A DNA stretch of 64,000 bases, from the NCBI RefSeq assembly GCF_028201475.1, contig NZ_CP116383.1, forward strand, positions 62,001 through 126,000. The letters are read 5' to 3'. The notes below the pieces were generated by a model, which saw nothing but the letters and a program-made list of their open reading frames with translations, was not told the DNA's origin and made no database searches. The number at the start of each line of letters is the position of its first letter. The stretch's first letter is position 1. The stretch comes from Vibrio sp. SCSIO 43137 (GTDB lineage: Bacteria; Pseudomonadota; Gammaproteobacteria; Enterobacterales; Vibrionaceae). Made by a program: the position numbers and the translations under genes. Below, in pieces: positions 1 through 64,000 of the stretch.

Positions 1-1673
1 TCAACGGGTTGCGCCACAATATTTGACTCGCTGCTGGCGGTGATCAGAACAGCATCCCGGAGTGAGCCTTTTAAACTGCCGGTCAGGCTATGGTTAAAGC
101 TCAGCTTATCCGCTGCAAGGCCGGATGCCTGCAGTTGAAAGTCACTGCTGGCTTCAAACTGAAACGGCAGATCCAGCCAGGGTGCAAACAGGCTGGATGG
201 TAGACCATAGGCCGAGGCCTCCAGATGCCATGGCCTGCTGATTTTATCCAGCTGGTAAACGCCATTGGCTTCGATTAGCCCCTCTTCCAGAGGAATAAAA
301 ACGTCACTCAGTTCCCACAGTCCGTTGCGGCTGTTCATATTGATAACCGGGTGGCTTGAATAGAGGTCATCATAGCTGGCGTTATTGGCGGTAATGCCCA
401 GCTTGCCGTTCCATAGTGCCGCTTTGCCATTTTGACGCAATGATAACTTACTGCCTTCTACATTTAGTCCGGAGACTTGCCAGTTAGGCTCTTGTGCCAG
501 CTGTATAAACTGTGAGTGCTGGATTTTAAGATCCTGAATAGATAGGGTATCGAGCTTAGCAAGTCGGGATTGTAGCTCTGTCAGCAGTGATTGCTCTTCG
601 TTAATCCATTTCAGACCAGAAATATACAGGCGGGACAGCTTAAGGGAGTCAGGTTGATATTCACCGCTGGCCTGAAACAGCCCTTTTTGAAATTCAGTTG
701 TGCCCTCTTCAAGGGTGATTTTTTCTGGTTCGAAGTAGAGCTCAAATACCGGCTCTAACAGCAGTTGCTCATCAAAACCGATACTCTCCGCACTCACGGA
801 GATATAGCCGTTTGACTGCTGCCACTTTTCAAACGGCAGAGTAATATTCTCAACCGACAGGTTAGCATTAACCAGTTGCCATTGAGGAAGCTCAATAGTG
901 CTGTCGAGCATATCTAAGCTATTGACTGAGGAGATATGCCCCAGAATTCCCTGCCAGTCCAGATCACTGATCTCGCGCCATTTCTGTTTGTTCAGGCGTA
1001 GCTGATCAATAGTGACATTAACCAGAGACCAGCCATCCTCATATTGCTCGGCCTGCCCTGATACCTTACCGCCACGCCAGTTAAATGATGCGCCATAGAT
1101 GGTACTTTCGCTGGCCTTAAAGTCAGCATCGACAAGTAGGTTGTTAAAGGCCTCTCCCTGCCAGTAAACCTGTGTTGCCGAGAACTGGATGTTTCCGAAC
1201 GGCAAAAGATTCTGCTCGGTAAACTCAGGCTGTTCAATCTGTATATTGATATCTCGGGCAATAAACTGGTTGTCCGAATAATCAAGATTGGTCAGGGCTA
1301 TCTGACGGATATTTACACGCTCTGACAGCGCTATATCCGGCAAGCCTTGCTGTAGGGAAAGCCCGTTTATCAACAGGCTGTTGATGGCGATTTTATCTGA
1401 CAGCAGAGAAGGAACATCCAGCCAGATATCTAACTGAGCGACACTAAGGGGTTGCTGTTGATTTTGTTGGATCTCGAGATTGTTCAGGGTGAGCTGATTG
1501 GGATAGCTGTATTTAGCCTGCTCAACGCTAATAGGGGTTTGTGAGTAGTTCTGCAGCAGATAATTGACTACTTTACTGGCATGCTGGGACTGCATTACCC
1601 AGTATAGTCCGGCTGTTGAAACCAGAATTATCAGAAAGATTGCTGAGAATAGTAGAACCAGAGCTTTTTTCAT
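1..1673 (-). CDS. AsmA-family protein, C-terminus cut by window edge
   Basis: The frame is open from the ATG at 1673 down to base 1, giving about 557 residues without the C-terminus. A hydrophobic segment at about residues 4-26 looks like a single N-terminal membrane anchor. After it comes a long periplasmic region of repeated short beta-strand-like stretches rich in Asn, Gln, Leu and Ser, as in AsmA and related bridge-like lipid transport proteins. This family is linked to outer-membrane and phospholipid homeostasis; which paralogue this is cannot be told. Only a weak GAG-type ribosome site precedes the start. It follows pckA on the same strand but is separated from it by a good terminator. 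Confidence 0.75.
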   Translation of the reverse strand, partial: MKKALVLLFSAIFLIILVSTAGLYWVMQSQHASKVVNYLLQNYSQTPISVEQAKYSYPNQLTLNNLEIQQNQQQPLSVAQLDIWLDVPSLLSDKIAINSLLINGLSLQQGLPDIALSERVNIRQIALTNLDYSDNQFIARDINIQIEQPEFTEQNLLPFGNIQFSATQVYWQGEAFNNLLVDADFKASESTIYGASFNWRGGKVSGQAEQYEDGWSLVNVTIDQLRLNKQKWREISDLDWQGILGHISSVNSLDMLDSTIELPQWQLVNANLSVENITLPFEKWQQSNGYISVSAESIGFDEQLLLEPVFELYFEPEKITLEEGTTEFQKGLFQASGEYQPDSLKLSRLYISGLKWINEEQSLLTELQSRLAKLDTLSIQDLKIQHSQFIQLAQEPNWQVSGLNVEGSKLSLRQNGKAALWNGKLGITANNASYDDLYSSHPVINMNSRNGLWELSDVFIPLEEGLIEANGVYQLDKISRPWHLEASAYGLPSSLFAPWLDLPFQFEASSDFQLQASGLAADKLSFNHSLTGSLKGSLRDAVLITASSESNIVAQPV

Positions 1674-1740
1674 TGCAGATGAACTCGTTTAAACCGTTAT
1701 ATACGAGACTGACGCAAAAAGTGATTAAATTCAAATAAAA

Positions 1741-1760
1741 AGCCCCTCGATTGAGGGGCT
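1741..1760 (-). terminator. rho-independent terminator of pckA
   Basis: The sequence holds an 8-bp perfect stem (AGCCCCTC / GAGGGGCT) with a four-base loop. Read on the minus strand it lies just after the pckA stop codon and is followed by a run of five T. This separates pckA transcription from the AsmA-family gene. Confidence 0.85.
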
Positions 1761-1781
1761 TAGTCATAGTTTTGAGTTAAT

Positions 1782-3410
1782 TTAGTCTAGCTGAGGGCCC
1801 GCTGAAACCAGTGCCGCACCGTCAGCATTATCAGTGTACTTCTCAAAGTTCTTAATAAAGCGCTGTGCCAGATCTTCAGCTTTGCTTTCCCACTGTAGCG
1901 GATCGGTATACGTATCGCGTGGGTCAAGAATCGCCGGATCAACACCCGGAAGAGCCATAGGTACTTCAAGGTTAAATACCGGAATCTGCTTAGTTTCAGC
2001 ATGCTCAATTGAGCCATCCAGAATCGCATCAATAATGCCACGGGTATCCTGAATCGAGATACGTTTACCAGAACCATTCCAGCCAGTGTTAACCAGATAA
2101 GCTTCTGCACCGGCCGCTTCCATACGTTTAACCAGAACTTCAGCATACTTAGTCGGGTGCAGAGTCAGGAATGCCGCACCGAAACACGCTGAGAAAGTTG
2201 GCGTTGGTTCAGTAATGCCACGCTCTGTACCAGCCAGCTTAGCGGTAAAGCCAGACAGGAAGTGGTACTTAGTCTGCTCAGCTGTCAGCTTAGCTACTGG
2301 TGGCAGCACACCAAATGCATCGGCAGTCAGGAAGATTACCTTGTTGGCATGACCAGCTTTAGAAACCGGCTTAACAATGTTATCGATGTGGTAAATAGGG
2401 TAAGAAACACGAGTGTTTTCCGTCTTAGAACCATCATCAAAGTCGATAGAGCCATCATTACGAACGGTTACGTTTTCCAACAGAGCGTCACGACGGATAG
2501 CATTATAGATATCCGGCTCAGCTTCTTTAGACAGGTTGATGGTCTTAGCATAACAGCCGCCTTCATAGTTGAAGATACCGTCATCATCCCAGCCGTGCTC
2601 ATCATCACCAATCAACTGACGTTTAGGGTCTGTTGAAAGGGTTGTTTTACCTGTGCCAGACAGGCCGAAGAAGATAGCGGTATCGCCCTTTTCGCCTACG
2701 TTGGCAGAACAGTGCATTGAAGCGATCCCTTTAAGCGGTAAGAAGTAGTTCATCATAGCGAACATACCTTTTTTCATTTCACCGCCGTACCATGTACCAC
2801 CGATTAACTGCATTTTTTCTGTCAGGTTAAATACCGTGTAGTTTTCAGAGTTAAGGCCTTGTCTCTCCCAGTCAGGGTTAACGGTTTTCGCTGCATTCAT
2901 TACCACGAAGTCAGGCTCAAAGGTTGCCAGCTCTTCTTCGCTAGGACGGATAAACATGTTCTTCACGAAGTGGCACTGCCATGCAACTTCAGTAACGAAG
3001 CGGATAGAAAGACGAGTGTCTTCATTGGCACCACAGTAGCAATCCAGAACAAACAGACGTTTGCCGGAAAGCTGTTTAGTCGTCAGTGCTTTCAGCTCAT
3101 TCCACACTTCTGTGGAGATTGGCTTGTTATCATTTTTAACTTGCTCAGAAGTCCACCACATGTTTTCTTCTGTTGTTGCATCTTTGACGATGAACTTATC
3201 TTTTGGTGAACGACCGGTAAAGATACCGGTATCAACGGCAACAGAACCCAGCTCTGTTACTACGCCTCTTTCATACCCTTCTAAATCGGATCGAGTCTCC
3301 TCTTCGAACAACATTTCGTAACTTGGATTGCGAACAATCTCTTTTACGTCATTCAGCCCGTATTTAGTCAGATCTACTTGTGCAGCCTTAGTATGTTCCA
3401 TAACGGTCAT
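1782..3410 (-). CDS. pckA: phosphoenolpyruvate carboxykinase (ATP)
   Basis: This 542-residue enzyme converts oxaloacetate and ATP to phosphoenolpyruvate, CO2 and ADP, the first committed step of gluconeogenesis, in the cytosol. The phosphate-binding loop GLSGTGKTT is near residue 248 and is followed by the metal-binding stretch IGDDEHGW. Length and sequence fit the ATP-dependent bacterial family. The start at 3410 is chosen because AGGAG lies five bases upstream; an in-frame ATG three codons later is less well placed. The gene is monocistronic: a terminator follows it, and 335 bases containing a 16-bp palindrome separate it from hslO. Confidence 0.97.
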
Positions 3411-3584
3411 AGGTGCTCCTTATTGGATAAATTGTAGGGAATTTGTAAAATATTTTCTTTTGGTCTGTTAACCATGCTAGCAACGTGAAAGCCAGAAAAC
3501 AGGGAGACAAGTCAAAAAATATTGATGGAAAAGCCATCGATTATGCTCATTCGTCACACTTTTTGTGTGCTCATTTTTGGGATG

Positions 3585-3600
3585 ACGCAAAGCTTTGCGT
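3585..3600. promoter_or_regulatory. perfect 16-bp palindrome, possible operator upstream of pckA
   Basis: ACGCAAAGCTTTGCGT reads the same on both strands and lies about 175 bases upstream of the pckA start. It equals the PurR/LacI-family style ACGCAAA-CG-TTTGCGT except that the two central bases are GC. That change makes a true PurR site unlikely, but the symmetry suggests a dimeric regulator. Confidence 0.4.
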
Positions 3601-3682
3601 TAGATCAAAATAAAGTACAGGGGAGAAAGTCAAAAGTGTGTGAATACTCAATTAACTTGGTGATTTATATGAATTTATGAAA

Positions 3683-3707
3683 TAAAAAAGCCGACTTTTG
3701 CCGGCTT
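3683..3707 (-). terminator. rho-independent terminator of hslO
   Basis: AAGCCG and CGGCTT form a six-pair stem around an eight-base loop. On the minus strand it lies about 40 bases after the hslO stop and runs into six T (the A-run at 3683-3688 on the plus strand). Confidence 0.8.
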
Positions 3708-3745
3708 GATCTAAAAAACAAAACTTATGTTTTCATATATGCGTG

Positions 3746-4621
3746 TTAGTGAATGGTTTTGTTGCCATTTTCACTTTGTGCATAAAGCTCATTGACCTGT
3801 GCTTCGTCGAACGAGTAACTCGTGCCACAGTAATCACAATGTAAAGAAATTGAGCCTTCGGTTGTTAAAATGTCGTAAACCTCTTCTTTTGCAATGCTAA
3901 CGATAGCTGAGGCACTTCTTTCCCTTGAACAACCGCAGAAGAATTCAACAGGTTGCGCATTGAACAGCTGCACTTTTTCCTGATTATATAGGCGATATAG
4001 CAGCTCATTGGCTTCTAAAGAGAAAAGCTCTTCATTTTTGATGGTATTGGTCAGCTGCTCAAGATGTTCGAAGTCTTCTTCTGACCCTTTTCCGTCAGGA
4101 ACAACCTGAAGCAACATACCTGCCGCGTGAGGTTTGCCGTCATGTTCGCCAAGGCGGAACCACAGGCGTGTTTTCAACTGCTCTGAGCGGATAAAGTAGC
4201 TCTCAAGACATTCTGCAAGGTTGTCTCCTTCCAGCCCGACCACTCCCTGATAGCGTTCGCCCTTGTCCGGAGTGATGGTCATAACCAGATGACCTTTACC
4301 CATCAGTTGATGCAAACTTGCGTCATCAGCGATGTCACCTTCCCAGCGGGCAACACCGCGAACCTGTTGATTGTTGTTGCCGTTAATCACTGCCAGAGAA
4401 ACTGGGCCGTCTCCCTGTAGCTGAAGTGTGATTGAACCCTCAAATTTCAGGGTCGCAGTCAGAAGTGTGGTTGCAACCAGTAGCTCACCCAGCAAATTTT
4501 GCACAGCTGCCGGGTACTCCTTGCTGGAAATAATTTGTTGGTATGCATCATCCAGTTGCACCAGTTCGCCACGAACAGAAAGATCTTCAAATAGGTAGCG
4601 GTTTAAAACATTGTTTGCCAT
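3746..4621 (-). CDS. hslO: Hsp33 redox-regulated holdase chaperone
   Basis: Hsp33 is a cytosolic chaperone switched on by oxidation: zinc-bound cysteines form disulfides and the protein then holds unfolding clients. The four cysteines are present as C-G-C near residue 228 and C-D-Y-C near residue 261, the expected CxC and CxxC pair. The frame extends upstream to 4717, but the family begins at [13 protein letters not shown], which gives 291 residues with a GGAG site nine bases upstream. hslR lies 16 bases upstream on the same strand, the hslR-hslO pair seen in enteric bacteria and vibrios. Confidence 0.96.
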
Positions 4622-4637
4622 TTCAGGAAACTCCAGC

Positions 4638-5027
4638 TTATTGATGTTTAAATTTAATAATATCGCGACGCTGTTTTTTATCCGGTCGTCGATCCGGGCT
4701 CGGGCTGTGGAAAGCATTCAGTTTACGCTTCTGATGGTTCTCTTCGCGTTTTGCGATGCTCTCGTCTGTCTCTTTATAAAGTAGTTGAGCTTCCGGCGCT
4801 CCGCGACGCTGGTCAGAAATCTTCTCTATAACGACGGTCTTATCATCGTGTCCCTGACGCAGAGTAATGACAGCACCCAGCTCAACCAGCTTGCTTGGTT
4901 TTGAGCGCTGACCATTGTAATGAACTTTACCACCGTCAACCATATTTCTGGCAATTGAGCGGGTTTTATAAAACCTTGCAGCCCATAGCCATTTATCCAG
5001 CCGCACAGCTTGGTTATCAGTTTTCAA
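4638..5027 (-). CDS. hslR: Hsp15, ribosome-associated S4-domain heat-shock protein
   Basis: Hsp15 binds free 50S subunits that still carry a nascent chain and helps recycle stalled ribosomes. The 129-residue protein has an S4 RNA-binding domain at about residues 8-70, including [16 protein letters not shown] and [12 protein letters not shown], followed by a basic tail ([12 protein letters not shown]). It starts at a TTG codon; the ATG at 5040 is in another frame. The ribosome site is weak (GAG at nine bases). It is probably co-transcribed with hslO, heat-shock and oxidative-stress functions being paired. Confidence 0.93.
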
Positions 5028-5253
5028 TTGAGTTACTCATGCAAAAAAATAAGTTGAACAGTCCGGAATGTAATAGGTCTATATTTGTTAGTACCCTTTC
5101 CGGACTCCATTTTGTGTAGAAATGGTGATATGTCTCAATTTTTTCAAGGGTTGTGCGGTAATTCTAGCCTCTGCCTTGCATAGGATGCAGCTAAGGTATG
5201 CTACTCTTTCCCGCTATTATTTATTTAGCTATAGACGAGTTAAGAGGATTCCG

Positions 5254-6183
5254 ATGCAATTAAATTTAGGCCGTGATGCAAAACTGACGGGCTTTTTGAC
5301 GCATTTACCCTCGGCGTTTATCAGCTTCCAGTCTAAGATCAGTTTTTTTATCGCTGCGCTGTTGGTTGTTTGTACCGCATGGATTACTGGTCAATTAGTG
5401 TGGCAATTAGCAGAGCAGAGTGATACTTCAGTATCTCGTTGGTCTGCCAAACCGGTAATTGTCAGTCAGCCGCTTGCTACTAGAGCCAACCCCATTAACG
5501 AGATTCTCAATGCCAATCTTTTTGGCAAGTATTCCGAAAATAATAGAGTAAAACAGGTGGTTAAACCTGTGGTTCAGAATGCGCCGCAGACCCGTCTGAA
5601 CCTGATTCTGGTTGGTGCCGTTACCAGCAGCAATGAAGCGGCCAGTCTGGCGGTCATCTCTAACAAAGGTAAACAGGCTACTTACGGTATCGGTGAGCAG
5701 ATTGAAGGTACACAGGCTAAGCTTAAGGCAGTGTTTGTTGATCGCGTCATTATTGATAACTCAGGACGAGATGAAACCCTGATGCTGGAAGGGGTTAAGT
5801 ATTCAAAAATTTCATCGGGTACTGAAACTCAGCAGCCTCAGCGAAGAGGCGTTGGCAATAACCCTACGCCGGCAGGCGATGATTTAAGCAGCATCCGCAA
5901 TCAGATACTGGAGGATCCGCGCAGTATTCTGAACTATATCCAGCTTTCTCAGGTAAAAAAAGACGGTCAACTGATGGGTTATCGGGTGCGACCGGGCAGT
6001 CAAAGAAAGCTGTTTGATTCTGTCGGTCTGAAAGAGGGTGATATTGCTATTGGCCTGAATGGTGAAGATCTGACGGATCCGGCTTCGATGGGCAAAATCT
6101 GGCAGTCCATTAATGACCTGACAGAGCTTAACCTTACGGTTGAGCGTGACGGCCAGAATTACGACATATATATAGAATTTTAA
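5254..6183 (+). CDS. gspC: type II secretion inner-membrane protein GspC
   Basis: GspC (EpsC in Vibrio cholerae) spans the inner membrane and links the inner-membrane platform to the secretin GspD, helping select substrates. The start at 5254 is chosen over the frame opening at 5122 because AAGAGG sits seven bases upstream and family members begin here. This gives 309 residues. One membrane segment lies at about residues 28-48, the homology region at about 75-180, and a C-terminal PDZ domain at about 200-305. It is the first gene of the twelve-gene operon; a poor promoter-like match (TTGCAT/TATGCT, spacing 15) lies at 5176-5202. Confidence 0.95.
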   Translation: MQLNLGRDAKLTGFLTHLPSAFISFQSKISFFIAALLVVCTAWITGQLVWQLAEQSDTSVSRWSAKPVIVSQPLATRANPINEILNANLFGKYSENNRVKQVVKPVVQNAPQTRLNLILVGAVTSSNEAASLAVISNKGKQATYGIGEQIEGTQAKLKAVFVDRVIIDNSGRDETLMLEGVKYSKISSGTETQQPQRRGVGNNPTPAGDDLSSIRNQILEDPRSILNYIQLSQVKKDGQLMGYRVRPGSQRKLFDSVGLKEGDIAIGLNGEDLTDPASMGKIWQSINDLTELNLTVERDGQNYDIYIEF

Positions 6184-6222
6184 ACTGACAGCAGAGGTTG
6201 TCAGAGAGCTTAGGAGTTTCTA

Positions 6223-8244
6223 GTGAAAAGGTGGTTAAGCAAAAGCGCATTAATGCTGGCAGGAAGCCTGATGTGTGCCCCTGTAATGGCGAATGAGTTC
6301 AGCGCTAGCTTTAAAGGAACAGATATTCAGGAGTTTATCAATATTGTCGGTCGGAACCTTGAAAAGACCGTTATTGTAGACCCTTCTGTCCGCGGCAAAA
6401 TCGATGTACGTAGCTATGATGTGTTAAACGAAGAGCAGTATTACCAGTTTTTCCTTAATGTACTGGAAGTTTACGGCTTCGCTGTAGTTGAGATGGAAAA
6501 CGGTGTACTTAAGGTGATAAAAGCCAAGGACGCTAAAACATCTGCGATTCCTGTTATCGGTGATGAAACCAATGTGCAGGGTGACACCGTAGTTACCCGT
6601 GTGGTTGCGGTTCGTAACGTATCGGTACGTGAGCTTTCTCCCCTGCTTCGACAGTTAAATGATAATGCCGGTGCCGGTAATGTGGTTCATTACGACCCTG
6701 CCAATATTATTCTGATTACCGGCCGTGCAGCAGTAGTAAACCGCCTTGCTGAAATCATTGAGCGGGTAGATCGCGCTGGTGATAAAGAGATTGAGATTGT
6801 AGAGCTGAAGAGTGCCTCTGCTTCAGAGATGGTGCGTATTGTTGAAGCATTGAATAAAACAACTAATGCTAAGAATGTGCCGGCTTTTCTGCAGCCTAAA
6901 CTGGTGGCCGATGACAGAACCAACTCGGTATTGATTTCCGGTGACCCTACGGTCAGAAAGCGTCTGCGTAAGCTGATTCAGCAACTTGATGTTGAAATGG
7001 CCACTAAGGGTAATAATCAGGTGGTTTACCTTAAGTATGCTCAGGCCAAAGAGATGGTTGAGGTACTGGAAGGGGTTTCTGCCAATATTCAGGCGGCAAA
7101 ACAGACTGGCCAGAACAATAGCAGTAGTAAAGACGCAGTTAAGATCTCCGCCCACGCGGATACCAATGCTCTGGTTCTGACCGCGCCGCCGGATGTTATG
7201 CAGGCGCTGCAGGATGTGATTGCTCAGCTGGATATCCGTCGTGCTCAGGTTCTGATTGAAGCCCTGATCGTGGAAATGTCAGAAGGTGACGGTATTAACC
7301 TTGGTGTGCAGTGGGGCAATCTGGATAACGGTGCAGTGATTCAGTATAGCAATACCGGAGCGCCAATCGGGCAGGTGATGGTTGGCCTTGAGGAAGCGAA
7401 AGATACCGTTGAGCAAAAACCAATTCGTGACAGTAATACTGGCGCCATTAAGTATTACGAAACGACTACCACAAAAGGTGACTTTACAAAACTTGCCAGT
7501 GCTCTAAGTGGTGTAAATGGCGCTGCCATGAGTGTCATTATGGGTGACTGGACTGCGTTAATCAGTGCCGTTTCAAGTGACTCCAACTCTAATATTCTCT
7601 CTTCTCCGAGTATTACGGTGATGGATAACGGCGAAGCTTCCTTTATTGTTGGTGAAGAAGTTCCTGTGATTACCGGTTCAACGGCCAGTTCCAGTAACAG
7701 CAACCCATTCCAGACCGTAGAACGTAAAGAAGTGGGTATTAAGCTGAAGGTGGTACCACAGATTAATGAAGGTGACTCGGTACAGTTGAATATTGAGCAG
7801 GAAGTGTCAAACGTTCTGGGGGCAAGCGGTGCAGTAGATGTGCGCTTTGCCAAGCGTCAGCTAAATACTTCGGTTATGGTTCAGGATGGTCAGATGTTGG
7901 TTCTGGGTGGACTGACTGATGAACGCGCTATGGAGAATGAATCTAAAGTGCCTTTGCTGGGTGATATTCCGGTACTTGGCCACCTGTTTAAGTCGACCAA
8001 TACTCAGACAGAAAAACGTAACCTGATGGTGTTTATTAAGCCAACCATTATCCGCGACGGTGTGACCGCTGATGGTATTACTCAGCGTAAATACAACTAT
8101 ATCCGCGCTGAGCAGCTGTTTAAGGCGGAAGAAGGCTTGAAGCTGTTGCCTGACAGTGCGATTCCGGTGGTGGATAAGCTAGGTTCTGAAAAATTGTACC
8201 CTGCTGAGTTTCAGGTGTTTATCGATCAGTTGGGAGCGAAGTAA
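6223..8244 (+). CDS. gspD: type II secretion outer-membrane secretin GspD
   Basis: GspD forms the multimeric outer-membrane gate through which folded exoproteins leave. The 673-residue precursor starts at GTG with GGAG eight bases upstream. Residues 1-23 form a signal peptide ending in PVMA. N0-N3 periplasmic domains follow (motifs such as [16 protein letters not shown]), then the C-terminal secretin domain with VPVITG and [14 protein letters not shown]. The stop overlaps the gspE start by one base (TAATG), suggesting translational coupling. Confidence 0.97.
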
Positions 8245-9737
8245 TGTCCGCAATGGTGTCATATCTGCCAAGGCTGCCGTTTAGTTTTGCCAAAAGGCAC
8301 CAGGTTGTTCTTGAGCATCAGCAGCAGGGCGAAGCCTCTTTGCTCTTCTATGTTGAACCTTTATCAATGGAGATACTGGCTGAGGTACAAAGGGTCACCG
8401 ACGCGGCCTTTAACCCGGTTGTGACCAGTGCGGAAGAGTTTGAAGAGAAGCTGACTCAGGTGTACCAACGTGACTCTTCTGAAGCGCGTCAGTTGATGGA
8501 AGATATTGGTGCCGATAACGACGATTTCTTCTCGCTGGCGGAAGAGCTGCCGCAAAATGAAGATCTGCTGGAAGCAGAAGATGACGCTCCGATTATCAAA
8601 CTGATTAACGCCATGCTGGGAGAAGCGATCAAAGAGAGCGCCTCGGATATCCATATTGAGACCTTTGAGCAGTCGCTGTCGATCCGTTTCAGGGTGGATG
8701 GTGTACTGCGTGAGGTGCTGGCACCAAGCCGTAAACTGGCACCGCTGCTGGTTTCCCGTGTAAAGGTGATGGCGAAACTGGATATTGCTGAGAAGCGTGT
8801 ACCACAGGATGGCCGTATTTCGTTGAGAATCGGCGGACGGGCAGTGGACGTGCGTGTTTCCACCATGCCTTCCTCCCACGGCGAGCGCGTGGTAATGCGT
8901 CTGCTGGATAAGCACGCTACACGCCTCGACCTGCATAGCCTTGGAATGACGAAGAGTAATCACGATTCTTTCCAGAAGCTAATCAGTCGTCCCCACGGCA
9001 TTATTCTGGTTACCGGCCCGACTGGTTCCGGTAAGTCGACAACCCTTTACGCCGGTCTGCAGGAGCTGAATAGCAGTGAGAGAAACATTCTTACCGTTGA
9101 AGATCCGATTGAATTTGATATTGACGGTATCGGTCAGACACAGGTAAACCCGAAAGTCGATATGACCTTTGCCCGTGGCTTGCGTGCTATTCTTCGTCAG
9201 GACCCTGATGTGGTGATGGTAGGTGAAATCCGTGACCTCGAAACGGCACAGATTGCAGTTCAGGCTTCTCTTACCGGTCACCTTGTGATGTCGACCCTGC
9301 ATACCAATACGGCAGTAGGTGCGATTACCCGTCTGCGGGATATGGGCATTGAGCCATTCCTGATCTCCTCTTCCCTGCTTGGAGTACTTGCCCAGCGTCT
9401 GGTAAGAACCCTGTGTCCGGATTGTAAACAGGCCTATCAGGCCGATAAGGAACAGAAGAAGCTGTTTAATATCGGTGAGTCAGAACAACTGATGCTTTAT
9501 AAAGCGATGGGCTGTGAAGCCTGTAACTACAAAGGTTACCGCGGGCGTACCGGTATTCATGAACTGCTGATGGTGGATGATGATGTTCAGGAGCTGATTC
9601 ATTCAGAAGTCGGTGAGCAGGCAGTAGAAAAAGCGATTCGTGCCAAGACGCCGAGTATCCGTGATGACGGACTGAGCAAGGTACTTCAGGGACTGACCAC
9701 ACTTGAAGAAGTGATGCGGGTGACCAAGGAAGTGTAA
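8244..9737 (+). CDS. gspE: type II secretion ATPase GspE
   Basis: GspE is the cytoplasmic hexameric ATPase that powers pseudopilus assembly and docks on GspL. The Walker A motif GPTGSGKST is near residue 258, followed by Asp-box (EDPIEFD), Walker B (VGEIRD) and His-box ([12 protein letters not shown]) segments. A tetracysteine zinc module has CPDC near residue 391 and CEAC near residue 423. At 497 residues it is normal for the family. It starts within the gspD stop and ends in a one-base overlap with gspF. Confidence 0.97.
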
Positions 9738-10957
9738 TGGCGGCGTTTGAATATAAAGCCTTAAACAGTAAAGGCAGACAGAAAAAAGGGGTACTTGAAG
9801 GGGATAATGCCCGTCAGGTTCGCCAGCGTCTGAAAGAGCAGGGGTTAGTCCCTGTTGAAGTGGTGGAAACCAAGGGTAAAAGAGATCCCTCCAGCAAGGC
9901 TTCATCGGGCTTTAAACGTGGTATCAGCAGCAAAGACCTTGCCCTGATCACTCGTCAGTTATCTACTCTGGTTCAGGCCAGCATGCCGCTGGAAGAGTGC
10001 CTGAGAGCCGTTGCTGATCAGACAGAAAAGCCCCGTATCCGCACCATGCTGGTGGCTGTGCGTTCAAGGGTGGTGGAAGGTTACACACTGGCTGATAGTC
10101 TGGCTGATTATCCACATATTTTTGATGAGCTGTATCGCTCCATGGTGGCGGCCGGCGAAAAATCCGGTCATCTGGACAGCGTGTTAAACCGCCTTGCGGA
10201 TTATGCTGAGAATCGCCAGCAGATGCGTTCTAAGCTGTTACAGGCGATGATCTACCCTATTGTACTGACAGTTTTTGCTATCGGTATTGTCGCCTTTCTG
10301 CTTGCCAGTGTGGTGCCAAAAATTGTTGATCAGTTTGTACAGATGGGGCAGGAGCTTCCAGCTTCAACTCAGATTTTGCTGGCATCCAGTGAGTTTGTGC
10401 AGAACTGGGGGCTGTATATTCTGCTGGGGCTGATTTCGCTCTATATGCTGACTAAAGTGGCGCTAAAGAACAAAAATACCCGTCTGTCATGGGACAGAAA
10501 GGTGCTTTACCTGCCGATGCTGGGCAAAATTGCCCGTGGCCTGAATACTTCCCGTTTTGCCAGAACCTTGTCAATTTGTACCTCCAGTGCTATTCCGCTG
10601 CTGGATGGCATGAAGGTAGCGGTAGATGTGATGACAAACCAGTTTGTTAAACAAGAGGTTTTGCAGGCGGCAGAGAAGGTGCGTGAAGGGGGAAGCCTGA
10701 GAAAATCCCTTGAGCAGACCAGACTGTTTCCGCCAATGATGCTGCATATGATCGCCAGTGGTGAGCAGAGTGGTGAGCTGGAACAGATGTTGACCCGTGC
10801 CGCGGATAATCAGGATAAAGACTTTGAAGCCACAGTAAATATTGCCCTTGGGCTGTTTACTCCGGCATTGATTGCTGTAATGGCGGGAGTGGTGCTGTTT
10901 ATTGTTATGGCGACACTGATGCCGATATTGGAAATGAATAACCTTGTATCAGGTTAA
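9737..10957 (+). CDS. gspF: type II secretion inner-membrane platform protein GspF
   Basis: GspF is the polytopic core of the inner-membrane platform and converts ATPase motion to pseudopilin insertion. The 406-residue protein has two copies of the T2SSF cytoplasmic domain and hydrophobic segments near residues 170-195, 215-240 and 375-400. The start overlaps the gspE stop by one base (TAATG). Confidence 0.96.
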   Translation: MAAFEYKALNSKGRQKKGVLEGDNARQVRQRLKEQGLVPVEVVETKGKRDPSSKASSGFKRGISSKDLALITRQLSTLVQASMPLEECLRAVADQTEKPRIRTMLVAVRSRVVEGYTLADSLADYPHIFDELYRSMVAAGEKSGHLDSVLNRLADYAENRQQMRSKLLQAMIYPIVLTVFAIGIVAFLLASVVPKIVDQFVQMGQELPASTQILLASSEFVQNWGLYILLGLISLYMLTKVALKNKNTRLSWDRKVLYLPMLGKIARGLNTSRFARTLSICTSSAIPLLDGMKVAVDVMTNQFVKQEVLQAAEKVREGGSLRKSLEQTRLFPPMMLHMIASGEQSGELEQMLTRAADNQDKDFEATVNIALGLFTPALIAVMAGVVLFIVMATLMPILEMNNLVSG

Positions 10958-11009
10958 ACCTGATATAGATGATTTGAAGTAGTAATAAAGATTCTTGTTG
11001 GAGAGTGAA

Positions 11010-11447
11010 ATGAGAAGAAAACAAGCCGGTTTTACCCTGTTAGAGGTAATGGTTGTCGTTGTAATTCTGGGTATTCTGGCCAGCTTTGTAGTGCCAAACC
11101 TGCTGGGCAATAAAGAGAAAGCGGATCAGCAGAAAGCGATCTCTGATATTTCGGCTCTGGAACAGGCGCTGGATATGTATAAGCTGGATAACAGCGTTTA
11201 CCCGACTACAGATCAGGGGCTGGACGCTTTGGTCGCTAAGCCTTCAGGCAGCCCTGAACCGAGAAACTACCGTAGTGGTGGTTATATTAAACGTCTGCCA
11301 AACGATCCGTGGGGCAGAGAGTATCAGTACCTGAGTCCGGGCGATAACGGCACTATCGACATCTTTACTTTTGGTGCTGATGGTGAAGAAGGCGGTGAAG
11401 AAGCCAGTACAGATATCGGTAACTGGAACCTGCAGGACTTCCGTTAA
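11010..11447 (+). CDS. gspG: type II secretion major pseudopilin GspG
   Basis: GspG is the major subunit of the periplasmic pseudopilus. The start at 11010 is preferred to an in-frame TTG at 10995, because GGAGAG precedes it closely and the product then begins MRRKQAG|FTLLEVMVVV. This is a short basic leader, a glycine before the prepilin-peptidase cut, then Phe and the Glu at +5. The 145-residue protein carries the acidic calcium-site region near the C-terminus. The gene lies about 50 bases after gspF, the largest gap in the operon, consistent with separate high expression. Confidence 0.96.
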   Translation: MRRKQAGFTLLEVMVVVVILGILASFVVPNLLGNKEKADQQKAISDISALEQALDMYKLDNSVYPTTDQGLDALVAKPSGSPEPRNYRSGGYIKRLPNDPWGREYQYLSPGDNGTIDIFTFGADGEEGGEEASTDIGNWNLQDFR

Positions 11448-11472
11448 TCCGGTTTAGCTTCGGCTACAAAAT

Positions 11473-12057
11473 ATGAATAAGAGAAACGCCGGCTTTACGC
11501 TGATTGAGATAATGCTGGTGATGGTGCTGCTTTCCATGAGTGCTGTTGCGGTAATAATGACCCTTCCGGCCAATAAGCAGGATGTGGTTAAACAGCATGC
11601 CCAGCGTTTCTTTTACAAGCTTCAGTTGCTGAATGAAGATGCCATTTTAAATGGCAAAGATTTTGGTATTACCATCAAAGAGAACCGCAATCAGTATACC
11701 TTTGTGGTGCTGACAAAAGAGGGCTGGCAGAGACTGGATAGTAAAAACTATCAGCTGGTTGAGCTGGACGAGGGTCTGGAAATCCGCTTTGAGCCGGGTA
11801 GCGGTGCGTGGGCTGATGACGACAGGTTATTTGAACCGGGCTCTCTGTTTGATGATGAGATGTTTGCTGAAGAGGAAGAGAACAAAAAGGGTGATCCTCC
11901 TCAGGTGTTTGTTCTGTCGAGTGGTGAGGTTACGCCTTTCGCTCTCGACTTTTATGTTAAATCCGAACAAGAGACCCGCTGGCAGGTATTGGTAAAAGAG
12001 AACGGCGAAATTCAGCTGAATAGTCCGCTGAGTTTAGCTGACGGGGAACGGCCATGA
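11473..12057 (+). CDS. gspH: type II secretion minor pseudopilin GspH
   Basis: GspH is a minor pseudopilin. The prepilin signature MNKRNAG|FTLIEIMLVM is intact. The 194-residue protein carries an acidic, disordered-looking stretch at about residues 112-142, rich in Asp and Glu (for example DDEMFAEEEENKKGD), inside its globular domain. The last four bases overlap the gspI start (ATGA). Confidence 0.93.
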   Translation: MNKRNAGFTLIEIMLVMVLLSMSAVAVIMTLPANKQDVVKQHAQRFFYKLQLLNEDAILNGKDFGITIKENRNQYTFVVLTKEGWQRLDSKNYQLVELDEGLEIRFEPGSGAWADDDRLFEPGSLFDDEMFAEEEENKKGDPPQVFVLSSGEVTPFALDFYVKSEQETRWQVLVKENGEIQLNSPLSLADGERP

Positions 12058-12413
12058 AGCAGCTAAACCGGGGTATGACTTTGCTGGAAGTGCTGGTTGC
12101 ACTGGCCATTTTTGCTACGGCGGCTATTAGTGTGATTCGCTCTACCACTCAGCATACCAATACCATTGCTTTTCTGGAGGAGAAAACTTTTGCTTCTATG
12201 GTTGTTGATAACCAGATGGCGCAAGTGATGCTGAAAGGCGCTCCTGCCAGTAGTTATAGCGGCTCTGAGCAGATGGCTGGCCGTACCTGGTACTGGAAAG
12301 TTGCACCGGTGAAAACCGCGGTTGGTGCGATTGGTGCGTTTGATGTCACTGTGTATTCGGATAAGGAACAAAAAGACTCTCTGCTGACGGTAAGAAGCTA
12401 TGTGGCGAAATAA
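12054..12413 (+). CDS. gspI: type II secretion minor pseudopilin GspI
   Basis: GspI nucleates the pseudopilus tip together with GspJ and GspK. The 119-residue precursor has the prepilin motif MKQLNRG|MTLLEVLVALAI, with Met instead of Phe after the cleavage glycine, which is common in this subunit. It starts within the gspH stop and overlaps the gspJ start by 14 bases. Confidence 0.94.
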   Translation: MKQLNRGMTLLEVLVALAIFATAAISVIRSTTQHTNTIAFLEEKTFASMVVDNQMAQVMLKGAPASSYSGSEQMAGRTWYWKVAPVKTAVGAIGAFDVTVYSDKEQKDSLLTVRSYVAK

Positions 12414-13074
12414 GTTCAGACCACATAACAGCAAAAGCAGCAAGGGGTTTACCCTGATAGAGGTGCTGGTGGCCATTGCCATCTTTGCTACGCTCAGTGT
12501 TTCTGCCTATCAGGTACTGAATCAGGTGCAGCGTAGTAATGCTCAGTCGATTGAGAAAACAGGCCGGTTAAAGGATATCCAGCGAGCTATGGTGATTATC
12601 GACAACGATTTTCGCCAGATGGCACTCAGACAGTTCAGGACCAATGGCGATGAACCGTCTGAAAAGATAATCGAGTGGGGTCAGGGGCTGTTAGAGTCTG
12701 ACAACAACGCCGTGCTATTTGTCCGGCTGGGATGGCTGAATCCACAGCAGATGTTCCCCCGCGGAGAAGTTTCAAAGGTGGGTTACCGGGTGGTTGCCGA
12801 TCGACTGGAAAGAGTATGGTGGCGCTATCCGGATACCCCTGTAGGGCAGCAAGGCATAGTAACGCCCCTGCTTGATGGCGTGACGAATATAGAGATGCGC
12901 TTTTACTCAGCCGGCAACTGGCTAGAGCGCTGGGATCAGCCACTGGCGCTACCGGAAGCGGTCGCTTTTTCTATCGAGTTGCAAGATTACGGCAAGATAG
13001 AGCGGGTATATCTGACGGCCGGTGAGAAGTTGCAGAAAGATAACGGGGAGGGTAGCAGCGATGAAGCAAGCTAA
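12400..13074 (+). CDS. gspJ: type II secretion minor pseudopilin GspJ
   Basis: GspJ is a tip-complex minor pseudopilin. The leader is somewhat long (16 residues) and ends in SSKG|FTLIEVLVAIAI, with the +5 Glu present. At 224 residues it is typical of the family. Its 3' end overlaps the start of gspK by 14 bases, as is usual for this tightly packed operon. Confidence 0.94.
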   Translation: MWRNKFRPHNSKSSKGFTLIEVLVAIAIFATLSVSAYQVLNQVQRSNAQSIEKTGRLKDIQRAMVIIDNDFRQMALRQFRTNGDEPSEKIIEWGQGLLESDNNAVLFVRLGWLNPQQMFPRGEVSKVGYRVVADRLERVWWRYPDTPVGQQGIVTPLLDGVTNIEMRFYSAGNWLERWDQPLALPEAVAFSIELQDYGKIERVYLTAGEKLQKDNGEGSSDEAS

Positions 13075-14062
13075 CTCTCCCGCCCGTCAGCAGGGTGTGG
13101 CTCTGATTGTTATTATGCTGATTATCGCGGTGATGGTTTCCTTAGCGGCAACCATGTCAGAACGGCTGTTTGTTAATTTTAAGCGGGCAGAGAACCGTTT
13201 GAGTCACCAGCAGGCATACTGGTATAGCATAGGTGTTGAAGCCCTTGCTGAATATGCCATTAAAGAGAGTTTTAACGACGGCGATACGGTGAATATGAGC
13301 CAGCCGTGGGCGCTGAAAGAACAGGTGTTTCCGCTCGATTACGGAGAGGCTGTCGGTTTTATCCGCGATATGCAGTCCTGTTTTAATGTCAACTCGCTGG
13401 CGAATCTGACACAGGTTCAGGATACCAGTACGAAACCTTTTCTGGTAAACGTATTTCAGTTGATACTGGAGGAGTCACAGGTTGATAGTTATCAGGCGGA
13501 AGTGATTGCTGATTCTGTGCGCGAATTTGTTGATGCTGACAGCAATACCATTTCTGCCTCCGGGGTGGAAGACAGCCACTATGAATCGGTTTCACCGGCC
13601 TATATGGCTCCTAACGGTATGTTGGCTGATGTAACCGAGCTCAGGGCAGTAAATAAGGTGGATCAGAAGGTAATGAATGCACTGGCACCTGTGATTTGCG
13701 CTGTTCCCAGTGATGACTGGCGTCTGAATGTAAATACGGTTGATGAGAAAGGTGCTGTGATTTTAGCCGCGCTGTTTGCGCCTAATCTGAGCCTTTCATC
13801 GGCAACATCTTTAATTAAAAATCGCCCCTTTGATGGCTGGGGCAGTGTGGATGATTTTCTTGCAGAATCAGAAATAGCGGCTCTGGAAGAAGAACTGAAA
13901 GATAAAGCCAAGGGGTATCTGGCGACAGATAGCCGCTTCTTTGAGCTTGATGCTCAGGTAATTGTAAATGAGTCTAGAGTCAGGATAAGAAGCCTGCTCT
14001 ACTCTGAAGACAGAAAAAAGGTGGCGGTAGTACGCCGGCGCTTTGGAGGAATTAGTGAGTGA
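13061..14062 (+). CDS. gspK: type II secretion minor pseudopilin GspK
   Basis: GspK caps the pseudopilus tip and has a large alpha-helical domain. The start at 13061 is chosen because GGAGG lies nine bases upstream and the product then begins MKQANSPARQQG|VALIVIMLII, a proper prepilin leader. An upstream in-frame extension to 13022 would put 13 extra residues before it. As in other GspK proteins, the +5 Glu of ordinary pseudopilins is absent. The protein has 333 residues and the stop overlaps the gspL start. Confidence 0.94.
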   Translation: MKQANSPARQQGVALIVIMLIIAVMVSLAATMSERLFVNFKRAENRLSHQQAYWYSIGVEALAEYAIKESFNDGDTVNMSQPWALKEQVFPLDYGEAVGFIRDMQSCFNVNSLANLTQVQDTSTKPFLVNVFQLILEESQVDSYQAEVIADSVREFVDADSNTISASGVEDSHYESVSPAYMAPNGMLADVTELRAVNKVDQKVMNALAPVICAVPSDDWRLNVNTVDEKGAVILAALFAPNLSLSSATSLIKNRPFDGWGSVDDFLAESEIAALEEELKDKAKGYLATDSRFFELDAQVIVNESRVRIRSLLYSEDRKKVAVVRRRFGGISE

Positions 14063-15272
14063 GTTTCTGACCGTTAGGCTGAGCAGACAGACCGACGCGC
14101 CCATTCCGTGGCTGGTTTGGTCTGTAAGTCAGAATGAAGTGATCGCCAGCGGGGAGCTGAGCCACCGGAATGAGTTGGATCAGTTACTACCCTATGCAAG
14201 GCAGAGAACGACCATTGCGTTGCTGGACAGCCGTGATGTGCTTCTGTCTGAGTGTGAAATCCCAGCCGGTGCATTAAGACAACTGGATAGCATGATTCCT
14301 TACCTGCTGGAAGAAGAGATCGCACAGGATGTTGAGGAACTGCATTACACTATTCTGAACCGGGGAGCAGGCAGAGCTTCGGTCGCTGCTGTGGATGAAA
14401 AGTATCTGGCCGGATGGCTTAAGCGATTCCGGGATGCAGGGATTGAACTGAAGCGGGTATTGCCGGACGTATTGGCGATGCCGCTTATTGAACAGCAGAT
14501 CAGTGCTCTGCAAATTGGTAAGAGTTGGCTGTTCAGAAAAGACCTTTATCAGGGCATGGCGGCCGATACACAGTGGCTGAATACTCTGTTTGAATCTGAC
14601 TGGTGCAAACAGGAACAGAGCAAACTGCCAATCACAGGATATACACCGGCACCAGATTACCCGTTTGATGCAGAGCAGCAGTGGAATGCAGCTGAACCAG
14701 AACTGGTGATGGCTTTGCTGACTAAGGGGGCGATTGCTTCGCCAGTGAACCTTTTGACGGGTGAGTTTAAGCCTCAGTCGTCTATGTTGAAACATATCCG
14801 AATCTGGCGCAAGGTTGCTATTGCGGCCTGTCTGTTTGTTACGGTTTTATCGGTTCAGCAACTTTTGAAAGTCAATCAACTGGAAGCTGAAGCAAAAGCG
14901 TACCGTGCAGAGAGTGAGCGTATTTTCCGTTCGGTTTTTCCTGATAAACGTAAGATTCCTACCGTCAGCTATCTGAAGCGTCAAATGAATGATGAAGCAA
15001 ATCGTTTGTCGGGTAACAGCAGTGGAGATACGGTACTGGATTGGCTGGCAGACTTGCCTCAGATTCTGGCTAACCAGCCAGCGGTTGAGATACAGAGTAT
15101 TCGATTTGATGCTAACCGTGCTGAGGCGAGAATTGAGATGTTAATGGCTGATTTCCAGACCTTTGAGGTGATTCGTTCCAGACTGGAGCAGCAATACGTT
15201 GTTACTCAGGGGCCTCTTAATAAGAAAGAGAGCAAAGTATCAGGTAGTTATGTACTAAGGAGAAAGCAATGA
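14055..15272 (+). CDS. gspL: type II secretion inner-membrane protein GspL
   Basis: GspL is a bitopic protein that recruits the ATPase GspE to the membrane and pairs with GspM. It starts at GTG 14055 with GGAGG six bases upstream; a TTG four codons earlier would bury that site. The 405-residue protein has an actin-like cytoplasmic domain (about 1-245), one membrane segment near residues 255-275 (KVAIAACLFVTVLSVQQLL) and a periplasmic ferredoxin-like domain. It overlaps gspK by eight bases and gspM by four. Confidence 0.94.
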   Translation: MSEFLTVRLSRQTDAPIPWLVWSVSQNEVIASGELSHRNELDQLLPYARQRTTIALLDSRDVLLSECEIPAGALRQLDSMIPYLLEEEIAQDVEELHYTILNRGAGRASVAAVDEKYLAGWLKRFRDAGIELKRVLPDVLAMPLIEQQISALQIGKSWLFRKDLYQGMAADTQWLNTLFESDWCKQEQSKLPITGYTPAPDYPFDAEQQWNAAEPELVMALLTKGAIASPVNLLTGEFKPQSSMLKHIRIWRKVAIAACLFVTVLSVQQLLKVNQLEAEAKAYRAESERIFRSVFPDKRKIPTVSYLKRQMNDEANRLSGNSSGDTVLDWLADLPQILANQPAVEIQSIRFDANRAEARIEMLMADFQTFEVIRSRLEQQYVVTQGPLNKKESKVSGSYVLRRKQ

Positions 15273-15763
15273 ACGGATTAATGAGTTCACTCTCTTCTTG
15301 GTGGAACGGTTTGTTGCTTCGTGAGCAGCGTTTACTCTCCGTTGGGGGCTTGCTGCTGTTAGTCGCTGCGGTTTTTTGGGGAGTTATTCAGCCAGTCGCA
15401 GATAGAGCAGAGAAAGCTCAGACAAAGATTAACAGCGAAAAACAGCTGCTCAGCTGGGTAAGCAATAAAGCCGATGAGATTATAGAACTGCGGGGCAGTA
15501 GCGGTCGTTCAGTGTCAGAACGCCCTATGAATCAGGTCGTGTCCGGTTCTGTGAGTCGTTTTAATATTGAGCTGATCCGTATGCAGCCGAGAGACGATAT
15601 GCTTCAGGTCTGGATCAAGCCTGTTGCCTTTAACCAGTTTGTTTCGTGGCTTAACTTTTTAAATCAGGATCAAGGCATCCGGGTTGAGTTTATGGATATT
15701 TCAAAGGCTGACAGTAAAGGTGTGGTTGAGATTAAGCGCCTGCAACTTAAGCGGGGCAGCTAA
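15269..15763 (+). CDS. gspM: type II secretion inner-membrane protein GspM
   Basis: GspM is a small bitopic partner of GspL in the inner-membrane platform. The 164-residue protein has a short cytoplasmic N-terminus, a membrane segment at about residues 22-42 (LLSVGGLLLLVAAVFWGVI) and a periplasmic domain. The ATGA overlap with gspL implies coupled translation. Confidence 0.93.
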   Translation: MNGLMSSLSSWWNGLLLREQRLLSVGGLLLLVAAVFWGVIQPVADRAEKAQTKINSEKQLLSWVSNKADEIIELRGSSGRSVSERPMNQVVSGSVSRFNIELIRMQPRDDMLQVWIKPVAFNQFVSWLNFLNQDQGIRVEFMDISKADSKGVVEIKRLQLKRGS

Positions 15764-15764
15764 T

Positions 15765-16529
15765 ATGAAGAGAATCATATTTTTTTCTCTGCTGGTCATT
15801 CTGGTGTTTTGCACCAGCCTTGTTGTGCATCTTCCACTCTCTTTTGCCGTTAAATATATGCCTGAGGTAAGAGGGTTACAGCTAAGTGGGCTGAATGGCA
15901 CGCTTTGGCAGGGTAGTGCAAAAACCGTTAAATGGAATAACAGAAACTTTGGTCAGCTTAACTGGGATTTTCAGCCGGCAAGCTTGTTTAGCGGCAAAGC
16001 GCAGTTTGCTGTCCGTTTTGGCCGTGACAGCGATTTGAATCTAAGTGGTAAAGGTATTGTCGGGGCAGATTTTTCCGGCCTGTATGCCGAAAATGTATTT
16101 GCATCATTACCGGCAAGTTCTGTTCAGAGTCAGGTACAAATTCCTGTTCCGGTTACTGCGACGGGTCAGCTTGAACTATCAGTTAGCGAGTACCGTTTTG
16201 CACAGCCATGGTGTGAATCAGCCACAGGTAGTCTGGTATGGAATGCAAGTGAAGTTCAATCACCACTTGGTACTTTAAGCCCGGGAACCATTATTGCGGA
16301 TATTTCCTGTAAAGACAGCGTATTATCTGCTTCTTCGGCTCATGAACATCCACAACTTAGCGGGGCTTTTACTGCCAGCCTTGATTCGCGCAGACAATAT
16401 AAGGTGGATGCCTGGTTTAAGCCAAACAGTGAGTTTCCTCAGGCAATGACTTCACAACTAAAATGGCTTGGAAATCCTGATTCTCAGGGAAGGTATCCAT
16501 TCCTTTTCTCTGGTGGCCTGAGATATTAA
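15765..16529 (+). CDS. gspN: type II secretion protein GspN
   Basis: GspN is an inner-membrane accessory protein found in many, but not all, type II systems. An N-terminal hydrophobic segment spans about residues 3-23 and is followed by a periplasmic, beta-rich domain. The ATG at 15765 begins one base after the gspM stop and gives 254 residues; a longer in-frame opening at 15684 would run deep into gspM. It is the last gene of the operon. No gspO, gspS or gspAB is present here, so prepilin peptidase must be encoded elsewhere. Confidence 0.92.
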   Translation: MKRIIFFSLLVILVFCTSLVVHLPLSFAVKYMPEVRGLQLSGLNGTLWQGSAKTVKWNNRNFGQLNWDFQPASLFSGKAQFAVRFGRDSDLNLSGKGIVGADFSGLYAENVFASLPASSVQSQVQIPVPVTATGQLELSVSEYRFAQPWCESATGSLVWNASEVQSPLGTLSPGTIIADISCKDSVLSASSAHEHPQLSGAFTASLDSRRQYKVDAWFKPNSEFPQAMTSQLKWLGNPDSQGRYPFLFSGGLRY

Positions 16530-16633
16530 CCAGACTGATATTGCTAACTTCCTTTCGCCGTGACGGGGCTGAACTAAAGTTATACTTGAAAGATCAACAG
16601 CCCCTAGGTATATAATCAAACATATAAAAACAG

Positions 16634-16657
16634 AGCCTGTTAAGCTCACAACAGGCT
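16634..16657 (+). terminator. probable terminator after the gsp operon
   Basis: AGCCTGTT and AACAGGCT form a perfect eight-pair stem with an eight-base loop, about 100 bases after gspN and 55 before nudE. The following T-run is interrupted (TTAGCTACTTTT), so termination may be incomplete. Confidence 0.5.
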
Positions 16658-16711
16658 TTAGCTACTTTTACAATAACAATGAAAGTCTTGTCAGAATAAA
16701 AGGAATGAGAG

Positions 16712-17275
16712 ATGGCAAAGAAGATCATGCCCAAAATTTTATCTGTTGAAATGGTGGCCAAGTCCAGACTGTTTTCTATTGAGTCTCTCGATCTTGAGTT
16801 TTCCAACGGTGTTAAACGTACCTACGAAAGAATGAAGCGCAGCGGCCGTCAGGCGGTGATGATGGTACCTGTTACCCAAGAGGGGGACCTGTTACTTGTA
16901 CGCGAATACGCTGCCGGTACGGAAGAGTATGAGCTTGGCTTCCCCAAAGGTCTGGTTGACCTTGGTGAAACACCGGCTGAAGCGGCTAACCGTGAGCTGA
17001 AAGAAGAGATTGGGCTCGGTGCTAAAGAGTTTGTTCCACTAAAAGAGGTAATACTGGCCCCCTCTTACTTCTCCGCCAAGATGACGCTGTTTCTTGTTAA
17101 GGATCTTTATCCTGAATCACTGGAAGGTGATGAGCCTGAACCGCTGGAAGTGGTTCGCTGGCCACTAAATCAGGCTGATGAGCTATTAACCCATATGGAC
17201 TTCAGCGAAGCGAGAAGCATTGCCGCACTTATGCTGGCGCAGCGTTATCTGGCTGGCACTGAGAGTCAGGGGTAA
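16712..17275 (+). CDS. nudE: NudE, ADP-compounds (Nudix) hydrolase
   Basis: NudE hydrolyses NADH, ADP-ribose and diadenosine nucleotides to AMP-containing products in the cytosol. The Nudix box is complete from GLVDLGETP to REL-KEEIG near residues 77-99, with the catalytic glutamates. The 187-residue sequence follows the Escherichia coli NudE family along its whole length (YELGF-KGL, PEPLEVVRWP). It is followed within four bases by cysQ and is probably co-transcribed with it. Confidence 0.95.
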   Translation: MAKKIMPKILSVEMVAKSRLFSIESLDLEFSNGVKRTYERMKRSGRQAVMMVPVTQEGDLLLVREYAAGTEEYELGFPKGLVDLGETPAEAANRELKEEIGLGAKEFVPLKEVILAPSYFSAKMTLFLVKDLYPESLEGDEPEPLEVVRWPLNQADELLTHMDFSEARSIAALMLAQRYLAGTESQG

Positions 17276-17278
17276 GTA

Positions 17279-18109
17279 ATGACGACGCTAAGCAAAGATC
17301 TTTCTCATCAGTTACCAGCCGTTATCGAAATTGCCCGCTCTGCCGGACAGTTAATTCTGGATATCTATCAGAATAATCAGTATGAAGCCTTCACCAAAAG
17401 CGATGAGACTCCGGTAACCAGCGCTGATCTGGCTGCGCATAAATTTATTTTTGAAAAGCTGAGTGAGCTGACACCGGAAATACCGGTACTGTCAGAAGAA
17501 GCGGCAGATATCGCACTGGAAAAACGTTCGCAGTGGAACCGCTACTGGCTGGTGGACCCGCTGGATGGCACGCAAGAATTTATTGCCCGCAGTGGTGACT
17601 TCGCAACCATTATTGCCCTTATTGAAAACAACAAGCCAGTTATGGGTGTTGTCTATGCGCCGGTATCCGGTGTGACTTATTACGCTTATGACGGAAAAGG
17701 AGCATGGAAGATTCCTGAGATGGGAGAGAGTGTCCGGATCAAGACCCTCACCCATGAGCAAGGCACAAGCTCCCTTTCTATCGCTATCAGCAGGCGTCAG
17801 AATATCAATAGCATCACCAGTAAGATGTCTTCGGCGTGGAACTACGATTTAATTCCTCTCGGCTCGGCAGCGTTGAAAGCTTGCCTTGTCGCGGAAGGCG
17901 CTGTGGATTGCTATCTGCGTTTAGGCCCTACAGGCGAGTGGGATACGGCAGCAACCCAATGTATTGTTCAGGAAGCTGGTGGACGTATCCTAAGTACCAA
18001 GCTAAATGCGCTCACCTATAACCAGAGAGAGACGCTGGAAAATCCCAACTTTATTGTTCTCGGTGATGAAGCTCTGCCGTGGGCTGAAATACTAAAAGAG
18101 AAGGTATAA
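17279..18109 (+). CDS. cysQ: 3'(2'),5'-bisphosphate nucleotidase CysQ
   Basis: CysQ removes the 3'-phosphate from PAP, the by-product of sulfate reduction and phosphopantetheine transfer. The inositol-monophosphatase-fold metal site is visible as EEAAD, DPLDGT (near residue 93) and WDTAATQCIVQEAGG near the C-terminus. The protein has 276 residues, normal for the family. It follows nudE after three bases, forming a nucleotide-housekeeping pair. Confidence 0.95.
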   Translation: MTTLSKDLSHQLPAVIEIARSAGQLILDIYQNNQYEAFTKSDETPVTSADLAAHKFIFEKLSELTPEIPVLSEEAADIALEKRSQWNRYWLVDPLDGTQEFIARSGDFATIIALIENNKPVMGVVYAPVSGVTYYAYDGKGAWKIPEMGESVRIKTLTHEQGTSSLSIAISRRQNINSITSKMSSAWNYDLIPLGSAALKACLVAEGAVDCYLRLGPTGEWDTAATQCIVQEAGGRILSTKLNALTYNQRETLENPNFIVLGDEALPWAEILKEKV

Positions 18110-18116
18110 ATAAAAA

Positions 18117-18147
18117 GGGCCTGAATCGGATTACTCGTTTCAGGCCC
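18117..18147. terminator. bidirectional terminator between cysQ and nfuA
   Basis: A perfect nine-pair stem (GGGCCTGAA / TTCAGGCCC) lies between the convergent genes. T-rich tracts follow on both strands; the best is five T on the minus strand, serving nfuA. Confidence 0.85.
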
Positions 18148-18170
18148 TTAATCTATCTTTTTATCAGCTC

Positions 18171-18758
18171 TTAATAGTAAGAGTGATCACCACGTGCGTG
18201 TTCAGTTGAATCTCTTACCGCTGTCAGTTCACCTTCAAACTGCTGAAGCAGTTCTTTTTCAATGCCTTCCTTCAGAGTGACATCTACCATTGAACAACCG
18301 TTACAACCACCACCAAACTGTACCAGTGCGATACCGTCTTCAGTGATTTCGATCAGGCTGACATGACCACCGTGACCGGCTAACTGTGGGTTTACCTGAG
18401 TCTGGATAGCGTACTCTACGCGTTCCATCAGGGAAGCATCATCAGATACTTTACGCATTTTCGCGTTCGGAGCTTTAAGAGTAAGCTGAGAACCCATCTT
18501 ATCCGTTACAAAGTCGATTTCGGCATCTTCAAGGAACGGCAGGCTAAGCTCATCAACAAAAGCAGAGAATCCTTCATAGGACATTTCGGTATCTGCAGCT
18601 TCTACCGCTTCCGGCGGACAGTAAGAGACACCGCACTCTGCGTTAGGGGTGCCCGGATTTACAACAAATACACGGATATTGGTGCCTTCCGGCTGCTGCT
18701 CAAGCAGTTTTGCAAAATGAGATTGAGCATTTTCAGTAATTGAAACAATATTTGACAC
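18171..18758 (-). CDS. nfuA: iron-sulfur cluster carrier NfuA
   Basis: NfuA carries 4Fe-4S clusters to client proteins and protects them during oxidative or iron stress. The 195-residue protein has a degenerate A-type N-terminal domain (without its cysteines' full set) and a C-terminal Nfu domain with the ligand pair GCNGCSM near residue 151. It starts at GTG, with AGG about nine bases upstream. The comF-type gene lies 100 bases upstream on the same strand. Confidence 0.95.
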
Positions 18759-18858
18759 GACTAATACCTGACTTATTTGGTAGGTTATTTCACATTATTC
18801 TACTCCGGTACCATCAGGATGCCAATAGATTTTGTTTTATAACCTGAGTTAAGGTTAT

Positions 18859-19572
18859 TTATGCTTGTGACGGTTCCGGAGTCCGGCATAAGCAATAAAT
18901 ATCAATTCTTTCCACGCCAACTTCAAGCAGCAATTTACATAAATGTCGTACTGTACTGCCTGTTGTGACTACATCGTCCACAATAGCTACGTGACTGTGT
19001 TGCGGTACCTGTCTGAGAACAAAGGCACCGGCTAAGTTTTTGAGTCTCTGTTGCTTATCCAGCCCCTGCTGAGGTGGTGTTGCCCGCAGTCTTTTGAATA
19101 TGTGGTTGTTAACCACGGTTTTGTCGGGTAAGTGCCGGTTAAGGTAGTCAGCGATCACTCTGCTCTGATTATAGCCCCTTGCTATATAGCGCCTCCAGTG
19201 CAGCGGGACGGTACAGATTAACGGCGCAGGTTGTGAAATCTGCTGTGCCAGCAGGTAACTGAGGTCGTAGGCGAAATAAAATTTTCCCTGATATTTTAGC
19301 TGATGAACATAGCCGGAAAGAGGTTCTGCGTAGTCTCCGATACAGTAAAGCCGCTGCCATAACGGCGGTTTTTTCAGGCAATATCCACACTGCTCAGCCG
19401 GACTGCTCATTGGTAAACCGCAACGCTGACAGCGGGGAGAGGAGCTGAAGCTTTTGATACAGTGACGGCACCAGATAGTCTCTCCTATTGGCTGAGAGAT
19501 GGTGAGACCACATAAATGGCAGTTCGATGTAAAATAGCGGTGTATCTTATTCCGGATTGGTCTGATTAACAT
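18859..19572 (-). CDS. ComF/GntX family phosphoribosyltransferase-like protein
   Basis: The 237-residue protein has an N-terminal zinc-ribbon-like region with repeated CxxC pairs (CHLCGL, CRHC, CQRCGL, CGYC) and a C-terminal PRTase fold with VAIVDDVVTTGST as the PRPP-binding loop. ComF homologues take part in natural DNA uptake, and many vibrios are naturally competent, but the biochemical role is unproven. It is divergent from bioH, the usual vibrio arrangement. Confidence 0.88.
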   Translation of the reverse strand: MLIRPIRNKIHRYFTSNCHLCGLTISQPIGETIWCRHCIKSFSSSPRCQRCGLPMSSPAEQCGYCLKKPPLWQRLYCIGDYAEPLSGYVHQLKYQGKFYFAYDLSYLLAQQISQPAPLICTVPLHWRRYIARGYNQSRVIADYLNRHLPDKTVVNNHIFKRLRATPPQQGLDKQQRLKNLAGAFVLRQVPQHSHVAIVDDVVTTGSTVRHLCKLLLEVGVERIDIYCLCRTPEPSQA

Positions 19573-19657
19573 CTGACATTAGGCTCGTTTTATGCTGAAA
19601 CAGAGTTAAACTAGCGCTTATCCTGATGGTTATTTTATGAATAAAGTAGGAGTTTCC

Positions 19658-20431
19658 ATGTCTGATTCCACATCCCTGTACTGGCAGCAGGAAGGTAGCG
19701 GCGAAGATCTTGTCTTAGTCCACGGCTGGGGTATGAATGGTGCCGTCTGGCAACAGACCGTCGAGAAGCTCTCACAGCACTTCAGGGTTCATGTGGTTGA
19801 TCTTCCCGGTTACGGCCACAGTGCAGACGTTCATGCTGAAGATCTGGATGAGATTGCGGCTATGGTGCTGGAATCTGCACCGCAAAAAGCCATCTGGGTT
19901 GGCTGGTCACTGGGTGGTATTGTCGCCACACATATCGGCCTTAATCATCCTGAGCGGGTTTCTAAACTGGTGACGGTGGCCAGTTCACCAAAGTTTTCTG
20001 CACAAAGACCATGGCGAGGCATTAAGCCTGATGTCCTGAGTATGTTTACTCAGCAGCTAATGGAAGACTTTCAGCTCACTATTGAGCGTTTTATGGCGCT
20101 GCAGGCTATGGGTAGCCCTACTGCCCGTCATGATGTAAAAGCCCTGAAGAAAGCGGTGTTATCGCGGCCTCTGCCTAATCAGAACTCTCTTCTGCTTGGC
20201 CTGCAATTGCTGGCGGATGTTGACCTGAGGGATAAACTACAGCAGCTCTCCATGCCTCTGCTGCGCCTGTATGGTCGTTTAGACGGATTGGTTCCGGTCA
20301 AGGTCGCGACAGATCTGCAGGAGCTGGCTCCGCTGTCACAACATTTTGTCTTTTCAGACTCCTCCCATGCACCATTTATGACTGAGCCTGAAGCTTTCTG
20401 TTTACAATTAATTAAATTTAGTGGTAAATAA
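19658..20431 (+). CDS. bioH: pimeloyl-[acyl-carrier protein] methyl ester esterase BioH
   Basis: BioH cleaves the methyl ester of pimeloyl-ACP, ending the disguised fatty-acid route that supplies biotin synthesis. It has an alpha/beta-hydrolase fold with HGWGMNG as oxyanion region, nucleophile Ser84 in GWSLGG, Asp near residue 209 and His near residue 237. The start at 19658 is chosen because AGGAG lies six bases upstream; a frame opening at 19637 places the site inside the gene. The protein has 257 residues. Confidence 0.94.
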   Translation: MSDSTSLYWQQEGSGEDLVLVHGWGMNGAVWQQTVEKLSQHFRVHVVDLPGYGHSADVHAEDLDEIAAMVLESAPQKAIWVGWSLGGIVATHIGLNHPERVSKLVTVASSPKFSAQRPWRGIKPDVLSMFTQQLMEDFQLTIERFMALQAMGSPTARHDVKALKKAVLSRPLPNQNSLLLGLQLLADVDLRDKLQQLSMPLLRLYGRLDGLVPVKVATDLQELAPLSQHFVFSDSSHAPFMTEPEAFCLQLIKFSGK

Positions 20432-20503
20432 TTGAGCAGTTTGGCCGATAATTAATCTAACCGAATCAATTTTTGAGGCGGTTGAAGTAGAAGGAGGTAA
20501 TTC

Positions 20504-20974
20504 ATGATTGTGTCGCCGACCAATGTGAACGTGCCACTGATTGCTCCTTCGGTCAATGTTCAGACTGAACAAGCGGCGAGAGATAACAAGGTCAGGGAAC
20601 CTGTTACGCCGCCGGTTGAACTGGCAAAGTCTAATGCAGAGCGCAGGATTACTCCGGACGACAAGCGTCGTAAACGACCTGCATGGGAGCCATCTGACCA
20701 CCCTGACTATGAACTGGACAATGAGGCGAGTGCATCGTCGGCGGAAAACGAGGGGCCAAAAGATACCTTAAGCCGGTTATTTGAGCTTATCGCGTTACAA
20801 ACTTACTCTGAAAAACAGGGTATGGGGTACACAATCCGTTTCCGGTTACCACGACGCCTTATTGAGGCAGCCATTGTTCAGGGGAAAATGGCGCGTCGAC
20901 GAACAGTGATTAAATTTCACTATGGTCACGCCGTCGCACCAAACACACCTTCAGAGGTGATCGCGGTGCTCTGA
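20504..20974 (+). CDS. conserved hypothetical protein
   Basis: I do not recognise a characterised family. The 156-residue product begins after a strong GGAGG site. Its first half is low-complexity and charged, likely disordered (ITPDDKRRKRPAWEPSD). Its second half, from about residue 85, looks folded and basic (YTIRFRLPRRLIEAA, MARRRTVIKF). No signal peptide or membrane segment is seen. A gene of unknown function sits at this place, between bioH and tex, in other vibrios, so it is likely real. Confidence 0.72.
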   Translation: MIVSPTNVNVPLIAPSVNVQTEQAARDNKVREPVTPPVELAKSNAERRITPDDKRRKRPAWEPSDHPDYELDNEASASSAENEGPKDTLSRLFELIALQTYSEKQGMGYTIRFRLPRRLIEAAIVQGKMARRRTVIKFHYGHAVAPNTPSEVIAVL

Positions 20975-21003
20975 GAGTGGAAACATTGTCAGACTATGAG
21001 CTA

Positions 21004-21052
21004 GCGGGTAGCTGGTTTCCGGCACTTACCGTGCAGAGACCAGTGCTCCCGC
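21004..21052. terminator. long imperfect hairpin, possible terminator
   Basis: The arms pair as GCGGG/CCCGC, AGC/GCT, TGGTTTC/GAGACCA and GCAC/GTGC around a five-base loop. On the plus strand a pyrimidine-rich, T-rich stretch follows, so it could end the transcript of the upstream hypothetical gene. It could instead be part of mobile-element debris, since it abuts the inverted-repeat element. Confidence 0.45.
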
Positions 21053-21075
21053 AACCTCTTTTTCCTTTTGCGACC

Positions 21076-21273
21076 TAACCTGAGCTCGGGATAATCTAAG
21101 CCACTCAGCACAGTCCTTTTAGCGCCTAACTGCTTTAAAATCAACGCAATAGACCAGCTATTGACTTGTGATTTTGCCTTGTTATTCATCTAAAATGACA
21201 GCACTGAGTCTAATGTTTAGTTACTTGCTGATTTTATTAAGTATTTAGACTTTCTTATCCCGAGCTCAGGTTA
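21076..21273. mobile_element. MITE-like element with 19-bp terminal inverted repeats
   Basis: TAACCTGAGCTCGGGATAA (21076-21094) and its exact reverse complement (21255-21273) bound a 198-base segment. If the repeat proper ends at ACCTG, both sides are flanked by TA, as TA-targeting elements leave. Inside, on the minus strand, a reading frame of about 60 codons begins MNNKAKSQVNSW and runs out through the left repeat; it has no recognisable transposase domain. The right end lies one base after the tex stop codon. A non-autonomous or internally deleted insertion sequence is the best reading. Confidence 0.55.
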
Positions 21274-21274
21274 T

Positions 21275-23584
21275 TTATTTCTTGTTCTTTGCGAATGCAG
21301 CTGCAAACGCACCACCCATAGCGCTATTAGCCGGTGCTTCTTTTCTTTGCTGACTGCTTCTCGGCCGTTGATTATTTGTGGACGGCTTTCTTGATGGGTT
21401 GTTTTGTCCCGGTTCATCGTTCAGTCGCATGGATAGACTAATCCGCTTACGCTGAACATCAACTTCCATCACTTTCACTTTGACGATATCGCCTGCCTTT
21501 ACCACGTCCCGTGGATCGGACACAAAGCGATCCGTCAGGGCGGAGATATGTACCAGACCATCCTGATGAACACCAATATCAACAAAGGCACCAAAGTTTG
21601 CCACGTTTGAAACCACGCCTTCCAGCAACATTCCCGGTTCTAAATCGCTGACGCTGTTTACCCCGTCGGCAAAAGAGGCGGTTTTAAACTCCGGCCGCGG
21701 ATCGCGTCCCGGCTTATCCAGTTCACGGATAATATCGGTGACAGTCGGAACACCAAAAGCTTCACTGGTGTAGTCTCGTGCACTTAGGGTATTCAGGAAA
21801 GCGCTGTTACCGATAAGAGCCGGAATGCTTTTCTGATTTTTCTCTGCAATAGCTTTAACCACAGGATAGGCTTCAGGGTGTACCGAGGATGCATCAAGAG
21901 GATTTTTTCCATCCATAATACGCAGGAAGCCGGCACTCTGTTCAAAGGCTTTCGGGCCTAAGCGGGCAACTTTTTTAAGTGCGGTACGGTTAATAAAGCG
22001 ACCGTTCTCATCACGGTAGCTGACAATGTTCTGCGCCATAGTAGCAGACAGGCCGGCAACCCTTGTCAGCAGGGCTGCAGAAGCAGTGTTTACATCAACC
22101 CCAACGGCGTTTACACAATCTTCAACAACGGCATCAAGACGCTTAGCCAGCATGGTCTGGCTGACGTCGTGCTGATACTGGCCGACACCGATGGATTTAG
22201 GATCTATTTTCACCAGCTCCGCCAGCGGGTCTTGTAGTCGCCTTGCAATAGAGACTGCTCCCCTGAGTGAGACATCCATCTCCGGAAACTCTTTCGCGGC
22301 TAACTCTGATGCTGAGTAAACAGAGGCGCCTGCTTCGCTGACAATAATCTTCTGCACCGAAAGGTTGGATTGTTTTAGCGTCTGAGCAACAAAGGCGTCG
22401 GTTTCCCGTGAGGCAGTACCATTGCCAATAGCAATAAGATCGACATTGTGTTTACGGATAAGCTGCTGAAGAACATGAGCCGACTTATCGAACTGATTTT
22501 GTGGCGGATTTGGGTAAATGGTATCTGTTGCCAGAACCTTGCCTGTTGAATCGACCACGGCGATTTTGGATCCGGTTCTTAGCCCCGGATCCAGGCCAAG
22601 AGTCGCTCTTGGTCCGGCTGGTGCCGCCATTAGCAAGTCTTTCAGGTTAGTGGCAAAAACGTCTATAGCATCGATTTCGGCGCGCTCTTTCATTGCTCCC
22701 ATCAGCTCGGTTTCCATATGCATAGAAACCTTGATACGCCATGCCCAGCTTATTACCTGCTTGCGCCATTTGTCGGCCGGAGAGTCTGACAGGTGGATAC
22801 CGTAATGGCGGGCAATCAGTTCTTCACAATAGGAGCCTTTGACGGTTTCATCTTGTTCAGGATCGGCTACTAGCGACAACTGCAAAAAGCCTTCGTTTCG
22901 TCCCCTGAGCATGGCAAGTGCACGGTGTGAAGGTGTGCGGCTTATTTTCTCACTGTGCTCAAAGTAGTCTTTAAATTTCTCACCAGCCTGCTGTTTTCCT
23001 TCAACCACCTTCGAGGTGATTTCGGCATGCTTAGTGAGGTAGTTACGCAGCTTTTCTATCAGGTTGGCGTCTTCGGCGATTCTTTCCATCAGGATAAAGC
23101 GGGCACCATCCAGTGCGGCCTTAGTGTCACTGATTTTCTGTTCCGGATTCAGGAACTTAGCGGCTTCCGATTCCAGATCAGTTTCAGGCTGATTCCATAG
23201 AGTATCAGCCAGAGGCTCTAACCCTGCTTCGATAGCGATCTGACCTTTGGTACGACGCTTTGGCTTAAACGGCAGATAAAGGTCTTCCAGACGAGTTTTA
23301 CTGTCGGCTGCCATAATCTCTTTTTGCAGAGAATCGCTTAGTTTTCCCTGTTCTGAAATGGATTTAAGAATAGCCTGACGGCGCTCATCCATCTCTCTGA
23401 GATAGGTCAGTCTGTTATCTAAGGTTCGTAACTGGGTATCATCCAGCCCGCCGGTTACCTCTTTACGGTAGCGGGCAATAAAAGGGATGGTGCTGCCTTC
23501 ATCAATCAGATTAATGGTGGCGTTGACCTGCTCAGGGCGAACATTCAGTTCCTGAGCGATTTGTAAGCTGATAGCCTGACTCAT
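21275..23584 (-). CDS. tex: Tex family S1 RNA-binding transcription accessory protein
   Basis: Tex (YhgF) is a cytosolic nucleic-acid-binding protein related to eukaryotic Spt6. The 769-residue protein shows the usual order: an N-terminal helical region ([17 protein letters not shown]), a YqgF/RNase H-like domain ([10 protein letters not shown]), helix-hairpin-helix repeats and a C-terminal S1 domain at about residues 645-720 ([13 protein letters not shown]). The tail is Pro/Gln/Asn-rich and ends in Ala/Lys. An inverted-repeat element lies directly after its stop codon. Confidence 0.95.
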
Positions 23585-23827
23585 CCGTGTTTCTCTTTGC
23601 AGTTAAATTTCTGATTTCAAACCGGTACGGTTTTTGTATCGTGAAATTTGAGGTTGTTTCTGGTTTGCTCTATAAATGGGGGCTGATATCTGAAATACCA
23701 GCTTATTTTTGCTCTGATTTGCTTTGATTCACAATCAGAACGGCCTGTAATGGCTAGACTAAATCAGAGTTTTGGTTTTTGTGCCTAATCATAAGCATGA
23801 TTCGGCTGGTTAAGTGACAGGAGTGGT

Positions 23828-24400
23828 ATGAAGGAACAAAATCCACACAGTGACGGCGACGCTTTGCCTTGTGCTATGCGGGCATGGAGTGCCAATGAGC
23901 AGCAACTGGCACAGTGGCTGTATAAACAGACGCGGGATAAAGAGCTGTCGCACGACATATTACAAGAAGTCTTTATCCGGGTGATGGGGCAGGGATCTGC
24001 GTTTTGTGATGTTCAGAACAGCAAGGCGTGGATGTTCAGGGTTGCTCATAACCTTATGATTGATTCTGCCCGTCAGCAGAGCTTCCAGCCCATAGAGGCC
24101 GATGTTGAAGCGGAAGAAGTGCAACTGGATGTGTTTGATCTGATTGCCATCAGTTGCCTGCCCAGAGTGCTTTCAGAACTTCCCCAGCCTGACAGGGAAA
24201 TTATCACAGCCTGTGATCTTCAGGGAATGAACCAACAAGCATTCGCTATTCAGCATGGTTTAAGTCTGCCGGCGGTTAAATCCCGTATCCGTCGTGCCAG
24301 AGAAAAACTACGGGAACAGCTGAAAACCTCCTGCAAAGTGCGCTTTGATGAAAGCAAGCAGGTGTGCTGCTTTGTTCCCCGAGATCAGCCACAGGAATAA
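23828..24400 (+). CDS. ECF sigma factor, SigZ-like
   Basis: This 190-residue protein has sigma region 2 (ELSHDILQEVFIRV, KAWMFRVAHNLMID) and region 4 with a helix-turn-helix (SLPAVKSRIRRAREKLREQL), so it should direct RNA polymerase to a small set of promoters. A C-terminal tail with three cysteines (one about ten residues before a CC pair) is typical of SigZ-type proteins and could sense metal or redox state. AGGAG lies five bases upstream of the ATG. No anti-sigma gene is adjacent; the next genes encode a permease and a CxxC protein on the same strand. Confidence 0.85.
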   Translation: MKEQNPHSDGDALPCAMRAWSANEQQLAQWLYKQTRDKELSHDILQEVFIRVMGQGSAFCDVQNSKAWMFRVAHNLMIDSARQQSFQPIEADVEAEEVQLDVFDLIAISCLPRVLSELPQPDREIITACDLQGMNQQAFAIQHGLSLPAVKSRIRRAREKLREQLKTSCKVRFDESKQVCCFVPRDQPQE

Positions 24401-24496
24401 TATCGTCTGGCTCTGAAACTTTTTTAAAAAAATCTGCATCCTTTTGTCTGCTCATCCGTCTGGAAGGTATAAGACCTAAATTACAAAAGGATAATG

Positions 24497-25492
24497 ATGT
24501 TTCAGCTGTTTACCGATCTCGCCTCATGGCTGGTTTTCGATCTTCTTAATCTCTCTCCTGACACTAAGCTGGGCGATGCCCTGCACTTTTTTGTTGAAGA
24601 CACCAGCAAGATTTTTGTTCTGTTACTGGTGATGATCTACTTTATCGCCCTGATCCGTGCCTCGCTGGATGTTGAGCGTGTCAGGGACTATCTGGCCGGA
24701 AAGCATCGCTTTTTCGGCTATTTTCTCGGTTCCATGTTTGGCTCCGTCACTCCCTTCTGTTCCTGCTCAAGTATCCCTGTATTTCTCGGTTTTACCTCTG
24801 CCGGTATTCCGCTGGGGGTCACCATGGCGTTTCTGATTACTTCTCCGCTGATCAATGAAGTGGCCGTATTGCTGCTGGTCAGTTTACTGGGCTGGCAGTT
24901 TACCCTGCTCTATATCTCTGTCGGCATGCTGGTGGGGATGCTGGGTGGTTTTTTCCTCGATGTCATTAAGGCCGAGCGATGGCTGCACTCTTTTGCCGCT
25001 GAGGCTTTACAGCAGGGCATTGAAGCTCAACAGCAGGGGGAGGCTGAAACCAGTAGCCAGAAAACTCTGTCCCTCAGAGAGCGTCAAACTTTTGCCAGCA
25101 GCGAAACCCGTGAGATTTTTTCTCGTGTCTGGAAGTGGGTATTTATTGGTGTCGGGTTGGGGGCAGCCTTGCATGGCTTTGTCCCTGACGGCTGGATTGA
25201 GGCTCATCTTGGTGACCGGCAATGGTGGTCAGTTCCTGCGGCAGTATTGCTGGGTATTCCCCTTTACTCGAATGCGACAGGTGTCATTCCGGTTATGGAA
25301 AGTCTGCTGGTGAATGGTTTGCCGGTGGGAACGACTCTGGCCTTTTGTATGAGTACGGTGGCGGCCAGTTTTCCTGAGTTTATTTTGTTAAAGCAGGTGA
25401 TGAAGTGGAAGCTTCTGAGTGTGCTTTTCGTATTGTTGTTGACGGCATTTACTGTGGTTGGCTGGATATTTAATTACCTGCCAATTAATTAG
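24497..25492 (+). CDS. YraQ/UPF0718-type permease
   Basis: The predicted 331-residue inner-membrane protein has about eight hydrophobic segments. It carries the family hallmark CSCSSIPVF followed by SAGIPLGVTMAFLITSPLINE near residue 95. Family members are putative permeases; some are linked to metalloid or redox resistance, but the substrate here is unknown. The ATG at 24494 is an equally possible start one codon earlier. The gene follows the sigma factor by about 95 bases and precedes the small thioredoxin-like gene by 19, suggesting one operon. Confidence 0.8.
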   Translation: MFQLFTDLASWLVFDLLNLSPDTKLGDALHFFVEDTSKIFVLLLVMIYFIALIRASLDVERVRDYLAGKHRFFGYFLGSMFGSVTPFCSCSSIPVFLGFTSAGIPLGVTMAFLITSPLINEVAVLLLVSLLGWQFTLLYISVGMLVGMLGGFFLDVIKAERWLHSFAAEALQQGIEAQQQGEAETSSQKTLSLRERQTFASSETREIFSRVWKWVFIGVGLGAALHGFVPDGWIEAHLGDRQWWSVPAAVLLGIPLYSNATGVIPVMESLLVNGLPVGTTLAFCMSTVAASFPEFILLKQVMKWKLLSVLFVLLLTAFTVVGWIFNYLPIN

Positions 25493-25511
25493 GCAGAAAT
25501 AAGGAGTAAAA

Positions 25512-25742
25512 ATGAAAGTAGTAAAAGTACTAGGTTCCGGATGTAAAAACTGTCAGGTGACAGCGGCCTTAATTGAAAAAGTAATCGGAGAGAAGGGTGT
25601 CAGTATTGAGCTGGTTAAAGTAGAAGATATCAGGGATATCATGGCCTACAAAGTAATGAAAACACCCGCTGTGGTGATTGATGAGCAGGTAGTCCATAAA
25701 GGCAGTGTGCCGCAAGAAGCTGAGGTTCAGAGCTGGTTCTAA
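25512..25742 (+). CDS. small thioredoxin-fold redox-active disulfide protein
   Basis: The 76-residue protein matches the 'redox-active disulfide protein 2' family: a minimal thioredoxin fold with the motif SGCKNCQ at about residues 9-15 and a cis-proline segment (KTPAVVID) near residue 50. AAGGAG precedes the start. These proteins are regularly encoded beside YraQ-type permeases, and a partnership in thiol chemistry is likely. Confidence 0.88.
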   Translation: MKVVKVLGSGCKNCQVTAALIEKVIGEKGVSIELVKVEDIRDIMAYKVMKTPAVVIDEQVVHKGSVPQEAEVQSWF

Positions 25743-25762
25743 AGTAGAAGAGCTTAGAAATA

Positions 25763-25790
25763 AGGGTCAGAGGCATTGGCTTCTGACCCT
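25763..25790. terminator. bidirectional terminator between the thioredoxin-like gene and xanP
   Basis: AGGGTCAGA and TCTGACCCT form a nine-pair stem with a ten-base loop between convergent genes. The flanks are A/T-rich without a perfect T-run on either strand. Confidence 0.65.
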
Positions 25791-25798
25791 GATAAGAA

Positions 25799-27205
25799 TT
25801 ATTTGCTTACTTCGGCAAGGACTTCGTCTGCTGACGGCTGCTCTTGCTGTTTTTCTGCTCGTGGCAGAATAATATTCAGCACAATCGCAGTGATGCCGCC
25901 TGCAGAGATACCTGATGAGAAGATGCTTTTGATAAACTCAGGCATAAACTGAAGAATCTCCGGCTTCTGGGCAATACCCAGACCCATTGAGAAGGAGAGT
26001 GCCATAATCAGGATGGCTCTTCTGTCCAGCTCTTCCCTTGAGATAATGCGGATACCAGCCGCAGCAATGGTACCAAACATAACAATGGTCGCTCCGCCCA
26101 GCACTGGCTCAGGGATTAACTGAACAAAAGCTGCAACACCTGGAAACAGGCCGAGCAGAACTAACATACCGGCAATAAAATAACCCACGTAACGGCTGGC
26201 AACACCAGTCAGCAGAATCACACCGTTGTTCTGGCTGAAGGTAGAGTTAGGGAAGCTGTTAAACAGTGCAGCGATAGCTGAGTTTAAGCCGTCAGCCAAT
26301 ACACCGCCTTTGATGCGCTTAATATATACCGGCCCTTTCACCGGCTCTCCCGACACTTCTGAAGTCGCGGTGATGTCTCCGATTGCTTCAATAGCAGTGA
26401 TCAGAAATACCAGTACTAAAGGAATAAAGAACGACCAGTCAAAGCTAAGTCCGAATTGCATTGGCACCGGTACCGCAAACAGAGCGGTTTCCGTTGCTGA
26501 AGAGTTATCAATCATGCCCATAAGATAAGCAGCTATATAGCCTACTGTCATAGCGATAACGATAGAAGCAACACGGATATAAGGGTTAGCGGCACGGTTA
26601 AGAATAATAATCAGGCTAAGAACAATACCGGCCAGAGCCAGTTTATCCAGACTACCAAAGGTTCCGTCCCCCAGTGCTGAATAACCACCACCGATAGAGA
26701 CCAGCCCTACCTGAATCAAGGTTAAACCAATCAAAGTCACCACTATGCCGGAAACCAGAGGTGAAATAATCTTGCGTGCATACTCCAGCACTCTGGAAAG
26801 CAACATTTCTGCTGTTGAAGCGAGCAGTATGGTGCCGAAAATCGCCGCCATCATGGTTGAGATATCCGCGCCACCCTGTTTAAGGGAAAGCCCTGCACCA
26901 ATAATCGGGCCGAGAAAGTTAAAACTGGTTCCCTGAATCGATAGCAACCCTGAGCCTACCGGGCCAAAGGTTCTTATCTGTATAAAAGAGGAGATACCCG
27001 ATGCAAACAGAGACATACTGATTATGGTATTGGTCTGTTCTGCCGGGACATCAAGTGCCTGGCAAATGATCAGAGAAGGGGTGATGACTGCTACAAACAT
27101 GGCCAACAGGTGCTGGAACGCTGCAAAAATGGTTTGTGGCAAAGGAGGTCTATCATTTAGTTGATAGACCAGTTCGGACTTACGCGAAGCGTTGCTCGTC
27201 GTCAT
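25799..27205 (-). CDS. xanP: xanthine permease XanP (NCS2 family)
   Basis: XanP imports xanthine with protons across the inner membrane. The 468-residue protein aligns throughout with what I recall of Escherichia coli XanP: the N-terminal [14 protein letters not shown], then [17 protein letters not shown], the QN-containing signature [14 protein letters not shown], and about 14 membrane helices. An AGGAAA ribosome site lies eight bases before the ATG. A sigma-70-like promoter with an overlapping PurR box lies about 200 bases upstream, so purine repression is expected. Confidence 0.93.
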
Positions 27206-27405
27206 TTTTAATTTTCCTAATTTTAGTTTTACTTAGCGATCGCTGAATGGGATGGCTAAGTTGAGCTCGATGGGTAATCAGGGCTGTTAATTCAATTAGA
27301 TACAACAGTCCCTGAAAATCCGTTCTGTGATTGCTGTTAATCAGAATCGGCTCAGGTTTGGGCTTATTTTCAATATTCTGCTGATGCAATATTGAATGGT
27401 GCGGG

Positions 27406-27433
27406 ATTATATCGACTATTTCCAGAAAAGCAA
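27406..27433 (-). promoter_or_regulatory. xanP promoter
   Basis: On the minus strand TTGCTT (plus positions 27428-27433) and a perfect TATAAT (27406-27411) are separated by 16 bases. The -35 element lies inside the PurR box, a geometry expected for repression. Confidence 0.65.
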
Positions 27434-27443
27434 ACGATTGCGT
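27428..27443. promoter_or_regulatory. PurR operator (PUR box) of xanP
   Basis: AAGCAAACGATTGCGT matches every defined position of the enterobacterial PurR consensus ANGCAANCGNTTNCNT, including the central CG. It overlaps the -35 element of the best promoter upstream of a xanthine permease, which makes functional sense. It rests on sequence match only. Confidence 0.75.
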
Positions 27444-27484
27444 ATGGGTAAGTAAAAAATAATGAATAAGTTAAGGGAAAATGA

Positions 27485-28171
27485 TTAGCGACGCTGCATC
27501 TCTGCCCACCAGGCTTGGTCTGCAATTATTTGTCCTTCACTGTCCAGCGGCGGATAGGGAAGCTTTTTACGTTTGGCTACCTTTGCCAGAACCGGATGAC
27601 CACGCTCAAACAGGGTTTTATGAATTACTTCTTCCGGCAGGGCAGAGGTTTCTCTGTCGTACATTCCGGCCAGTTGTCGCTGCCTTTGCGCTTCAAACAG
27701 AATGAGTGCGCTGGCTACGGAGACGTTAAGGGACTGCACCATGCCGACCATAGGGATAATAATATCCTGATCCGCCAGCGTAAGGGCGTGACTTGAAATT
27801 CCGTGCTTTTCTCCGCCAAGGATAATGGCGGTTGGCTTGGTGTAGTCAATGTCACGAAAATCGACGGCGTTATCTGACAAGTTTGTCGCCAGTACCTGCA
27901 TATCTTGCTGTCTTAGTGCCGTTACAGCACTATCAATGCTGTCGTGCGTCTCTACTTCAACCCAGTTTCTGGCGCCTGCCGAGGTATGGCTAAGGGTACG
28001 CATTTTTTCGTCCGGCCATACAGCATGAACCTTATGTACACCGGCTGCATCTGCGGTGCGTATTACTGCAGAAACATTGTTGGGCTTATGAACCTGTTCC
28101 AGACAAAGAGTAAGATCCGGCTGACGGGCTTTAAGTACGGTCTGAATTCTGCTGTAGCGTTCTGGGTTCAT
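27485..28171 (-). CDS. trmH: tRNA (guanosine(18)-2'-O)-methyltransferase
   Basis: TrmH (SpoU) methylates the ribose of G18 in the tRNA D-loop. The 228-residue SPOUT protein shows the knot-forming motifs HKPNNVSAVIRTADAAG near the N-terminus, LGGEKHGIS, and PMVGMVQSLNVSVASAL. It follows spoT on the same strand, with a terminator between them. In E. coli and other vibrios recG comes next; here the 279 bases to xanP hold no trace of it. Confidence 0.95.
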   Translation of the reverse strand: MNPERYSRIQTVLKARQPDLTLCLEQVHKPNNVSAVIRTADAAGVHKVHAVWPDEKMRTLSHTSAGARNWVEVETHDSIDSAVTALRQQDMQVLATNLSDNAVDFRDIDYTKPTAIILGGEKHGISSHALTLADQDIIIPMVGMVQSLNVSVASALILFEAQRQRQLAGMYDRETSALPEEVIHKTLFERGHPVLAKVAKRKKLPYPPLDSEGQIIADQAWWAEMQRR

Positions 28172-28216
28172 AACTTTCTTTCGTTGTTAAGATTTCGTTT
28201 TTTAAATAATGCGCTT

Positions 28217-28250
28217 TAAAAAAGAAGAAGCCGATACTATCGACTTCTTC
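28217..28250 (-). terminator. rho-independent terminator of spoT
   Basis: GAAGAAG/CTTCTTC plus CGAT/ATCG form an 11-pair stem with one mismatch and a three-base loop. On the minus strand it lies about 20 bases after the spoT stop and runs into seven T. Confidence 0.85.
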
Positions 28251-28270
28251 ATCCGGTTAAATCATGCTGT

Positions 28271-30391
28271 TTACTGCCTTCTGCGACGCACTTTTAGCGC
28301 GTGAGGCATAACACGAATCTTCTTCATTATGCTGGCAAGGTGAACACGATCTTTCGCGGTCAGTGCCAGAGTAATGGTATAGAGACGGCCATCTTTCTCT
28401 TCGGTCGAGATACCGTGAATATTTGAACCGGTACGTGATACCACGTTGGTCAGTTCTGCCAGAGCACCCTGATGGTTCTGCATATCGATCTGCAGCTCAG
28501 AGATAAACTCTTGCTCGTGCTCATCGGCCCATTCAACATTCATATATTTATCAGGTTCTTTCTGATAACCACGAATATTAGGGCAGGTCTCCCGGTGAAC
28601 AACCAATCCACGACCCGGTGAAACGTGGGCAATGATATGGTCGCCCGGAATCGGGTGACAACATTTAGCATAGGTAAGCAGAATACCGTCTGCCCCTTTG
28701 ATAGAGAGCTTTTTGCTGGAAGATGAAGGTAGTGAACTGGTTTCTGTCAGCTCGTCAGTATCACCCAGCAGACGGCGGGCAATAACGATACTCATTAGTT
28801 CGCCAAGGCCGATGGCTGCCAGAAGGTCATCAATACTTTCAACCTTAAGCTCGGCCAGTACATTCTCTATATTTTCAGGATATATACTGTCGATAGAGTG
28901 CCTGCCCAGAGCATGGTTCAGTAACCTGCGTCCCAGAGCCACAGACTCTTCCCTGCGCATGGTTTTCAGAACCTGACGGATCTTGGTACGGGCACGGGAG
29001 GTAACTACATAGTTAAGCCATGCTGCATTCGGACGGGCTCCCGGTGCACTGATAATCTCGATAGCCTGACCATTTTTCAGCGCCTTGCTAAGCGGATATG
29101 GTTGACGATCAACGCGGGCACCGACACAGGTATTACCGACATCCGTATGCACAGCATAGGCAAAATCAACCGCTGTCGCGCCGGCAGGCAGTTCAACGAT
29201 GCGACCTTTAGGGGTGAAGACAAAGATTTCATCGGGGAACAGATCAGACTTAACGTTCTCGATAAACTCAAACGAGTTACCGGCACTTTGCTGAAGTTCC
29301 AGCAGGCTCTGCATCCAGCGCTGGGCTTTAACCTGAGCTGTAGTGCCCTTGGTATCGCCACCGGCTTTATAGGACCAGTGTGCAGCAACACCTTTGTCAG
29401 CCATCTGATCCATATCTTCGGTGCGGATCTGAACCTCAACAGGAACGCCGTGAGGGCCAACCATTGAGGTATGCAGCGACTGATATCCGTTGGCTTTCGG
29501 TACCGCGATATAATCTTTCATTCTGCCCGGACGAGGCTTATACAGGTTGTGAACCTGACCCAGTACCCGGTAGCAGGTATCAGGGGTATCTACAATAACG
29601 CGGAAGGCATAGATATCCATAATGGTATGGAAACGCTGCTCTTTAGTGCGCATCTTATTGTAGATAGAGTAGAGGTTTTTCTCCCTGCCAATCACGCTGG
29701 CAGTCAGCCCGACTTCTTCAAGACGCCCTTCGATTTCTGAGTGGATTCGCTGAATCATCTCATTACGGTTACCACGGGCGGTACGGACAACCTCTTTAAG
29801 CACCCGGTACCGGTTAGGGTAGAGGGCTTCAAATCCAAGCTCTTCAAGCTCAACCTTGATGTTATGAATACCTAAGCGGTGTGCCAGCGGTGCGTATATC
29901 TCCAGCGTTTCCCGCGCAATACGTCTGCGCTTGTCCGGACGCAAGGCACCAAGGGTGCGCATATTGTGCGTGCGGTCAGAGAGCTTAATAAGGATAACGC
30001 GGATATCCTGCACCATGGCCAGAACCATCTTACGAAAGTTTTCGGCCTGTGCTTCTTTACGGTCGCGGAATTTAAGCTTATCCAGCTTGGAAACCCCGTC
30101 CACAAGCTCAGCAACCGTATCTCCAAACTGATCGGCAAGATCCTGCTTTGACGTTTCTGTATCTTCAATAACGTCATGGAGCAGGGCCGCCATTAAAGTC
30201 TCGTGATCCAGACGCATTTCAGCAAGGATACGGGCAACAGCAACAGGGTGGATGATATAAGGTTCACCACTTGAACGGGTCTGCCCTTCATGGGCATCTT
30301 TTGCTACCACATAAGATTGACGCAGAGCCTCAATTTGAGGCTCTGTTAGGTATTCTTGGGCAACATCTTTGAGGCTATCGAATAGATACAA
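28271..30391 (-). CDS. spoT: bifunctional (p)ppGpp synthetase/hydrolase SpoT
   Basis: SpoT makes and, mainly, degrades the stringent-response alarmone (p)ppGpp. The 706-residue protein has an HD hydrolase domain (AALLHDVIEDT near residue 70), a synthetase-like domain (residues about 200-370), a TGS domain (VFTPKGRIVELPAGA near residue 390), a conserved-cysteine region (YAKCCHPIPGD) and a C-terminal ACT domain. It starts at TTG, as does E. coli spoT. It follows rpoZ after 36 bases, the conserved gmk-rpoZ-spoT order. Confidence 0.97.
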   Translation of the reverse strand: MYLFDSLKDVAQEYLTEPQIEALRQSYVVAKDAHEGQTRSSGEPYIIHPVAVARILAEMRLDHETLMAALLHDVIEDTETSKQDLADQFGDTVAELVDGVSKLDKLKFRDRKEAQAENFRKMVLAMVQDIRVILIKLSDRTHNMRTLGALRPDKRRRIARETLEIYAPLAHRLGIHNIKVELEELGFEALYPNRYRVLKEVVRTARGNRNEMIQRIHSEIEGRLEEVGLTASVIGREKNLYSIYNKMRTKEQRFHTIMDIYAFRVIVDTPDTCYRVLGQVHNLYKPRPGRMKDYIAVPKANGYQSLHTSMVGPHGVPVEVQIRTEDMDQMADKGVAAHWSYKAGGDTKGTTAQVKAQRWMQSLLELQQSAGNSFEFIENVKSDLFPDEIFVFTPKGRIVELPAGATAVDFAYAVHTDVGNTCVGARVDRQPYPLSKALKNGQAIEIISAPGARPNAAWLNYVVTSRARTKIRQVLKTMRREESVALGRRLLNHALGRHSIDSIYPENIENVLAELKVESIDDLLAAIGLGELMSIVIARRLLGDTDELTETSSLPSSSSKKLSIKGADGILLTYAKCCHPIPGDHIIAHVSPGRGLVVHRETCPNIRGYQKEPDKYMNVEWADEHEQEFISELQIDMQNHQGALAELTNVVSRTGSNIHGISTEEKDGRLYTITLALTAKDRVHLASIMKKIRVMPHALKVRRRRQ

Positions 30392-30427
30392 ATTATAGTC
30401 TCGGAAGTTGGCTTGATGTATTGCAGA

Positions 30428-30700
30428 TTAACGGCTGTGAGCGATGCTGCTTACAGCGGCAAGCTCAGCGGCTTCCTGCTCTTGTTGTTCCTGACGTTCA
30501 CGAGCATCGAGAACTTCTTTAGTGATTAAGCCTTCTTCGATTTCACGAAGTGCGATAACCGTAGGCTTATCGTTCTCTTCAGGCACCAGTGAATCTTTGC
30601 CGCCAGTTTGCATTTGACGAGCGCGGCGAGCCGCAATAAGAACAAGGTCGAAACGGTTGCCGACTTTTTCAACTGCATCTTGAACAGTTACGCGTGCCAT
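30428..30700 (-). CDS. rpoZ: RNA polymerase omega subunit
   Basis: Omega (90 residues) assists assembly of the beta' subunit into RNA polymerase and forms part of a ppGpp site. The sequence starts [20 protein letters not shown] and contains the [16 protein letters not shown] core. GGAG is six bases upstream. The gene lies between gmk and spoT on the same strand, putting a ppGpp target and the ppGpp enzyme in one transcription unit. Confidence 0.97.
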
Positions 30701-30759
30701 GAGGACTCCAATTAATTAACTAAAATTTATGATGACGAGAAATTATACAGCCTAAAAGC

Positions 30760-31449
<690 letters not shown>

Positions 31450-31530
31450 TCAATATAACTTAAAGATAGTATTGACCCTTGAACAAAAAGATCAAAGGCC
31501 GGAAAAATGGAGGCGAAGGATAGCATATAT

Positions 31531-31561
31531 AGAAGATCTTTCTCAATACAACAGATCTTCT
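31531..31561. repeat. inverted repeat between yicC and gmk
   Basis: AGAAGATCT and AGATCTTCT form a perfect nine-pair stem with a 13-base loop, 57 bases after the yicC stop. No T-run follows on the minus strand, so it is a weak terminator candidate or an RNA processing or regulatory hairpin in the gmk leader. A second small hairpin (TTGATC-CAAAA-GATCAA) lies at 31437-31453. Confidence 0.45.
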
Positions 31562-31617
31562 AATTAATATCAGGTTTGCCTTTCAGTATGTTAAAGCGAA
31601 TCAGATTAAGAAAATAA

Positions 31618-32484
31618 CTACTCAATATTCTGAATCTGCTCTCTCATCTGTTCAATAAGAACCTTAAGTTCCACACCAGATGCTGTGATATCTGTGCTGA
31701 TTGACTTGGAAGCCAGAGTATTTGATTCGCGGTTAAACTCCTGCATCATAAAGTCCAGACGGCGGCCAACAGAGCCTCCTTTCTTCAGAATGTTTTTGGT
31801 TTCCTTAACATGGGAATCAAGGCGGTCCAGCTCTTCTGCCACATCTACTTTCTGTGCCAGTAGTATAAGTTCCTGCTCAACCCGGTTAGCTTCCAGCTCA
31901 ATTTTGGCTTCTTCAAACTTGCTGACCAGACGCTCACGTTGCCACTCCAGAATTTCTGGCATACGAGTACGAACTTTTGCCGCTTCAGCAGTGATTGCCT
32001 CCAGACGCTGCTCAATCAGTTCACGCATATTTGAGCCTTCGCGGCCGCGGGCTTCGATAAACTCTTTAATAGTGTCATCAAAGGCAGTCAGCAGATCTTT
32101 GTTGATGGAGTCCATATCTTGTTCGGGAGTCTCCATTACACCCGGCCATTGCATTACCTGAAAAGGATTAATGCGGTTGGATTCGCCAGTCATTGAGCTA
32201 ATTTGATTGGCGGCATTAATAACCTGTTGGGCCAGTGACTCATTGATAGTTAGCTCACCTTTTGCAGCAGGGTTTGCTTCAAATCTAAGGTGACATTCAA
32301 CCTTTCCGCGGGCAAGGCGCTTACGAAAGCGTTCTCTGAGTATGGGTTCTAAGCTACGAAACTGCTCCGGCAGACGAAAATAAGTCTCTAAATAGCGCTG
32401 GTTTACAGAGCGGATTTCCCAGACTGCGCTTCCCCAGTCACCTTTTACTTCTTTTCGGGCATAGGCCGTCATACTGTAGATCAT
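31618..32484 (-). CDS. yicC: YicC family endoribonuclease-like protein
   Basis: The 288-residue protein belongs to the YicC family, whose members have been reported as RNases acting on small RNAs. It begins MIYSMTAYARKE and ends with the conserved EVNRES-like region (MQEFNRESNTLASKS) and a C-terminal helical domain. The start at 32484 has AAAGG seven bases upstream; a frame opening at 32541 would add 19 residues not seen in the family. It is divergent from rph, the conserved arrangement in gamma-proteobacteria. Confidence 0.93.
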   Translation of the reverse strand: MIYSMTAYARKEVKGDWGSAVWEIRSVNQRYLETYFRLPEQFRSLEPILRERFRKRLARGKVECHLRFEANPAAKGELTINESLAQQVINAANQISSMTGESNRINPFQVMQWPGVMETPEQDMDSINKDLLTAFDDTIKEFIEARGREGSNMRELIEQRLEAITAEAAKVRTRMPEILEWQRERLVSKFEEAKIELEANRVEQELILLAQKVDVAEELDRLDSHVKETKNILKKGGSVGRRLDFMMQEFNRESNTLASKSISTDITASGVELKVLIEQMREQIQNIE

Positions 32485-32655
32485 TGAATTACCTTTTAAA
32501 TCACTTTCGGGTGAGTATTTATGCGGCCAATGGTAGCACACTTGATGCCTATGCGTTACCGCTTCTGTGGTGACGGTTGTCGCCTCTAGGAACAGGACGT
32601 TATTTCTTATATAATCCGCAGCAATTGAAATCCATTACATACAGGTAGCAAACCT

Positions 32656-33372
32656 ATGCGTCCGAATAACAGAACTCCTGAACAGGTTCGTCCGATTAAA
32701 ATGACCCGTAACTTTACGGCCTATGCAGAGGGTTCTGTGCTGGTTGAATTTGGTAATACAAAAGTACTTTGTAACGCGACAGTTGAAGAGAATGTTCCTC
32801 GCTGGCTGAAAGGTCAGGGTAAAGGCTGGGTGACGGCAGAGTATGGCATGTTGCCAAGAGCGACTCATTCAAGAAACCGACGTGAAGCAGCCAGTGGTAA
32901 ACAGGGCGGCCGTACTATGGAAATCCAACGTCTGATTGCCCGTAGCTTGCGTGCAGTGGTTGATCTGGAAGCCATGGGTGAAATTATGGTAACTGTTGAC
33001 TGTGATGTGATTCAGGCCGATGGCGGTACCCGTACTGCTTCTATTTCCGGTGCCAGTGTTGCTATGGCTGATGCCTTCAACCATCTGGTTGAGAACGGCA
33101 AACTGAAAAGAAACCCGATGAAAGGCCAAGTCGCTGCGGTTTCAGTAGGGATTGTTGATGAAGAAGCGCTTTGTGACCTTGAGTATGTTGAAGACTCTGC
33201 CGCAGATACAGATATGAATGTGGTAATGACGGAAGAGGGCAAGATGATTGAGATTCAGGGAACTGCCGAAGGCGAACCGTTCAGTCATGAAGAGTTACTG
33301 GAGTTACTTGCTCTGGCCAAACAAGGCATTGCCGATATTGTTGAGATTCAGAAATCGACATTAGCAGAATGA
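32656..33372 (+). CDS. rph: ribonuclease PH
   Basis: RNase PH is a phosphate-dependent 3'-5' exonuclease that trims tRNA precursors. The 238-residue protein carries [22 protein letters not shown], shown here by its ends (MLPRATHS and GKQGGR), and the phosphate-site segment [11 protein letters not shown]. It is complete, unlike the frameshifted allele of E. coli K-12. pyrE follows after 87 bases. Confidence 0.96.
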
Positions 33373-33377
33373 TTTAA

Positions 33378-33405
33378 ATAGCTCCTTTTCAGGGGCTATT
33401 TTTTT
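33378..33405 (+). terminator. rph-pyrE intercistronic terminator, candidate pyrE attenuator
   Basis: ATAGCTCC pairs with GGGGCTAT (one G-U) around a six-base loop and runs into seven T, 55 bases before pyrE. In E. coli the hairpin at the same place attenuates pyrE according to UTP level, with rph translation as the leader. The position and structure fit that mechanism, though regulation is inferred. Confidence 0.75.
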
Positions 33406-33459
33406 GTCTGCCGGAAACCCGGCAGGTGCGAATATGATGTATAGAAAAGGGAATCAGAA

Positions 33460-34101
33460 ATGAAGACATACCAGCGGGAGTTTATTGAGTTTGCTTTGCA
33501 GAAAGGCGTGCTTAAGTTTGGAGAGTTTACTTTGAAGTCAGGGCGAATCAGTCCTTATTTCTTTAACGCTGGGTTATTTAACACAGGGAAGGACCTTGCT
33601 CGTCTGGGACGTTTTTATGCTGCTGCACTGATGGATTCCGGGATCTCCTATGATGTACTGTTCGGGCCGGCTTATAAAGGTATCCCTATTGCTACTACAA
33701 CGGCAGTAGCGCTTGCTGATGGTTATGATGTGGATACACCATACTGCTTTAACCGTAAAGAAGCGAAAGATCACGGTGAAGGTGGAAACCTAGTAGGCTC
33801 ACCTTTGGATGGCCGGATTATGTTGGTGGATGATGTGATTACCGCCGGGACGGCCATCCGGGAATCAATGGAAATCATCAAAGCAAACGGTGCTGAGTTG
33901 GCCGGTGTTCTGGTAGCCATTGACCGACAGGAGAAAGGAAAAGGAGAATTGTCTGCTATTCAGGAAGTAGAACGGGATTTTAGCTGCAAAATTGTTTCAA
34001 TTGTCAGCTTGTCAGATCTTATCTCCTACCTTGAAGAGCATGGCGAAACCTCTGAGCATCTGGAAAAGGTGAAGGCTTACCGGCAGGAGTTTGGTGTATA
34101 G
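33460..34101 (+). CDS. pyrE: orotate phosphoribosyltransferase
   Basis: PyrE joins orotate to PRPP, giving orotidine 5'-phosphate in pyrimidine synthesis. The 213-residue protein has the PRPP-binding loop [13 protein letters not shown] near residue 121 and the N-terminal signature [16 protein letters not shown]. It is transcribed with rph and probably controlled by the preceding attenuator-like hairpin. Confidence 0.97.
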
Positions 34102-34115
34102 CGCTCAATAAAAAT

Positions 34116-34143
34116 GGGGCAGGCTTTTTAGCAGGCCTGCCCC
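34116..34143. terminator. bidirectional terminator between pyrE and the acyltransferase gene
   Basis: A perfect nine-pair GC-rich stem (GGGGCAGGC / GCCTGCCCC) lies between convergent genes. It is followed by TTT on the plus strand and by ATTTTTAT on the minus strand. Confidence 0.85.
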
Positions 34144-34157
34144 GTTTAATGTAAAGG

Positions 34158-35102
34158 TTATTTATAGCGGGTATCTTTAGGAATATTGATATCTTCCATA
34201 GTTTTATAACGCTTGTGTAGCCACATCCACTGTTCCGGCGCTTTCAGAATGGTTTTCTCTACCTGCTTATTCATAAATGCAGCGGCCGCGACTTCATCTT
34301 TTTTCGGGTACTCATTATGAAGTGAGGCTTCGACCTGAATGTCATACTTACCCGCACCGTTTCTGAAACCGGAACCAGGTACGATGGCACATTTACTGGT
34401 ATACGCCAGAATACTGGTACCTGTGGTTGTACAGGCATTTTCAACAGCAAAAAATGGCACAAAAACAGATTTACGACGGCCATAATCGTGATCCGGCAGA
34501 TAGAAGAGCCTTTCTCCCCTTCGTAACACTCGAATCATCTCTTTCACATCTTTACGGTCGATCAATTTGTTTCCGCCATGGGTTCTTCCCCAATGCTGAA
34601 TCAAGTTATAAGCCGGATTATTATGAGGGCGATAAACACCGTAACCAGCCAGACCTACAGTGGTAAAAGCGCGGGCCGTTATCTCTAAGTTCAAGGCGTG
34701 AACACAGCAGAGTAACACTCCCTTCTTCTCCCGGTTATAGCGATGAAGCTGTTCCATATCCGCTACATTTAACAGGCGCTTAAAGCGCCATTCCGGCCAG
34801 AACCAGGCAATACCGGTTTCAATTAATGCTGCACCGGTATTTTTAAAGTTTTCTGTCACAATGGAGTCAATCTTCTGCTGTTCCATGTCAGGAAAAGCCA
34901 GCTCCAGATTTCGTCGGGTAATGTGTTGCCGTTTCTTACCGTACTTCATCCCCAAAAGTCCAAGCCTCTGGCCAACAAAAAGCAATAAACGGTAAGGGAG
35001 CAGATTAACTAACAGAGCTAAAAGTCCAAAACCAAACCATACTCCCCAGAATTTAGGGTGTAGCAGGGACAGCGAAAATACCGGATTATCGTACTGTTTC
35101 AT
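34158..35102 (-). CDS. lipid A late acyltransferase, LpxL/LpxM family
   Basis: Members move a secondary acyl chain from acyl-ACP to lipid A at the inner membrane. The 314-residue protein has an N-terminal membrane segment at about residues 20-40 and the catalytic H-x4-E motif HALNLE near residue 132, followed by DHDYGRRKSVFVPFFAV. The ATG at 35102 is preferred to a TTG one codon earlier. In Vibrio cholerae two such genes (LpxL and the hydroxyacyl-specific LpxN) stand together between pyrE and slmA; only one is here, and which specificity it has cannot be decided. Confidence 0.88.
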   Translation of the reverse strand: MKQYDNPVFSLSLLHPKFWGVWFGFGLLALLVNLLPYRLLLFVGQRLGLLGMKYGKKRQHITRRNLELAFPDMEQQKIDSIVTENFKNTGAALIETGIAWFWPEWRFKRLLNVADMEQLHRYNREKKGVLLCCVHALNLEITARAFTTVGLAGYGVYRPHNNPAYNLIQHWGRTHGGNKLIDRKDVKEMIRVLRRGERLFYLPDHDYGRRKSVFVPFFAVENACTTTGTSILAYTSKCAIVPGSGFRNGAGKYDIQVEASLHNEYPKKDEVAAAAFMNKQVEKTILKAPEQWMWLHKRYKTMEDINIPKDTRYK

Positions 35103-35113
35103 CAATGCCTGAC

Positions 35114-35704
35114 CTATTGAATCTGGGCACTAAGCAGAGCCCAGTACTCTTCAAAGTTTTCTGTTGGCTGATATTTAAAGTCGGAGCGTACAAAGCGGTT
35201 CAGGCTGCCTTCAACCTGACCAAGTAGTTGCGCGGCAAGAATACCTTCGTCTACCGGGAAGGATTTACCTTCTCTAAGTTTACGCTCTCGCAGGATTTGG
35301 CGAAGCTGGGTTTCAATGCGCTCAAATAACTGATTGATGCGGGTGCGCAGCCTTTCATTTTCAAACATAAGGGCATGGCCGGAAAGGATACGTGTCAGAC
35401 CCGGATTCATCTCTGCAAAGGCAAGAATAAGTTGAAGTACAAGGCGAATTCTTTGCAGGGTATCCTTCTCTTCATCCAGAATACGGTTGATGCGAGACAT
35501 TAATGCATCTTCAATAAATTCAATCAGGCCTTCAAACATACGCGCTTTACTTGGAAAGTGGCGATATAAAGCGGCTTCAGAAACGCCAACCTGTTTTGCC
35601 AGCTTCGCCGTGGTAATTCGGGAAGCCCCTTCGGTGGACTCCAGCATATGAGCAAGAGCCTGAAGGATCTCTTCGCGGCGGTTGGATTTACGGGTTCCGG
35701 TCAT
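35114..35704 (-). CDS. slmA: nucleoid occlusion factor SlmA
   Basis: SlmA is a TetR-fold DNA-binding protein that blocks FtsZ assembly over the chromosome. The 196-residue protein has the helix-turn-helix [21 protein letters not shown] near residue 27, given here in the family's characteristic form. The acyltransferase start lies just 11 bases downstream, so the two are probably co-transcribed. The coaBC terminator lies upstream. Confidence 0.95.
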
Positions 35705-35815
35705 GTTTTTTATTCCTTATGTCCAGCCTGATTTGGCTATATCGGGGCTAAGATTAAGGGAACATTCTAACGGAGTGAAGCAGAAGATCGAAGAGCTAAG
35801 GTTGGACTAAGTTAA

Positions 35816-35847
35816 CAAAAAGCACCAATTCAGCAGAAGTTGGTGCT
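35816..35847 (-). terminator. rho-independent terminator of coaBC
   Basis: AGCACCAA and TTGGTGCT form a perfect eight-pair stem with an 11-base loop. On the minus strand it lies 43 bases after the coaBC stop and is followed by five T. Confidence 0.85.
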
Positions 35848-35889
35848 TGCTAACTAAGTGTATTTACATGAAAGCTTTCAGGAGCAAAC

Positions 35890-37089
35890 TTATGCCAGTC
35901 TGGCTATCTGAGCCAGAATTTCGCCGGCAATTTTATCCTTGCTGTTTAATGGCAGGTTGAGTTCTCCTTCCGGCCAGAACAGTGTCATGGCATTGTTGCT
36001 GCTATTAAAGCCTTGCCCCTCAACAGAGACATCATTGGCACAGATCAAATCAAGATTCTTTTTCACCAGCTTATTTCGGGCATACTTTTCAACATCTTGT
36101 GTCTCAGCGGCAAAACCTACGGTAAATGGCCGCCCTTGCTCCAGCTTAGCAACGCTGGCAACAATATCCGGATTCTTCACCATAGAGATAGTCATAGAGT
36201 CGCTATCATCTGTTTTCTTGATTTTCTGATCGGCAACAGAGCAGGGGCGGTAATCTGCGACAGCAGCACAGGCGATAAAAATGTCACTCTCAGCAGCTTT
36301 GTTCATTACCTGCTTATGCATCTCTTCTGCACTTTCGACATTAATACGAGTGGTATTCTCCGGAGAAGAAAGAGCAACAGGGCCGCTGACAAGAGTCACT
36401 TCGGCGCCAAGTTGTTGTGCAACTTGAGCTAATGAGTAGCCCATTTTTCCTGAGCTGTGATTAGAGATAAAGCGCACAGGGTCAATGGCCTCTCGGGTCG
36501 GCCCTGCGGTGATCAGGACTTTTTTACCTTGCAGTATTTTCGGCTGGAAAAAAGCCTCACACTTTTCTACCAGTTGCATCGGCTCCAGCATCCGGCCCAT
36601 ACCGATATCGCCACAGGCCTGTTCACCTGCAGCAGGTCCCCAGATACTGAAACCTCTGCGTTGCAGAGTAGCGATATTCTCTTGCGTAGCAACATTGGCG
36701 TACATCTGCTGGTTCATTGCCGGTGCAACGGCCACAGGTGCTTCTGTTGCCAGAACAGCAGTAGAGACTAAATCATTGCCCATTCCGGCAGCCATCCGTG
36801 CAATAAGATCAGCCGTAGCCGGAGCAATCAATACCAGATCAGCCCACTTAGCCAGCTCAATATGCCCCATAGAGGCTTCGGCTGCCGGATCAAGCAAGCT
36901 ATCAGAAACCGGACGACCGGAAACCGCCTGCATGGTTAATGGGGTGATAAACTCTTTGGCTGCTTTGGTCATCACTACCTGCACTTGTGCTCCGCGCTCA
37001 ATAAGACGCCTTGTCAGCTCAGCACATTTATAGGCAGCGATTCCGCCACTGATACCCAAAAGGATTTTTTTTCCGGCTAATGATTGCAT
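35890..37089 (-). CDS. coaBC: bifunctional phosphopantothenoylcysteine decarboxylase/phosphopantothenate-cysteine ligase
   Basis: CoaBC performs two successive steps of coenzyme A synthesis. The flavin-dependent CoaC domain occupies residues 1 to about 190 ([12 protein letters not shown] at the start, then APAMNQQMY). The CoaB ligase domain follows ([18 protein letters not shown], with the key Asn). The start at 37089 is chosen because AGGAG lies eight bases upstream; an in-frame opening at 37116 is less plausible. The protein has 399 residues and is divergent from radC. Confidence 0.96.
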
Positions 37090-37451
37090 GTCTGTTTCTC
37101 CTGAAATTCTGGGCAAACCATACCATAAAATAAGCCAGAATCGATTTTGAATATAGGATAGTGAAAGGTGTACTTTCTATTTTATTTCATCGGATTATCA
37201 CTTAAGTGACTTCAATATGCAGTATTCAGAGCCGCATCAAGGTGTTCCGTTCAAGGACATTAGCGGCAGGAATGGCATGCACCTTCAAAGTAACCTGCAT
37301 ACAAGTTATTCAGAAAACGAGGTATTTTGCAAAATAGTGAAATTCCGTTACATCGCTACTGTCGATGTCGTTAACCTACTCTTAAATATCCCGTGCTGAT
37401 TTGCTTATCAGACAGATTCTCTCTTCTATTGACTGATATGAAGGAGGAAAA
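37090..37451. other. divergent intergenic region between coaBC and radC
   Basis: These 362 bases should hold both promoters. For coaBC, TTCAAA and TATGGT with an 18-base spacer lie on the minus strand near 37105-37150, a weak match. An AAGGTG/CACCTT inverted repeat about 37 bases apart occurs near 37240-37290. A 60-codon open frame at 37217-37399 has no ribosome site and no similarity I recognise, and is not called. Confidence 0.4.
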
Positions 37452-38126
37452 ATGAACATAAAATACTTACCAAAGGAGTCTCAGCCCAGAGAAAAACTAC
37501 TTAGCAGGGGGGCTCAGGCACTTTCGGATGCTGAATTACTGGCCATTTTCTTACGGACTGGTACCCACGGTATGAATGCCATTGAACTGGCTGATTATCT
37601 GCTTGCTGAGTTTGGCTCTCTAAGAAAGTTACTTAGTTGCGATAAAGAAGCTTTTTGCCGCTACAAGGGACTGGGCGAAGCAAAATTTGTTCAGATGCAA
37701 GCCTTTCTCGAAATGACCCAACGCTATCTGGCTGAGATATTAAAGAAAGAGGATACGTTAACCAGCTCTAAGCAAACAAGAAACTATCTGGTTAGCTTGC
37801 TGAGGGAAAAAGAGCGGGAGGTATTTCTGGTACTGTATTTAAATAGTCAGCATCAGGTGATTTGCGATGAGCTTCTGTTTGAGGGGACAATCAATTCAGC
37901 AAGTATTTACCCCCGTGAAGTGGTTAAGCAGGCACTCACTTACAATGCGGCAGCTGTTATTTTTGCTCACAATCACCCTTCGGGAAATGCGCAACCAAGT
38001 CAGTCGGATATCAGGATTACCAGAATACTTTTGGATGCGCTCTCACTGGTTGAAATTAAAGTTCTTGACCACTTTATCGTCGGTGAAGGTGAGGTCACCT
38101 CGTTCGCTGAGCTCGGACTCTTATAA
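37452..38126 (+). CDS. radC: RadC family JAB/MPN-domain protein
   Basis: RadC proteins have a helix-hairpin-helix-like N-terminus and a JAMM metalloprotease-fold C-terminus; their old link to DNA repair is doubtful. The JAMM motif [16 protein letters not shown] is complete near residue 175, so a metal site should form. A strong GGAGG site precedes the start. At 224 residues it is of normal length. Confidence 0.94.
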
Positions 38127-38250
38127 TCACTGCATTTTCTGGTTGCCCTCACCATTAAATCTGCTATGATCCGCGCACTATTTTTGAACACAAACTCAGC
38201 TCTGTTTAAAAAAAGATCACTAAATCCTGCAAAAAGGATCTGTTCGGGTC

Positions 38251-38279
38251 TTGAGCAATGTACGTCAAGTTAGTATAAT
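38251..38279 (+). promoter_or_regulatory. strong promoter of rpmB-rpmG
   Basis: TTGAGC and a perfect TATAAT are separated by exactly 17 bases, 125 bases before rpmB. GC-rich bases (GCGCGACC) follow the -10 box, resembling the discriminator of stringently controlled ribosomal promoters. Confidence 0.8.
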
Positions 38280-38322
38280 GCGCGACCTTTGATAGCCTTG
38301 TATGGATTTTCCATATGGTTTT

Positions 38323-38355
38323 AACCTCGATTCTTATCTTTTAGATAGAGAGGTT
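38323..38355 (+). promoter_or_regulatory. structured leader hairpin upstream of rpmB
   Basis: AACCTC/GAGGTT and an inner TATCT/AGATA pair to form a hairpin in the 5' leader, about 50 bases before the L28 start. Autoregulation by a ribosomal protein is possible but unproven. Confidence 0.35.
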
Positions 38356-38404
38356 CGGCCACCAAGGTTGATATCGAGCTGAAACGATTTGGAGAAGACA
38401 TTAC

Positions 38405-38641
38405 ATGTCCCGAGTATGCCAAGTAACTGGTAAGCGTCCAGTAACGGGTAACAACCGTTCACACGCACGAAATGCTACTAAGCGTCGTTTTCTGCCGAAC
38501 CTACAAACTCATCGTTTCTGGGTAGAGAGCGAAAAGCGCTTTGTTAAACTACGTCTAACTGCTAAGGGTATGCGTATCATCGACAAGAAAGGCATCGATG
38601 CTGTTCTTGCTGATATCCGTGCTCGTGGCGAGAACGTTTAA
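38405..38641 (+). CDS. rpmB: 50S ribosomal protein L28
   Basis: This 78-residue basic protein of the large subunit begins [20 protein letters not shown], the family signature. It is followed after 13 bases by rpmG, the universal pair. The promoter and a long leader lie upstream. Confidence 0.98.
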
Positions 38642-38654
38642 GAGGAATTGAACG

Positions 38655-38822
38655 ATGGCTAAAGGCATTCGTGAGAAAATCAAACTTGTTTCTTCAGCAG
38701 GTACTGGTCACTTCTACACTACTGATAAAAACAAGCGTAACATGCCAGGCAAATTTGAGATCAAGAAATTTGATCCAGTTGTTCGTAAGCACGTTATGTA
38801 CAAAGAAGCAAAAATCAAGTAA
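38655..38822 (+). CDS. rpmG: 50S ribosomal protein L33
   Basis: The short reading frame gives 55 residues: [20 protein letters not shown], then an NKRNMPGK segment and the ending KEAKIK. This is the L33 form without the zinc-binding cysteines. A GAGGAA ribosome site precedes it, and a strong terminator follows the stop. Confidence 0.97.
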
Positions 38823-38842
38823 TTGATTACTAGTTTCAATAA

Positions 38843-38870
38843 AAACCCAGCTTTATAGCTGGGTTTTTTT
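38843..38870 (+). terminator. rho-independent terminator of rpmB-rpmG
   Basis: AAACCCAGCT and AGCTGGGTTT form a perfect ten-pair stem with a TTAT loop, followed by a run of T. It is the strongest terminator in the window. Confidence 0.93.
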
Positions 38871-38979
38871 ATGCATTTCTTTCCTGAATCTGTCCCGTTA
38901 TACTTAAACCTAGATTAAATAACAGCTTTACCTTTTATTGTCATCAATAGTGATTTAACTGAATTGTTAAGGGAATGGA

Positions 38980-39456
38980 ATGAAGCTCTCCCGTCGTGGA
39001 TGGAACAATGTTCTTATGTTGGGAATCATCGCTTTTATGGTGGTTCTGAACTTACCAACAATTATTAAGGAAAATTTCCTTGAGCCTGAACAGGTTGGTT
39101 ATCCTTACCTGCTTAACCCTTCAGCAGATATTGAACAGATTCACTTTTCCAAATGGTCTTTAGTTCGTGAGGAGAGTGACTGGCAGGCAACCAAAGCCAT
39201 TTCTATCTCTCCTCTTGAGTTGGTACAACGCTGGCAAGGTTTAGTCGGAACAGAAATTGATGAGGAAACCTTTGAGCAGCTTAAATCTCAGTTGTCCAAG
39301 GCGAATAGTATTGAGATCTGGTATTTAGATATTGAGGAGCCCCAGCGGGTAACCTATTACCAGACACCTAAATATTGGTTAATGAAAAACTGGCAGCAGA
39401 ATTGGATCGCCATCTCAGTAGATTCAGAATACCTGTTTCCCCTGCAATCAAAGTAA
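38980..39456 (+). CDS. conserved hypothetical membrane-anchored protein
   Basis: The 158-residue product has one hydrophobic N-terminal segment at about residues 10-28 (VLMLGIIAFMVVLNLPTII) and a soluble, probably periplasmic domain rich in Trp and Glu. I do not recognise a characterised family. A gene of unknown function occupies this spot, between rpmG and mutM, in other vibrios, so it is probably genuine. No metal or catalytic motif was seen. Confidence 0.75.
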   Translation: MKLSRRGWNNVLMLGIIAFMVVLNLPTIIKENFLEPEQVGYPYLLNPSADIEQIHFSKWSLVREESDWQATKAISISPLELVQRWQGLVGTEIDEETFEQLKSQLSKANSIEIWYLDIEEPQRVTYYQTPKYWLMKNWQQNWIAISVDSEYLFPLQSK

Positions 39457-39498
39457 TAGTGAATAAAGGAGACCGGAGAGGCTTTCCGGAAGAGTGTG

Positions 39499-40332
39499 AT
39501 GCCAGAGTTACCAGAAGTTGAAGTCAGCAAAATGGGCATTACGCCCCATGTGATACAGCAGAGAATAGACGGCATTAGTATTCGTCAACCTCAGTTGAGG
39601 TGGCGAATTCCGGATCAACTTGAGCAGCTTCAGGGGCAAACGGTGATTGCTGTTGAGCGAAGGGCAAAATACCTTTTACTCAGGGTTAACCTTGGCACCA
39701 TTATTATTCATTTGGGTATGTCCGGCTCACTGAGGGTTTTGGACAAAAACACGCCTGCTGAAAAGCATGATCACGTAGATCTTCTTTTGTCTAACGGTAA
39801 GTTATTGAGGTATAACGACCCAAGAAGGTTTGGTGCCTGGCTTTGGCAGGAAAATGACTTTCAGCATGAGCTATTATTGAACCTTGGCCCGGAGCCTCTG
39901 GATGGTATTTTCAGTGCAGAGTATATGCTTGAGAAGGCTCAGGGAAAACGAGTCGCCGTCAAACAATTTATTATGGATAACAAAGTTGTGGTCGGGGTCG
40001 GAAATATTTACGCCAGTGAGTCGCTGTTTTTCGCTAAAATTCATCCTCTTTATCCCGCAGGAAAGTTGACGCCAAATCAATGGAGTGACTTGGTTGAATC
40101 CATTAAGAACGTTTTGGCAAATGCGATCAAGCAGGGTGGAACTACGCTTAAAGACTTTAATCAGGTGGACGGAAAACCGGGTTATTTTGCTCAGGAGCTG
40201 CAGGTTTATGGAAAGCCCGGCGAGGCTTGCCCAAGTTGTGGTGATAAAATAGAGCAGTTAAAAATAGGCCAGAGAAATAGCTATTTTTGTAGTAATTGCC
40301 AGCCAGATTACAATGAAACCGAGAAAGTATGA
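39499..40332 (+). CDS. mutM: formamidopyrimidine-DNA glycosylase (Fpg)
   Basis: MutM removes 8-oxoguanine and ring-opened purines from DNA and nicks the abasic site. The enzyme must begin MPELPE because Pro2 is the nucleophile and Glu3 is catalytic, so the start is the ATG at 39499, not the GTG one codon earlier. The 277-residue protein ends with a complete zinc finger (CPSC ... CSNC). The stop overlaps the next gene by four bases (ATGA). Confidence 0.96.
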
Positions 40333-42305
40333 ATTTTCAAAATAATTTTTTCAGGACTACTTTTTTAGTCCTTGTGATGGTTGCTATTTCAACCATTATT
40401 CTTACCGTAAGCCGCTCAGTATTTTTAGCTCAACAAGTTGATATTTCAATGCTTTCCGGTCGAGAGCCTGATTTGTTCAGGGCACTGTTTGTCGGCCTGA
40501 GATTCGACTTAAAAGTGATTACTATCGCTTTTGCACCACTCTACTTAATTGGCATCTTTTTTTCTGCTTTTCCGGGCATATTCAGAGCACTGAACAAAGC
40601 CATCCCCTATTATGCAGCTTTGATTTTCTTTTTGCTGACTGCCTTTAGCATAGGTAACTATTATTACTATGTGACTTTTGGTAATTACTTTGATGTATTC
40701 GTGTTTGGTTTGGTGGATGACGATACAGAAGCCGTATTGGTGAATGCGTGGCAGGATTACCCTATTGTTATATCGTTTTTAGTGACTTTGCTGGTTACAT
40801 CTGTTTCTGTGATGGCACTGAGAAAAGTAGTGACCCGTGGCAAAGTGGTTCAATTTAAATCGATTCACTGGTCAGTGATGAGTGTAATCGTTTTTCTGGC
40901 GATACTGGCTTATGCCACATTAGCCCGCGGAGGTTTATCTACCCTGCCCCTTAAGCGTTATCATGCTAATGTATCCGATTATGATGTTTTGAACAAAGCT
41001 ACCCCTAATGCTTTTATGGCTCTGGATTGGGCAAGGGGTGACTATAAAGATCAGGCTAAGTTTGAACCGGTTACTCTGGAGGCACTGACTGCTCAGATGA
41101 ACAAAGTGCTGGGGCAGCCAACACCTGAGTACAAAACCGCTAGAAACGCTTATCTGGAGCAGAATAAGCCTCATGTAGTAATGACTCTTATGGAAGGCTT
41201 TGGTACTAACGTGCTGATTGAAGATAACCCAGAGTCAAATGATTTGCTGGGCGCACTAAGAAAGCCTTTTGAAGAGGATTTTTTATTTAAACGCTTTGTA
41301 TCTGGCTCGACCGCAACTATCGATAGTATGGTTATGATGCTATTTCATAGTGCTAATCCTACAATTAGCCACTCAAGCATTCAAAGAGTGCCTTTACCTA
41401 GCTCTGCTGTATTGCCATATAAAAAAGCTGGTTATGAGGTGGTATATATTACGCCGGGTAATGCTATGTGGCGCAATCTGGCAAACTATCTGCCAGTACA
41501 GGGCTTTGATCGTATTGTGGATGAAAACACCCTTTTAAGGGAGTTTCCTGAAGCCAGTGAATTTGCGGATACATGGGGGGTGCCGGATGAGTTTGCCTTC
41601 AAGTATGCAGAGAGGTTGCTGAAAAATAGTAATAAGCCGCTGATGATCTATATTCTTACGGTTACCAACCACTCTCCTTTTAAAGCGCCGGATAGCTATA
41701 TTGCTAAGCCGACCAAAGTCAGTGAACGAATGAATGAACTACTTGGCCCGCTTCAGGAGCACGGAAAGGCGCTATTAGGAGCTTATCAATATGCTAATGA
41801 TACTTTTGGTCAGTTTATTCAAAATATTAAAAATTCATCTTTGGCCGATAAAACCCTGATTGCCGGTACTGGTGATCATCGTATGCGATATCTTTCTGCA
41901 GACAGAATCAATGAATTTGCTATTAGCGTAGGAGTTCCTTTTTATTTGTATGTGCCTCAAGATATACAAGAAAAAGTGCAGTTTAAGTACGATAGTAATC
42001 GTATTGGTTCTCACAAAGATGTTTTTCCTACACTCTATGCCTTTAGCCTCTCTGATGTCGGATATATCTCGCTAGGAGGCGAAAACCTACTTTCTCCTGG
42101 CGAGATTGATAACTTTGGATTCCAACTACTTAGAAACATCACTATTGAAGGAGGTTATTCTGTATATCAGCCAGATAAACTATACCCTTGGGCAGATGAT
42201 GGTCTTCATAATGAGGTTGAACCAGTTGAAAATATGAATCCTGAACAAGGAAAAGAATTTAGAATACTACTCGATTACTATCTTCGCTGGCAGGTTGCTA
42301 AGTAA
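40329..42305 (+). CDS. LTA-synthase/phosphoethanolamine-transferase-like membrane protein
   Basis: The 658-residue protein has about five N-terminal membrane helices (residues 1 to about 205) and a large periplasmic sulfatase-fold domain. The metal and nucleophile motifs are visible: MEGFGTN, then GSTATIDS near residue 326 with the likely catalytic Thr, and GTGDHRMRY. The family moves phosphoglycerol or phosphoethanolamine groups between lipids and sugars. Beside coaD and core glycosyltransferases, it may decorate LPS core or lipid A, but donor and acceptor are unknown. It is translationally coupled to mutM. Confidence 0.8.
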
Positions 42306-42314
42306 GAGAGTGCT

Positions 42315-42345
42315 CACAGCTGTTTTACCTTACCGAACAGCTGTG
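42315..42345. terminator. hairpin between convergent genes
   Basis: CACAGCTGTT and AACAGCTGTG form a perfect ten-pair stem with an 11-base loop in the short gap between the membrane transferase gene and coaD. No clear T-run follows on either strand, so it is a weak bidirectional terminator. Confidence 0.55.
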
Positions 42346-42371
42346 TAGTTCTGGTTGGTTAAGCAGAGCTA

Positions 42372-42872
42372 TTAATCTGTTTGACCTGCTTTTTTCTTTA
42401 ATGCTGATGCTACGTTTGCAGGAACAAACTGATTGATCTCACCGCCATGAATGGCAACTTCCCTGACAATAGTAGATGACAGGAAGGCGTATTCCTCAGA
42501 AGGTGTTAAAAATACGCTTTCCAAGCTTGGAAGTAGCTTTCTGTACATGTTGGTTAAGCCAAATTCATACTCAAAGTCGACGGTTGTCCTGAGACCACGT
42601 ATCAGCAAATTGGCATTTTCCTGTTTGGCAAAATCAACGAGTAATCCGGAAAAGCCGATAACAGAAATATTGTCGTAAGGTTTGATGACTTCTTCGATAA
42701 GAGAAACGCGTTCATCCAGAGTAAACATGGTTTTTTTACTGGGGCTCGCGGCCACGCCTATTGTGACATGATCAAACATCTTTGCTGATCTGAGAATTAA
42801 ATCTAGATGCCCGTTGGTAATAGGATCAAATGTTCCCGGGTATATGACTCTGGAAGTATGTTTATTTGTCAT
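42372..42872 (-). CDS. coaD: phosphopantetheine adenylyltransferase
   Basis: CoaD joins ATP and 4'-phosphopantetheine to give dephospho-CoA. The nucleotidyltransferase motif [14 protein letters not shown] begins near residue 10, and the SSTIVREVA segment lies near the C-terminus. The ATG at 42872 gives 166 residues, close to the family; a TTG at 42914 would add 14. The ribosome site is poor. In many gamma-proteobacteria coaD (kdtB) lies beside LPS core genes, as here. Confidence 0.94.
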
Positions 42873-42986
42873 TGATGAAATCTTACTATTGTTGTCTCCC
42901 TTCCATGCTAGCAAAAGGGTTGAAAATTAACTATTTAATTTTCATTGGTGATACAGGTATCATGTTGCCTCAAATAGTGATAGTTG

Positions 42987-44030
42987 ATGATGATTATGCA
43001 GAAGATACTGGTTGTTCGAAACGATAAAATAGGTGACTTTATGTTGGCATGGCCTAGCTTTGCCATGTTGAAGCAATCTTTGCCTGAAAGCCATATTACC
43101 GCCTTAGTTCCGAAGTATACTGCTGAATTAGCGAATCAGTGCCCTTGGATTGACGAGGTTATTATTGATCCGACAGAGAAGGCAGGTAAATCTGAATACA
43201 ATGATTTGCTGAATAAGATAAAAGCAGCAAAGTTTGATGCTGCAATCAACCTTTTTTCAACTACTTATAATGCGCTGCTGGTCTGGCGAGCTAAGATTCC
43301 ATTCAGGTTGGCTCCGGCAACGAAATTAGCTCAGGTTTTCTATAACTGCAGAATTAAACAAAGGCGCTCTTTATCTCAGAAACCAGAATTTGAGTATAAC
43401 CTTGACCTAATCCGGGCTTTCTTAACTAAACATAAAGTGCCAGTGGTGGAGCCTTCTGTTCCCTATATGAGCTTTGAAGATGAAGCTTTATCAGCACAGA
43501 AAACAAAGCTGTCAGAAACCCTTGAGCTTGACCTTTCACTGCCATGGCTGTTTATACATTCCGGTACAGGAGGTTCATCTAACTCTCTAAGTGTGCAGCA
43601 GTATCGGGATCTTGTGTTAGGTTTGGACGGAAAGTTTGAAGTGGTGTTAACTGCCGGGCCGGGTGAAGAAGAGACAGCTCATAAGTTAGCTTCTTTGATT
43701 AAGGAAGGGAATCGCAAATGTTGTGTTTATGATGAGAATGATGGGCTTATCGATTTCTCACGTTCGCTTGCGTGTGCAGACCTATTTATTGCTGGTTCAA
43801 CAGGGCCGCTGCATATTTCTGCTGCTTTAAATGTTGCAACGGTAGGCTTCTTTCCTGCAAAGCGTTCATCAACCCCTTTACGTTGGCAGCCTATAAATTC
43901 AACTGAAAGGCATATCGCTTTTACTCCGGTTGGCGGGAAAAATAAACAAGAGCAAAGCGATATGACCAGTATCAATATAGAGTCTGTGTTAGCAGAGCTT
44001 AATCCCTGGGCTTCTCAGTATCTGTCCTGA
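42987..44030 (+). CDS. glycosyltransferase family 9 (heptosyltransferase-like)
   Basis: The 347-residue protein has the family-9 N-terminus [17 protein letters not shown] and, in the C-terminal half, [14 protein letters not shown] and [14 protein letters not shown], the ADP-heptose-binding features. It should add a heptose or related sugar to LPS core in the cytosol. The start is uncertain: ATG codons at 42987, 42990 and 42996 are in frame and no clear ribosome site is present. Its 3' end overlaps the convergent glycosyltransferase gene by 32 bases. Confidence 0.85.
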
Positions 44031-44793
44031 TCCAAAGATCTGCATATTTAATAAATGTTGAATGTGCAGAAAGGATGGAAAGCAGAAGGCCCTGCTTTCC
44101 ATCCAGGAATCCGGCTTTGACTATATACATCTTGACAAAGCAGCTCAGAGCATGAATAAGCCCGGTTGAAATGCTGCTTTTTTTACCTCTGCTTTCCCGT
44201 TGATCAGCCCATGCCTTTGCATACCCGGCAGATTTCATCAGATAGTGGTGAAGATCATTATAGGTATAATGAATCGCATCGCCGTTTAGGTTTTCAACTT
44301 TCATCGAATCATTAACTTCAACCTTTTCATGTACAAGGGCGTCATTGTACTGGGTAAGTTTTGTTGGGTATAAGCGCACTACTCGATCCGGGTACCAGCC
44401 ACAATGTTTGATGTAGCGACCAAACACCCAACTGAGTCGGTTTATTTTGTATACCGTATTTGCTTCATTTTGGTTAACTGCGCTTTGAATGCTCTGTTTC
44501 AGCTCAGGGGTAATGCGTTCATCTGCGTCAAGCCAGAGAACATAATCAGAATCAACGTACTGCTGCGCAATTCTTCTTTGTTGGCCAAAGCCGGGCCAAT
44601 CTGAGTTTACATAAAATTTGTCTGTGTATTTTCTAGCAACACTTTCGGTATTGTCTGTGCTACCTGAATCAAGAATGACGATTTCATCAACCCAACCAGA
44701 CACGCTTTCAAGGCAAGATGCGAGGTTATCAGCTTCGTTTTTAACGATAAGCGCAACCGCGAGAGTTTTCTTTGAGTTAGAGGTTTCTTGCAT
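43999..44793 (-). CDS. family 2 glycosyltransferase, WaaE/LgtF-like
   Basis: The 264-residue GT-A protein has [18 protein letters not shown] at the start, LDSGSTDNT, and the DxD motif LWLDADERI near residue 90. This matches the WaaE/KdtX/LgtF group, which adds beta-1,4-glucose to heptose I of LPS inner core in Klebsiella and Haemophilus. AAGGA is five bases before the chosen ATG. It starts inside the 3' end of the upstream heptosyltransferase gene (17-base overlap), so the two are coupled. Confidence 0.85.
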
Positions 44794-45841
44794 GGGAATC
44801 CTTGATATCTGCGATGGAGTTGAACTTGGATTGAACGCTTTCAAGAGATATTGCACTCATTACCTCAGAGCCCTTTACCCGGGAACTCCATGAAAGCTCA
44901 TTTACTGGTTTGTTATACTGCAGTTCTGCAAATTGTTCGTAGACACTAACAACATAACGTTGACTATTATAAGGACCGGTGCGTTTCGGGTTGCTGTGAC
45001 CATATAGGCCAATAACCGGCGTACCTTGAGTGGTTGCTATATGTGCAGGGCCTGAGTCAGGAGCCAAAATAATGTCGGCAGCGCCTATTAAGGCTGTCAG
45101 CTGTTTCAGGCTGGTTTTGCCAACCATATTGATTACAGAGTGTTTCATTATTGCCTGAATATCTTCTGCAAGTTTAACTTCTCTTTGGGCTGGTGAACCG
45201 CACAATACCACCTGATAACCTTGCTCCTGAGCCCAGTCAGAAAATTCAGCATAGAGTTCTGTCAGCCAGTTGCGCTCATCTTTACTGGCGGCTGGGCTAA
45301 TAATAAGAGTCGGCTTATTACTGATAACTGACTGCGCCAACGCAAGATCAGCAGAAGAAATCGGAAGCTTCCAGCTAGGCTTTGTTCTTGGAACACCCAG
45401 ATACTCGATAAACGAGAAAAAGCTATCCAAAACATGTTCAGACTGTGTATCTGGTATTTTCCGGTTGGTAAACAACCATTGACCTTCTTTGGCCCTTTTG
45501 CGGTTAAAGCCTATCTTATATCGGGCTTTTATACCTAAAGTGACGATACTGGCTCTTAGTGCTAACTGCATATGAATCAGCGCATCAAACTTTCTACCTT
45601 TTAGTGCTTTCCAGACTGACTTAATACCTTGCCAGCCAGCTTTCTTGTCAAATACAACCAGTTCCACACCTTCTAAGCCGTCTAGTAGTTGGGCCTCAAC
45701 TTTTCCTATAATCCAGGTCACTTTGGTTTCCGGCCAGTGCTTCTGTAGAGCCTGAACGGCAGCAACAGCATGGCAAACATCGCCGATAGCAGAAAGGCGT
45801 AGAAAGCAAACTGATTTAGGGGCTGTTGAAAATAGTGGCAT
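44777..45841 (-). CDS. lipopolysaccharide heptosyltransferase I, OpsX/WaaC-like
   Basis: The 354-residue family-9 glycosyltransferase begins [19 protein letters not shown] and has the donor-site segment [24 protein letters not shown] near residue 250, cited here by its ends ([12 protein letters not shown] and PVIGLYG). The SPAAS motif resembles OpsX of Haemophilus, which adds the first heptose to a phosphorylated Kdo. A Kdo kinase gene nearby supports this. It is divergent from dgkA. Confidence 0.87.
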
Positions 45842-46010
45842 GAGCAGATCCGGTTAAAATAGCCAGAAGATTATGCAGTTATCCCGTATTGACTGCAAGA
45901 TACTAAGCTTGCTCTTATTGATTGGGTCAATTAATTACACCGATTTGAGTATGAAGTGTATCAATGTAAAATAGCTCCTTGTTAATTAACTCCAATAATT
46001 GAGCTAGATA

Positions 46011-46400
46011 ATGCCATCAGAAAATAGTGGAAAACCGGGAAACACAGGAATTACACGGATTATAAAAGCCACAGGCTATTCTATCCAGGGGCTAAAGGCT
46101 GCCTGGAAACATGAAGCAGCTATTCGTCAGGAGTTGGTATTATTACTTATCGCCTTGCCGGTAATTGTTTTGGTTGATGTCTCTCTGCTAAGTAAACTGG
46201 TGATGCTTAGTGGTTTAGTGTTGCTGCTGGTAGTCGAGCTGATCAATTCAGCCATCGAAGCTATTGTTGACCGGGTCGGAACGGAACATCATGAGCTAAG
46301 TGGCAGAGCGAAAGATATTGGTTCTGCGGCGGTGATGGTGACGCTACTGTTAAATGGGGTTAACTGGTTTGTCATTTTGTCTGATAGATATCTGTTTTAA
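46011..46400 (+). CDS. dgkA: diacylglycerol kinase
   Basis: DgkA is a small trimeric inner-membrane enzyme that recycles diacylglycerol to phosphatidic acid, for example after membrane-lipid donors have been used for envelope decoration. The 129-residue protein has three membrane helices and the family motif VVELINSAIEAIVDRVG near residue 77. The gene overlaps kdkA by one base (TAATG). Confidence 0.95.
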   Translation: MPSENSGKPGNTGITRIIKATGYSIQGLKAAWKHEAAIRQELVLLLIALPVIVLVDVSLLSKLVMLSGLVLLLVVELINSAIEAIVDRVGTEHHELSGRAKDIGSAAVMVTLLLNGVNWFVILSDRYLF

Positions 46401-47116
46401 TGGCTGGATGCGAAATGAAAGAATTAAAAGGTTCTGAGCAACGTATTTGGTACGATGAGACCTTGCTAAATGAGCAGCCAGAAAAGAGTTTTGATATCGG
46501 TTATTGGCAGCATAAAGGTCTTGTGCTCGGCTCAGCACAGGGACGGGGAACAACATGGTTTGTTCAACTGGACAAATTGCAAGCCGCTCTTCGTCACTAC
46601 CGACGGGGAGGCCTGTTTGGCAAAATTGTCAAAGACCACTATTGGTTTTCCGGCTGGAAGAATAGCCGCAGCTATCAGGAGTATCTGCTTCTGCAAAAGC
46701 TTATTGAAGCTGGAGTGAGCGTTCCAAGGCCGGTTGCAGCCCGTACTATCAAAAAGAATCTCTGTTATCAGGCAGATTTGTTAAGTGAGAAAATAGAAAA
46801 CGCGCAGGATCTGGTTTCTGTTCTGCAGCAACAAGTCGTTTCAGAGCAGCTTTATCATGCAATCGGAACTGAAGTTAGAAAAATGCATGATGTGCAGGTA
46901 AATCACACTGACTTGAATATCCATAACATCCTGATTGATAACAATCAGAAGGTTTGGTTGATAGATTTCGATAAATGCTCTTTCCAACAGGGAAATTTTT
47001 GGAAGCAGTCGAACCTTAACCGATTAAAACGGTCTTTCAATAAAGAAAAATCTAAGCGGAATATATTCTGGCAAGAGAGTGATTTTGAAGCGCTTCTTGA
47101 CGGTTACCGTTTGTAA
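46400..47116 (+). CDS. kdkA: 3-deoxy-D-manno-octulosonic acid (Kdo) kinase
   Basis: KdkA phosphorylates the single Kdo residue of lipid A precursors at position 4. The 238-residue protein has the kinase-like catalytic motif HTDLNIHNILID near residue 173 and the metal-binding DFDKC, with GSAQGRGTTWFVQL near the N-terminus, as in Haemophilus KdkA. It starts within the dgkA stop; an ATG five codons later is also possible. With the OpsX-type transferase it points to a phosphorylated mono-Kdo inner core. Confidence 0.92.
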   Translation: MAGCEMKELKGSEQRIWYDETLLNEQPEKSFDIGYWQHKGLVLGSAQGRGTTWFVQLDKLQAALRHYRRGGLFGKIVKDHYWFSGWKNSRSYQEYLLLQKLIEAGVSVPRPVAARTIKKNLCYQADLLSEKIENAQDLVSVLQQQVVSEQLYHAIGTEVRKMHDVQVNHTDLNIHNILIDNNQKVWLIDFDKCSFQQGNFWKQSNLNRLKRSFNKEKSKRNIFWQESDFEALLDGYRL

Positions 47117-47170
47117 ACACTATTGCAGAAAAGAGTATTTATACTTTTTAAGAATTTTGTGGAGTAGACA

Positions 47171-49024
47171 TTGAACACCCTCTCTTTTAAACAGAAGTTG
47201 CATGCTCATGGATGGCTTATCCTGATTAATGCCCTGATTGCTATTGCAGTTTCCAGCCGCTACTTCGCATTTTTGCCAGAATTTCCTTCAGAGATTAAAG
47301 CGATTGCCTTTATTGTTGCCGGCACATTTAGCCAAATGGTTCTGCTTGCGGCGGTTGTTGGCCTTATTACTATCCCATTTCTTCTGTTACCGACCAGAGC
47401 GCGCCGTATTGCTCAGAGTGTTATTGCCTCTTTAGGTATTGCTCTTTTGTTTATTGATACTATCGTTTTTGCCCAGTATCGCTTCCATATCAACTTTGTT
47501 GTGGTCAATATGATCATGTCCGGTCAGATTGTCAGTTTCCCGTTGATAACCTGGCTGATGGTGATTGCCGGAGTTGCCGTACTATTAGGTGGTCAGTGGC
47601 TAATTGTACGCTGGCTGGAAAAAGAGCCGACTATTACTCAGCTTAAGTTAGGACGTAAGTTTGCTTTCCTGACCTTTATTGCTCTGCTGGTGACCAATGG
47701 AATACATATTTGGGCATCTGCTCATGCCTATCAGCCGGTTACCGTTGTTAAGCGTTACCTTCCACTGTTTCAGCCGGCAACATCAAACAAGTTAATGCGC
47801 AAGTATGGCTGGATCGATGAAGAAGCACTTCAGCGCCAGCAGGCAATGAAGGTGAACAGAAAAAGTGATCTGAATTATCCACTTGCTCCTTTAAAAGTCG
47901 AGCCTGTTGAAAAACCGCTAAATATTATGTGGCTGGTGGTCGATTCATGGCGTGCAGATACCTTTAGTGAGGAAATTACACCCAATGCATGGCAGGTTGT
48001 TCAGCAACAGAATGGTGTTGTGTTCAATAATCATATGTCCACCGGTAATGCGACCCGTACCGGCATCTTCGGCCTGTTTTATGCGATACCGGGAACTTAC
48101 TGGCATGCATTCTTAGCTAACCAGAAGTCACCAGTGTTTATCGACAGGCTTCAGGAATTAGACTATGACCTGGGTATATTTACTGCGGCTCAGTTACGTT
48201 CTCCTGAGTTTGATAAAACAGTATTTGCCAACGTTCCAGATTTAAGGGCGGATGGTTCAAGTAATGCCCGCCCTTCCGGACTGGATATTAACCTGACCAA
48301 TGACTGGTTAAACTGGTATGACAAACGTGATCGCTCTAAGCCGGCATTTTCATTTTTGTTCTACGATGCTCCTCATGGTTATGATTTCCCGGATGACTAT
48401 CCGGCCAAATATACACCTTACCTGAAAGAGGTAAATTATCTGGAACTGGATAATGAGACAGATCCAACGTTATTCTTTAACCGTTATAAGAACAGTGCCA
48501 ACTTTGTGGATAGCCAGATGAAGAGGGTGCTGGATAAGCTGAAACAATCTGGAGATCTGGAGAATACGGTCGTGATTATTACCGGCGATCATGCTCAGGA
48601 ACTGAATGACAATAAGCTTAACTTCTGGGGACATAACAGTAATTACACCAATGCCCAAATTAAGGTTCCTTTCGCTATCTTTGGCCCGGGCATTGATACG
48701 GAAAGTATGCGCTGGTCAACGGATACTATTACCAGCCATCAGGATATTGTTCCGACATTTATGAAAAATTATCTTGGTGTCAGCAGTCCTATCAATGACT
48801 ACTCAGTTGGTGAAGACTTACTATCGGAACCGGTTAACCGAGACTGGATTATCTCCTCAAATTATGGCGGTTATGCCGTTGTGACTGATCGTTCCATATT
48901 AGAAGTGAAGATGAGCGGAACATATCAACTGGTGGATAAAACCAATCGTGAGCTAAAAGGTGAAGAGATAAATTATAAACACCTGAACGGTGCTCTTGAG
49001 CAGGTGAGTCGGTTTAATAAGTAA
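47171..49024 (+). CDS. YejM-like DUF3413 inner-membrane sulfatase-fold protein
   Basis: The 617-residue protein has about five membrane helices (residues 1 to about 185) and a periplasmic alkaline-phosphatase-fold domain. It resembles E. coli YejM (PbgA/LapC), which senses LPS and controls LpxC turnover. Typical metal-site residues are visible: WLVVDSWRADT, GNATRTGIFGLFY, ITGDHAQEL and WGHNSNY. It starts at TTG with GGAG eight bases upstream. Whether it acts as an enzyme or as a regulator cannot be told. Confidence 0.85.
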   Translation: MNTLSFKQKLHAHGWLILINALIAIAVSSRYFAFLPEFPSEIKAIAFIVAGTFSQMVLLAAVVGLITIPFLLLPTRARRIAQSVIASLGIALLFIDTIVFAQYRFHINFVVVNMIMSGQIVSFPLITWLMVIAGVAVLLGGQWLIVRWLEKEPTITQLKLGRKFAFLTFIALLVTNGIHIWASAHAYQPVTVVKRYLPLFQPATSNKLMRKYGWIDEEALQRQQAMKVNRKSDLNYPLAPLKVEPVEKPLNIMWLVVDSWRADTFSEEITPNAWQVVQQQNGVVFNNHMSTGNATRTGIFGLFYAIPGTYWHAFLANQKSPVFIDRLQELDYDLGIFTAAQLRSPEFDKTVFANVPDLRADGSSNARPSGLDINLTNDWLNWYDKRDRSKPAFSFLFYDAPHGYDFPDDYPAKYTPYLKEVNYLELDNETDPTLFFNRYKNSANFVDSQMKRVLDKLKQSGDLENTVVIITGDHAQELNDNKLNFWGHNSNYTNAQIKVPFAIFGPGIDTESMRWSTDTITSHQDIVPTFMKNYLGVSSPINDYSVGEDLLSEPVNRDWIISSNYGGYAVVTDRSILEVKMSGTYQLVDKTNRELKGEEINYKHLNGALEQVSRFNK

Positions 49025-49037
49025 TCATACATTATAC

Positions 49038-49072
49038 TATCAGTGGGTTATATTAATCTTAACCCACTGATA
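49038..49072. terminator. long bidirectional hairpin terminator
   Basis: TATCAGTGGGTTA and TAACCCACTGATA form a perfect 13-pair stem with a nine-base loop. It lies in the 59-base gap between the convergent YejM-like and glycosyltransferase genes. No T-run of more than two follows on either side. Confidence 0.7.
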
Positions 49073-49083
49073 AGTATCGAGCT

Positions 49084-50295
49084 TTAATCCGCTAAGCTTT
49101 CCCACTGTTTTACGATAGTATCCTTATGGAACTTTTCTATGGCTTCATCTGGAATCTCAACGTTGTTGTTTAAAATGTATTCCATTTTATTGCTGATATC
49201 CTGATAAATTTGCTCTTCCGATCGACCTTCAATCTCAACTAAAAACTCTTTTAGATCACCAGTTAGTATTTCACTTGGTCCGGTTTTGCAATTGGTACTG
49301 ATAACCGGAGTACCGCAAATAAGTGATTCGATTAATACTGTAGGTAGTCCTTCTGAGTCTGATGCAAGCACCAGCATTTCAGCATTCGCCATATAAGGCA
49401 TGGGGTTTGTGATAAAGCCTACAAATTGAACTCTGTCGATAATATTTAACTCTGTAGCGAGTTGTACTAATTGCTCTTTGGCAGGGCCAATACCCAGAAT
49501 AACTAAGTGAACGGATTTATCTTCTAGCTGCGAAAAAGCCTGGAGGGTTCGGTCAACTCTCTTGCCCGGAGCTAGAGAAGAAACTGATAGGATATATGGT
49601 GTACTACCAATGTGTTCAGGAATCCCTTGTTGAGCTCTATTTCTAATCTCTTTAAAGTCAAATGGGTTATAGATGGTATGGGATTTTTCAGATATATAAG
49701 GTAGCAATCCTTTCATCTCGTCTAGCGCTGAGTTTGATACTGTAAGGCATTTCTTATCTTTAAAGTAATATGAAAGAGGCAACAAACGCTTGACGGTTCG
49801 ATTGACAAAGACTTCTTTTGGTGAATTATGAACAGTGATATGAATATTTTGCTTAGAATAGAAAAAGTAGTGTTCAAGAAAATAGTAAATGTTTCCGCAT
49901 ACGACGACATCTACGTTATTGTTGCGCAAAAATTTTTGCATCAAAAAGTACTTTGTAGGAAAGCTAAGTAGTTTAAGTAGGTATTTCTTCCACTCATTGA
50001 TGCTTTCTATGAACTTAAACTTTTCCCTCAGTTTCTGTTTTTTCTTTTTTGTTTGCTTCTTTTTTACGTGTTGTTGAAAGAGCGATGTATCCGAGTTAAG
50101 AGGTGTAACATTTACAATTGAGAGTGAAGTTAGATGAAAAACATTTACCGATGGATGTAATGGAAATGCAATCCTATGTCGATCCATTACGATTGTTACT
50201 TCGTGTCCCTTTTCAACCAGATAATTACATAGATTTGTAACGACTCTACTTCCTCCTGATGAAGTAAGAGAGAGAGTATGGAAAAGAAAGTGCAT
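49084..50295 (-). CDS. family 4 (GT-B) glycosyltransferase
   Basis: The 403-residue protein has a GT4 fold: the N-terminal SSGGSRVVTNLCNYLVEKGH acceptor side, then YILSVSSLAPGKRVDRTL and SDSEGLPTVLIESLICGTPVI, cited here by GLPTVLIESL, for nucleotide-sugar binding. A lysine-rich insertion at about residues 76-93 is unusual (HVKKKQTKKKKQKLREK). The gene is clearly AT-richer than its left neighbours, as is common for O-antigen or outer-core genes. Sugar specificity is unknown. Confidence 0.82.
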   Translation of the reverse strand: MHFLFHTLSLTSSGGSRVVTNLCNYLVEKGHEVTIVMDRHRIAFPLHPSVNVFHLTSLSIVNVTPLNSDTSLFQQHVKKKQTKKKKQKLREKFKFIESINEWKKYLLKLLSFPTKYFLMQKFLRNNNVDVVVCGNIYYFLEHYFFYSKQNIHITVHNSPKEVFVNRTVKRLLPLSYYFKDKKCLTVSNSALDEMKGLLPYISEKSHTIYNPFDFKEIRNRAQQGIPEHIGSTPYILSVSSLAPGKRVDRTLQAFSQLEDKSVHLVILGIGPAKEQLVQLATELNIIDRVQFVGFITNPMPYMANAEMLVLASDSEGLPTVLIESLICGTPVISTNCKTGPSEILTGDLKEFLVEIEGRSEEQIYQDISNKMEYILNNNVEIPDEAIEKFHKDTIVKQWESLAD

Positions 50296-50504
50296 AGTTG
50301 GGCTATCATCTATATTAACAATATTTTGATTATGAATGTAATTTTAGTTGATTACTAGTCAAAGCTCTGGGTTAAGAAGATGCGATCTGGGAATTAATTC
50401 TGGGAAGTTATTTGCTCGTATAATGAGAAGATTTATTGGGTTATGCTTTTACCTCTGAGTACCTTAGTTTAAAATCTAACAAACACTTAATTAAACATAT
50501 CATT

Positions 50505-51695
50505 ATGAATGCATACTTACCGTTAATCGGACGAACTCAGGCTTTGTTTGATAAAGATATTTCAAGTCATCGTCAGGAGCTTTCTGATGTTGTTTCACAG
50601 TCCCGCTTCCTTGTTCTGGGAGGTGCTGGCTCAATCGGTCAGGCTGTGACCAAAGAGATCTTCAAAAGAAACCCTAAAAAGCTTCATGTTGTTGATATTA
50701 GTGAAAACAACATGGTTGAGCTGGTGAGAGATATCCGTAGCTCATTTGGTTATATTGATGGTGATTTTCAGACTTTTGCCCTTGATATTGGTTCGGTTGA
50801 ATATGATGCATTTATTAAAGCGGATGGTCAGTTTGACTATGTGCTGAACTTATCTGCACTGAAGCACGTTCGTAGTGAGAAAGATCCGTATACTTTAATG
50901 CGTATGATTGATGTCAATGTGTTTAATACGGATAAAACCATTCAGCAATCTATTGATGCCGGAGTGAAAAAATACTTCTGTGTTTCCACAGATAAGGCTG
51001 CAAACCCTGTAAATATGATGGGGGCATCAAAGCGTATTATGGAGATGTTCTTAATGCGCAAGAGTGAACAGATCAGCATCTCGACCGCTCGTTTTGCAAA
51101 TGTTGCTTTCTCAGACGGTTCTTTGCTGCACGGATTCAATCAACGTCTGCAAAAAAATCAGCCAATAGTCGCTCCGAATGATATTAAGCGTTATTTTGTA
51201 ACCCCTCAGGAATCGGGAGAACTGTGCCTGATGTCTTGTATCTTTGGTGAAAACAGAGATATCTTCTTTCCTAAACTGAGTGAAGCTCTTCACCTGATTT
51301 CATTTGCTGATATTGCCGTGAAATATCTTAAGCAACGCGGTTATGAACCTTATCTTTGCCAGACAGAAGATGAGGCTCGTCAGTTAGCTCATACATTGCC
51401 GGAGCAGGGTAAGTGGCCTTGTCTGTTTACCTCCAGCGATACAACCGGTGAAAAAGATTTTGAAGAATTTTTTACTGAAAGTGAAACTCTGGATATGAAC
51501 CGGTTTGAGAATCTGGGCATTATCAAGAATGAGCCCCTATATCAGCAGGAGCTGTTAATACTTTTTGAGCAGACTATTTCTGAGATGAAGCACAACAGAG
51601 AGTGGAGTAAAGAGCAGATCGTTAAGCTATTCTTTACCATGATACCGGACTTTGGACACAAAGAGACGGGTAAATATCTTGATAGCAAGATGTAA
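50505..51695 (+). CDS. legB: nucleotide-sugar 4,6-dehydratase, LegB-like
   Basis: LegB converts GDP-GlcNAc to the 4-keto-6-deoxy sugar, starting legionaminic acid synthesis. The 396-residue SDR protein has the NAD loop LGGAGSIGQ near residue 41, STDKAANPVNMMGASKR with the catalytic Lys, and a C-terminal extension shared by LegB proteins. The ATG at 50505 gives MNAYLPLIGRTQ, the family start; a TTG at 50436 is in frame. No strong ribosome site is seen. It heads the nonulosonate operon. Confidence 0.85.
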   Translation: MNAYLPLIGRTQALFDKDISSHRQELSDVVSQSRFLVLGGAGSIGQAVTKEIFKRNPKKLHVVDISENNMVELVRDIRSSFGYIDGDFQTFALDIGSVEYDAFIKADGQFDYVLNLSALKHVRSEKDPYTLMRMIDVNVFNTDKTIQQSIDAGVKKYFCVSTDKAANPVNMMGASKRIMEMFLMRKSEQISISTARFANVAFSDGSLLHGFNQRLQKNQPIVAPNDIKRYFVTPQESGELCLMSCIFGENRDIFFPKLSEALHLISFADIAVKYLKQRGYEPYLCQTEDEARQLAHTLPEQGKWPCLFTSSDTTGEKDFEEFFTESETLDMNRFENLGIIKNEPLYQQELLILFEQTISEMKHNREWSKEQIVKLFFTMIPDFGHKETGKYLDSKM

Positions 51696-51710
51696 CTGGA
51701 GCTGTAATTA

Positions 51711-52862
51711 GTGAACCCTAATCATTTAAATGAGTTCGTTCGTGATATCTATAAAACGAAGGACTTTATTCCTCTGCATGCTCCTAAGTTTGACGGTAAT
51801 GAAAAAGCCTATGTAACGGAAACTATAGACAGTACTTTTGTTTCAAGTGTAGGTAAATTTGTTGATGAGTTTGAGCACAGAATAGAAGCCTTTACCGGTA
51901 GTAAAAAAGCCGTTGCAACAGTGAATGGAACGGCGGCTCTTCATGCTGCACTCTATCTGGCTGGTGTTAAGCCGGGAGATCTGGTTATTACACAAGCTCT
52001 TACTTTTGTTGCCACCTGTAATGCCCTTTATCATATGGGGGCTGAACCGTTATTTATTGATATCTCTCCGGTGAGTCTGGGCCTTTGCCCCAAAGCGGTT
52101 GATGGTTATCTGGAGGAGAATGCTCAGTTAACGAATGACGGCTGTATTCATAAAGTGACTAAGCAGCGAATAAAAGCAGTTGTGCCAATGCATACCTTTG
52201 GCCACCCTGTTGAGTTGGATGAGTTAGTTGCAGTTTGTCGAAAGTGGCAGATAACTCTGGTAGAAGATGCAGCTGAGAGCCTTGGTTCTTTCTATAAGGG
52301 AAAACATACTGGCACGCTGGGTGATTTTTCCGCTATTAGTTTTAATGGCAATAAAATTATTACCACCGGTGGTGGCGGTATGGTTCTTTGCCGTGACGCA
52401 GAGCTGGGTAAAAGAGCGAAACATATCACCACAACGGCCAAGGTTCCTCATCCGTTTGAGTTTTATCATGATGAAGCGGGTTTCAACTATCGTATGCCTA
52501 ACCTGAATGCCGCTTTAGGTTGTGCCCAGATGGAAACACTAGATTTGTATCTGCAGCAAAAAAGAGTGCTGGCGTTACGCTACCAGATTTTCTTCGCTGA
52601 TTCCGAGTTCCATTTTGTAACTGAACCGGAATATGCCAAATCAAACTATTGGTTGAATGCTGTGATATGTCCTGACAGCCAAAGTAGGGATGCCTTGCTA
52701 GAACAAACTAATGATGCAGGAGTTATGACACGCCCAATCTGGAAATTGATGCATCGTTTACCAATGTTTAAAGAGTGTCTGAGAGGAGACTTAGCCCAAT
52801 CAGAGATTATTGAGTCCCGGCTGGTCAATATTCCAAGTTCACCAGTGCAAATTACAGAGTAA
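51711..52862 (+). CDS. legC: DegT-family aminotransferase, LegC-like
   Basis: LegC transfers an amino group from glutamate to C4 of the keto sugar made by LegB. The 383-residue PLP enzyme has VNGTAALHAALYLAGV, the Asp of VEDAAESLGSFY, and the Schiff-base Lys in SFNGNKIITTGGGGM near residue 214. It starts at GTG, with GGAG ten bases upstream and 15 bases after legB. Neighbouring genes make legionaminic acid more likely than other 4-amino sugars. Confidence 0.9.
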   Translation: MNPNHLNEFVRDIYKTKDFIPLHAPKFDGNEKAYVTETIDSTFVSSVGKFVDEFEHRIEAFTGSKKAVATVNGTAALHAALYLAGVKPGDLVITQALTFVATCNALYHMGAEPLFIDISPVSLGLCPKAVDGYLEENAQLTNDGCIHKVTKQRIKAVVPMHTFGHPVELDELVAVCRKWQITLVEDAAESLGSFYKGKHTGTLGDFSAISFNGNKIITTGGGGMVLCRDAELGKRAKHITTTAKVPHPFEFYHDEAGFNYRMPNLNAALGCAQMETLDLYLQQKRVLALRYQIFFADSEFHFVTEPEYAKSNYWLNAVICPDSQSRDALLEQTNDAGVMTRPIWKLMHRLPMFKECLRGDLAQSEIIESRLVNIPSSPVQITE

Positions 52863-52876
52863 GCAAAGGTCTGTTT

Positions 52877-54031
52877 ATGGGAAAGAAAGTTACTGTTTTT
52901 ACCGGTACCAGAGCAGAGTATGGTCTGCTCTATTGGTTGATCAAAGATATTCAGGATGATCCTGAACTTGATTTGCAGTTACTGGTGTCCGGAACCCACC
53001 TCTCACCGGAGTTTGGTGAAACTTATAAGCAGATAGAGCAGGACGGTTTTGTCATTGATGAGAAGGTAGAAATATTACTTTCTTCTGATAGCTCAACAGG
53101 CACAGCAAAAAGTATGGGGTTAGGGGTTATTGGTTTTGCTGATGCCTTAGCTCGCTTGCAATCTGACTTGCTTATTATTTTAGGTGATAGATTTGAAGCA
53201 CTGGCTGTAGCTCAAACCGCAATGATTATGCGTATTCCGATATTTCATCTTCATGGCGGTGAGATAACCGAGGGTGCGTATGATGATGCTATACGGCACG
53301 CCATTACAAAACTGAGTTACTGGCATGGAACATCGACAGAAGAGTACCGAAAGCGGGTTATTCAGCTCGGAGAGTCTCCTGAAAGAGTAAAGAATGTTGG
53401 TGCTATTGGACTGGATCATTTGAAACGAGCACAGTTTATGTCTCTCGAAGCTCTTTCAGACTCTTTAAGTTTCTCTCTTGAAAAACCTTATTTTGTTGTT
53501 ACTTATCATCCCGTCACTCTAGGCGAAGAGCCTCCTGTAGAAAGTTTTCAGGCTCTTTTATCCGCACTGGATGAGTTTTCTGATCATCAGGTAATTTTGA
53601 CCTATCCAAATGCTGATGATGGTGGACGGCAGATTATTCCCCTGCTAGAGAAGTATGCTCAGGATAATCCTTCTCGTGTGCTTGCGATTCCTTCGTTAGG
53701 GCAGGTTAGATATCTGAGCGCAGTTAAATATGCTGCCGCAGTTATCGGTAATTCATCCAGTGGTATTATCGAGGTGCCTTCATTTGATGTTCCAACGGTT
53801 AACATTGGTGTGCGACAAAAAGGAAGGCTGGCTGCAAAGAGTGTTATTGATTCTGAAGCAGATTTTCATTCGATTAAAGAGGCGATTAACTGCGCCGTTA
53901 AGGGACTTTACCGAAGAGATAAACAACCTATTTTTAACCCGTATGGGGCTGGCGACACGAGTTCTCAGGTGATTGACGCGATGAAGTCAACGGTAACCGG
54001 AACCTGTAAGTCATTCTATGATTTAAAGTGA
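52877..54031 (+). CDS. legG: hydrolysing nucleotide-sugar 2-epimerase, LegG/NeuC-like
   Basis: LegG cuts the nucleotide from the 2,4-diacetamido sugar and inverts C2, giving the six-carbon precursor for the nonulosonate synthase. The 384-residue GT-B-like protein has TGTRAEYGLLYWLI, GDRFEALAVAQTA, HLHGGEITEGAYDD and IGNSSSGIIEVPSF, all typical of the UDP/GDP-sugar hydrolysing epimerases. It lies 14 bases after legC. Confidence 0.9.
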   Translation: MGKKVTVFTGTRAEYGLLYWLIKDIQDDPELDLQLLVSGTHLSPEFGETYKQIEQDGFVIDEKVEILLSSDSSTGTAKSMGLGVIGFADALARLQSDLLIILGDRFEALAVAQTAMIMRIPIFHLHGGEITEGAYDDAIRHAITKLSYWHGTSTEEYRKRVIQLGESPERVKNVGAIGLDHLKRAQFMSLEALSDSLSFSLEKPYFVVTYHPVTLGEEPPVESFQALLSALDEFSDHQVILTYPNADDGGRQIIPLLEKYAQDNPSRVLAIPSLGQVRYLSAVKYAAAVIGNSSSGIIEVPSFDVPTVNIGVRQKGRLAAKSVIDSEADFHSIKEAINCAVKGLYRRDKQPIFNPYGAGDTSSQVIDAMKSTVTGTCKSFYDLK

Positions 54032-54038
54032 GAAAGAT

Positions 54039-55109
54039 ATGACTCTTATAATTGCGGAAGCGGGTGTAAACCATAATGGTGATGAAAAGCTCGCTTTTGA
54101 CTTGATTGACGCGGCTCATCAGGCTGGAGCTGATATTGTTAAGTTTCAGACTTTTAAAGCAAAAAACTTAGTAACAGAGGAAGCCAAACAAGCTGACTAT
54201 CAGGTCGCAAACACAAACAAGCAAGAATCGCAGTTAGCTATGTTACAGCGGCTTGAACTCTCATATGATGCTCACCATAAGATGATTGAACGATGTCAGT
54301 CCTTAGGGATAGAGTTTTTATCTACAGCATTTGACTTTGAAAGCCTTGAGTTTTTGGTTGAAGAGTTGGCTCTGAAGAGGCTTAAACTGCCTTCCGGAGA
54401 GCTGACTAATGCGCCGCTGGTTCTTGAGCATGCTAAAACAGGATGCGATTTAATTGTCTCTACGGGTATGGCTACTCTGGCAGAAATAGAAATGGCATTG
54501 TCTATTATTGCTTTTGGCTATTTAGGAAGTAGTGAAGAGCCTACAACGGAAGCTTTCCAAACTGCATATGCTTCAGCGGAAGGTCAGAGGCTTCTTAAAC
54601 AAAAAGTTACTATCTTGCATTGTACTACTGAGTATCCTGCCCCTATGGAAGAGATTAACCTTCGGGCAATGGATACCCTTGGAAATGCATTTGAACTGAC
54701 GGCGGGTTATTCAGATCATAGTGAAGGAATCACTATACCTATTGCAGCGGTTGCAAGAGGGGCTAAGCTGATCGAAAAACATTTCACACTTGATAAAAAT
54801 ATGGAAGGACCTGACCACAAAGCTTCTCTGGAACCCCATGAGCTTAGTGCTATGGTTAGTGCTATCAGGCAGGTGGAGGTGGCCCTGGGTTCTAGCGTAA
54901 AGACACCAACAGTGTCAGAAATTAAGAATAAACTGGTGGCACGTAAAAGCTTAGTTGCAAACAAGGCTATCAGGGCAGGCGAAGAGTTCAGTGAAGACAA
55001 CTTAACGATAAAAAGACCTGGTAGCGGTATGTCTCCACATCTTTACTGGAAACTGTTGGGCAGAACGGCGAAAAGCGACTATCAGTCGGGAGATTTGATC
55101 CTTGAATAG
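54039..55109 (+). CDS. legI: N,N'-diacetyllegionaminate synthase, NeuB family
   Basis: LegI condenses the 2,4-diacetamido-trideoxymannose with phosphoenolpyruvate to form the nine-carbon legionaminic acid. The 356-residue protein has a TIM-barrel NeuB domain (IAEAGVNHNGD at the start, GYSDHSEGI, HFTLDKNMEGPDHKASL) and a C-terminal antifreeze-like SAF domain. Sequence alone does not fully separate legionaminic from neuraminic acid synthases; the neighbours do. Confidence 0.92.
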   Translation: MTLIIAEAGVNHNGDEKLAFDLIDAAHQAGADIVKFQTFKAKNLVTEEAKQADYQVANTNKQESQLAMLQRLELSYDAHHKMIERCQSLGIEFLSTAFDFESLEFLVEELALKRLKLPSGELTNAPLVLEHAKTGCDLIVSTGMATLAEIEMALSIIAFGYLGSSEEPTTEAFQTAYASAEGQRLLKQKVTILHCTTEYPAPMEEINLRAMDTLGNAFELTAGYSDHSEGITIPIAAVARGAKLIEKHFTLDKNMEGPDHKASLEPHELSAMVSAIRQVEVALGSSVKTPTVSEIKNKLVARKSLVANKAIRAGEEFSEDNLTIKRPGSGMSPHLYWKLLGRTAKSDYQSGDLILE

Positions 55110-55746
55110 TCAAATGGAAAAGCCTCTGGTTATTATCGGTGGCGGCGGCCATGCAAGTGTGTTGGTTGATGTTTTGCTTAGACAGAACCGTCAGATTTTA
55201 GCGATTATTAGTCCTGAATCTGTTCAGGAGCGCCCAGTGTTTTCTGGTATCAGGCATTTGAAAGATGATCAGGATATTTCAGAGTTTGCCTCTGATGAGG
55301 TTCTGTTGGTAAATGGTATCGGAGTGCTGCCCGGATCTGGTGTAAGAAGAAAGGTAAGTGAGCATTTCCTCAGCTTAGGTTACCGGTTTGAAACAGTGAT
55401 AGCTGATGACGCAATAGTGTCGCCTTTTGCCTTAGTTCATGAGGGTGCACAGGTATTCTCAGGTGCAGTTGTTCAGACCGGAGCAGTGGTTGGCACCAAC
55501 AGTATTATAAATACCAATGCAGTAATAGAACATGATTCTGTTGTTGGCGAGTACAGTCACATTGCACCAAATGCGACTTTATGTGGACAAGTATGCTGTC
55601 AACAAGACGTATTTGTAGGTGCCGGAGCGACGGTTGTTCAGGGTCTTACTCTGGAAAATCAGAGCATTGTGGGGGCCGGCGCTGCATTAACTCAAGATCT
55701 TGCTGCGGGCAAAGTCTGTTATTCAGAGCGTAGTTTAATTAAATAA
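55102..55746 (+). CDS. legH: sugar N-acetyltransferase, LegH/NeuD/PglD-like
   Basis: LegH acetylates the 4-amino group before the epimerase step. The 214-residue protein has a Rossmann-like start (VIIGGGGHASVLVDVLL) and left-handed beta-helix hexapeptide repeats from about residue 100, with the catalytic His segment NAVIEHDSVVGEYSHIAP. It starts at TTG, nine bases after GGGAG and overlapping legI by eight bases; an ATG four codons later lacks a ribosome site. Confidence 0.85.
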   Translation: MNSQMEKPLVIIGGGGHASVLVDVLLRQNRQILAIISPESVQERPVFSGIRHLKDDQDISEFASDEVLLVNGIGVLPGSGVRRKVSEHFLSLGYRFETVIADDAIVSPFALVHEGAQVFSGAVVQTGAVVGTNSIINTNAVIEHDSVVGEYSHIAPNATLCGQVCCQQDVFVGAGATVVQGLTLENQSIVGAGAALTQDLAAGKVCYSERSLIK

Positions 55747-55755
55747 AGGTATCTC

Positions 55756-56814
55756 ATGAGTCATTGTTGGAACAATATACTAATTAAGCCCGAAGATACT
55801 ATACGGGATGCTCTGGAAATCATTAACAATGAAGCATTGCGTCTCGCTATGGTAGTCAATGAACAAGAAGAGTTAATGGGGGTTGTCACTGACGGAGATA
55901 TCCGGCGTGGGTTACTTAATAACCTGACATTGGGTTCTGAAATTACATTGGTAATGAACCCTACTCCCGTAACGGCAGAGACAACCTATTCCCGGGAAGA
56001 GCTCGTGGAATTGATGGAAAGTAATGGAATATTATCCGTTCCTATCTTAAAAGAGAAAAAGGTTGTCGGATTAGAAACATTACACGGTATAGGTAGCAAG
56101 ACAAAATATAAAAACCCAGTCTTTATTATGGCTGGAGGGTTTGGAACACGCTTGCGACCTCTGACGGATACATGCCCTAAGCCGATGCTGAAGATTGGCG
56201 GGAAACCTATGCTGGAGACAGTCATTCGTAGCTTTATTAAAGCTGGGTTTAGCAACTTCTATATCTCTACACACTATATGCCTGAGCAAATTCAGGATTA
56301 CTTTGGTGATGGTTCTTCTTTAGAGGTTAGTATTAGCTATGTTTATGAAGACACGCCTTTGGGCACAGGTGGTGCATTAGGATTATTGCCTGATGATCTT
56401 CCGGAGGGCTTGCCTCTAATCATGATGAATGGCGATATTCTTACTAAAGTCGATTTTAAACGCTTACTTGAGTTCCACCTTGACAATGATGCTGATGCTA
56501 CAATGTGTGTAAGGGAGTATGACTATCAGATTCCTTACGGTGTCATTAATGGCGAAGGCAATAAAATTACCAGTATGGTGGAGAAGCCTATTCAGCGCTT
56601 TTTTGTCAATGCAGGCATCTATGTAGTTTCTCCGGAAGTTATTCAATCAGTACCAAGAAATCACGCTATCGATATGCCTACCTTACTTGAACAACATATG
56701 GAAAAACGAGAGAAAGTACTGATGTTCCCTATACATGAGTACTGGTTGGATATTGGCAGAATGGATGACTTTAATCGTGCTCAGACTGATATTCATACAC
56801 TGGAGTTGATTTGA
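55756..56814 (+). CDS. ptmE: CBS-domain sugar-1-phosphate nucleotidyltransferase, PtmE-like
   Basis: PtmE-type enzymes join glucosamine-1-phosphate to GTP, giving GDP-GlcN for the legionaminic acid route. The 352-residue protein has two CBS domains (residues 1 to about 118) and an NTP-transferase domain starting MAGGFGTRLRPLTDTCPKPM, then MNGDILTKV and the ending HEYWLDIGRMDDF. This CBS-plus-transferase layout is the PtmE hallmark. GTP specificity is by analogy with Campylobacter. Confidence 0.85.
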   Translation: MSHCWNNILIKPEDTIRDALEIINNEALRLAMVVNEQEELMGVVTDGDIRRGLLNNLTLGSEITLVMNPTPVTAETTYSREELVELMESNGILSVPILKEKKVVGLETLHGIGSKTKYKNPVFIMAGGFGTRLRPLTDTCPKPMLKIGGKPMLETVIRSFIKAGFSNFYISTHYMPEQIQDYFGDGSSLEVSISYVYEDTPLGTGGALGLLPDDLPEGLPLIMMNGDILTKVDFKRLLEFHLDNDADATMCVREYDYQIPYGVINGEGNKITSMVEKPIQRFFVNAGIYVVSPEVIQSVPRNHAIDMPTLLEQHMEKREKVLMFPIHEYWLDIGRMDDFNRAQTDIHTLELI

Positions 56815-57794
56815 TGAAGAAAGTTGCGGTTATCGGGCTTGGTAATATTGCAACCCGACACAGGCGGAACCTGAAGCAACTGTTTCCAGAGGCAACATTG
56901 TTTGCTATGTCAGCAAGTGGCAGAGTGCCAAATGAGACAGTTGAGAACTGCGATATTGTAGCAACAAGTATTGAAGAGCTGATTGATAAAGAAGTTGAAC
57001 TGGTTATCGTCGCCTCTCCGGCAACCTTTCATGCCAGACATGCGGTTCCTTTGATAGAGGCAGGTATTCCGACGTTAATTGAGAAGCCTGTTACTGCAGA
57101 TAATAAAGATTCGAAAATCCTGTCTGATACGGTCAGTAAACACTCTACGCCTGTTGCGATAGGTTACTGCCTCAGATATTTACCTTCAGCGAAAGTTGTT
57201 AAGTCTGTATTGGACGAAAATAAGCTGGGTTGTTTATATAACTCTTTCGTACATATCGGGCAGTATCTGCCTGATTGGAGACCATCCAAAGACTACCGGA
57301 GTAGTGTATCAGCGAATGCTGAACTAGGAGGAGGAGCTCTGTTAGAGTTAAGTCATGAGGTGGACTACTCCCGCTGGTTATTAGGCACCCTCAATTTGCA
57401 GCATGCATTACTTAGGTCTAGTGCCGAACTTGCCCTTGATGTAGAAGATATGGCTGATATAACCCTTACAGCAGAAGACGGCTCTGTTGTTCAGCTTCAT
57501 CTGGATTTTATGCAGAGAACAGCTAACCGACATTGTCGATTTATCGGTAGCCAAGGCTGTTTAGAATGGGATTTGATTCGGAATGAAGTTGCCTATGTCG
57601 CTGGTGGGGAAGAAAAGATCTTATATAGCGATCCCGAATGGGATAAAAACCAGATGTACCTGGAGATGATTAAGGACTTTTTACGTTTAATCCGGGGAGA
57701 AGACAATCAGTGTGTGTTGATAGATGATGCTGCTGAAACGGTTGCTTTGATTGAACAAGTTAAGCAGAAGTTTCCTAAAACGGATAAATACTAA
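56814..57794 (+). CDS. Gfo/Idh/MocA family oxidoreductase, PtmF-like
   Basis: The 326-residue NAD(P)-dependent dehydrogenase has an N-terminal Rossmann motif (VAVIGLGNIATRHRRNL) and the family's EKPVTADN loop near residue 95. It starts at ATG 56814, with GGAG eight bases upstream, overlapping the ptmE stop by one base. A protein of this type (PtmF) takes part in dedicated amino-sugar supply for legionaminic acid in Campylobacter; the exact reaction is less certain than for its neighbours. Confidence 0.75.
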   Translation: MKKVAVIGLGNIATRHRRNLKQLFPEATLFAMSASGRVPNETVENCDIVATSIEELIDKEVELVIVASPATFHARHAVPLIEAGIPTLIEKPVTADNKDSKILSDTVSKHSTPVAIGYCLRYLPSAKVVKSVLDENKLGCLYNSFVHIGQYLPDWRPSKDYRSSVSANAELGGGALLELSHEVDYSRWLLGTLNLQHALLRSSAELALDVEDMADITLTAEDGSVVQLHLDFMQRTANRHCRFIGSQGCLEWDLIRNEVAYVAGGEEKILYSDPEWDKNQMYLEMIKDFLRLIRGEDNQCVLIDDAAETVALIEQVKQKFPKTDKY

Positions 57795-57796
57795 AT

Positions 57797-58486
57797 ATGA
57801 AAAACTTTGCCTTTATTTTTGCACGGGGAGGCTCAAAAGGGCTGCCGGGTAAAAACATTAAACCTCTTGCCGGAAAGCCGCTTTTGGCTTATTCGATTGA
57901 AACTGCTACCTCTTGTCCATCAGTTGATGAGGTGTTTGTTTCTACTGATGATACAGAAATTGCTGAAGTAGCCCTAAAGTACGGAGCCATTGTTATCCAT
58001 CGCCCTCAGGAGCTGGCAAGCGATACTAGTCCGGAATGGTTATCCTGGCGGCATGCTACTGAATGGGTGACAGAGAAATATGGAGCATTTGAAGGATTTG
58101 TAAGCTTACCGGCAACCAGTCCTTTACGTAGCGTTGAAGATGTAGAAAGTGCTTTGTTAAAGCGAAGAGAACAAGGTGCTGATATCTGTATCTCTGTAAC
58201 ACCAGCCAGCCGAAGCCCGTATTTCAACATGGTTAAATATGATCAGAATGGTTTTATAGTGCTGGTTAACTCTCCTAAAACTGATGTGACGCGACGGCAG
58301 GATGCTCCTGAAGTCTTTGATATTACTACCGTAGTCTATGCGACAACACCCGACTTCGTGATGAACAATTATGGTATTTTTTCCGGCAAAGTAACCAGTG
58401 TTGAGGTACCTAAACACAGAGCAGTAGATATAGATGATATCTACGATTTTAAGTTTGCAGAAGTATTACTTCAGGATGCCCGATGA
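57797..58486 (+). CDS. legF: CMP-legionaminate synthetase, LegF/PtmB-like
   Basis: LegF activates the nonulosonate with CTP to form the CMP-sugar donor. The 229-residue protein has the CMP-sialate synthetase signature ARGGSKGLPGKNIKPLAGKP near residue 9, then LPATSPLRSVEDV and RRQDAPEVFD. It overlaps the next gene by four bases (ATGA). Confidence 0.9.
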   Translation: MKNFAFIFARGGSKGLPGKNIKPLAGKPLLAYSIETATSCPSVDEVFVSTDDTEIAEVALKYGAIVIHRPQELASDTSPEWLSWRHATEWVTEKYGAFEGFVSLPATSPLRSVEDVESALLKRREQGADICISVTPASRSPYFNMVKYDQNGFIVLVNSPKTDVTRRQDAPEVFDITTVVYATTPDFVMNNYGIFSGKVTSVEVPKHRAVDIDDIYDFKFAEVLLQDAR

Positions 58487-59253
58487 AAGATTTATTAGAG
58501 GATAAAAAAATTGTAATAGCCGGAGCTGGAGGGCTGCTTGGAGCTCGTTTGGTTTCTGCTGCTCTTAAGCAAAAAGCAACGGTTATAGCCGCGGATATTA
58601 ACCCTACATTGATGCAAGAACGGCTGAAGGCGTTAGGTGTTGATTTGAGTGACAATCAACTTGTCATTGAAGAGCTTGATGTAACAAGTGAAGAGAGCGT
58701 AAAGCAGTTCTTTACTAAACATGACAGCTTAGATGGGGCTGTTAATGCAACTTACCCAAGAAATAAGAAGTACGGCGCCCATTTTTTTGATGTGACGCTA
58801 GAGAGTTTTAATGAAAACTTATCGTTACATCTGGGAAGTGCTTTTCTGTTTACTCAGCAGTGTGCAGCGAGTTTTAAACAGACACCATCACCTTTTTCCC
58901 TGGTAAACATATCTTCAATATATGGTGTGGTAGCACCGAAATTTGATATTTATGATAACACTCCAATGACAATGCCGGTTGAATATGCAGCCATAAAATC
59001 TGCCATTATTCATTTAAACAAGTACGCAGCAGCCTACGTAAACGATAGCCGGTTTAGGGTGAATTGTGTTAGCCCCGGTGGGATATTCGATTTTCAGCCA
59101 GATGACTTCCTGAAGGCCTATAAAAAGAATACCCATGGCGAGGGTATGCTGGATGTAGAAGAGGTTATTGGCTCAGTACTCTTTCTTCTCTCAGAGCAAT
59201 CTAAATATGTCACTGGTCAAAACATCATTGTGGATGATGGGTTTAGCTTGTGA
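58483..59253 (+). CDS. ptmA: short-chain dehydrogenase/reductase, PtmA-like
   Basis: The 256-residue SDR protein has a GAGGLLGARL nucleotide loop near residue 14, an NISSIYG catalytic Ser segment, YAAIKS as the YxxxK motif near residue 167, and VNCVSPGG. PtmA proteins are regular members of legionaminic acid clusters, thought to act in the amino-sugar supply with PtmF. It closes the nonulosonate operon; a 136-base gap follows. Confidence 0.8.
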   Translation: MKDLLEDKKIVIAGAGGLLGARLVSAALKQKATVIAADINPTLMQERLKALGVDLSDNQLVIEELDVTSEESVKQFFTKHDSLDGAVNATYPRNKKYGAHFFDVTLESFNENLSLHLGSAFLFTQQCAASFKQTPSPFSLVNISSIYGVVAPKFDIYDNTPMTMPVEYAAIKSAIIHLNKYAAAYVNDSRFRVNCVSPGGIFDFQPDDFLKAYKKNTHGEGMLDVEEVIGSVLFLLSEQSKYVTGQNIIVDDGFSL

Positions 59254-59279
59254 GGAACGGTTTTATTGGTTAACTTTTT

Positions 59280-59308
59280 TTTATTGAGTGGCCGTGATCT
59301 GGTATATT
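59280..59308 (+). promoter_or_regulatory. possible promoter before the ACP-LuxEC operon
   Basis: TATATT at 59303-59308 is preceded by TTTATT at a 17-base spacing, a weak sigma-70 match, in the only sizeable gap in this part of the locus. Independent transcription of the downstream genes is possible but unproven. Confidence 0.3.
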
Positions 59309-59389
59309 CCTTGCCTTTCGTGATGATTGAATAGTACTTAATGTTAGTAACACTTAAGATACGAACTAGAGTTTAGTGGAGATAACTAT

Positions 59390-59623
59390 ATGAAAACAAA
59401 AGCTGCGGTTAAAGCACTAATTGCTGATATTTTGAAAGTATCTGTTGAAAAAATTGATGATGAACTTGCGATTGGTGATATACCAGAATGGGATTCTTTA
59501 GCACATATGAGAATTATTGCAGCGTTAGAGTCTGAGTTAGGTGTGGTTTTGGATATTGAGCAAACATTAGAAATTGAAGATGTTGAAGATATTGTTGATG
59601 CAGTAATGAGTACTGAATCATAG
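59390..59623 (+). CDS. dedicated acyl carrier protein
   Basis: The 77-residue acidic four-helix protein has the phosphopantetheine attachment motif EWDSLAHM, with the modified Ser at residue 36. It is too different from the fatty-acid AcpP (no DSLDTVE) to be the housekeeping carrier. The next gene is an acyl ligase that could load it, and two further genes act on acyl groups, so it is likely a private carrier for this pathway. GGAG precedes the start. Confidence 0.88.
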   Translation: MKTKAAVKALIADILKVSVEKIDDELAIGDIPEWDSLAHMRIIAALESELGVVLDIEQTLEIEDVEDIVDAVMSTES

Positions 59624-59630
59624 GCTTATT

Positions 59631-61070
59631 ATGTCAATATTTACGAAACTAGTTTTCCACTCAAAGATCCAAGGCCAAAAAACCGCTGTGATCGATAATG
59701 GAGATGAGTATTCTTATTCTCGGTTAGTTGAGGATATAGGAAAAACTGCTTTAAAATTAAAAGAGTTAAACGTTCAGCCCAGGGATCGTGTTTTAGTTAC
59801 TTCTAGTAATGACTATGCATTTGTAGTTACTTACTTCGCTGTAAGCTCTGTTGAAGCAATATTTGTAAATTTGGCACAAGATGTAAGTGCTGAGCATAAG
59901 CAATATGTCCGTGATAAGTCTCAACCTATTATTCAGATAGATAGTTGCAAAGAGTTTCTGGAAGAGGTCTCAACCACTGTTAGCATAGATGAGCAAATAG
60001 AACTAGAGGTAGATGACTCGGATGTTGCGGAGTTAGTATTTACTAGTGGAACCACGGGAGAGCCTAAAGGTGTATCGCTAACCAACGGACAAATTGAGAA
60101 GGCAACACGACATATTGTAGAGCAGGTTAAAAATACCAGTGAAGATGTTGAACTTCTATTAATGCCTCTAAGTCATTCTTTTGGAATGGGACGACTAAGA
60201 AGTGTTCTATATGTTGGTAGTACATTAGTTATTGGTTACCCGTTGCAGAGGTTAAAAAGGGTCTTTCAAGCTATAGAACGCTACCATGTAACAGGGTTGG
60301 GGCTGGTCCCCTCTGCCTGGTCTTTCATTACCAGTGTATCTAAAAACTTAATTACCAAGTTTGCTGACCAGATTAGATATATTGAGTTTGGGAGTGCTTA
60401 CTTATCTATAGAAAACAAAAGATTACTTACTGATTGGTTCCCGAAGACCCATATTGTAATGCATTATGGACTTACAGAAGTTTCTAGAGCTCTTTTTATT
60501 CACTTCCATACAGATAACCTTGAATCTATTGGCCGCTTATCTCGCGGGGCTGATGTAAAAGTATTATCTGAGAATGGGCGGTTTGCTAAAGAGGGTGAGG
60601 TAGGCGAGATAGTACTTAAGTCCACCTGGATGATGTCTGCTTATTACCAAAATAATAGCTTAACTAATAGTAGCTTTGTTGATGGCTATTTTCGGACAGG
60701 AGACTTAGGGCGATTAAAAGGTGAGTATTTATTTCTCGAAGGTCGATTAAAAGAGATTATTAATGTCGGAGGGAAAAAAGTCAGCCCTTATCAAGTGGAA
60801 GAGACTCTACTTAAGAGCCCTTATGTTAAAGAATGTGCATGTGTTGCTCTGCCTGACTTACTTATGGGAGAAGTTGTACAGGCATTCATAGTTTTAGATA
60901 GCACCGCAGAAAGTTCAATAGAGCAAGCTATAGAATCTCTAAAAGAGCTTGTTGCAGAGCTTTTACCTGTGCATATGCGTCCACAAAAATATCAGCCAGT
61001 AGCTAATCTGCCCAAAACTTCATCGGGAAAAATCCAGCGATTAAAGCTATTGACTAAAGAGGTTTACTGA
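59631..61070 (+). CDS. AMP-forming acyl ligase (acyl-ACP/CoA synthetase-like)
   Basis: The 479-residue ANL-superfamily enzyme has the phosphate loop LVFTSGTTGEPKGVSLTN near residue 135, MHYGLTEVSR, DGYFRTGDLGRLKGEYLF and the C-terminal catalytic Lys in PKTSSGKIQRLK. It should activate a carboxylic acid with ATP and hand it to CoA or, given the gene seven bases upstream, to the carrier protein. At under 500 residues it is shorter than long-chain acyl-CoA synthetases. Substrate unknown. Confidence 0.85.
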   Translation: MSIFTKLVFHSKIQGQKTAVIDNGDEYSYSRLVEDIGKTALKLKELNVQPRDRVLVTSSNDYAFVVTYFAVSSVEAIFVNLAQDVSAEHKQYVRDKSQPIIQIDSCKEFLEEVSTTVSIDEQIELEVDDSDVAELVFTSGTTGEPKGVSLTNGQIEKATRHIVEQVKNTSEDVELLLMPLSHSFGMGRLRSVLYVGSTLVIGYPLQRLKRVFQAIERYHVTGLGLVPSAWSFITSVSKNLITKFADQIRYIEFGSAYLSIENKRLLTDWFPKTHIVMHYGLTEVSRALFIHFHTDNLESIGRLSRGADVKVLSENGRFAKEGEVGEIVLKSTWMMSAYYQNNSLTNSSFVDGYFRTGDLGRLKGEYLFLEGRLKEIINVGGKKVSPYQVEETLLKSPYVKECACVALPDLLMGEVVQAFIVLDSTAESSIEQAIESLKELVAELLPVHMRPQKYQPVANLPKTSSGKIQRLKLLTKEVY

Positions 61071-61071
61071 A

Positions 61072-62199
61072 ATGTTAAAGCTTAGGTTTCCATTGCCTGT
61101 ATTTCGAAGTGCAAAAGAGATAGTGAATGGTCAAAATGCAAGAATGGCACTTAAAGGGTTGGTCGCGAATAGAGTCGCTCTCATTGTTAGTTCTGCTTTT
61201 AAGCGTTCTAGTTATTGTGAACAACTGGAAAGATTGATTAATGCCGATAGCGTTTTATTGATTGAAAAATCATGGGATGGAGAACCTTCGGTTGAAAGCT
61301 TATCTGGCGTGCTATGTAAGCTGGAAAAGTTCCAACCAGACTATATATTAGCATTAGGTGGCGGTTCCGTAATTGATGGTGCAAAACTAGCGTGGCTATT
61401 GTATGAACATCCAACATTGAGCAACGAACAGTTATTTAGACCGTTCTCTTTGCCATCTCTGAGAGGCAAAGCAAAGTTTGCTGCAATTCCTACGACCGTT
61501 GGGGCTGGTTCAGAAGTTTCTTCGGCGGCGGTTATGTTAGATACAAGCTCTTCCAGTAAAAAAGCAGTAGTAACGCATGAGTTTATTCCAGACTTAGTCA
61601 TTTTGGATCCGGAACTAGTACAGGAAGTCTCTCACAACATATTAAAAACTACAGTTGCAGATGCTCTCTCTCATGCAGTAGAGGGTTATGTCTCACAAAT
61701 AAATCACCCATTGATGGATAGCTTTGCTGAAAAAGCAGTCGAAATTGTAGCCAGTTATATTGACTGCTTTGATGATGAGTCATGGGATTTAGCTATGATT
61801 GCAGACTTGCAATATGCATCTATGCTGGCTGGGTGGGTACAAAACCACAAAATAGTAGGCTTATCTCACGCGATTGCTCATCAACTTGGAAGCTTGGAAA
61901 TTGGGCATGGCTTAGCTAACGGTTTGTTAATGCCTGAAGTTATTAGCTTCAATGCTGGAAAAGATAAAGAAACAGCCAAGAAATACCAAAAATTGTGTAG
62001 TAAAGCATCTATAGAAAACGTATCTCAGCTTAGAGATATTTTTAAGAAGTTAACTAAGGGGCAGTATGATTCTAAATGCTTAAGTGAGGCAGATTTAGAA
62101 CGTATTGCAACTGGAGCACTGCTTGACCCTGCTGCAAAGTCTAATCCTGTTACATTTAGTGAAATAGATGTCAAAGAGATTGTTATCAAATGCCTATAA
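61072..62199 (+). CDS. iron-containing alcohol dehydrogenase
   Basis: The 375-residue protein belongs to the group III metal-dependent alcohol dehydrogenases. It has the NAD site ALGGGSVIDGAK near residue 97, TTVGAGSEVS, and metal ligands in DALSHAVEGY, GLSHAIAHQ and IGHGLANGLLMP. It likely reduces an aldehyde (or oxidises an alcohol) linked to the following LuxC-type reductase. It begins one base after the ligase stop and overlaps the next gene by ten bases. Confidence 0.9.
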   Translation: MLKLRFPLPVFRSAKEIVNGQNARMALKGLVANRVALIVSSAFKRSSYCEQLERLINADSVLLIEKSWDGEPSVESLSGVLCKLEKFQPDYILALGGGSVIDGAKLAWLLYEHPTLSNEQLFRPFSLPSLRGKAKFAAIPTTVGAGSEVSSAAVMLDTSSSSKKAVVTHEFIPDLVILDPELVQEVSHNILKTTVADALSHAVEGYVSQINHPLMDSFAEKAVEIVASYIDCFDDESWDLAMIADLQYASMLAGWVQNHKIVGLSHAIAHQLGSLEIGHGLANGLLMPEVISFNAGKDKETAKKYQKLCSKASIENVSQLRDIFKKLTKGQYDSKCLSEADLERIATGALLDPAAKSNPVTFSEIDVKEIVIKCL

Positions 62200-64000
62200 A
62201 AAGTGATTCAGAGCAAGAACTATTATCGGTTTTGGATGCTCGTCCATATCAACTATCTGATAAGCAAAAGTCAAAGTTGTTTAAGTCTAACTTACTTAAA
62301 GAGTTAAATCATCATTATAAAAATAATGAGTTATATAGAAAATTCTGCAAGAAACATCTATTTGAACCGGCTACCTTTTCTGGTGAACTTACTGATATTC
62401 CTGCTATCCCTGTACATATATTTAAAGCTTTAGGACACAAGTTATCTTCGGTTAGCCCTGAGTTAATCAAAACTACATTACAGTCTTCTGCAACGAGTGG
62501 AGTCCCTAGTACCGTTCTTTTAGACAAGATTACATCTCGGCGACAAATTAAAGCTATGGCGAGAGTGCTGCAAGAAGTATTAGGGTCAAAACGTCGCCCG
62601 TTTTGTGTCATGGATATAGATCCAGCAAGCCCTAATGCGGTTAATTTAGGCGCTAGAATTGCGGCAGTGAAAGGTTACTTAAATTTTGCCTCATCCTCTG
62701 ACTATTTTATAGATGCTAATAGCCCAACGGCTCCATTAGAGTTTTTGCAGCAAAAATTCATAGAGTATTTGGAAAATCTAAAGTCAGATGAGCCAGTGGT
62801 TATATTTGGCTTTACTTTTGTTTTGTACCATTCAGTTTTCAAAGTACTAAAAGAGCGGAATATAAGTTTTCAGCTTCCTATTGGTTCTCAAGTTATCCAT
62901 ATAGGAGGATGGAAAAAACTAGAGTCTGAAAAAGTCAGTAAAGAAATTTTTAATAGTGATATTGCCGGGGTACTTGGTATTCCAGCGGAAAATGTTATTG
63001 ATATTTATGGCTTTACTGAACAGATGGGGCTTAATTACCCAGATTGTAAAGCTGGCTGGAAGCATGTTCATGCTTATTCAGATGTAATTATTCGAGATGA
63101 AAGCGATCTCAGTGTCTGTCCTAATGGTCAGAGTGGACTGTTAGAGTTTATTAGTCCATTGCAACACTCCTACCCTGGTAACGTTGTTCTTACAGATGAT
63201 TTAGGCGTAATTGAAGAAGGTCAATGCAACTGCGGTAGAAAAGGAAAGCGCTTTAAAGTCATTGGGCGAGCTAAAAAAGCTGAAGTCCGTGGTTGTGGTG
63301 ATGTAATGTCGGAAAAAGTTAGTTCAGTTAGCAATAAACGCAAGCTGAGTGAAACTGAGAGTATGATAATTTATCATTCGCCCATTGATGTTGATTATAG
63401 CTTGCATCCTACGGAACAACTGAAGCAAATTTTTGCGGCTCTAGAACAGAAAAAGAACTGGCTGTCGGAGCAGCCATTAGAAGCCTTAATAGGGCTAATT
63501 GACACTGCAAGGGAGCGTTGGGCTGATGACACTGCATTGGATAGCTTTCGAAGCAATGGATTAAACTTCTTAATAGAGTGGAGTGAGCCTTCTCGACTGA
63601 AAGCGTTGTTAGATAGTTCATTACATGGGCGTCGTGGGCATTTAGATTCTTTTTTGCCTAGAAAAGATATTAGCAGTAGCTCCCTTAAAGCATTACCAAG
63701 AGGTACAGTTGCACACTGGTTATCGGGAAATGTTCCTCTACTGGGCATGTTTGCGCTTATACAAAGCATTGTGTGCAAGAACACTAATATTCTTAAAGTT
63801 TCTGCTGATGAGTCTCAAGCGTTACCAGCTCTCCTTAAGACTTTTAAAGATATAAGCTATACGTCTCCTGGTGGCTATACTATTTTTGGCAATGATCTCC
63901 TTGAATCAATAGCTGTTGTGTATTTCGACCGTCATCAAATAAAAACTGCTGAGTGTTTTTCTGGGCATGCCGATGTCAGAATTGCGTGGGGCGGACGTGA
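62190..64000 (+). CDS. LuxE-LuxC fusion: acyl-protein synthetase/acyl reductase, 3' end outside window
   Basis: One frame stays open from the ATG at 62190 to base 64000 (603 residues so far). Residues 1 to about 380 resemble LuxE: QSSATSGVPST near residue 95, DIYGFTEQMG near 273, and Cys369 in EVRGCGDV, where LuxE carries its acylated cysteine. From about residue 395 it resembles LuxC: LPRGTVAHWLSGNVPLLGMF near residue 502, CKNTNILKVS, and RIAWGGR at the edge. The predicted job is to activate an acyl group and reduce it to an aldehyde. The LuxC catalytic Cys lies beyond the window. Confidence 0.8.
   Translation, partial: MPIKSDSEQELLSVLDARPYQLSDKQKSKLFKSNLLKELNHHYKNNELYRKFCKKHLFEPATFSGELTDIPAIPVHIFKALGHKLSSVSPELIKTTLQSSATSGVPSTVLLDKITSRRQIKAMARVLQEVLGSKRRPFCVMDIDPASPNAVNLGARIAAVKGYLNFASSSDYFIDANSPTAPLEFLQQKFIEYLENLKSDEPVVIFGFTFVLYHSVFKVLKERNISFQLPIGSQVIHIGGWKKLESEKVSKEIFNSDIAGVLGIPAENVIDIYGFTEQMGLNYPDCKAGWKHVHAYSDVIIRDESDLSVCPNGQSGLLEFISPLQHSYPGNVVLTDDLGVIEEGQCNCGRKGKRFKVIGRAKKAEVRGCGDVMSEKVSSVSNKRKLSETESMIIYHSPIDVDYSLHPTEQLKQIFAALEQKKNWLSEQPLEALIGLIDTARERWADDTALDSFRSNGLNFLIEWSEPSRLKALLDSSLHGRRGHLDSFLPRKDISSSSLKALPRGTVAHWLSGNVPLLGMFALIQSIVCKNTNILKVSADESQALPALLKTFKDISYTSPGGYTIFGNDLLESIAVVYFDRHQIKTAECFSGHADVRIAWGGR

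Follow-up and report, generated by a model that had tools for sequence, protein, structure and literature searches.

What is made by a private acyl carrier protein (ACP), an ANL ligase, an iron-type alcohol dehydrogenase and a LuxE-LuxC protein that stand directly behind an operon for legionaminic acid? The four genes close the window, by which we mean the whole 64,000-nucleotide stretch of Vibrio sp. SCSIO 43137 that was analysed (contig NZ_CP116383.1, positions 62,001 to 126,000). The original prediction had named them from the letters alone, and Pfam matches together with the catalytic residues bear these names out (Table 1). The PF00550 match of the ACP is over its cut-off, with Ser-36 within a DSL motif, the ligase has its ANL motifs in place, and the dehydrogenase, which has solved relatives, keeps the pattern D197/H201/H266/H279, which we take to be its metal ligands. 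LuxE and LuxC form a single open reading frame of 827 residues that is cut by the window end (L002:4191-6674 on the extended locus, corresponding to window 62190-64673). Its Cys-369 (codon 63294-63296) and, beyond the window, Cys-662 align with the cysteines of solved LuxE and LuxC (PDB-code: 7xc6), and the catalytic cysteine is kept in all 37 other LuxE and all 37 other LuxC sequences. The genes are separated by 7 bp (ACP and ligase) and 1 bp (ligase and dehydrogenase), and the dehydrogenase overlaps the fusion gene by 10 bp. A promoter and terminator scan of 59150-59450 gave nothing above chance. In the whole genome we found two PP-binding proteins, one of them the cassette ACP, and one LuxE; no Bac_luciferase (PF00296) match appeared at E<=0.001 in this 99.98% complete assembly, so that the predicted lack of luxAB extends to the genome.

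Table 1. Genes of the legionaminic-type operon and of the acyl cassette, in window coordinates.
Feature	Position	Strand	Details
LegB-type NAD-dependent dehydratase, first operon gene (presumably LegB)	50436..51695	+	ORF; compared from the ATG near 50508
LegC aminotransferase	51711..52862	+	TIGR04181 LegC family 544.5 bits, cut-off 420
LegG, NeuC-type hydrolysing 2-epimerase	52877..54031	+	TIGR03568 473.2 bits, over cut-off
LegI, NeuB-type nonulosonate synthase	54039..55109	+	TIGR03569 501.2 bits, over cut-off
LegH, NeuD/PglB/VioB-type left-handed beta-helix sugar N-acetyltransferase	55102..55746	+	TIGR03570 185.7 bits, over cut-off
PtmE-like nucleotidyltransferase (taken to be PtmE from the Campylobacter gene order)	55756..56814	+	N-terminal part matches CBS-bearing proteins; families below cut-offs
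PtmF-like Gfo/Idh-type oxidoreductase (presumably PtmF)	56811..57794	+	families below cut-offs
LegF/PtmB-like CMP-nonulosonate cytidylyltransferase (presumably LegF)	57797..58486	+	PseF model 139.6 bits, below cut-off 205.7
PtmA-like short-chain dehydrogenase, last leg operon gene	58483..59253	+	PRK09186 369.3 bits, over cut-off; FlagModPtmA 214.3, cut-off 350
RfbK-like ACP	59390..59623	+	77 aa; PP-binding 30.5 bits (Pfam)
RfbL-like ANL ligase	59631..61070	+	479 aa; AMP-binding 180.8, AMP-binding_C 60.2 bits; presumed hydroxyacyl-ACP synthetase
RfbM-like iron-type alcohol dehydrogenase	61072..62199	+	375 aa; Fe-ADH 107.9, ADH_Fe_C 94.9 bits
RfbN-like LuxE-LuxC fusion (acyl-protein synthetase and thioester reductase)	62190..64000, on to 64673	+	LuxE 559.8, LuxC 140.3 bits

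The suggested link to a polysaccharide locus holds on both sides. Upstream lie nine genes of legionaminic type, with three models (LegC, NeuC and NeuB) over their cut-offs and the cytidylyltransferase identified only below that of PseF. The LegB-type gene matches no NCBIfam model at E<=1e-30, and its orthologues adjoin other leg genes in L005, L070 and L145. A PF01041 search found no full-length DegT sugar aminotransferase besides LegC in this genome, and the same holds for G348; other sugar aminotransferases are present in 5 of the 7 genomes checked that carry the transferase described next. The genome also holds gmd followed by a second gene of the GDP_Man_Dehyd/epimerase family, which is not an aminotransferase. 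Extension past position 64000, as the original prediction had proposed, shows that the fusion gene is followed by a predicted tandem-GNAT transferase (GNAT2) and a NodB-type deacetylase, with no ketosynthase on the operon strand by visual inspection. Further downstream are WaaA, an O-antigen-ligase family protein and RfaD, which make this an LPS locus, and the nearest downstream hexapeptide gene lies on the opposite strand (L002:9738-10457). GNAT2 itself matches no Pfam family at E<=1; its predicted model (pLDDT 91.8), which has two GNAT domains in one chain, matches tandem-GNAT N-acyltransferases over the full length, including a glucosamine N-acetyltransferase, and a relative (P0284) matches two Pfam GNAT domains. 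The best NCBIfam relative of the deacetylase is PgaB, a poly-GlcNAc deacetylase, at 74.6 bits and below cut-off.

A precedent for the cassette exists in the wbe/rfb region of V. cholerae O1, where Morona et al. reportedly described in 1995 a 3-deoxy-L-glycero-tetronate pathway of RfbK-RfbL-RfbM-RfbN(-RfbO); the place of RfbK in this set is our assumption. The ligase is 50% identical over 99% of its length to V. cholerae RfbL (P0152), whose length is that given for WbeL in the accessible part of PMC3441752 (471 residues). In a ligase tree, from which LuxE-fused ligases (L084, L095), split or short ones and that of L145 were left out and in which L124 and L102 form very long branches, the two fall into one clade with support of 94/97. 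Ligases of other LuxE loci, those with an ACP-SDR-ligase make-up and mostly separate LuxE and LuxC frames, are 20-29% identical to that of the window, and their LuxE sequences 32-39%. The iron dehydrogenase followed by LuxE-LuxC agrees in Pfam families and order with VC0249-VC0251 (PMC9201469). The cassette thus has the make-up of RfbK-L-M-N, with RfbL assigned by sequence and RfbK, RfbM and RfbN by family and order; P0012 (825 residues, 176 members) may be V. cholerae RfbN and was not used as such. In the available portions of the published accounts, RfbK-L-M-N are the proposed makers of 3-deoxy-L-glycero-tetronate (2,4-dihydroxybutyrate), RfbL is described as acting on a 2,4-dihydroxy acid and the set as serving a C4 hydroxy acid. 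The pathway, which had been left without a known product, can therefore be compared with a published one.

Beside the gene content, gene order, motifs, ligase clade, neighbourhoods and genome-wide searches, which were observed directly, we infer a route of five steps together with its C4 substrate, acceptor and product. With malate as the likeliest C4 dicarboxylic acid, the LuxE domain would adenylate one of its carboxylates and hold the acid as a thioester on Cys-369. The acyl group would pass to Cys-662 of LuxC and be reduced with NADPH to the semialdehyde, which the iron dehydrogenase would convert to 2,4-dihydroxybutyrate, and the ANL ligase would then load this acid onto the cassette's own ACP. 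Finally, GNAT2 would move the acyl group to an amino group freed by the NodB-type deacetylase through removal of acetate. The acceptor would most likely be legionaminic acid or a precursor from the upstream operon, and the end product N-dihydroxybutyryl legionaminic acid for a surface polysaccharide. The order of steps differs from the ligase-first order of the original prediction, which is probably wrong. LuxE is an ATP-dependent acid-activating enzyme; because it activates acids itself, a separate ligase and ACP would be redundant before it and are needed after the reduction to charge the hydroxy acid, so that LuxE-LuxC and the dehydrogenase probably act before ligase and ACP. We consider the core of this proposal reasonably probable, namely that a dicarboxylic acid is reduced to give a short hydroxyacyl-ACP, from which the acyl group is transferred to an amino sugar of the surface; that malate and legionaminic acid are both right is a more tentative claim, which may well fail in one of its halves. 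GNAT2 and the deacetylase probably deliver the acyl group, and CoA could serve GNAT2 instead of acyl-ACP.

The comparison with other genomes supports the unity of the cassette. The four genes stand together and in the same order in all six loci that hold the close fusion, a comparison that the original prediction had proposed, and their grouping is hence not due to chance; GNAT2, the deacetylase and leg genes are also present in five of the six. These loci are close relatives, the other fusions being 72-76% identical to that of the window, and therefore do not represent six independent events, and the mutual exclusion of SDR and iron dehydrogenase between cassettes is suggestive only. At the DNA level, the cassette of L005 (Agarivorans sp. 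Toyoura001) shares 95.7% identity with that of L004, and V. fortis and Agarivorans differ by an exchange of GNAT2, with cassette and deacetylase 94-96% identical. A scan of genome contigs with short exact peptide patterns returned 4 loci. A distant blastn search with window 60000-63998 found no match in 20,395 E. coli records and matches in 81 plasmid records, all below 60% identity.

Does the acyl group end on legionaminic acid? LegC being the only full-length DegT aminotransferase found favours this acceptor, and an N-acyl group on the nonulosonate, originally named as one possibility, is now the favoured one on whole-genome data. LegH is present and presumably acetylates, so that acylation of legionaminic acid requires the deacetylase to act on it; that it does so is a guess, and its substrate could be another HexNAc. 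A carrier gene is found at 12 of 13 loci with a strong GNAT2 match (the contig of the 13th ends within the ligase), against two PP-binding proteins in the entire genome of the window strain; 11 of these 13 loci also have a deacetylase. Among the 12 carriers, L070, L124 and L128, without Pfam match or unscanned, were assigned through a weak match or through their length plus a DSL/DSV motif. Weak GNAT2 matches (20-39 bits) occur in three genomes (G199, G531, G632), which lend no support; the two that were read, G199 and G531, have no carrier in the stretches covered. In the stretches read, a NeuB-type gene is present at nine of the 12 carrier-bearing loci, at seven of them with leg operon genes in the same cluster (L002, L004, L005, L007, L069, L070, L123). 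These counts speak against the proposed acyl group going elsewhere, for instance to glucosamine that the deacetylase would generate in a GlcNAc-containing glycan, or to a hydroxyl group. Such an acceptor is suggested by the nearness of the deacetylase to PgaB, if below cut-off, by the likeness of the predicted GNAT2 fold to glucosamine N-acetyltransferase among others, and by the three loci where the stretch fetched holds no NeuB (L124, L125, L128); on balance we regard it as unlikely, if not strongly so.

The same cassette could handle another acid, with succinate reduced to 4-hydroxybutyrate, which would be loaded onto the ACP and transferred to an amino sugar. This fits the same enzyme logic, and the available part of PMC3210612 records 3,6-dideoxy-3-(4-hydroxybutyramido)-D-galactose from marine Pseudoalteromonas. 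In a Marinomonas locus (L006), the cassette lies inside a dTDP-aminosugar-type operon together with FdtA, DegT and, in place of GNAT2, a hexapeptide acyltransferase, which are the genes that such a sugar would call for. The dehydrogenase also matches a 4-hydroxybutyrate dehydrogenase model, at 122.5 bits against a cut-off of 500, as one of 16 matching families, several of which score higher. Against succinate stands the ligase clade, which includes the RfbL described as acting on a 2,4-dihydroxy acid, and we judge this route to be distinctly unlikely.

In luminous bacteria, LuxC and LuxE handle long-chain acyl groups, and thioesters are among the substrates that LuxC accepts. This background favours a linear route, in which the ligase would convert an acid to acyl-ACP and acyl-enzyme and aldehyde would follow, with an alcohol at the end that might be a fatty alcohol destined for a lipid, and the portions available of the papers on flagellin islands mention a possible liposugar. 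The redundancy of ligase and ACP before LuxE, the C4 hydroxy acid ascribed to the V. cholerae O1 set and an operon strand on which visual inspection finds neither ketosynthase nor lipid acyltransferase make it very improbable. On this last count we rejected a fatty alcohol or wax ester as product, and perosamine was rejected as acceptor since the genome search found no perosamine-type aminotransferase.

Returning to a dihydroxybutyryl group on a surface amino sugar, could the cassette be one of several exchangeable parts? The acyl-making modules differ among the carrier-bearing GNAT2 loci. We propose, as a speculation that we would not yet lean on, a mix-and-match N-acylation of nonulosonic acids in surface-glycan loci, in which GNAT2 would draw its acyl group from a private carrier. 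Interchangeable cassettes would charge this carrier (LuxE-LuxC reducing malate or succinate; thiamine-enzyme/NeuB-like/FabA-like; ligase and SDR; FkbH-type loading), and in most loci a neighbouring deacetylase would expose the amino group. On this view, dihydroxybutyryl groups (calculated 102.032 and 376.148) would also account for two masses of Aeromonas piscicola flagellin, a 102-Da unit, left unexplained in the accessible parts of the Aeromonas papers, and a 376-Da pseudaminic derivative. The best-ranked open-access literature matches hold neither an identity for the 102-Da unit nor a report of legionaminic acid with dihydroxybutyrate. If the proposal is true, an old and little-tested suggestion for the side chain of the cholera O1 antigen would become a general, portable acyl-donor kit that bacteria apply to one amino sugar or another, with perosamine as the acceptor in V. 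cholerae, a dTDP-amino sugar in that of Marinomonas and legionaminic acid here. It would also name an unstudied GNAT-fold family as user of an acyl carrier, give a directly testable mass for the surface glycan and offer a candidate identity for the 102-Da Aeromonas unit.

Several known systems share parts of this arrangement. Both domains of the fusion align over most of their length, catalytic cysteines included, with the fatty acid reductase of the lux operon (7xc6); unlike there, LuxE and LuxC are fused, ACP, ligase and iron dehydrogenase stand alongside, and no luciferase was found. The flagellin glycosylation islands of Aeromonas Group II and enterobacteria contain, in the available text of PMC7874193 and PMC4875605, an ACP, a FabG-like SDR, an AMP synthetase, LuxE and LuxC, and as here ACP, ligase, LuxE and LuxC adjoin nonulosonate genes. 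The islands, as far as these sources describe them, have the SDR, pseudaminic genes, a flagellin target and separate luxE and luxC, whereas here the 7 bp between ACP and ligase are too short for an SDR gene, the iron dehydrogenase follows the ligase and LuxE-LuxC is one frame. The resemblance is looser than that to RfbK-L-M-N, and a flagellin island was rejected in view of the downstream WaaA, O-antigen-ligase family protein and RfaD. The accessible portions of related papers describe legionaminic flagellin glycans of 316 and 358 Da in Plesiomonas with no mention of lux (PMC4481668), and contain no mention of LuxE, acyl-CoA, tetron or RfbN for Vibrionaceae nonulosonates (PMC7371886) or of LuxE or acyl-CoA for Shewanella flagellin (PMC3765264). 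Eis, N-myristoyltransferase and the Clostridium glucosamine N-acetyltransferase are likewise tandem-GNAT proteins; GNAT2 is 8-15% identical to them and is tied to carrier-protein genes. In V. cholerae O1 an acyltransferase of acetyltransferase type, RfbO, accompanies the set and the acceptor is perosamine, whereas here GNAT2 and the deacetylase directly follow, with no RfbO-like gene judged from these neighbours, and legionaminic genes take the place of a second full-length, perosamine-type DegT aminotransferase, which the genome search did not find. The pathway itself is therefore not new; what is new is its delivery end, formed by GNAT2, the deacetylase and the legionaminic genes.

ORF and Pfam results confirm the identities originally predicted for the four cassette genes, encoding an acyl carrier protein (ACP), an ANL ligase, an iron-type alcohol dehydrogenase (Fe-ADH) and a LuxE-LuxC protein, and the set is real and conserved. 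The source genome (4.94 Mb) consists of two contigs, and the window represents bases 62001-126000 of the 3.37-Mb contig. Its end truncates the last cassette gene, which is whole in the genome, where it extends to window coordinate 64673 (L002:6674, L002 being the genome stretch reaching past the window end) and encodes a LuxE-LuxC fusion of 827 aa. Extension of the sequence past 64000, as had been proposed with the original prediction, revealed two further same-strand genes, for a predicted tandem-GNAT transferase (GNAT2) and a NodB-type deacetylase. The GNAT2 protein itself has no match in Pfam or NCBIfam.

Genes following the cassette
Feature	Position	Strand	Length	Family
GNAT2	L002:6697-7752	same as cassette	~350 aa	
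NodB-type polysaccharide deacetylase	L002:7745-8719	same as cassette	324 aa	PF01522

The deacetylase gene is followed by convergent genes for a weak glycosyltransferase-52 match, a hexapeptide transferase, WaaA, an O-antigen-ligase family protein and RfaD, where WaaA and RfaD are names that we presume for two of the genes. Because WaaA, the O-antigen-ligase family protein and RfaD are among them, the locus is an LPS/surface-polysaccharide locus. Farther downstream are a Wzt-like ABC protein, gmd and a second gene of the GDP-mannose-dehydratase/epimerase family. By eye, L130:3900-10300, past the window in the same locus, contains several transposase genes and pieces resembling an MBOAT-type acyltransferase gene. 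Ordinary type II secretion operon-like genes (secretin, ATPase, pseudopilins) were seen by eye at window positions 6223-16529.

RfbL (VC0249) of V. cholerae is described as a ligase that acts on 2,4-dihydroxybutanoic acid and has RfbK as its carrier (PMC12208996, citing Morona et al.), and the 471-aa WbeL has been linked to tetronate, the O1 antigen being lost on its deletion (PMC3441752). A protein search identified a 471-aa AMP-binding protein of V. cholerae (P0152) with 50% identity to the window ligase (99% coverage). In a tree of 39 ligases, whose bootstrap had not fully settled, a group of nine (94/97) comprises the window ligase, those of five other cassettes, P0152, one from V. vulnificus and a MAG protein named rfbL, while ligases outside the group share 20-29% identity with the window ligase. 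That the cassette is of the RfbK-L-M-N type is a reading based on a single direct sequence match, on family matches for the three other proteins and on the gene order.

In which order would these enzymes act? LuxE proteins hand the adenylated acid on as a thioester. Because LuxE, which adenylates acids according to PMC4772473, is fused here to LuxC, a separate ligase and ACP would be superfluous before the reduction, which argues against the ligase- and ACP-first order originally predicted. We propose that LuxE-LuxC and the dehydrogenase would convert one carboxylate of a dicarboxylic acid to an alcohol, so that malate would give 2,4-dihydroxybutyrate, or succinate 4-hydroxybutyrate; ligase and ACP would act after this reduction, when the product is again an acid. 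Such an order would employ each gene once and yield the V. cholerae product, and we give 2,4-dihydroxybutyrate an even or slightly better than even chance of being the acid.

In the upstream nine-gene legionaminic acid operon, the LegC, NeuC, NeuB and NeuD models all score over the cut-off. Models for the nucleotidyltransferase, Gfo/Idh, cytidylyltransferase and SDR genes fall below it, with the sole exception of PRK09186 for the SDR; we take the order of these four genes to be the Campylobacter ptmE-F-B-A order. LegC is the sole full-length DegT match of the genome (288 bits; the next is partial, at 34 bits), and likewise in genome G348. More DegT matches are found in G338, G456 and G412 (two each), G402 (three full-length and one split) and G629 (four). 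Legionaminic acid bears two N-acyl groups and LegH is present, therefore a further acyl group would require a free amine. The deacetylase, whose ORF contains TFDD, HGYDH and CYPYG segments, could provide this amine, and legionaminic acid is, on slight balance, the probable acceptor.

Cassette, GNAT2, deacetylase and leg genes occur together in the window, V. fortis, Agarivorans, Vibrio sp. 99-8-1 and G348. Marinomonas polaris (L006) has the same cassette with an FdtA gene on one side and genes for a hexapeptide transferase and a DegT aminotransferase on the other, adjoining rml-type genes; neither GNAT2 nor the deacetylase had a match in the 22 kb examined. A table for V. vulnificus in PMC11264103 lists a NeuC-like protein, an acetyltransferase, a 77-aa ACP, RfbN and a polysaccharide deacetylase under neighbouring gene numbers, their function passing uncommented there. 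In two nonulosonate clusters (L126:9692-13040 and L127:6905-10259), an FkbH-domain protein, an ACP, a glyoxalase-fold protein (Pfam-checked in L126) and GNAT2 stand in a row, an arrangement suggesting that acyl groups of glyceryl type are loaded for the GNAT2 family. The GNAT2 homologue of G371 (L125:9649-10723) is split across two reading frames.

We compared 45 LuxE neighbourhoods, 37 with LuxE and LuxC (38 units) and eight with a lone, more distant LuxE. Fe-ADH is present in 6/6 close-fusion loci versus 0/31 other LuxE + LuxC loci. The SDR profile, made from weak matches in the examined loci, is therefore a general SDR detector; it found an SDR on the same strand within 8 kb in 24 of these 31, and neither the profile nor tblastn found one in the remaining seven. 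None of the six close-fusion loci has an SDR between ACP and LuxE; in four of them an SDR stands four or five genes upstream, where the leg-operon SDR has its place. Possibly, the unrelated Fe-ADH and SDR perform the same aldehyde reduction, but the six Fe-ADH loci are close kin. The ACP of L069, missed by the ORF caller, was recovered by tblastn (80% identity). Two ACP-SDR-LuxE-LuxC loci (L084 and L095) carry ligase and LuxE in a single ORF of 877 or 935 aa, and L090 has a pair of LuxE-LuxC units within 19 kb, of which one is a fusion without Fe-ADH. At L070:5842-15965, and in L072 and L073, LuxE-LuxC stands in a module of a second type, which combines it with a thiamine-diphosphate enzyme, a second NeuB-like protein, a FabA-like protein and an ACP-like gene of its own; the L070 module lies inside a leg cluster and additionally has a metallo-beta-lactamase-fold protein.

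Published descriptions of Aeromonas Group II islands list ACP, FabG-like, ligase, LuxE and LuxC genes (PMC7874193). The flagellin of A. piscicola AH-3 is reported to carry an unknown 102-Da unit, termed a 102-Da monosaccharide in PMC8625153, and a 376.14-Da pseudaminic derivative. Calculated masses are 102.032 for dihydroxybutyryl and 376.148 for a diacetyl nonulosonate with one acetyl exchanged for it. Because an O-methylglyceryl group has the identical formula, a dihydroxybutyryl basis for the 102-Da unit and the 376-Da derivative is a lead only. For V. cholerae O1, where the literature gives perosamine as the partner sugar, the chemistry of the cassette has already been proposed; what is new here is the probable partner sugar and the predicted transferase.
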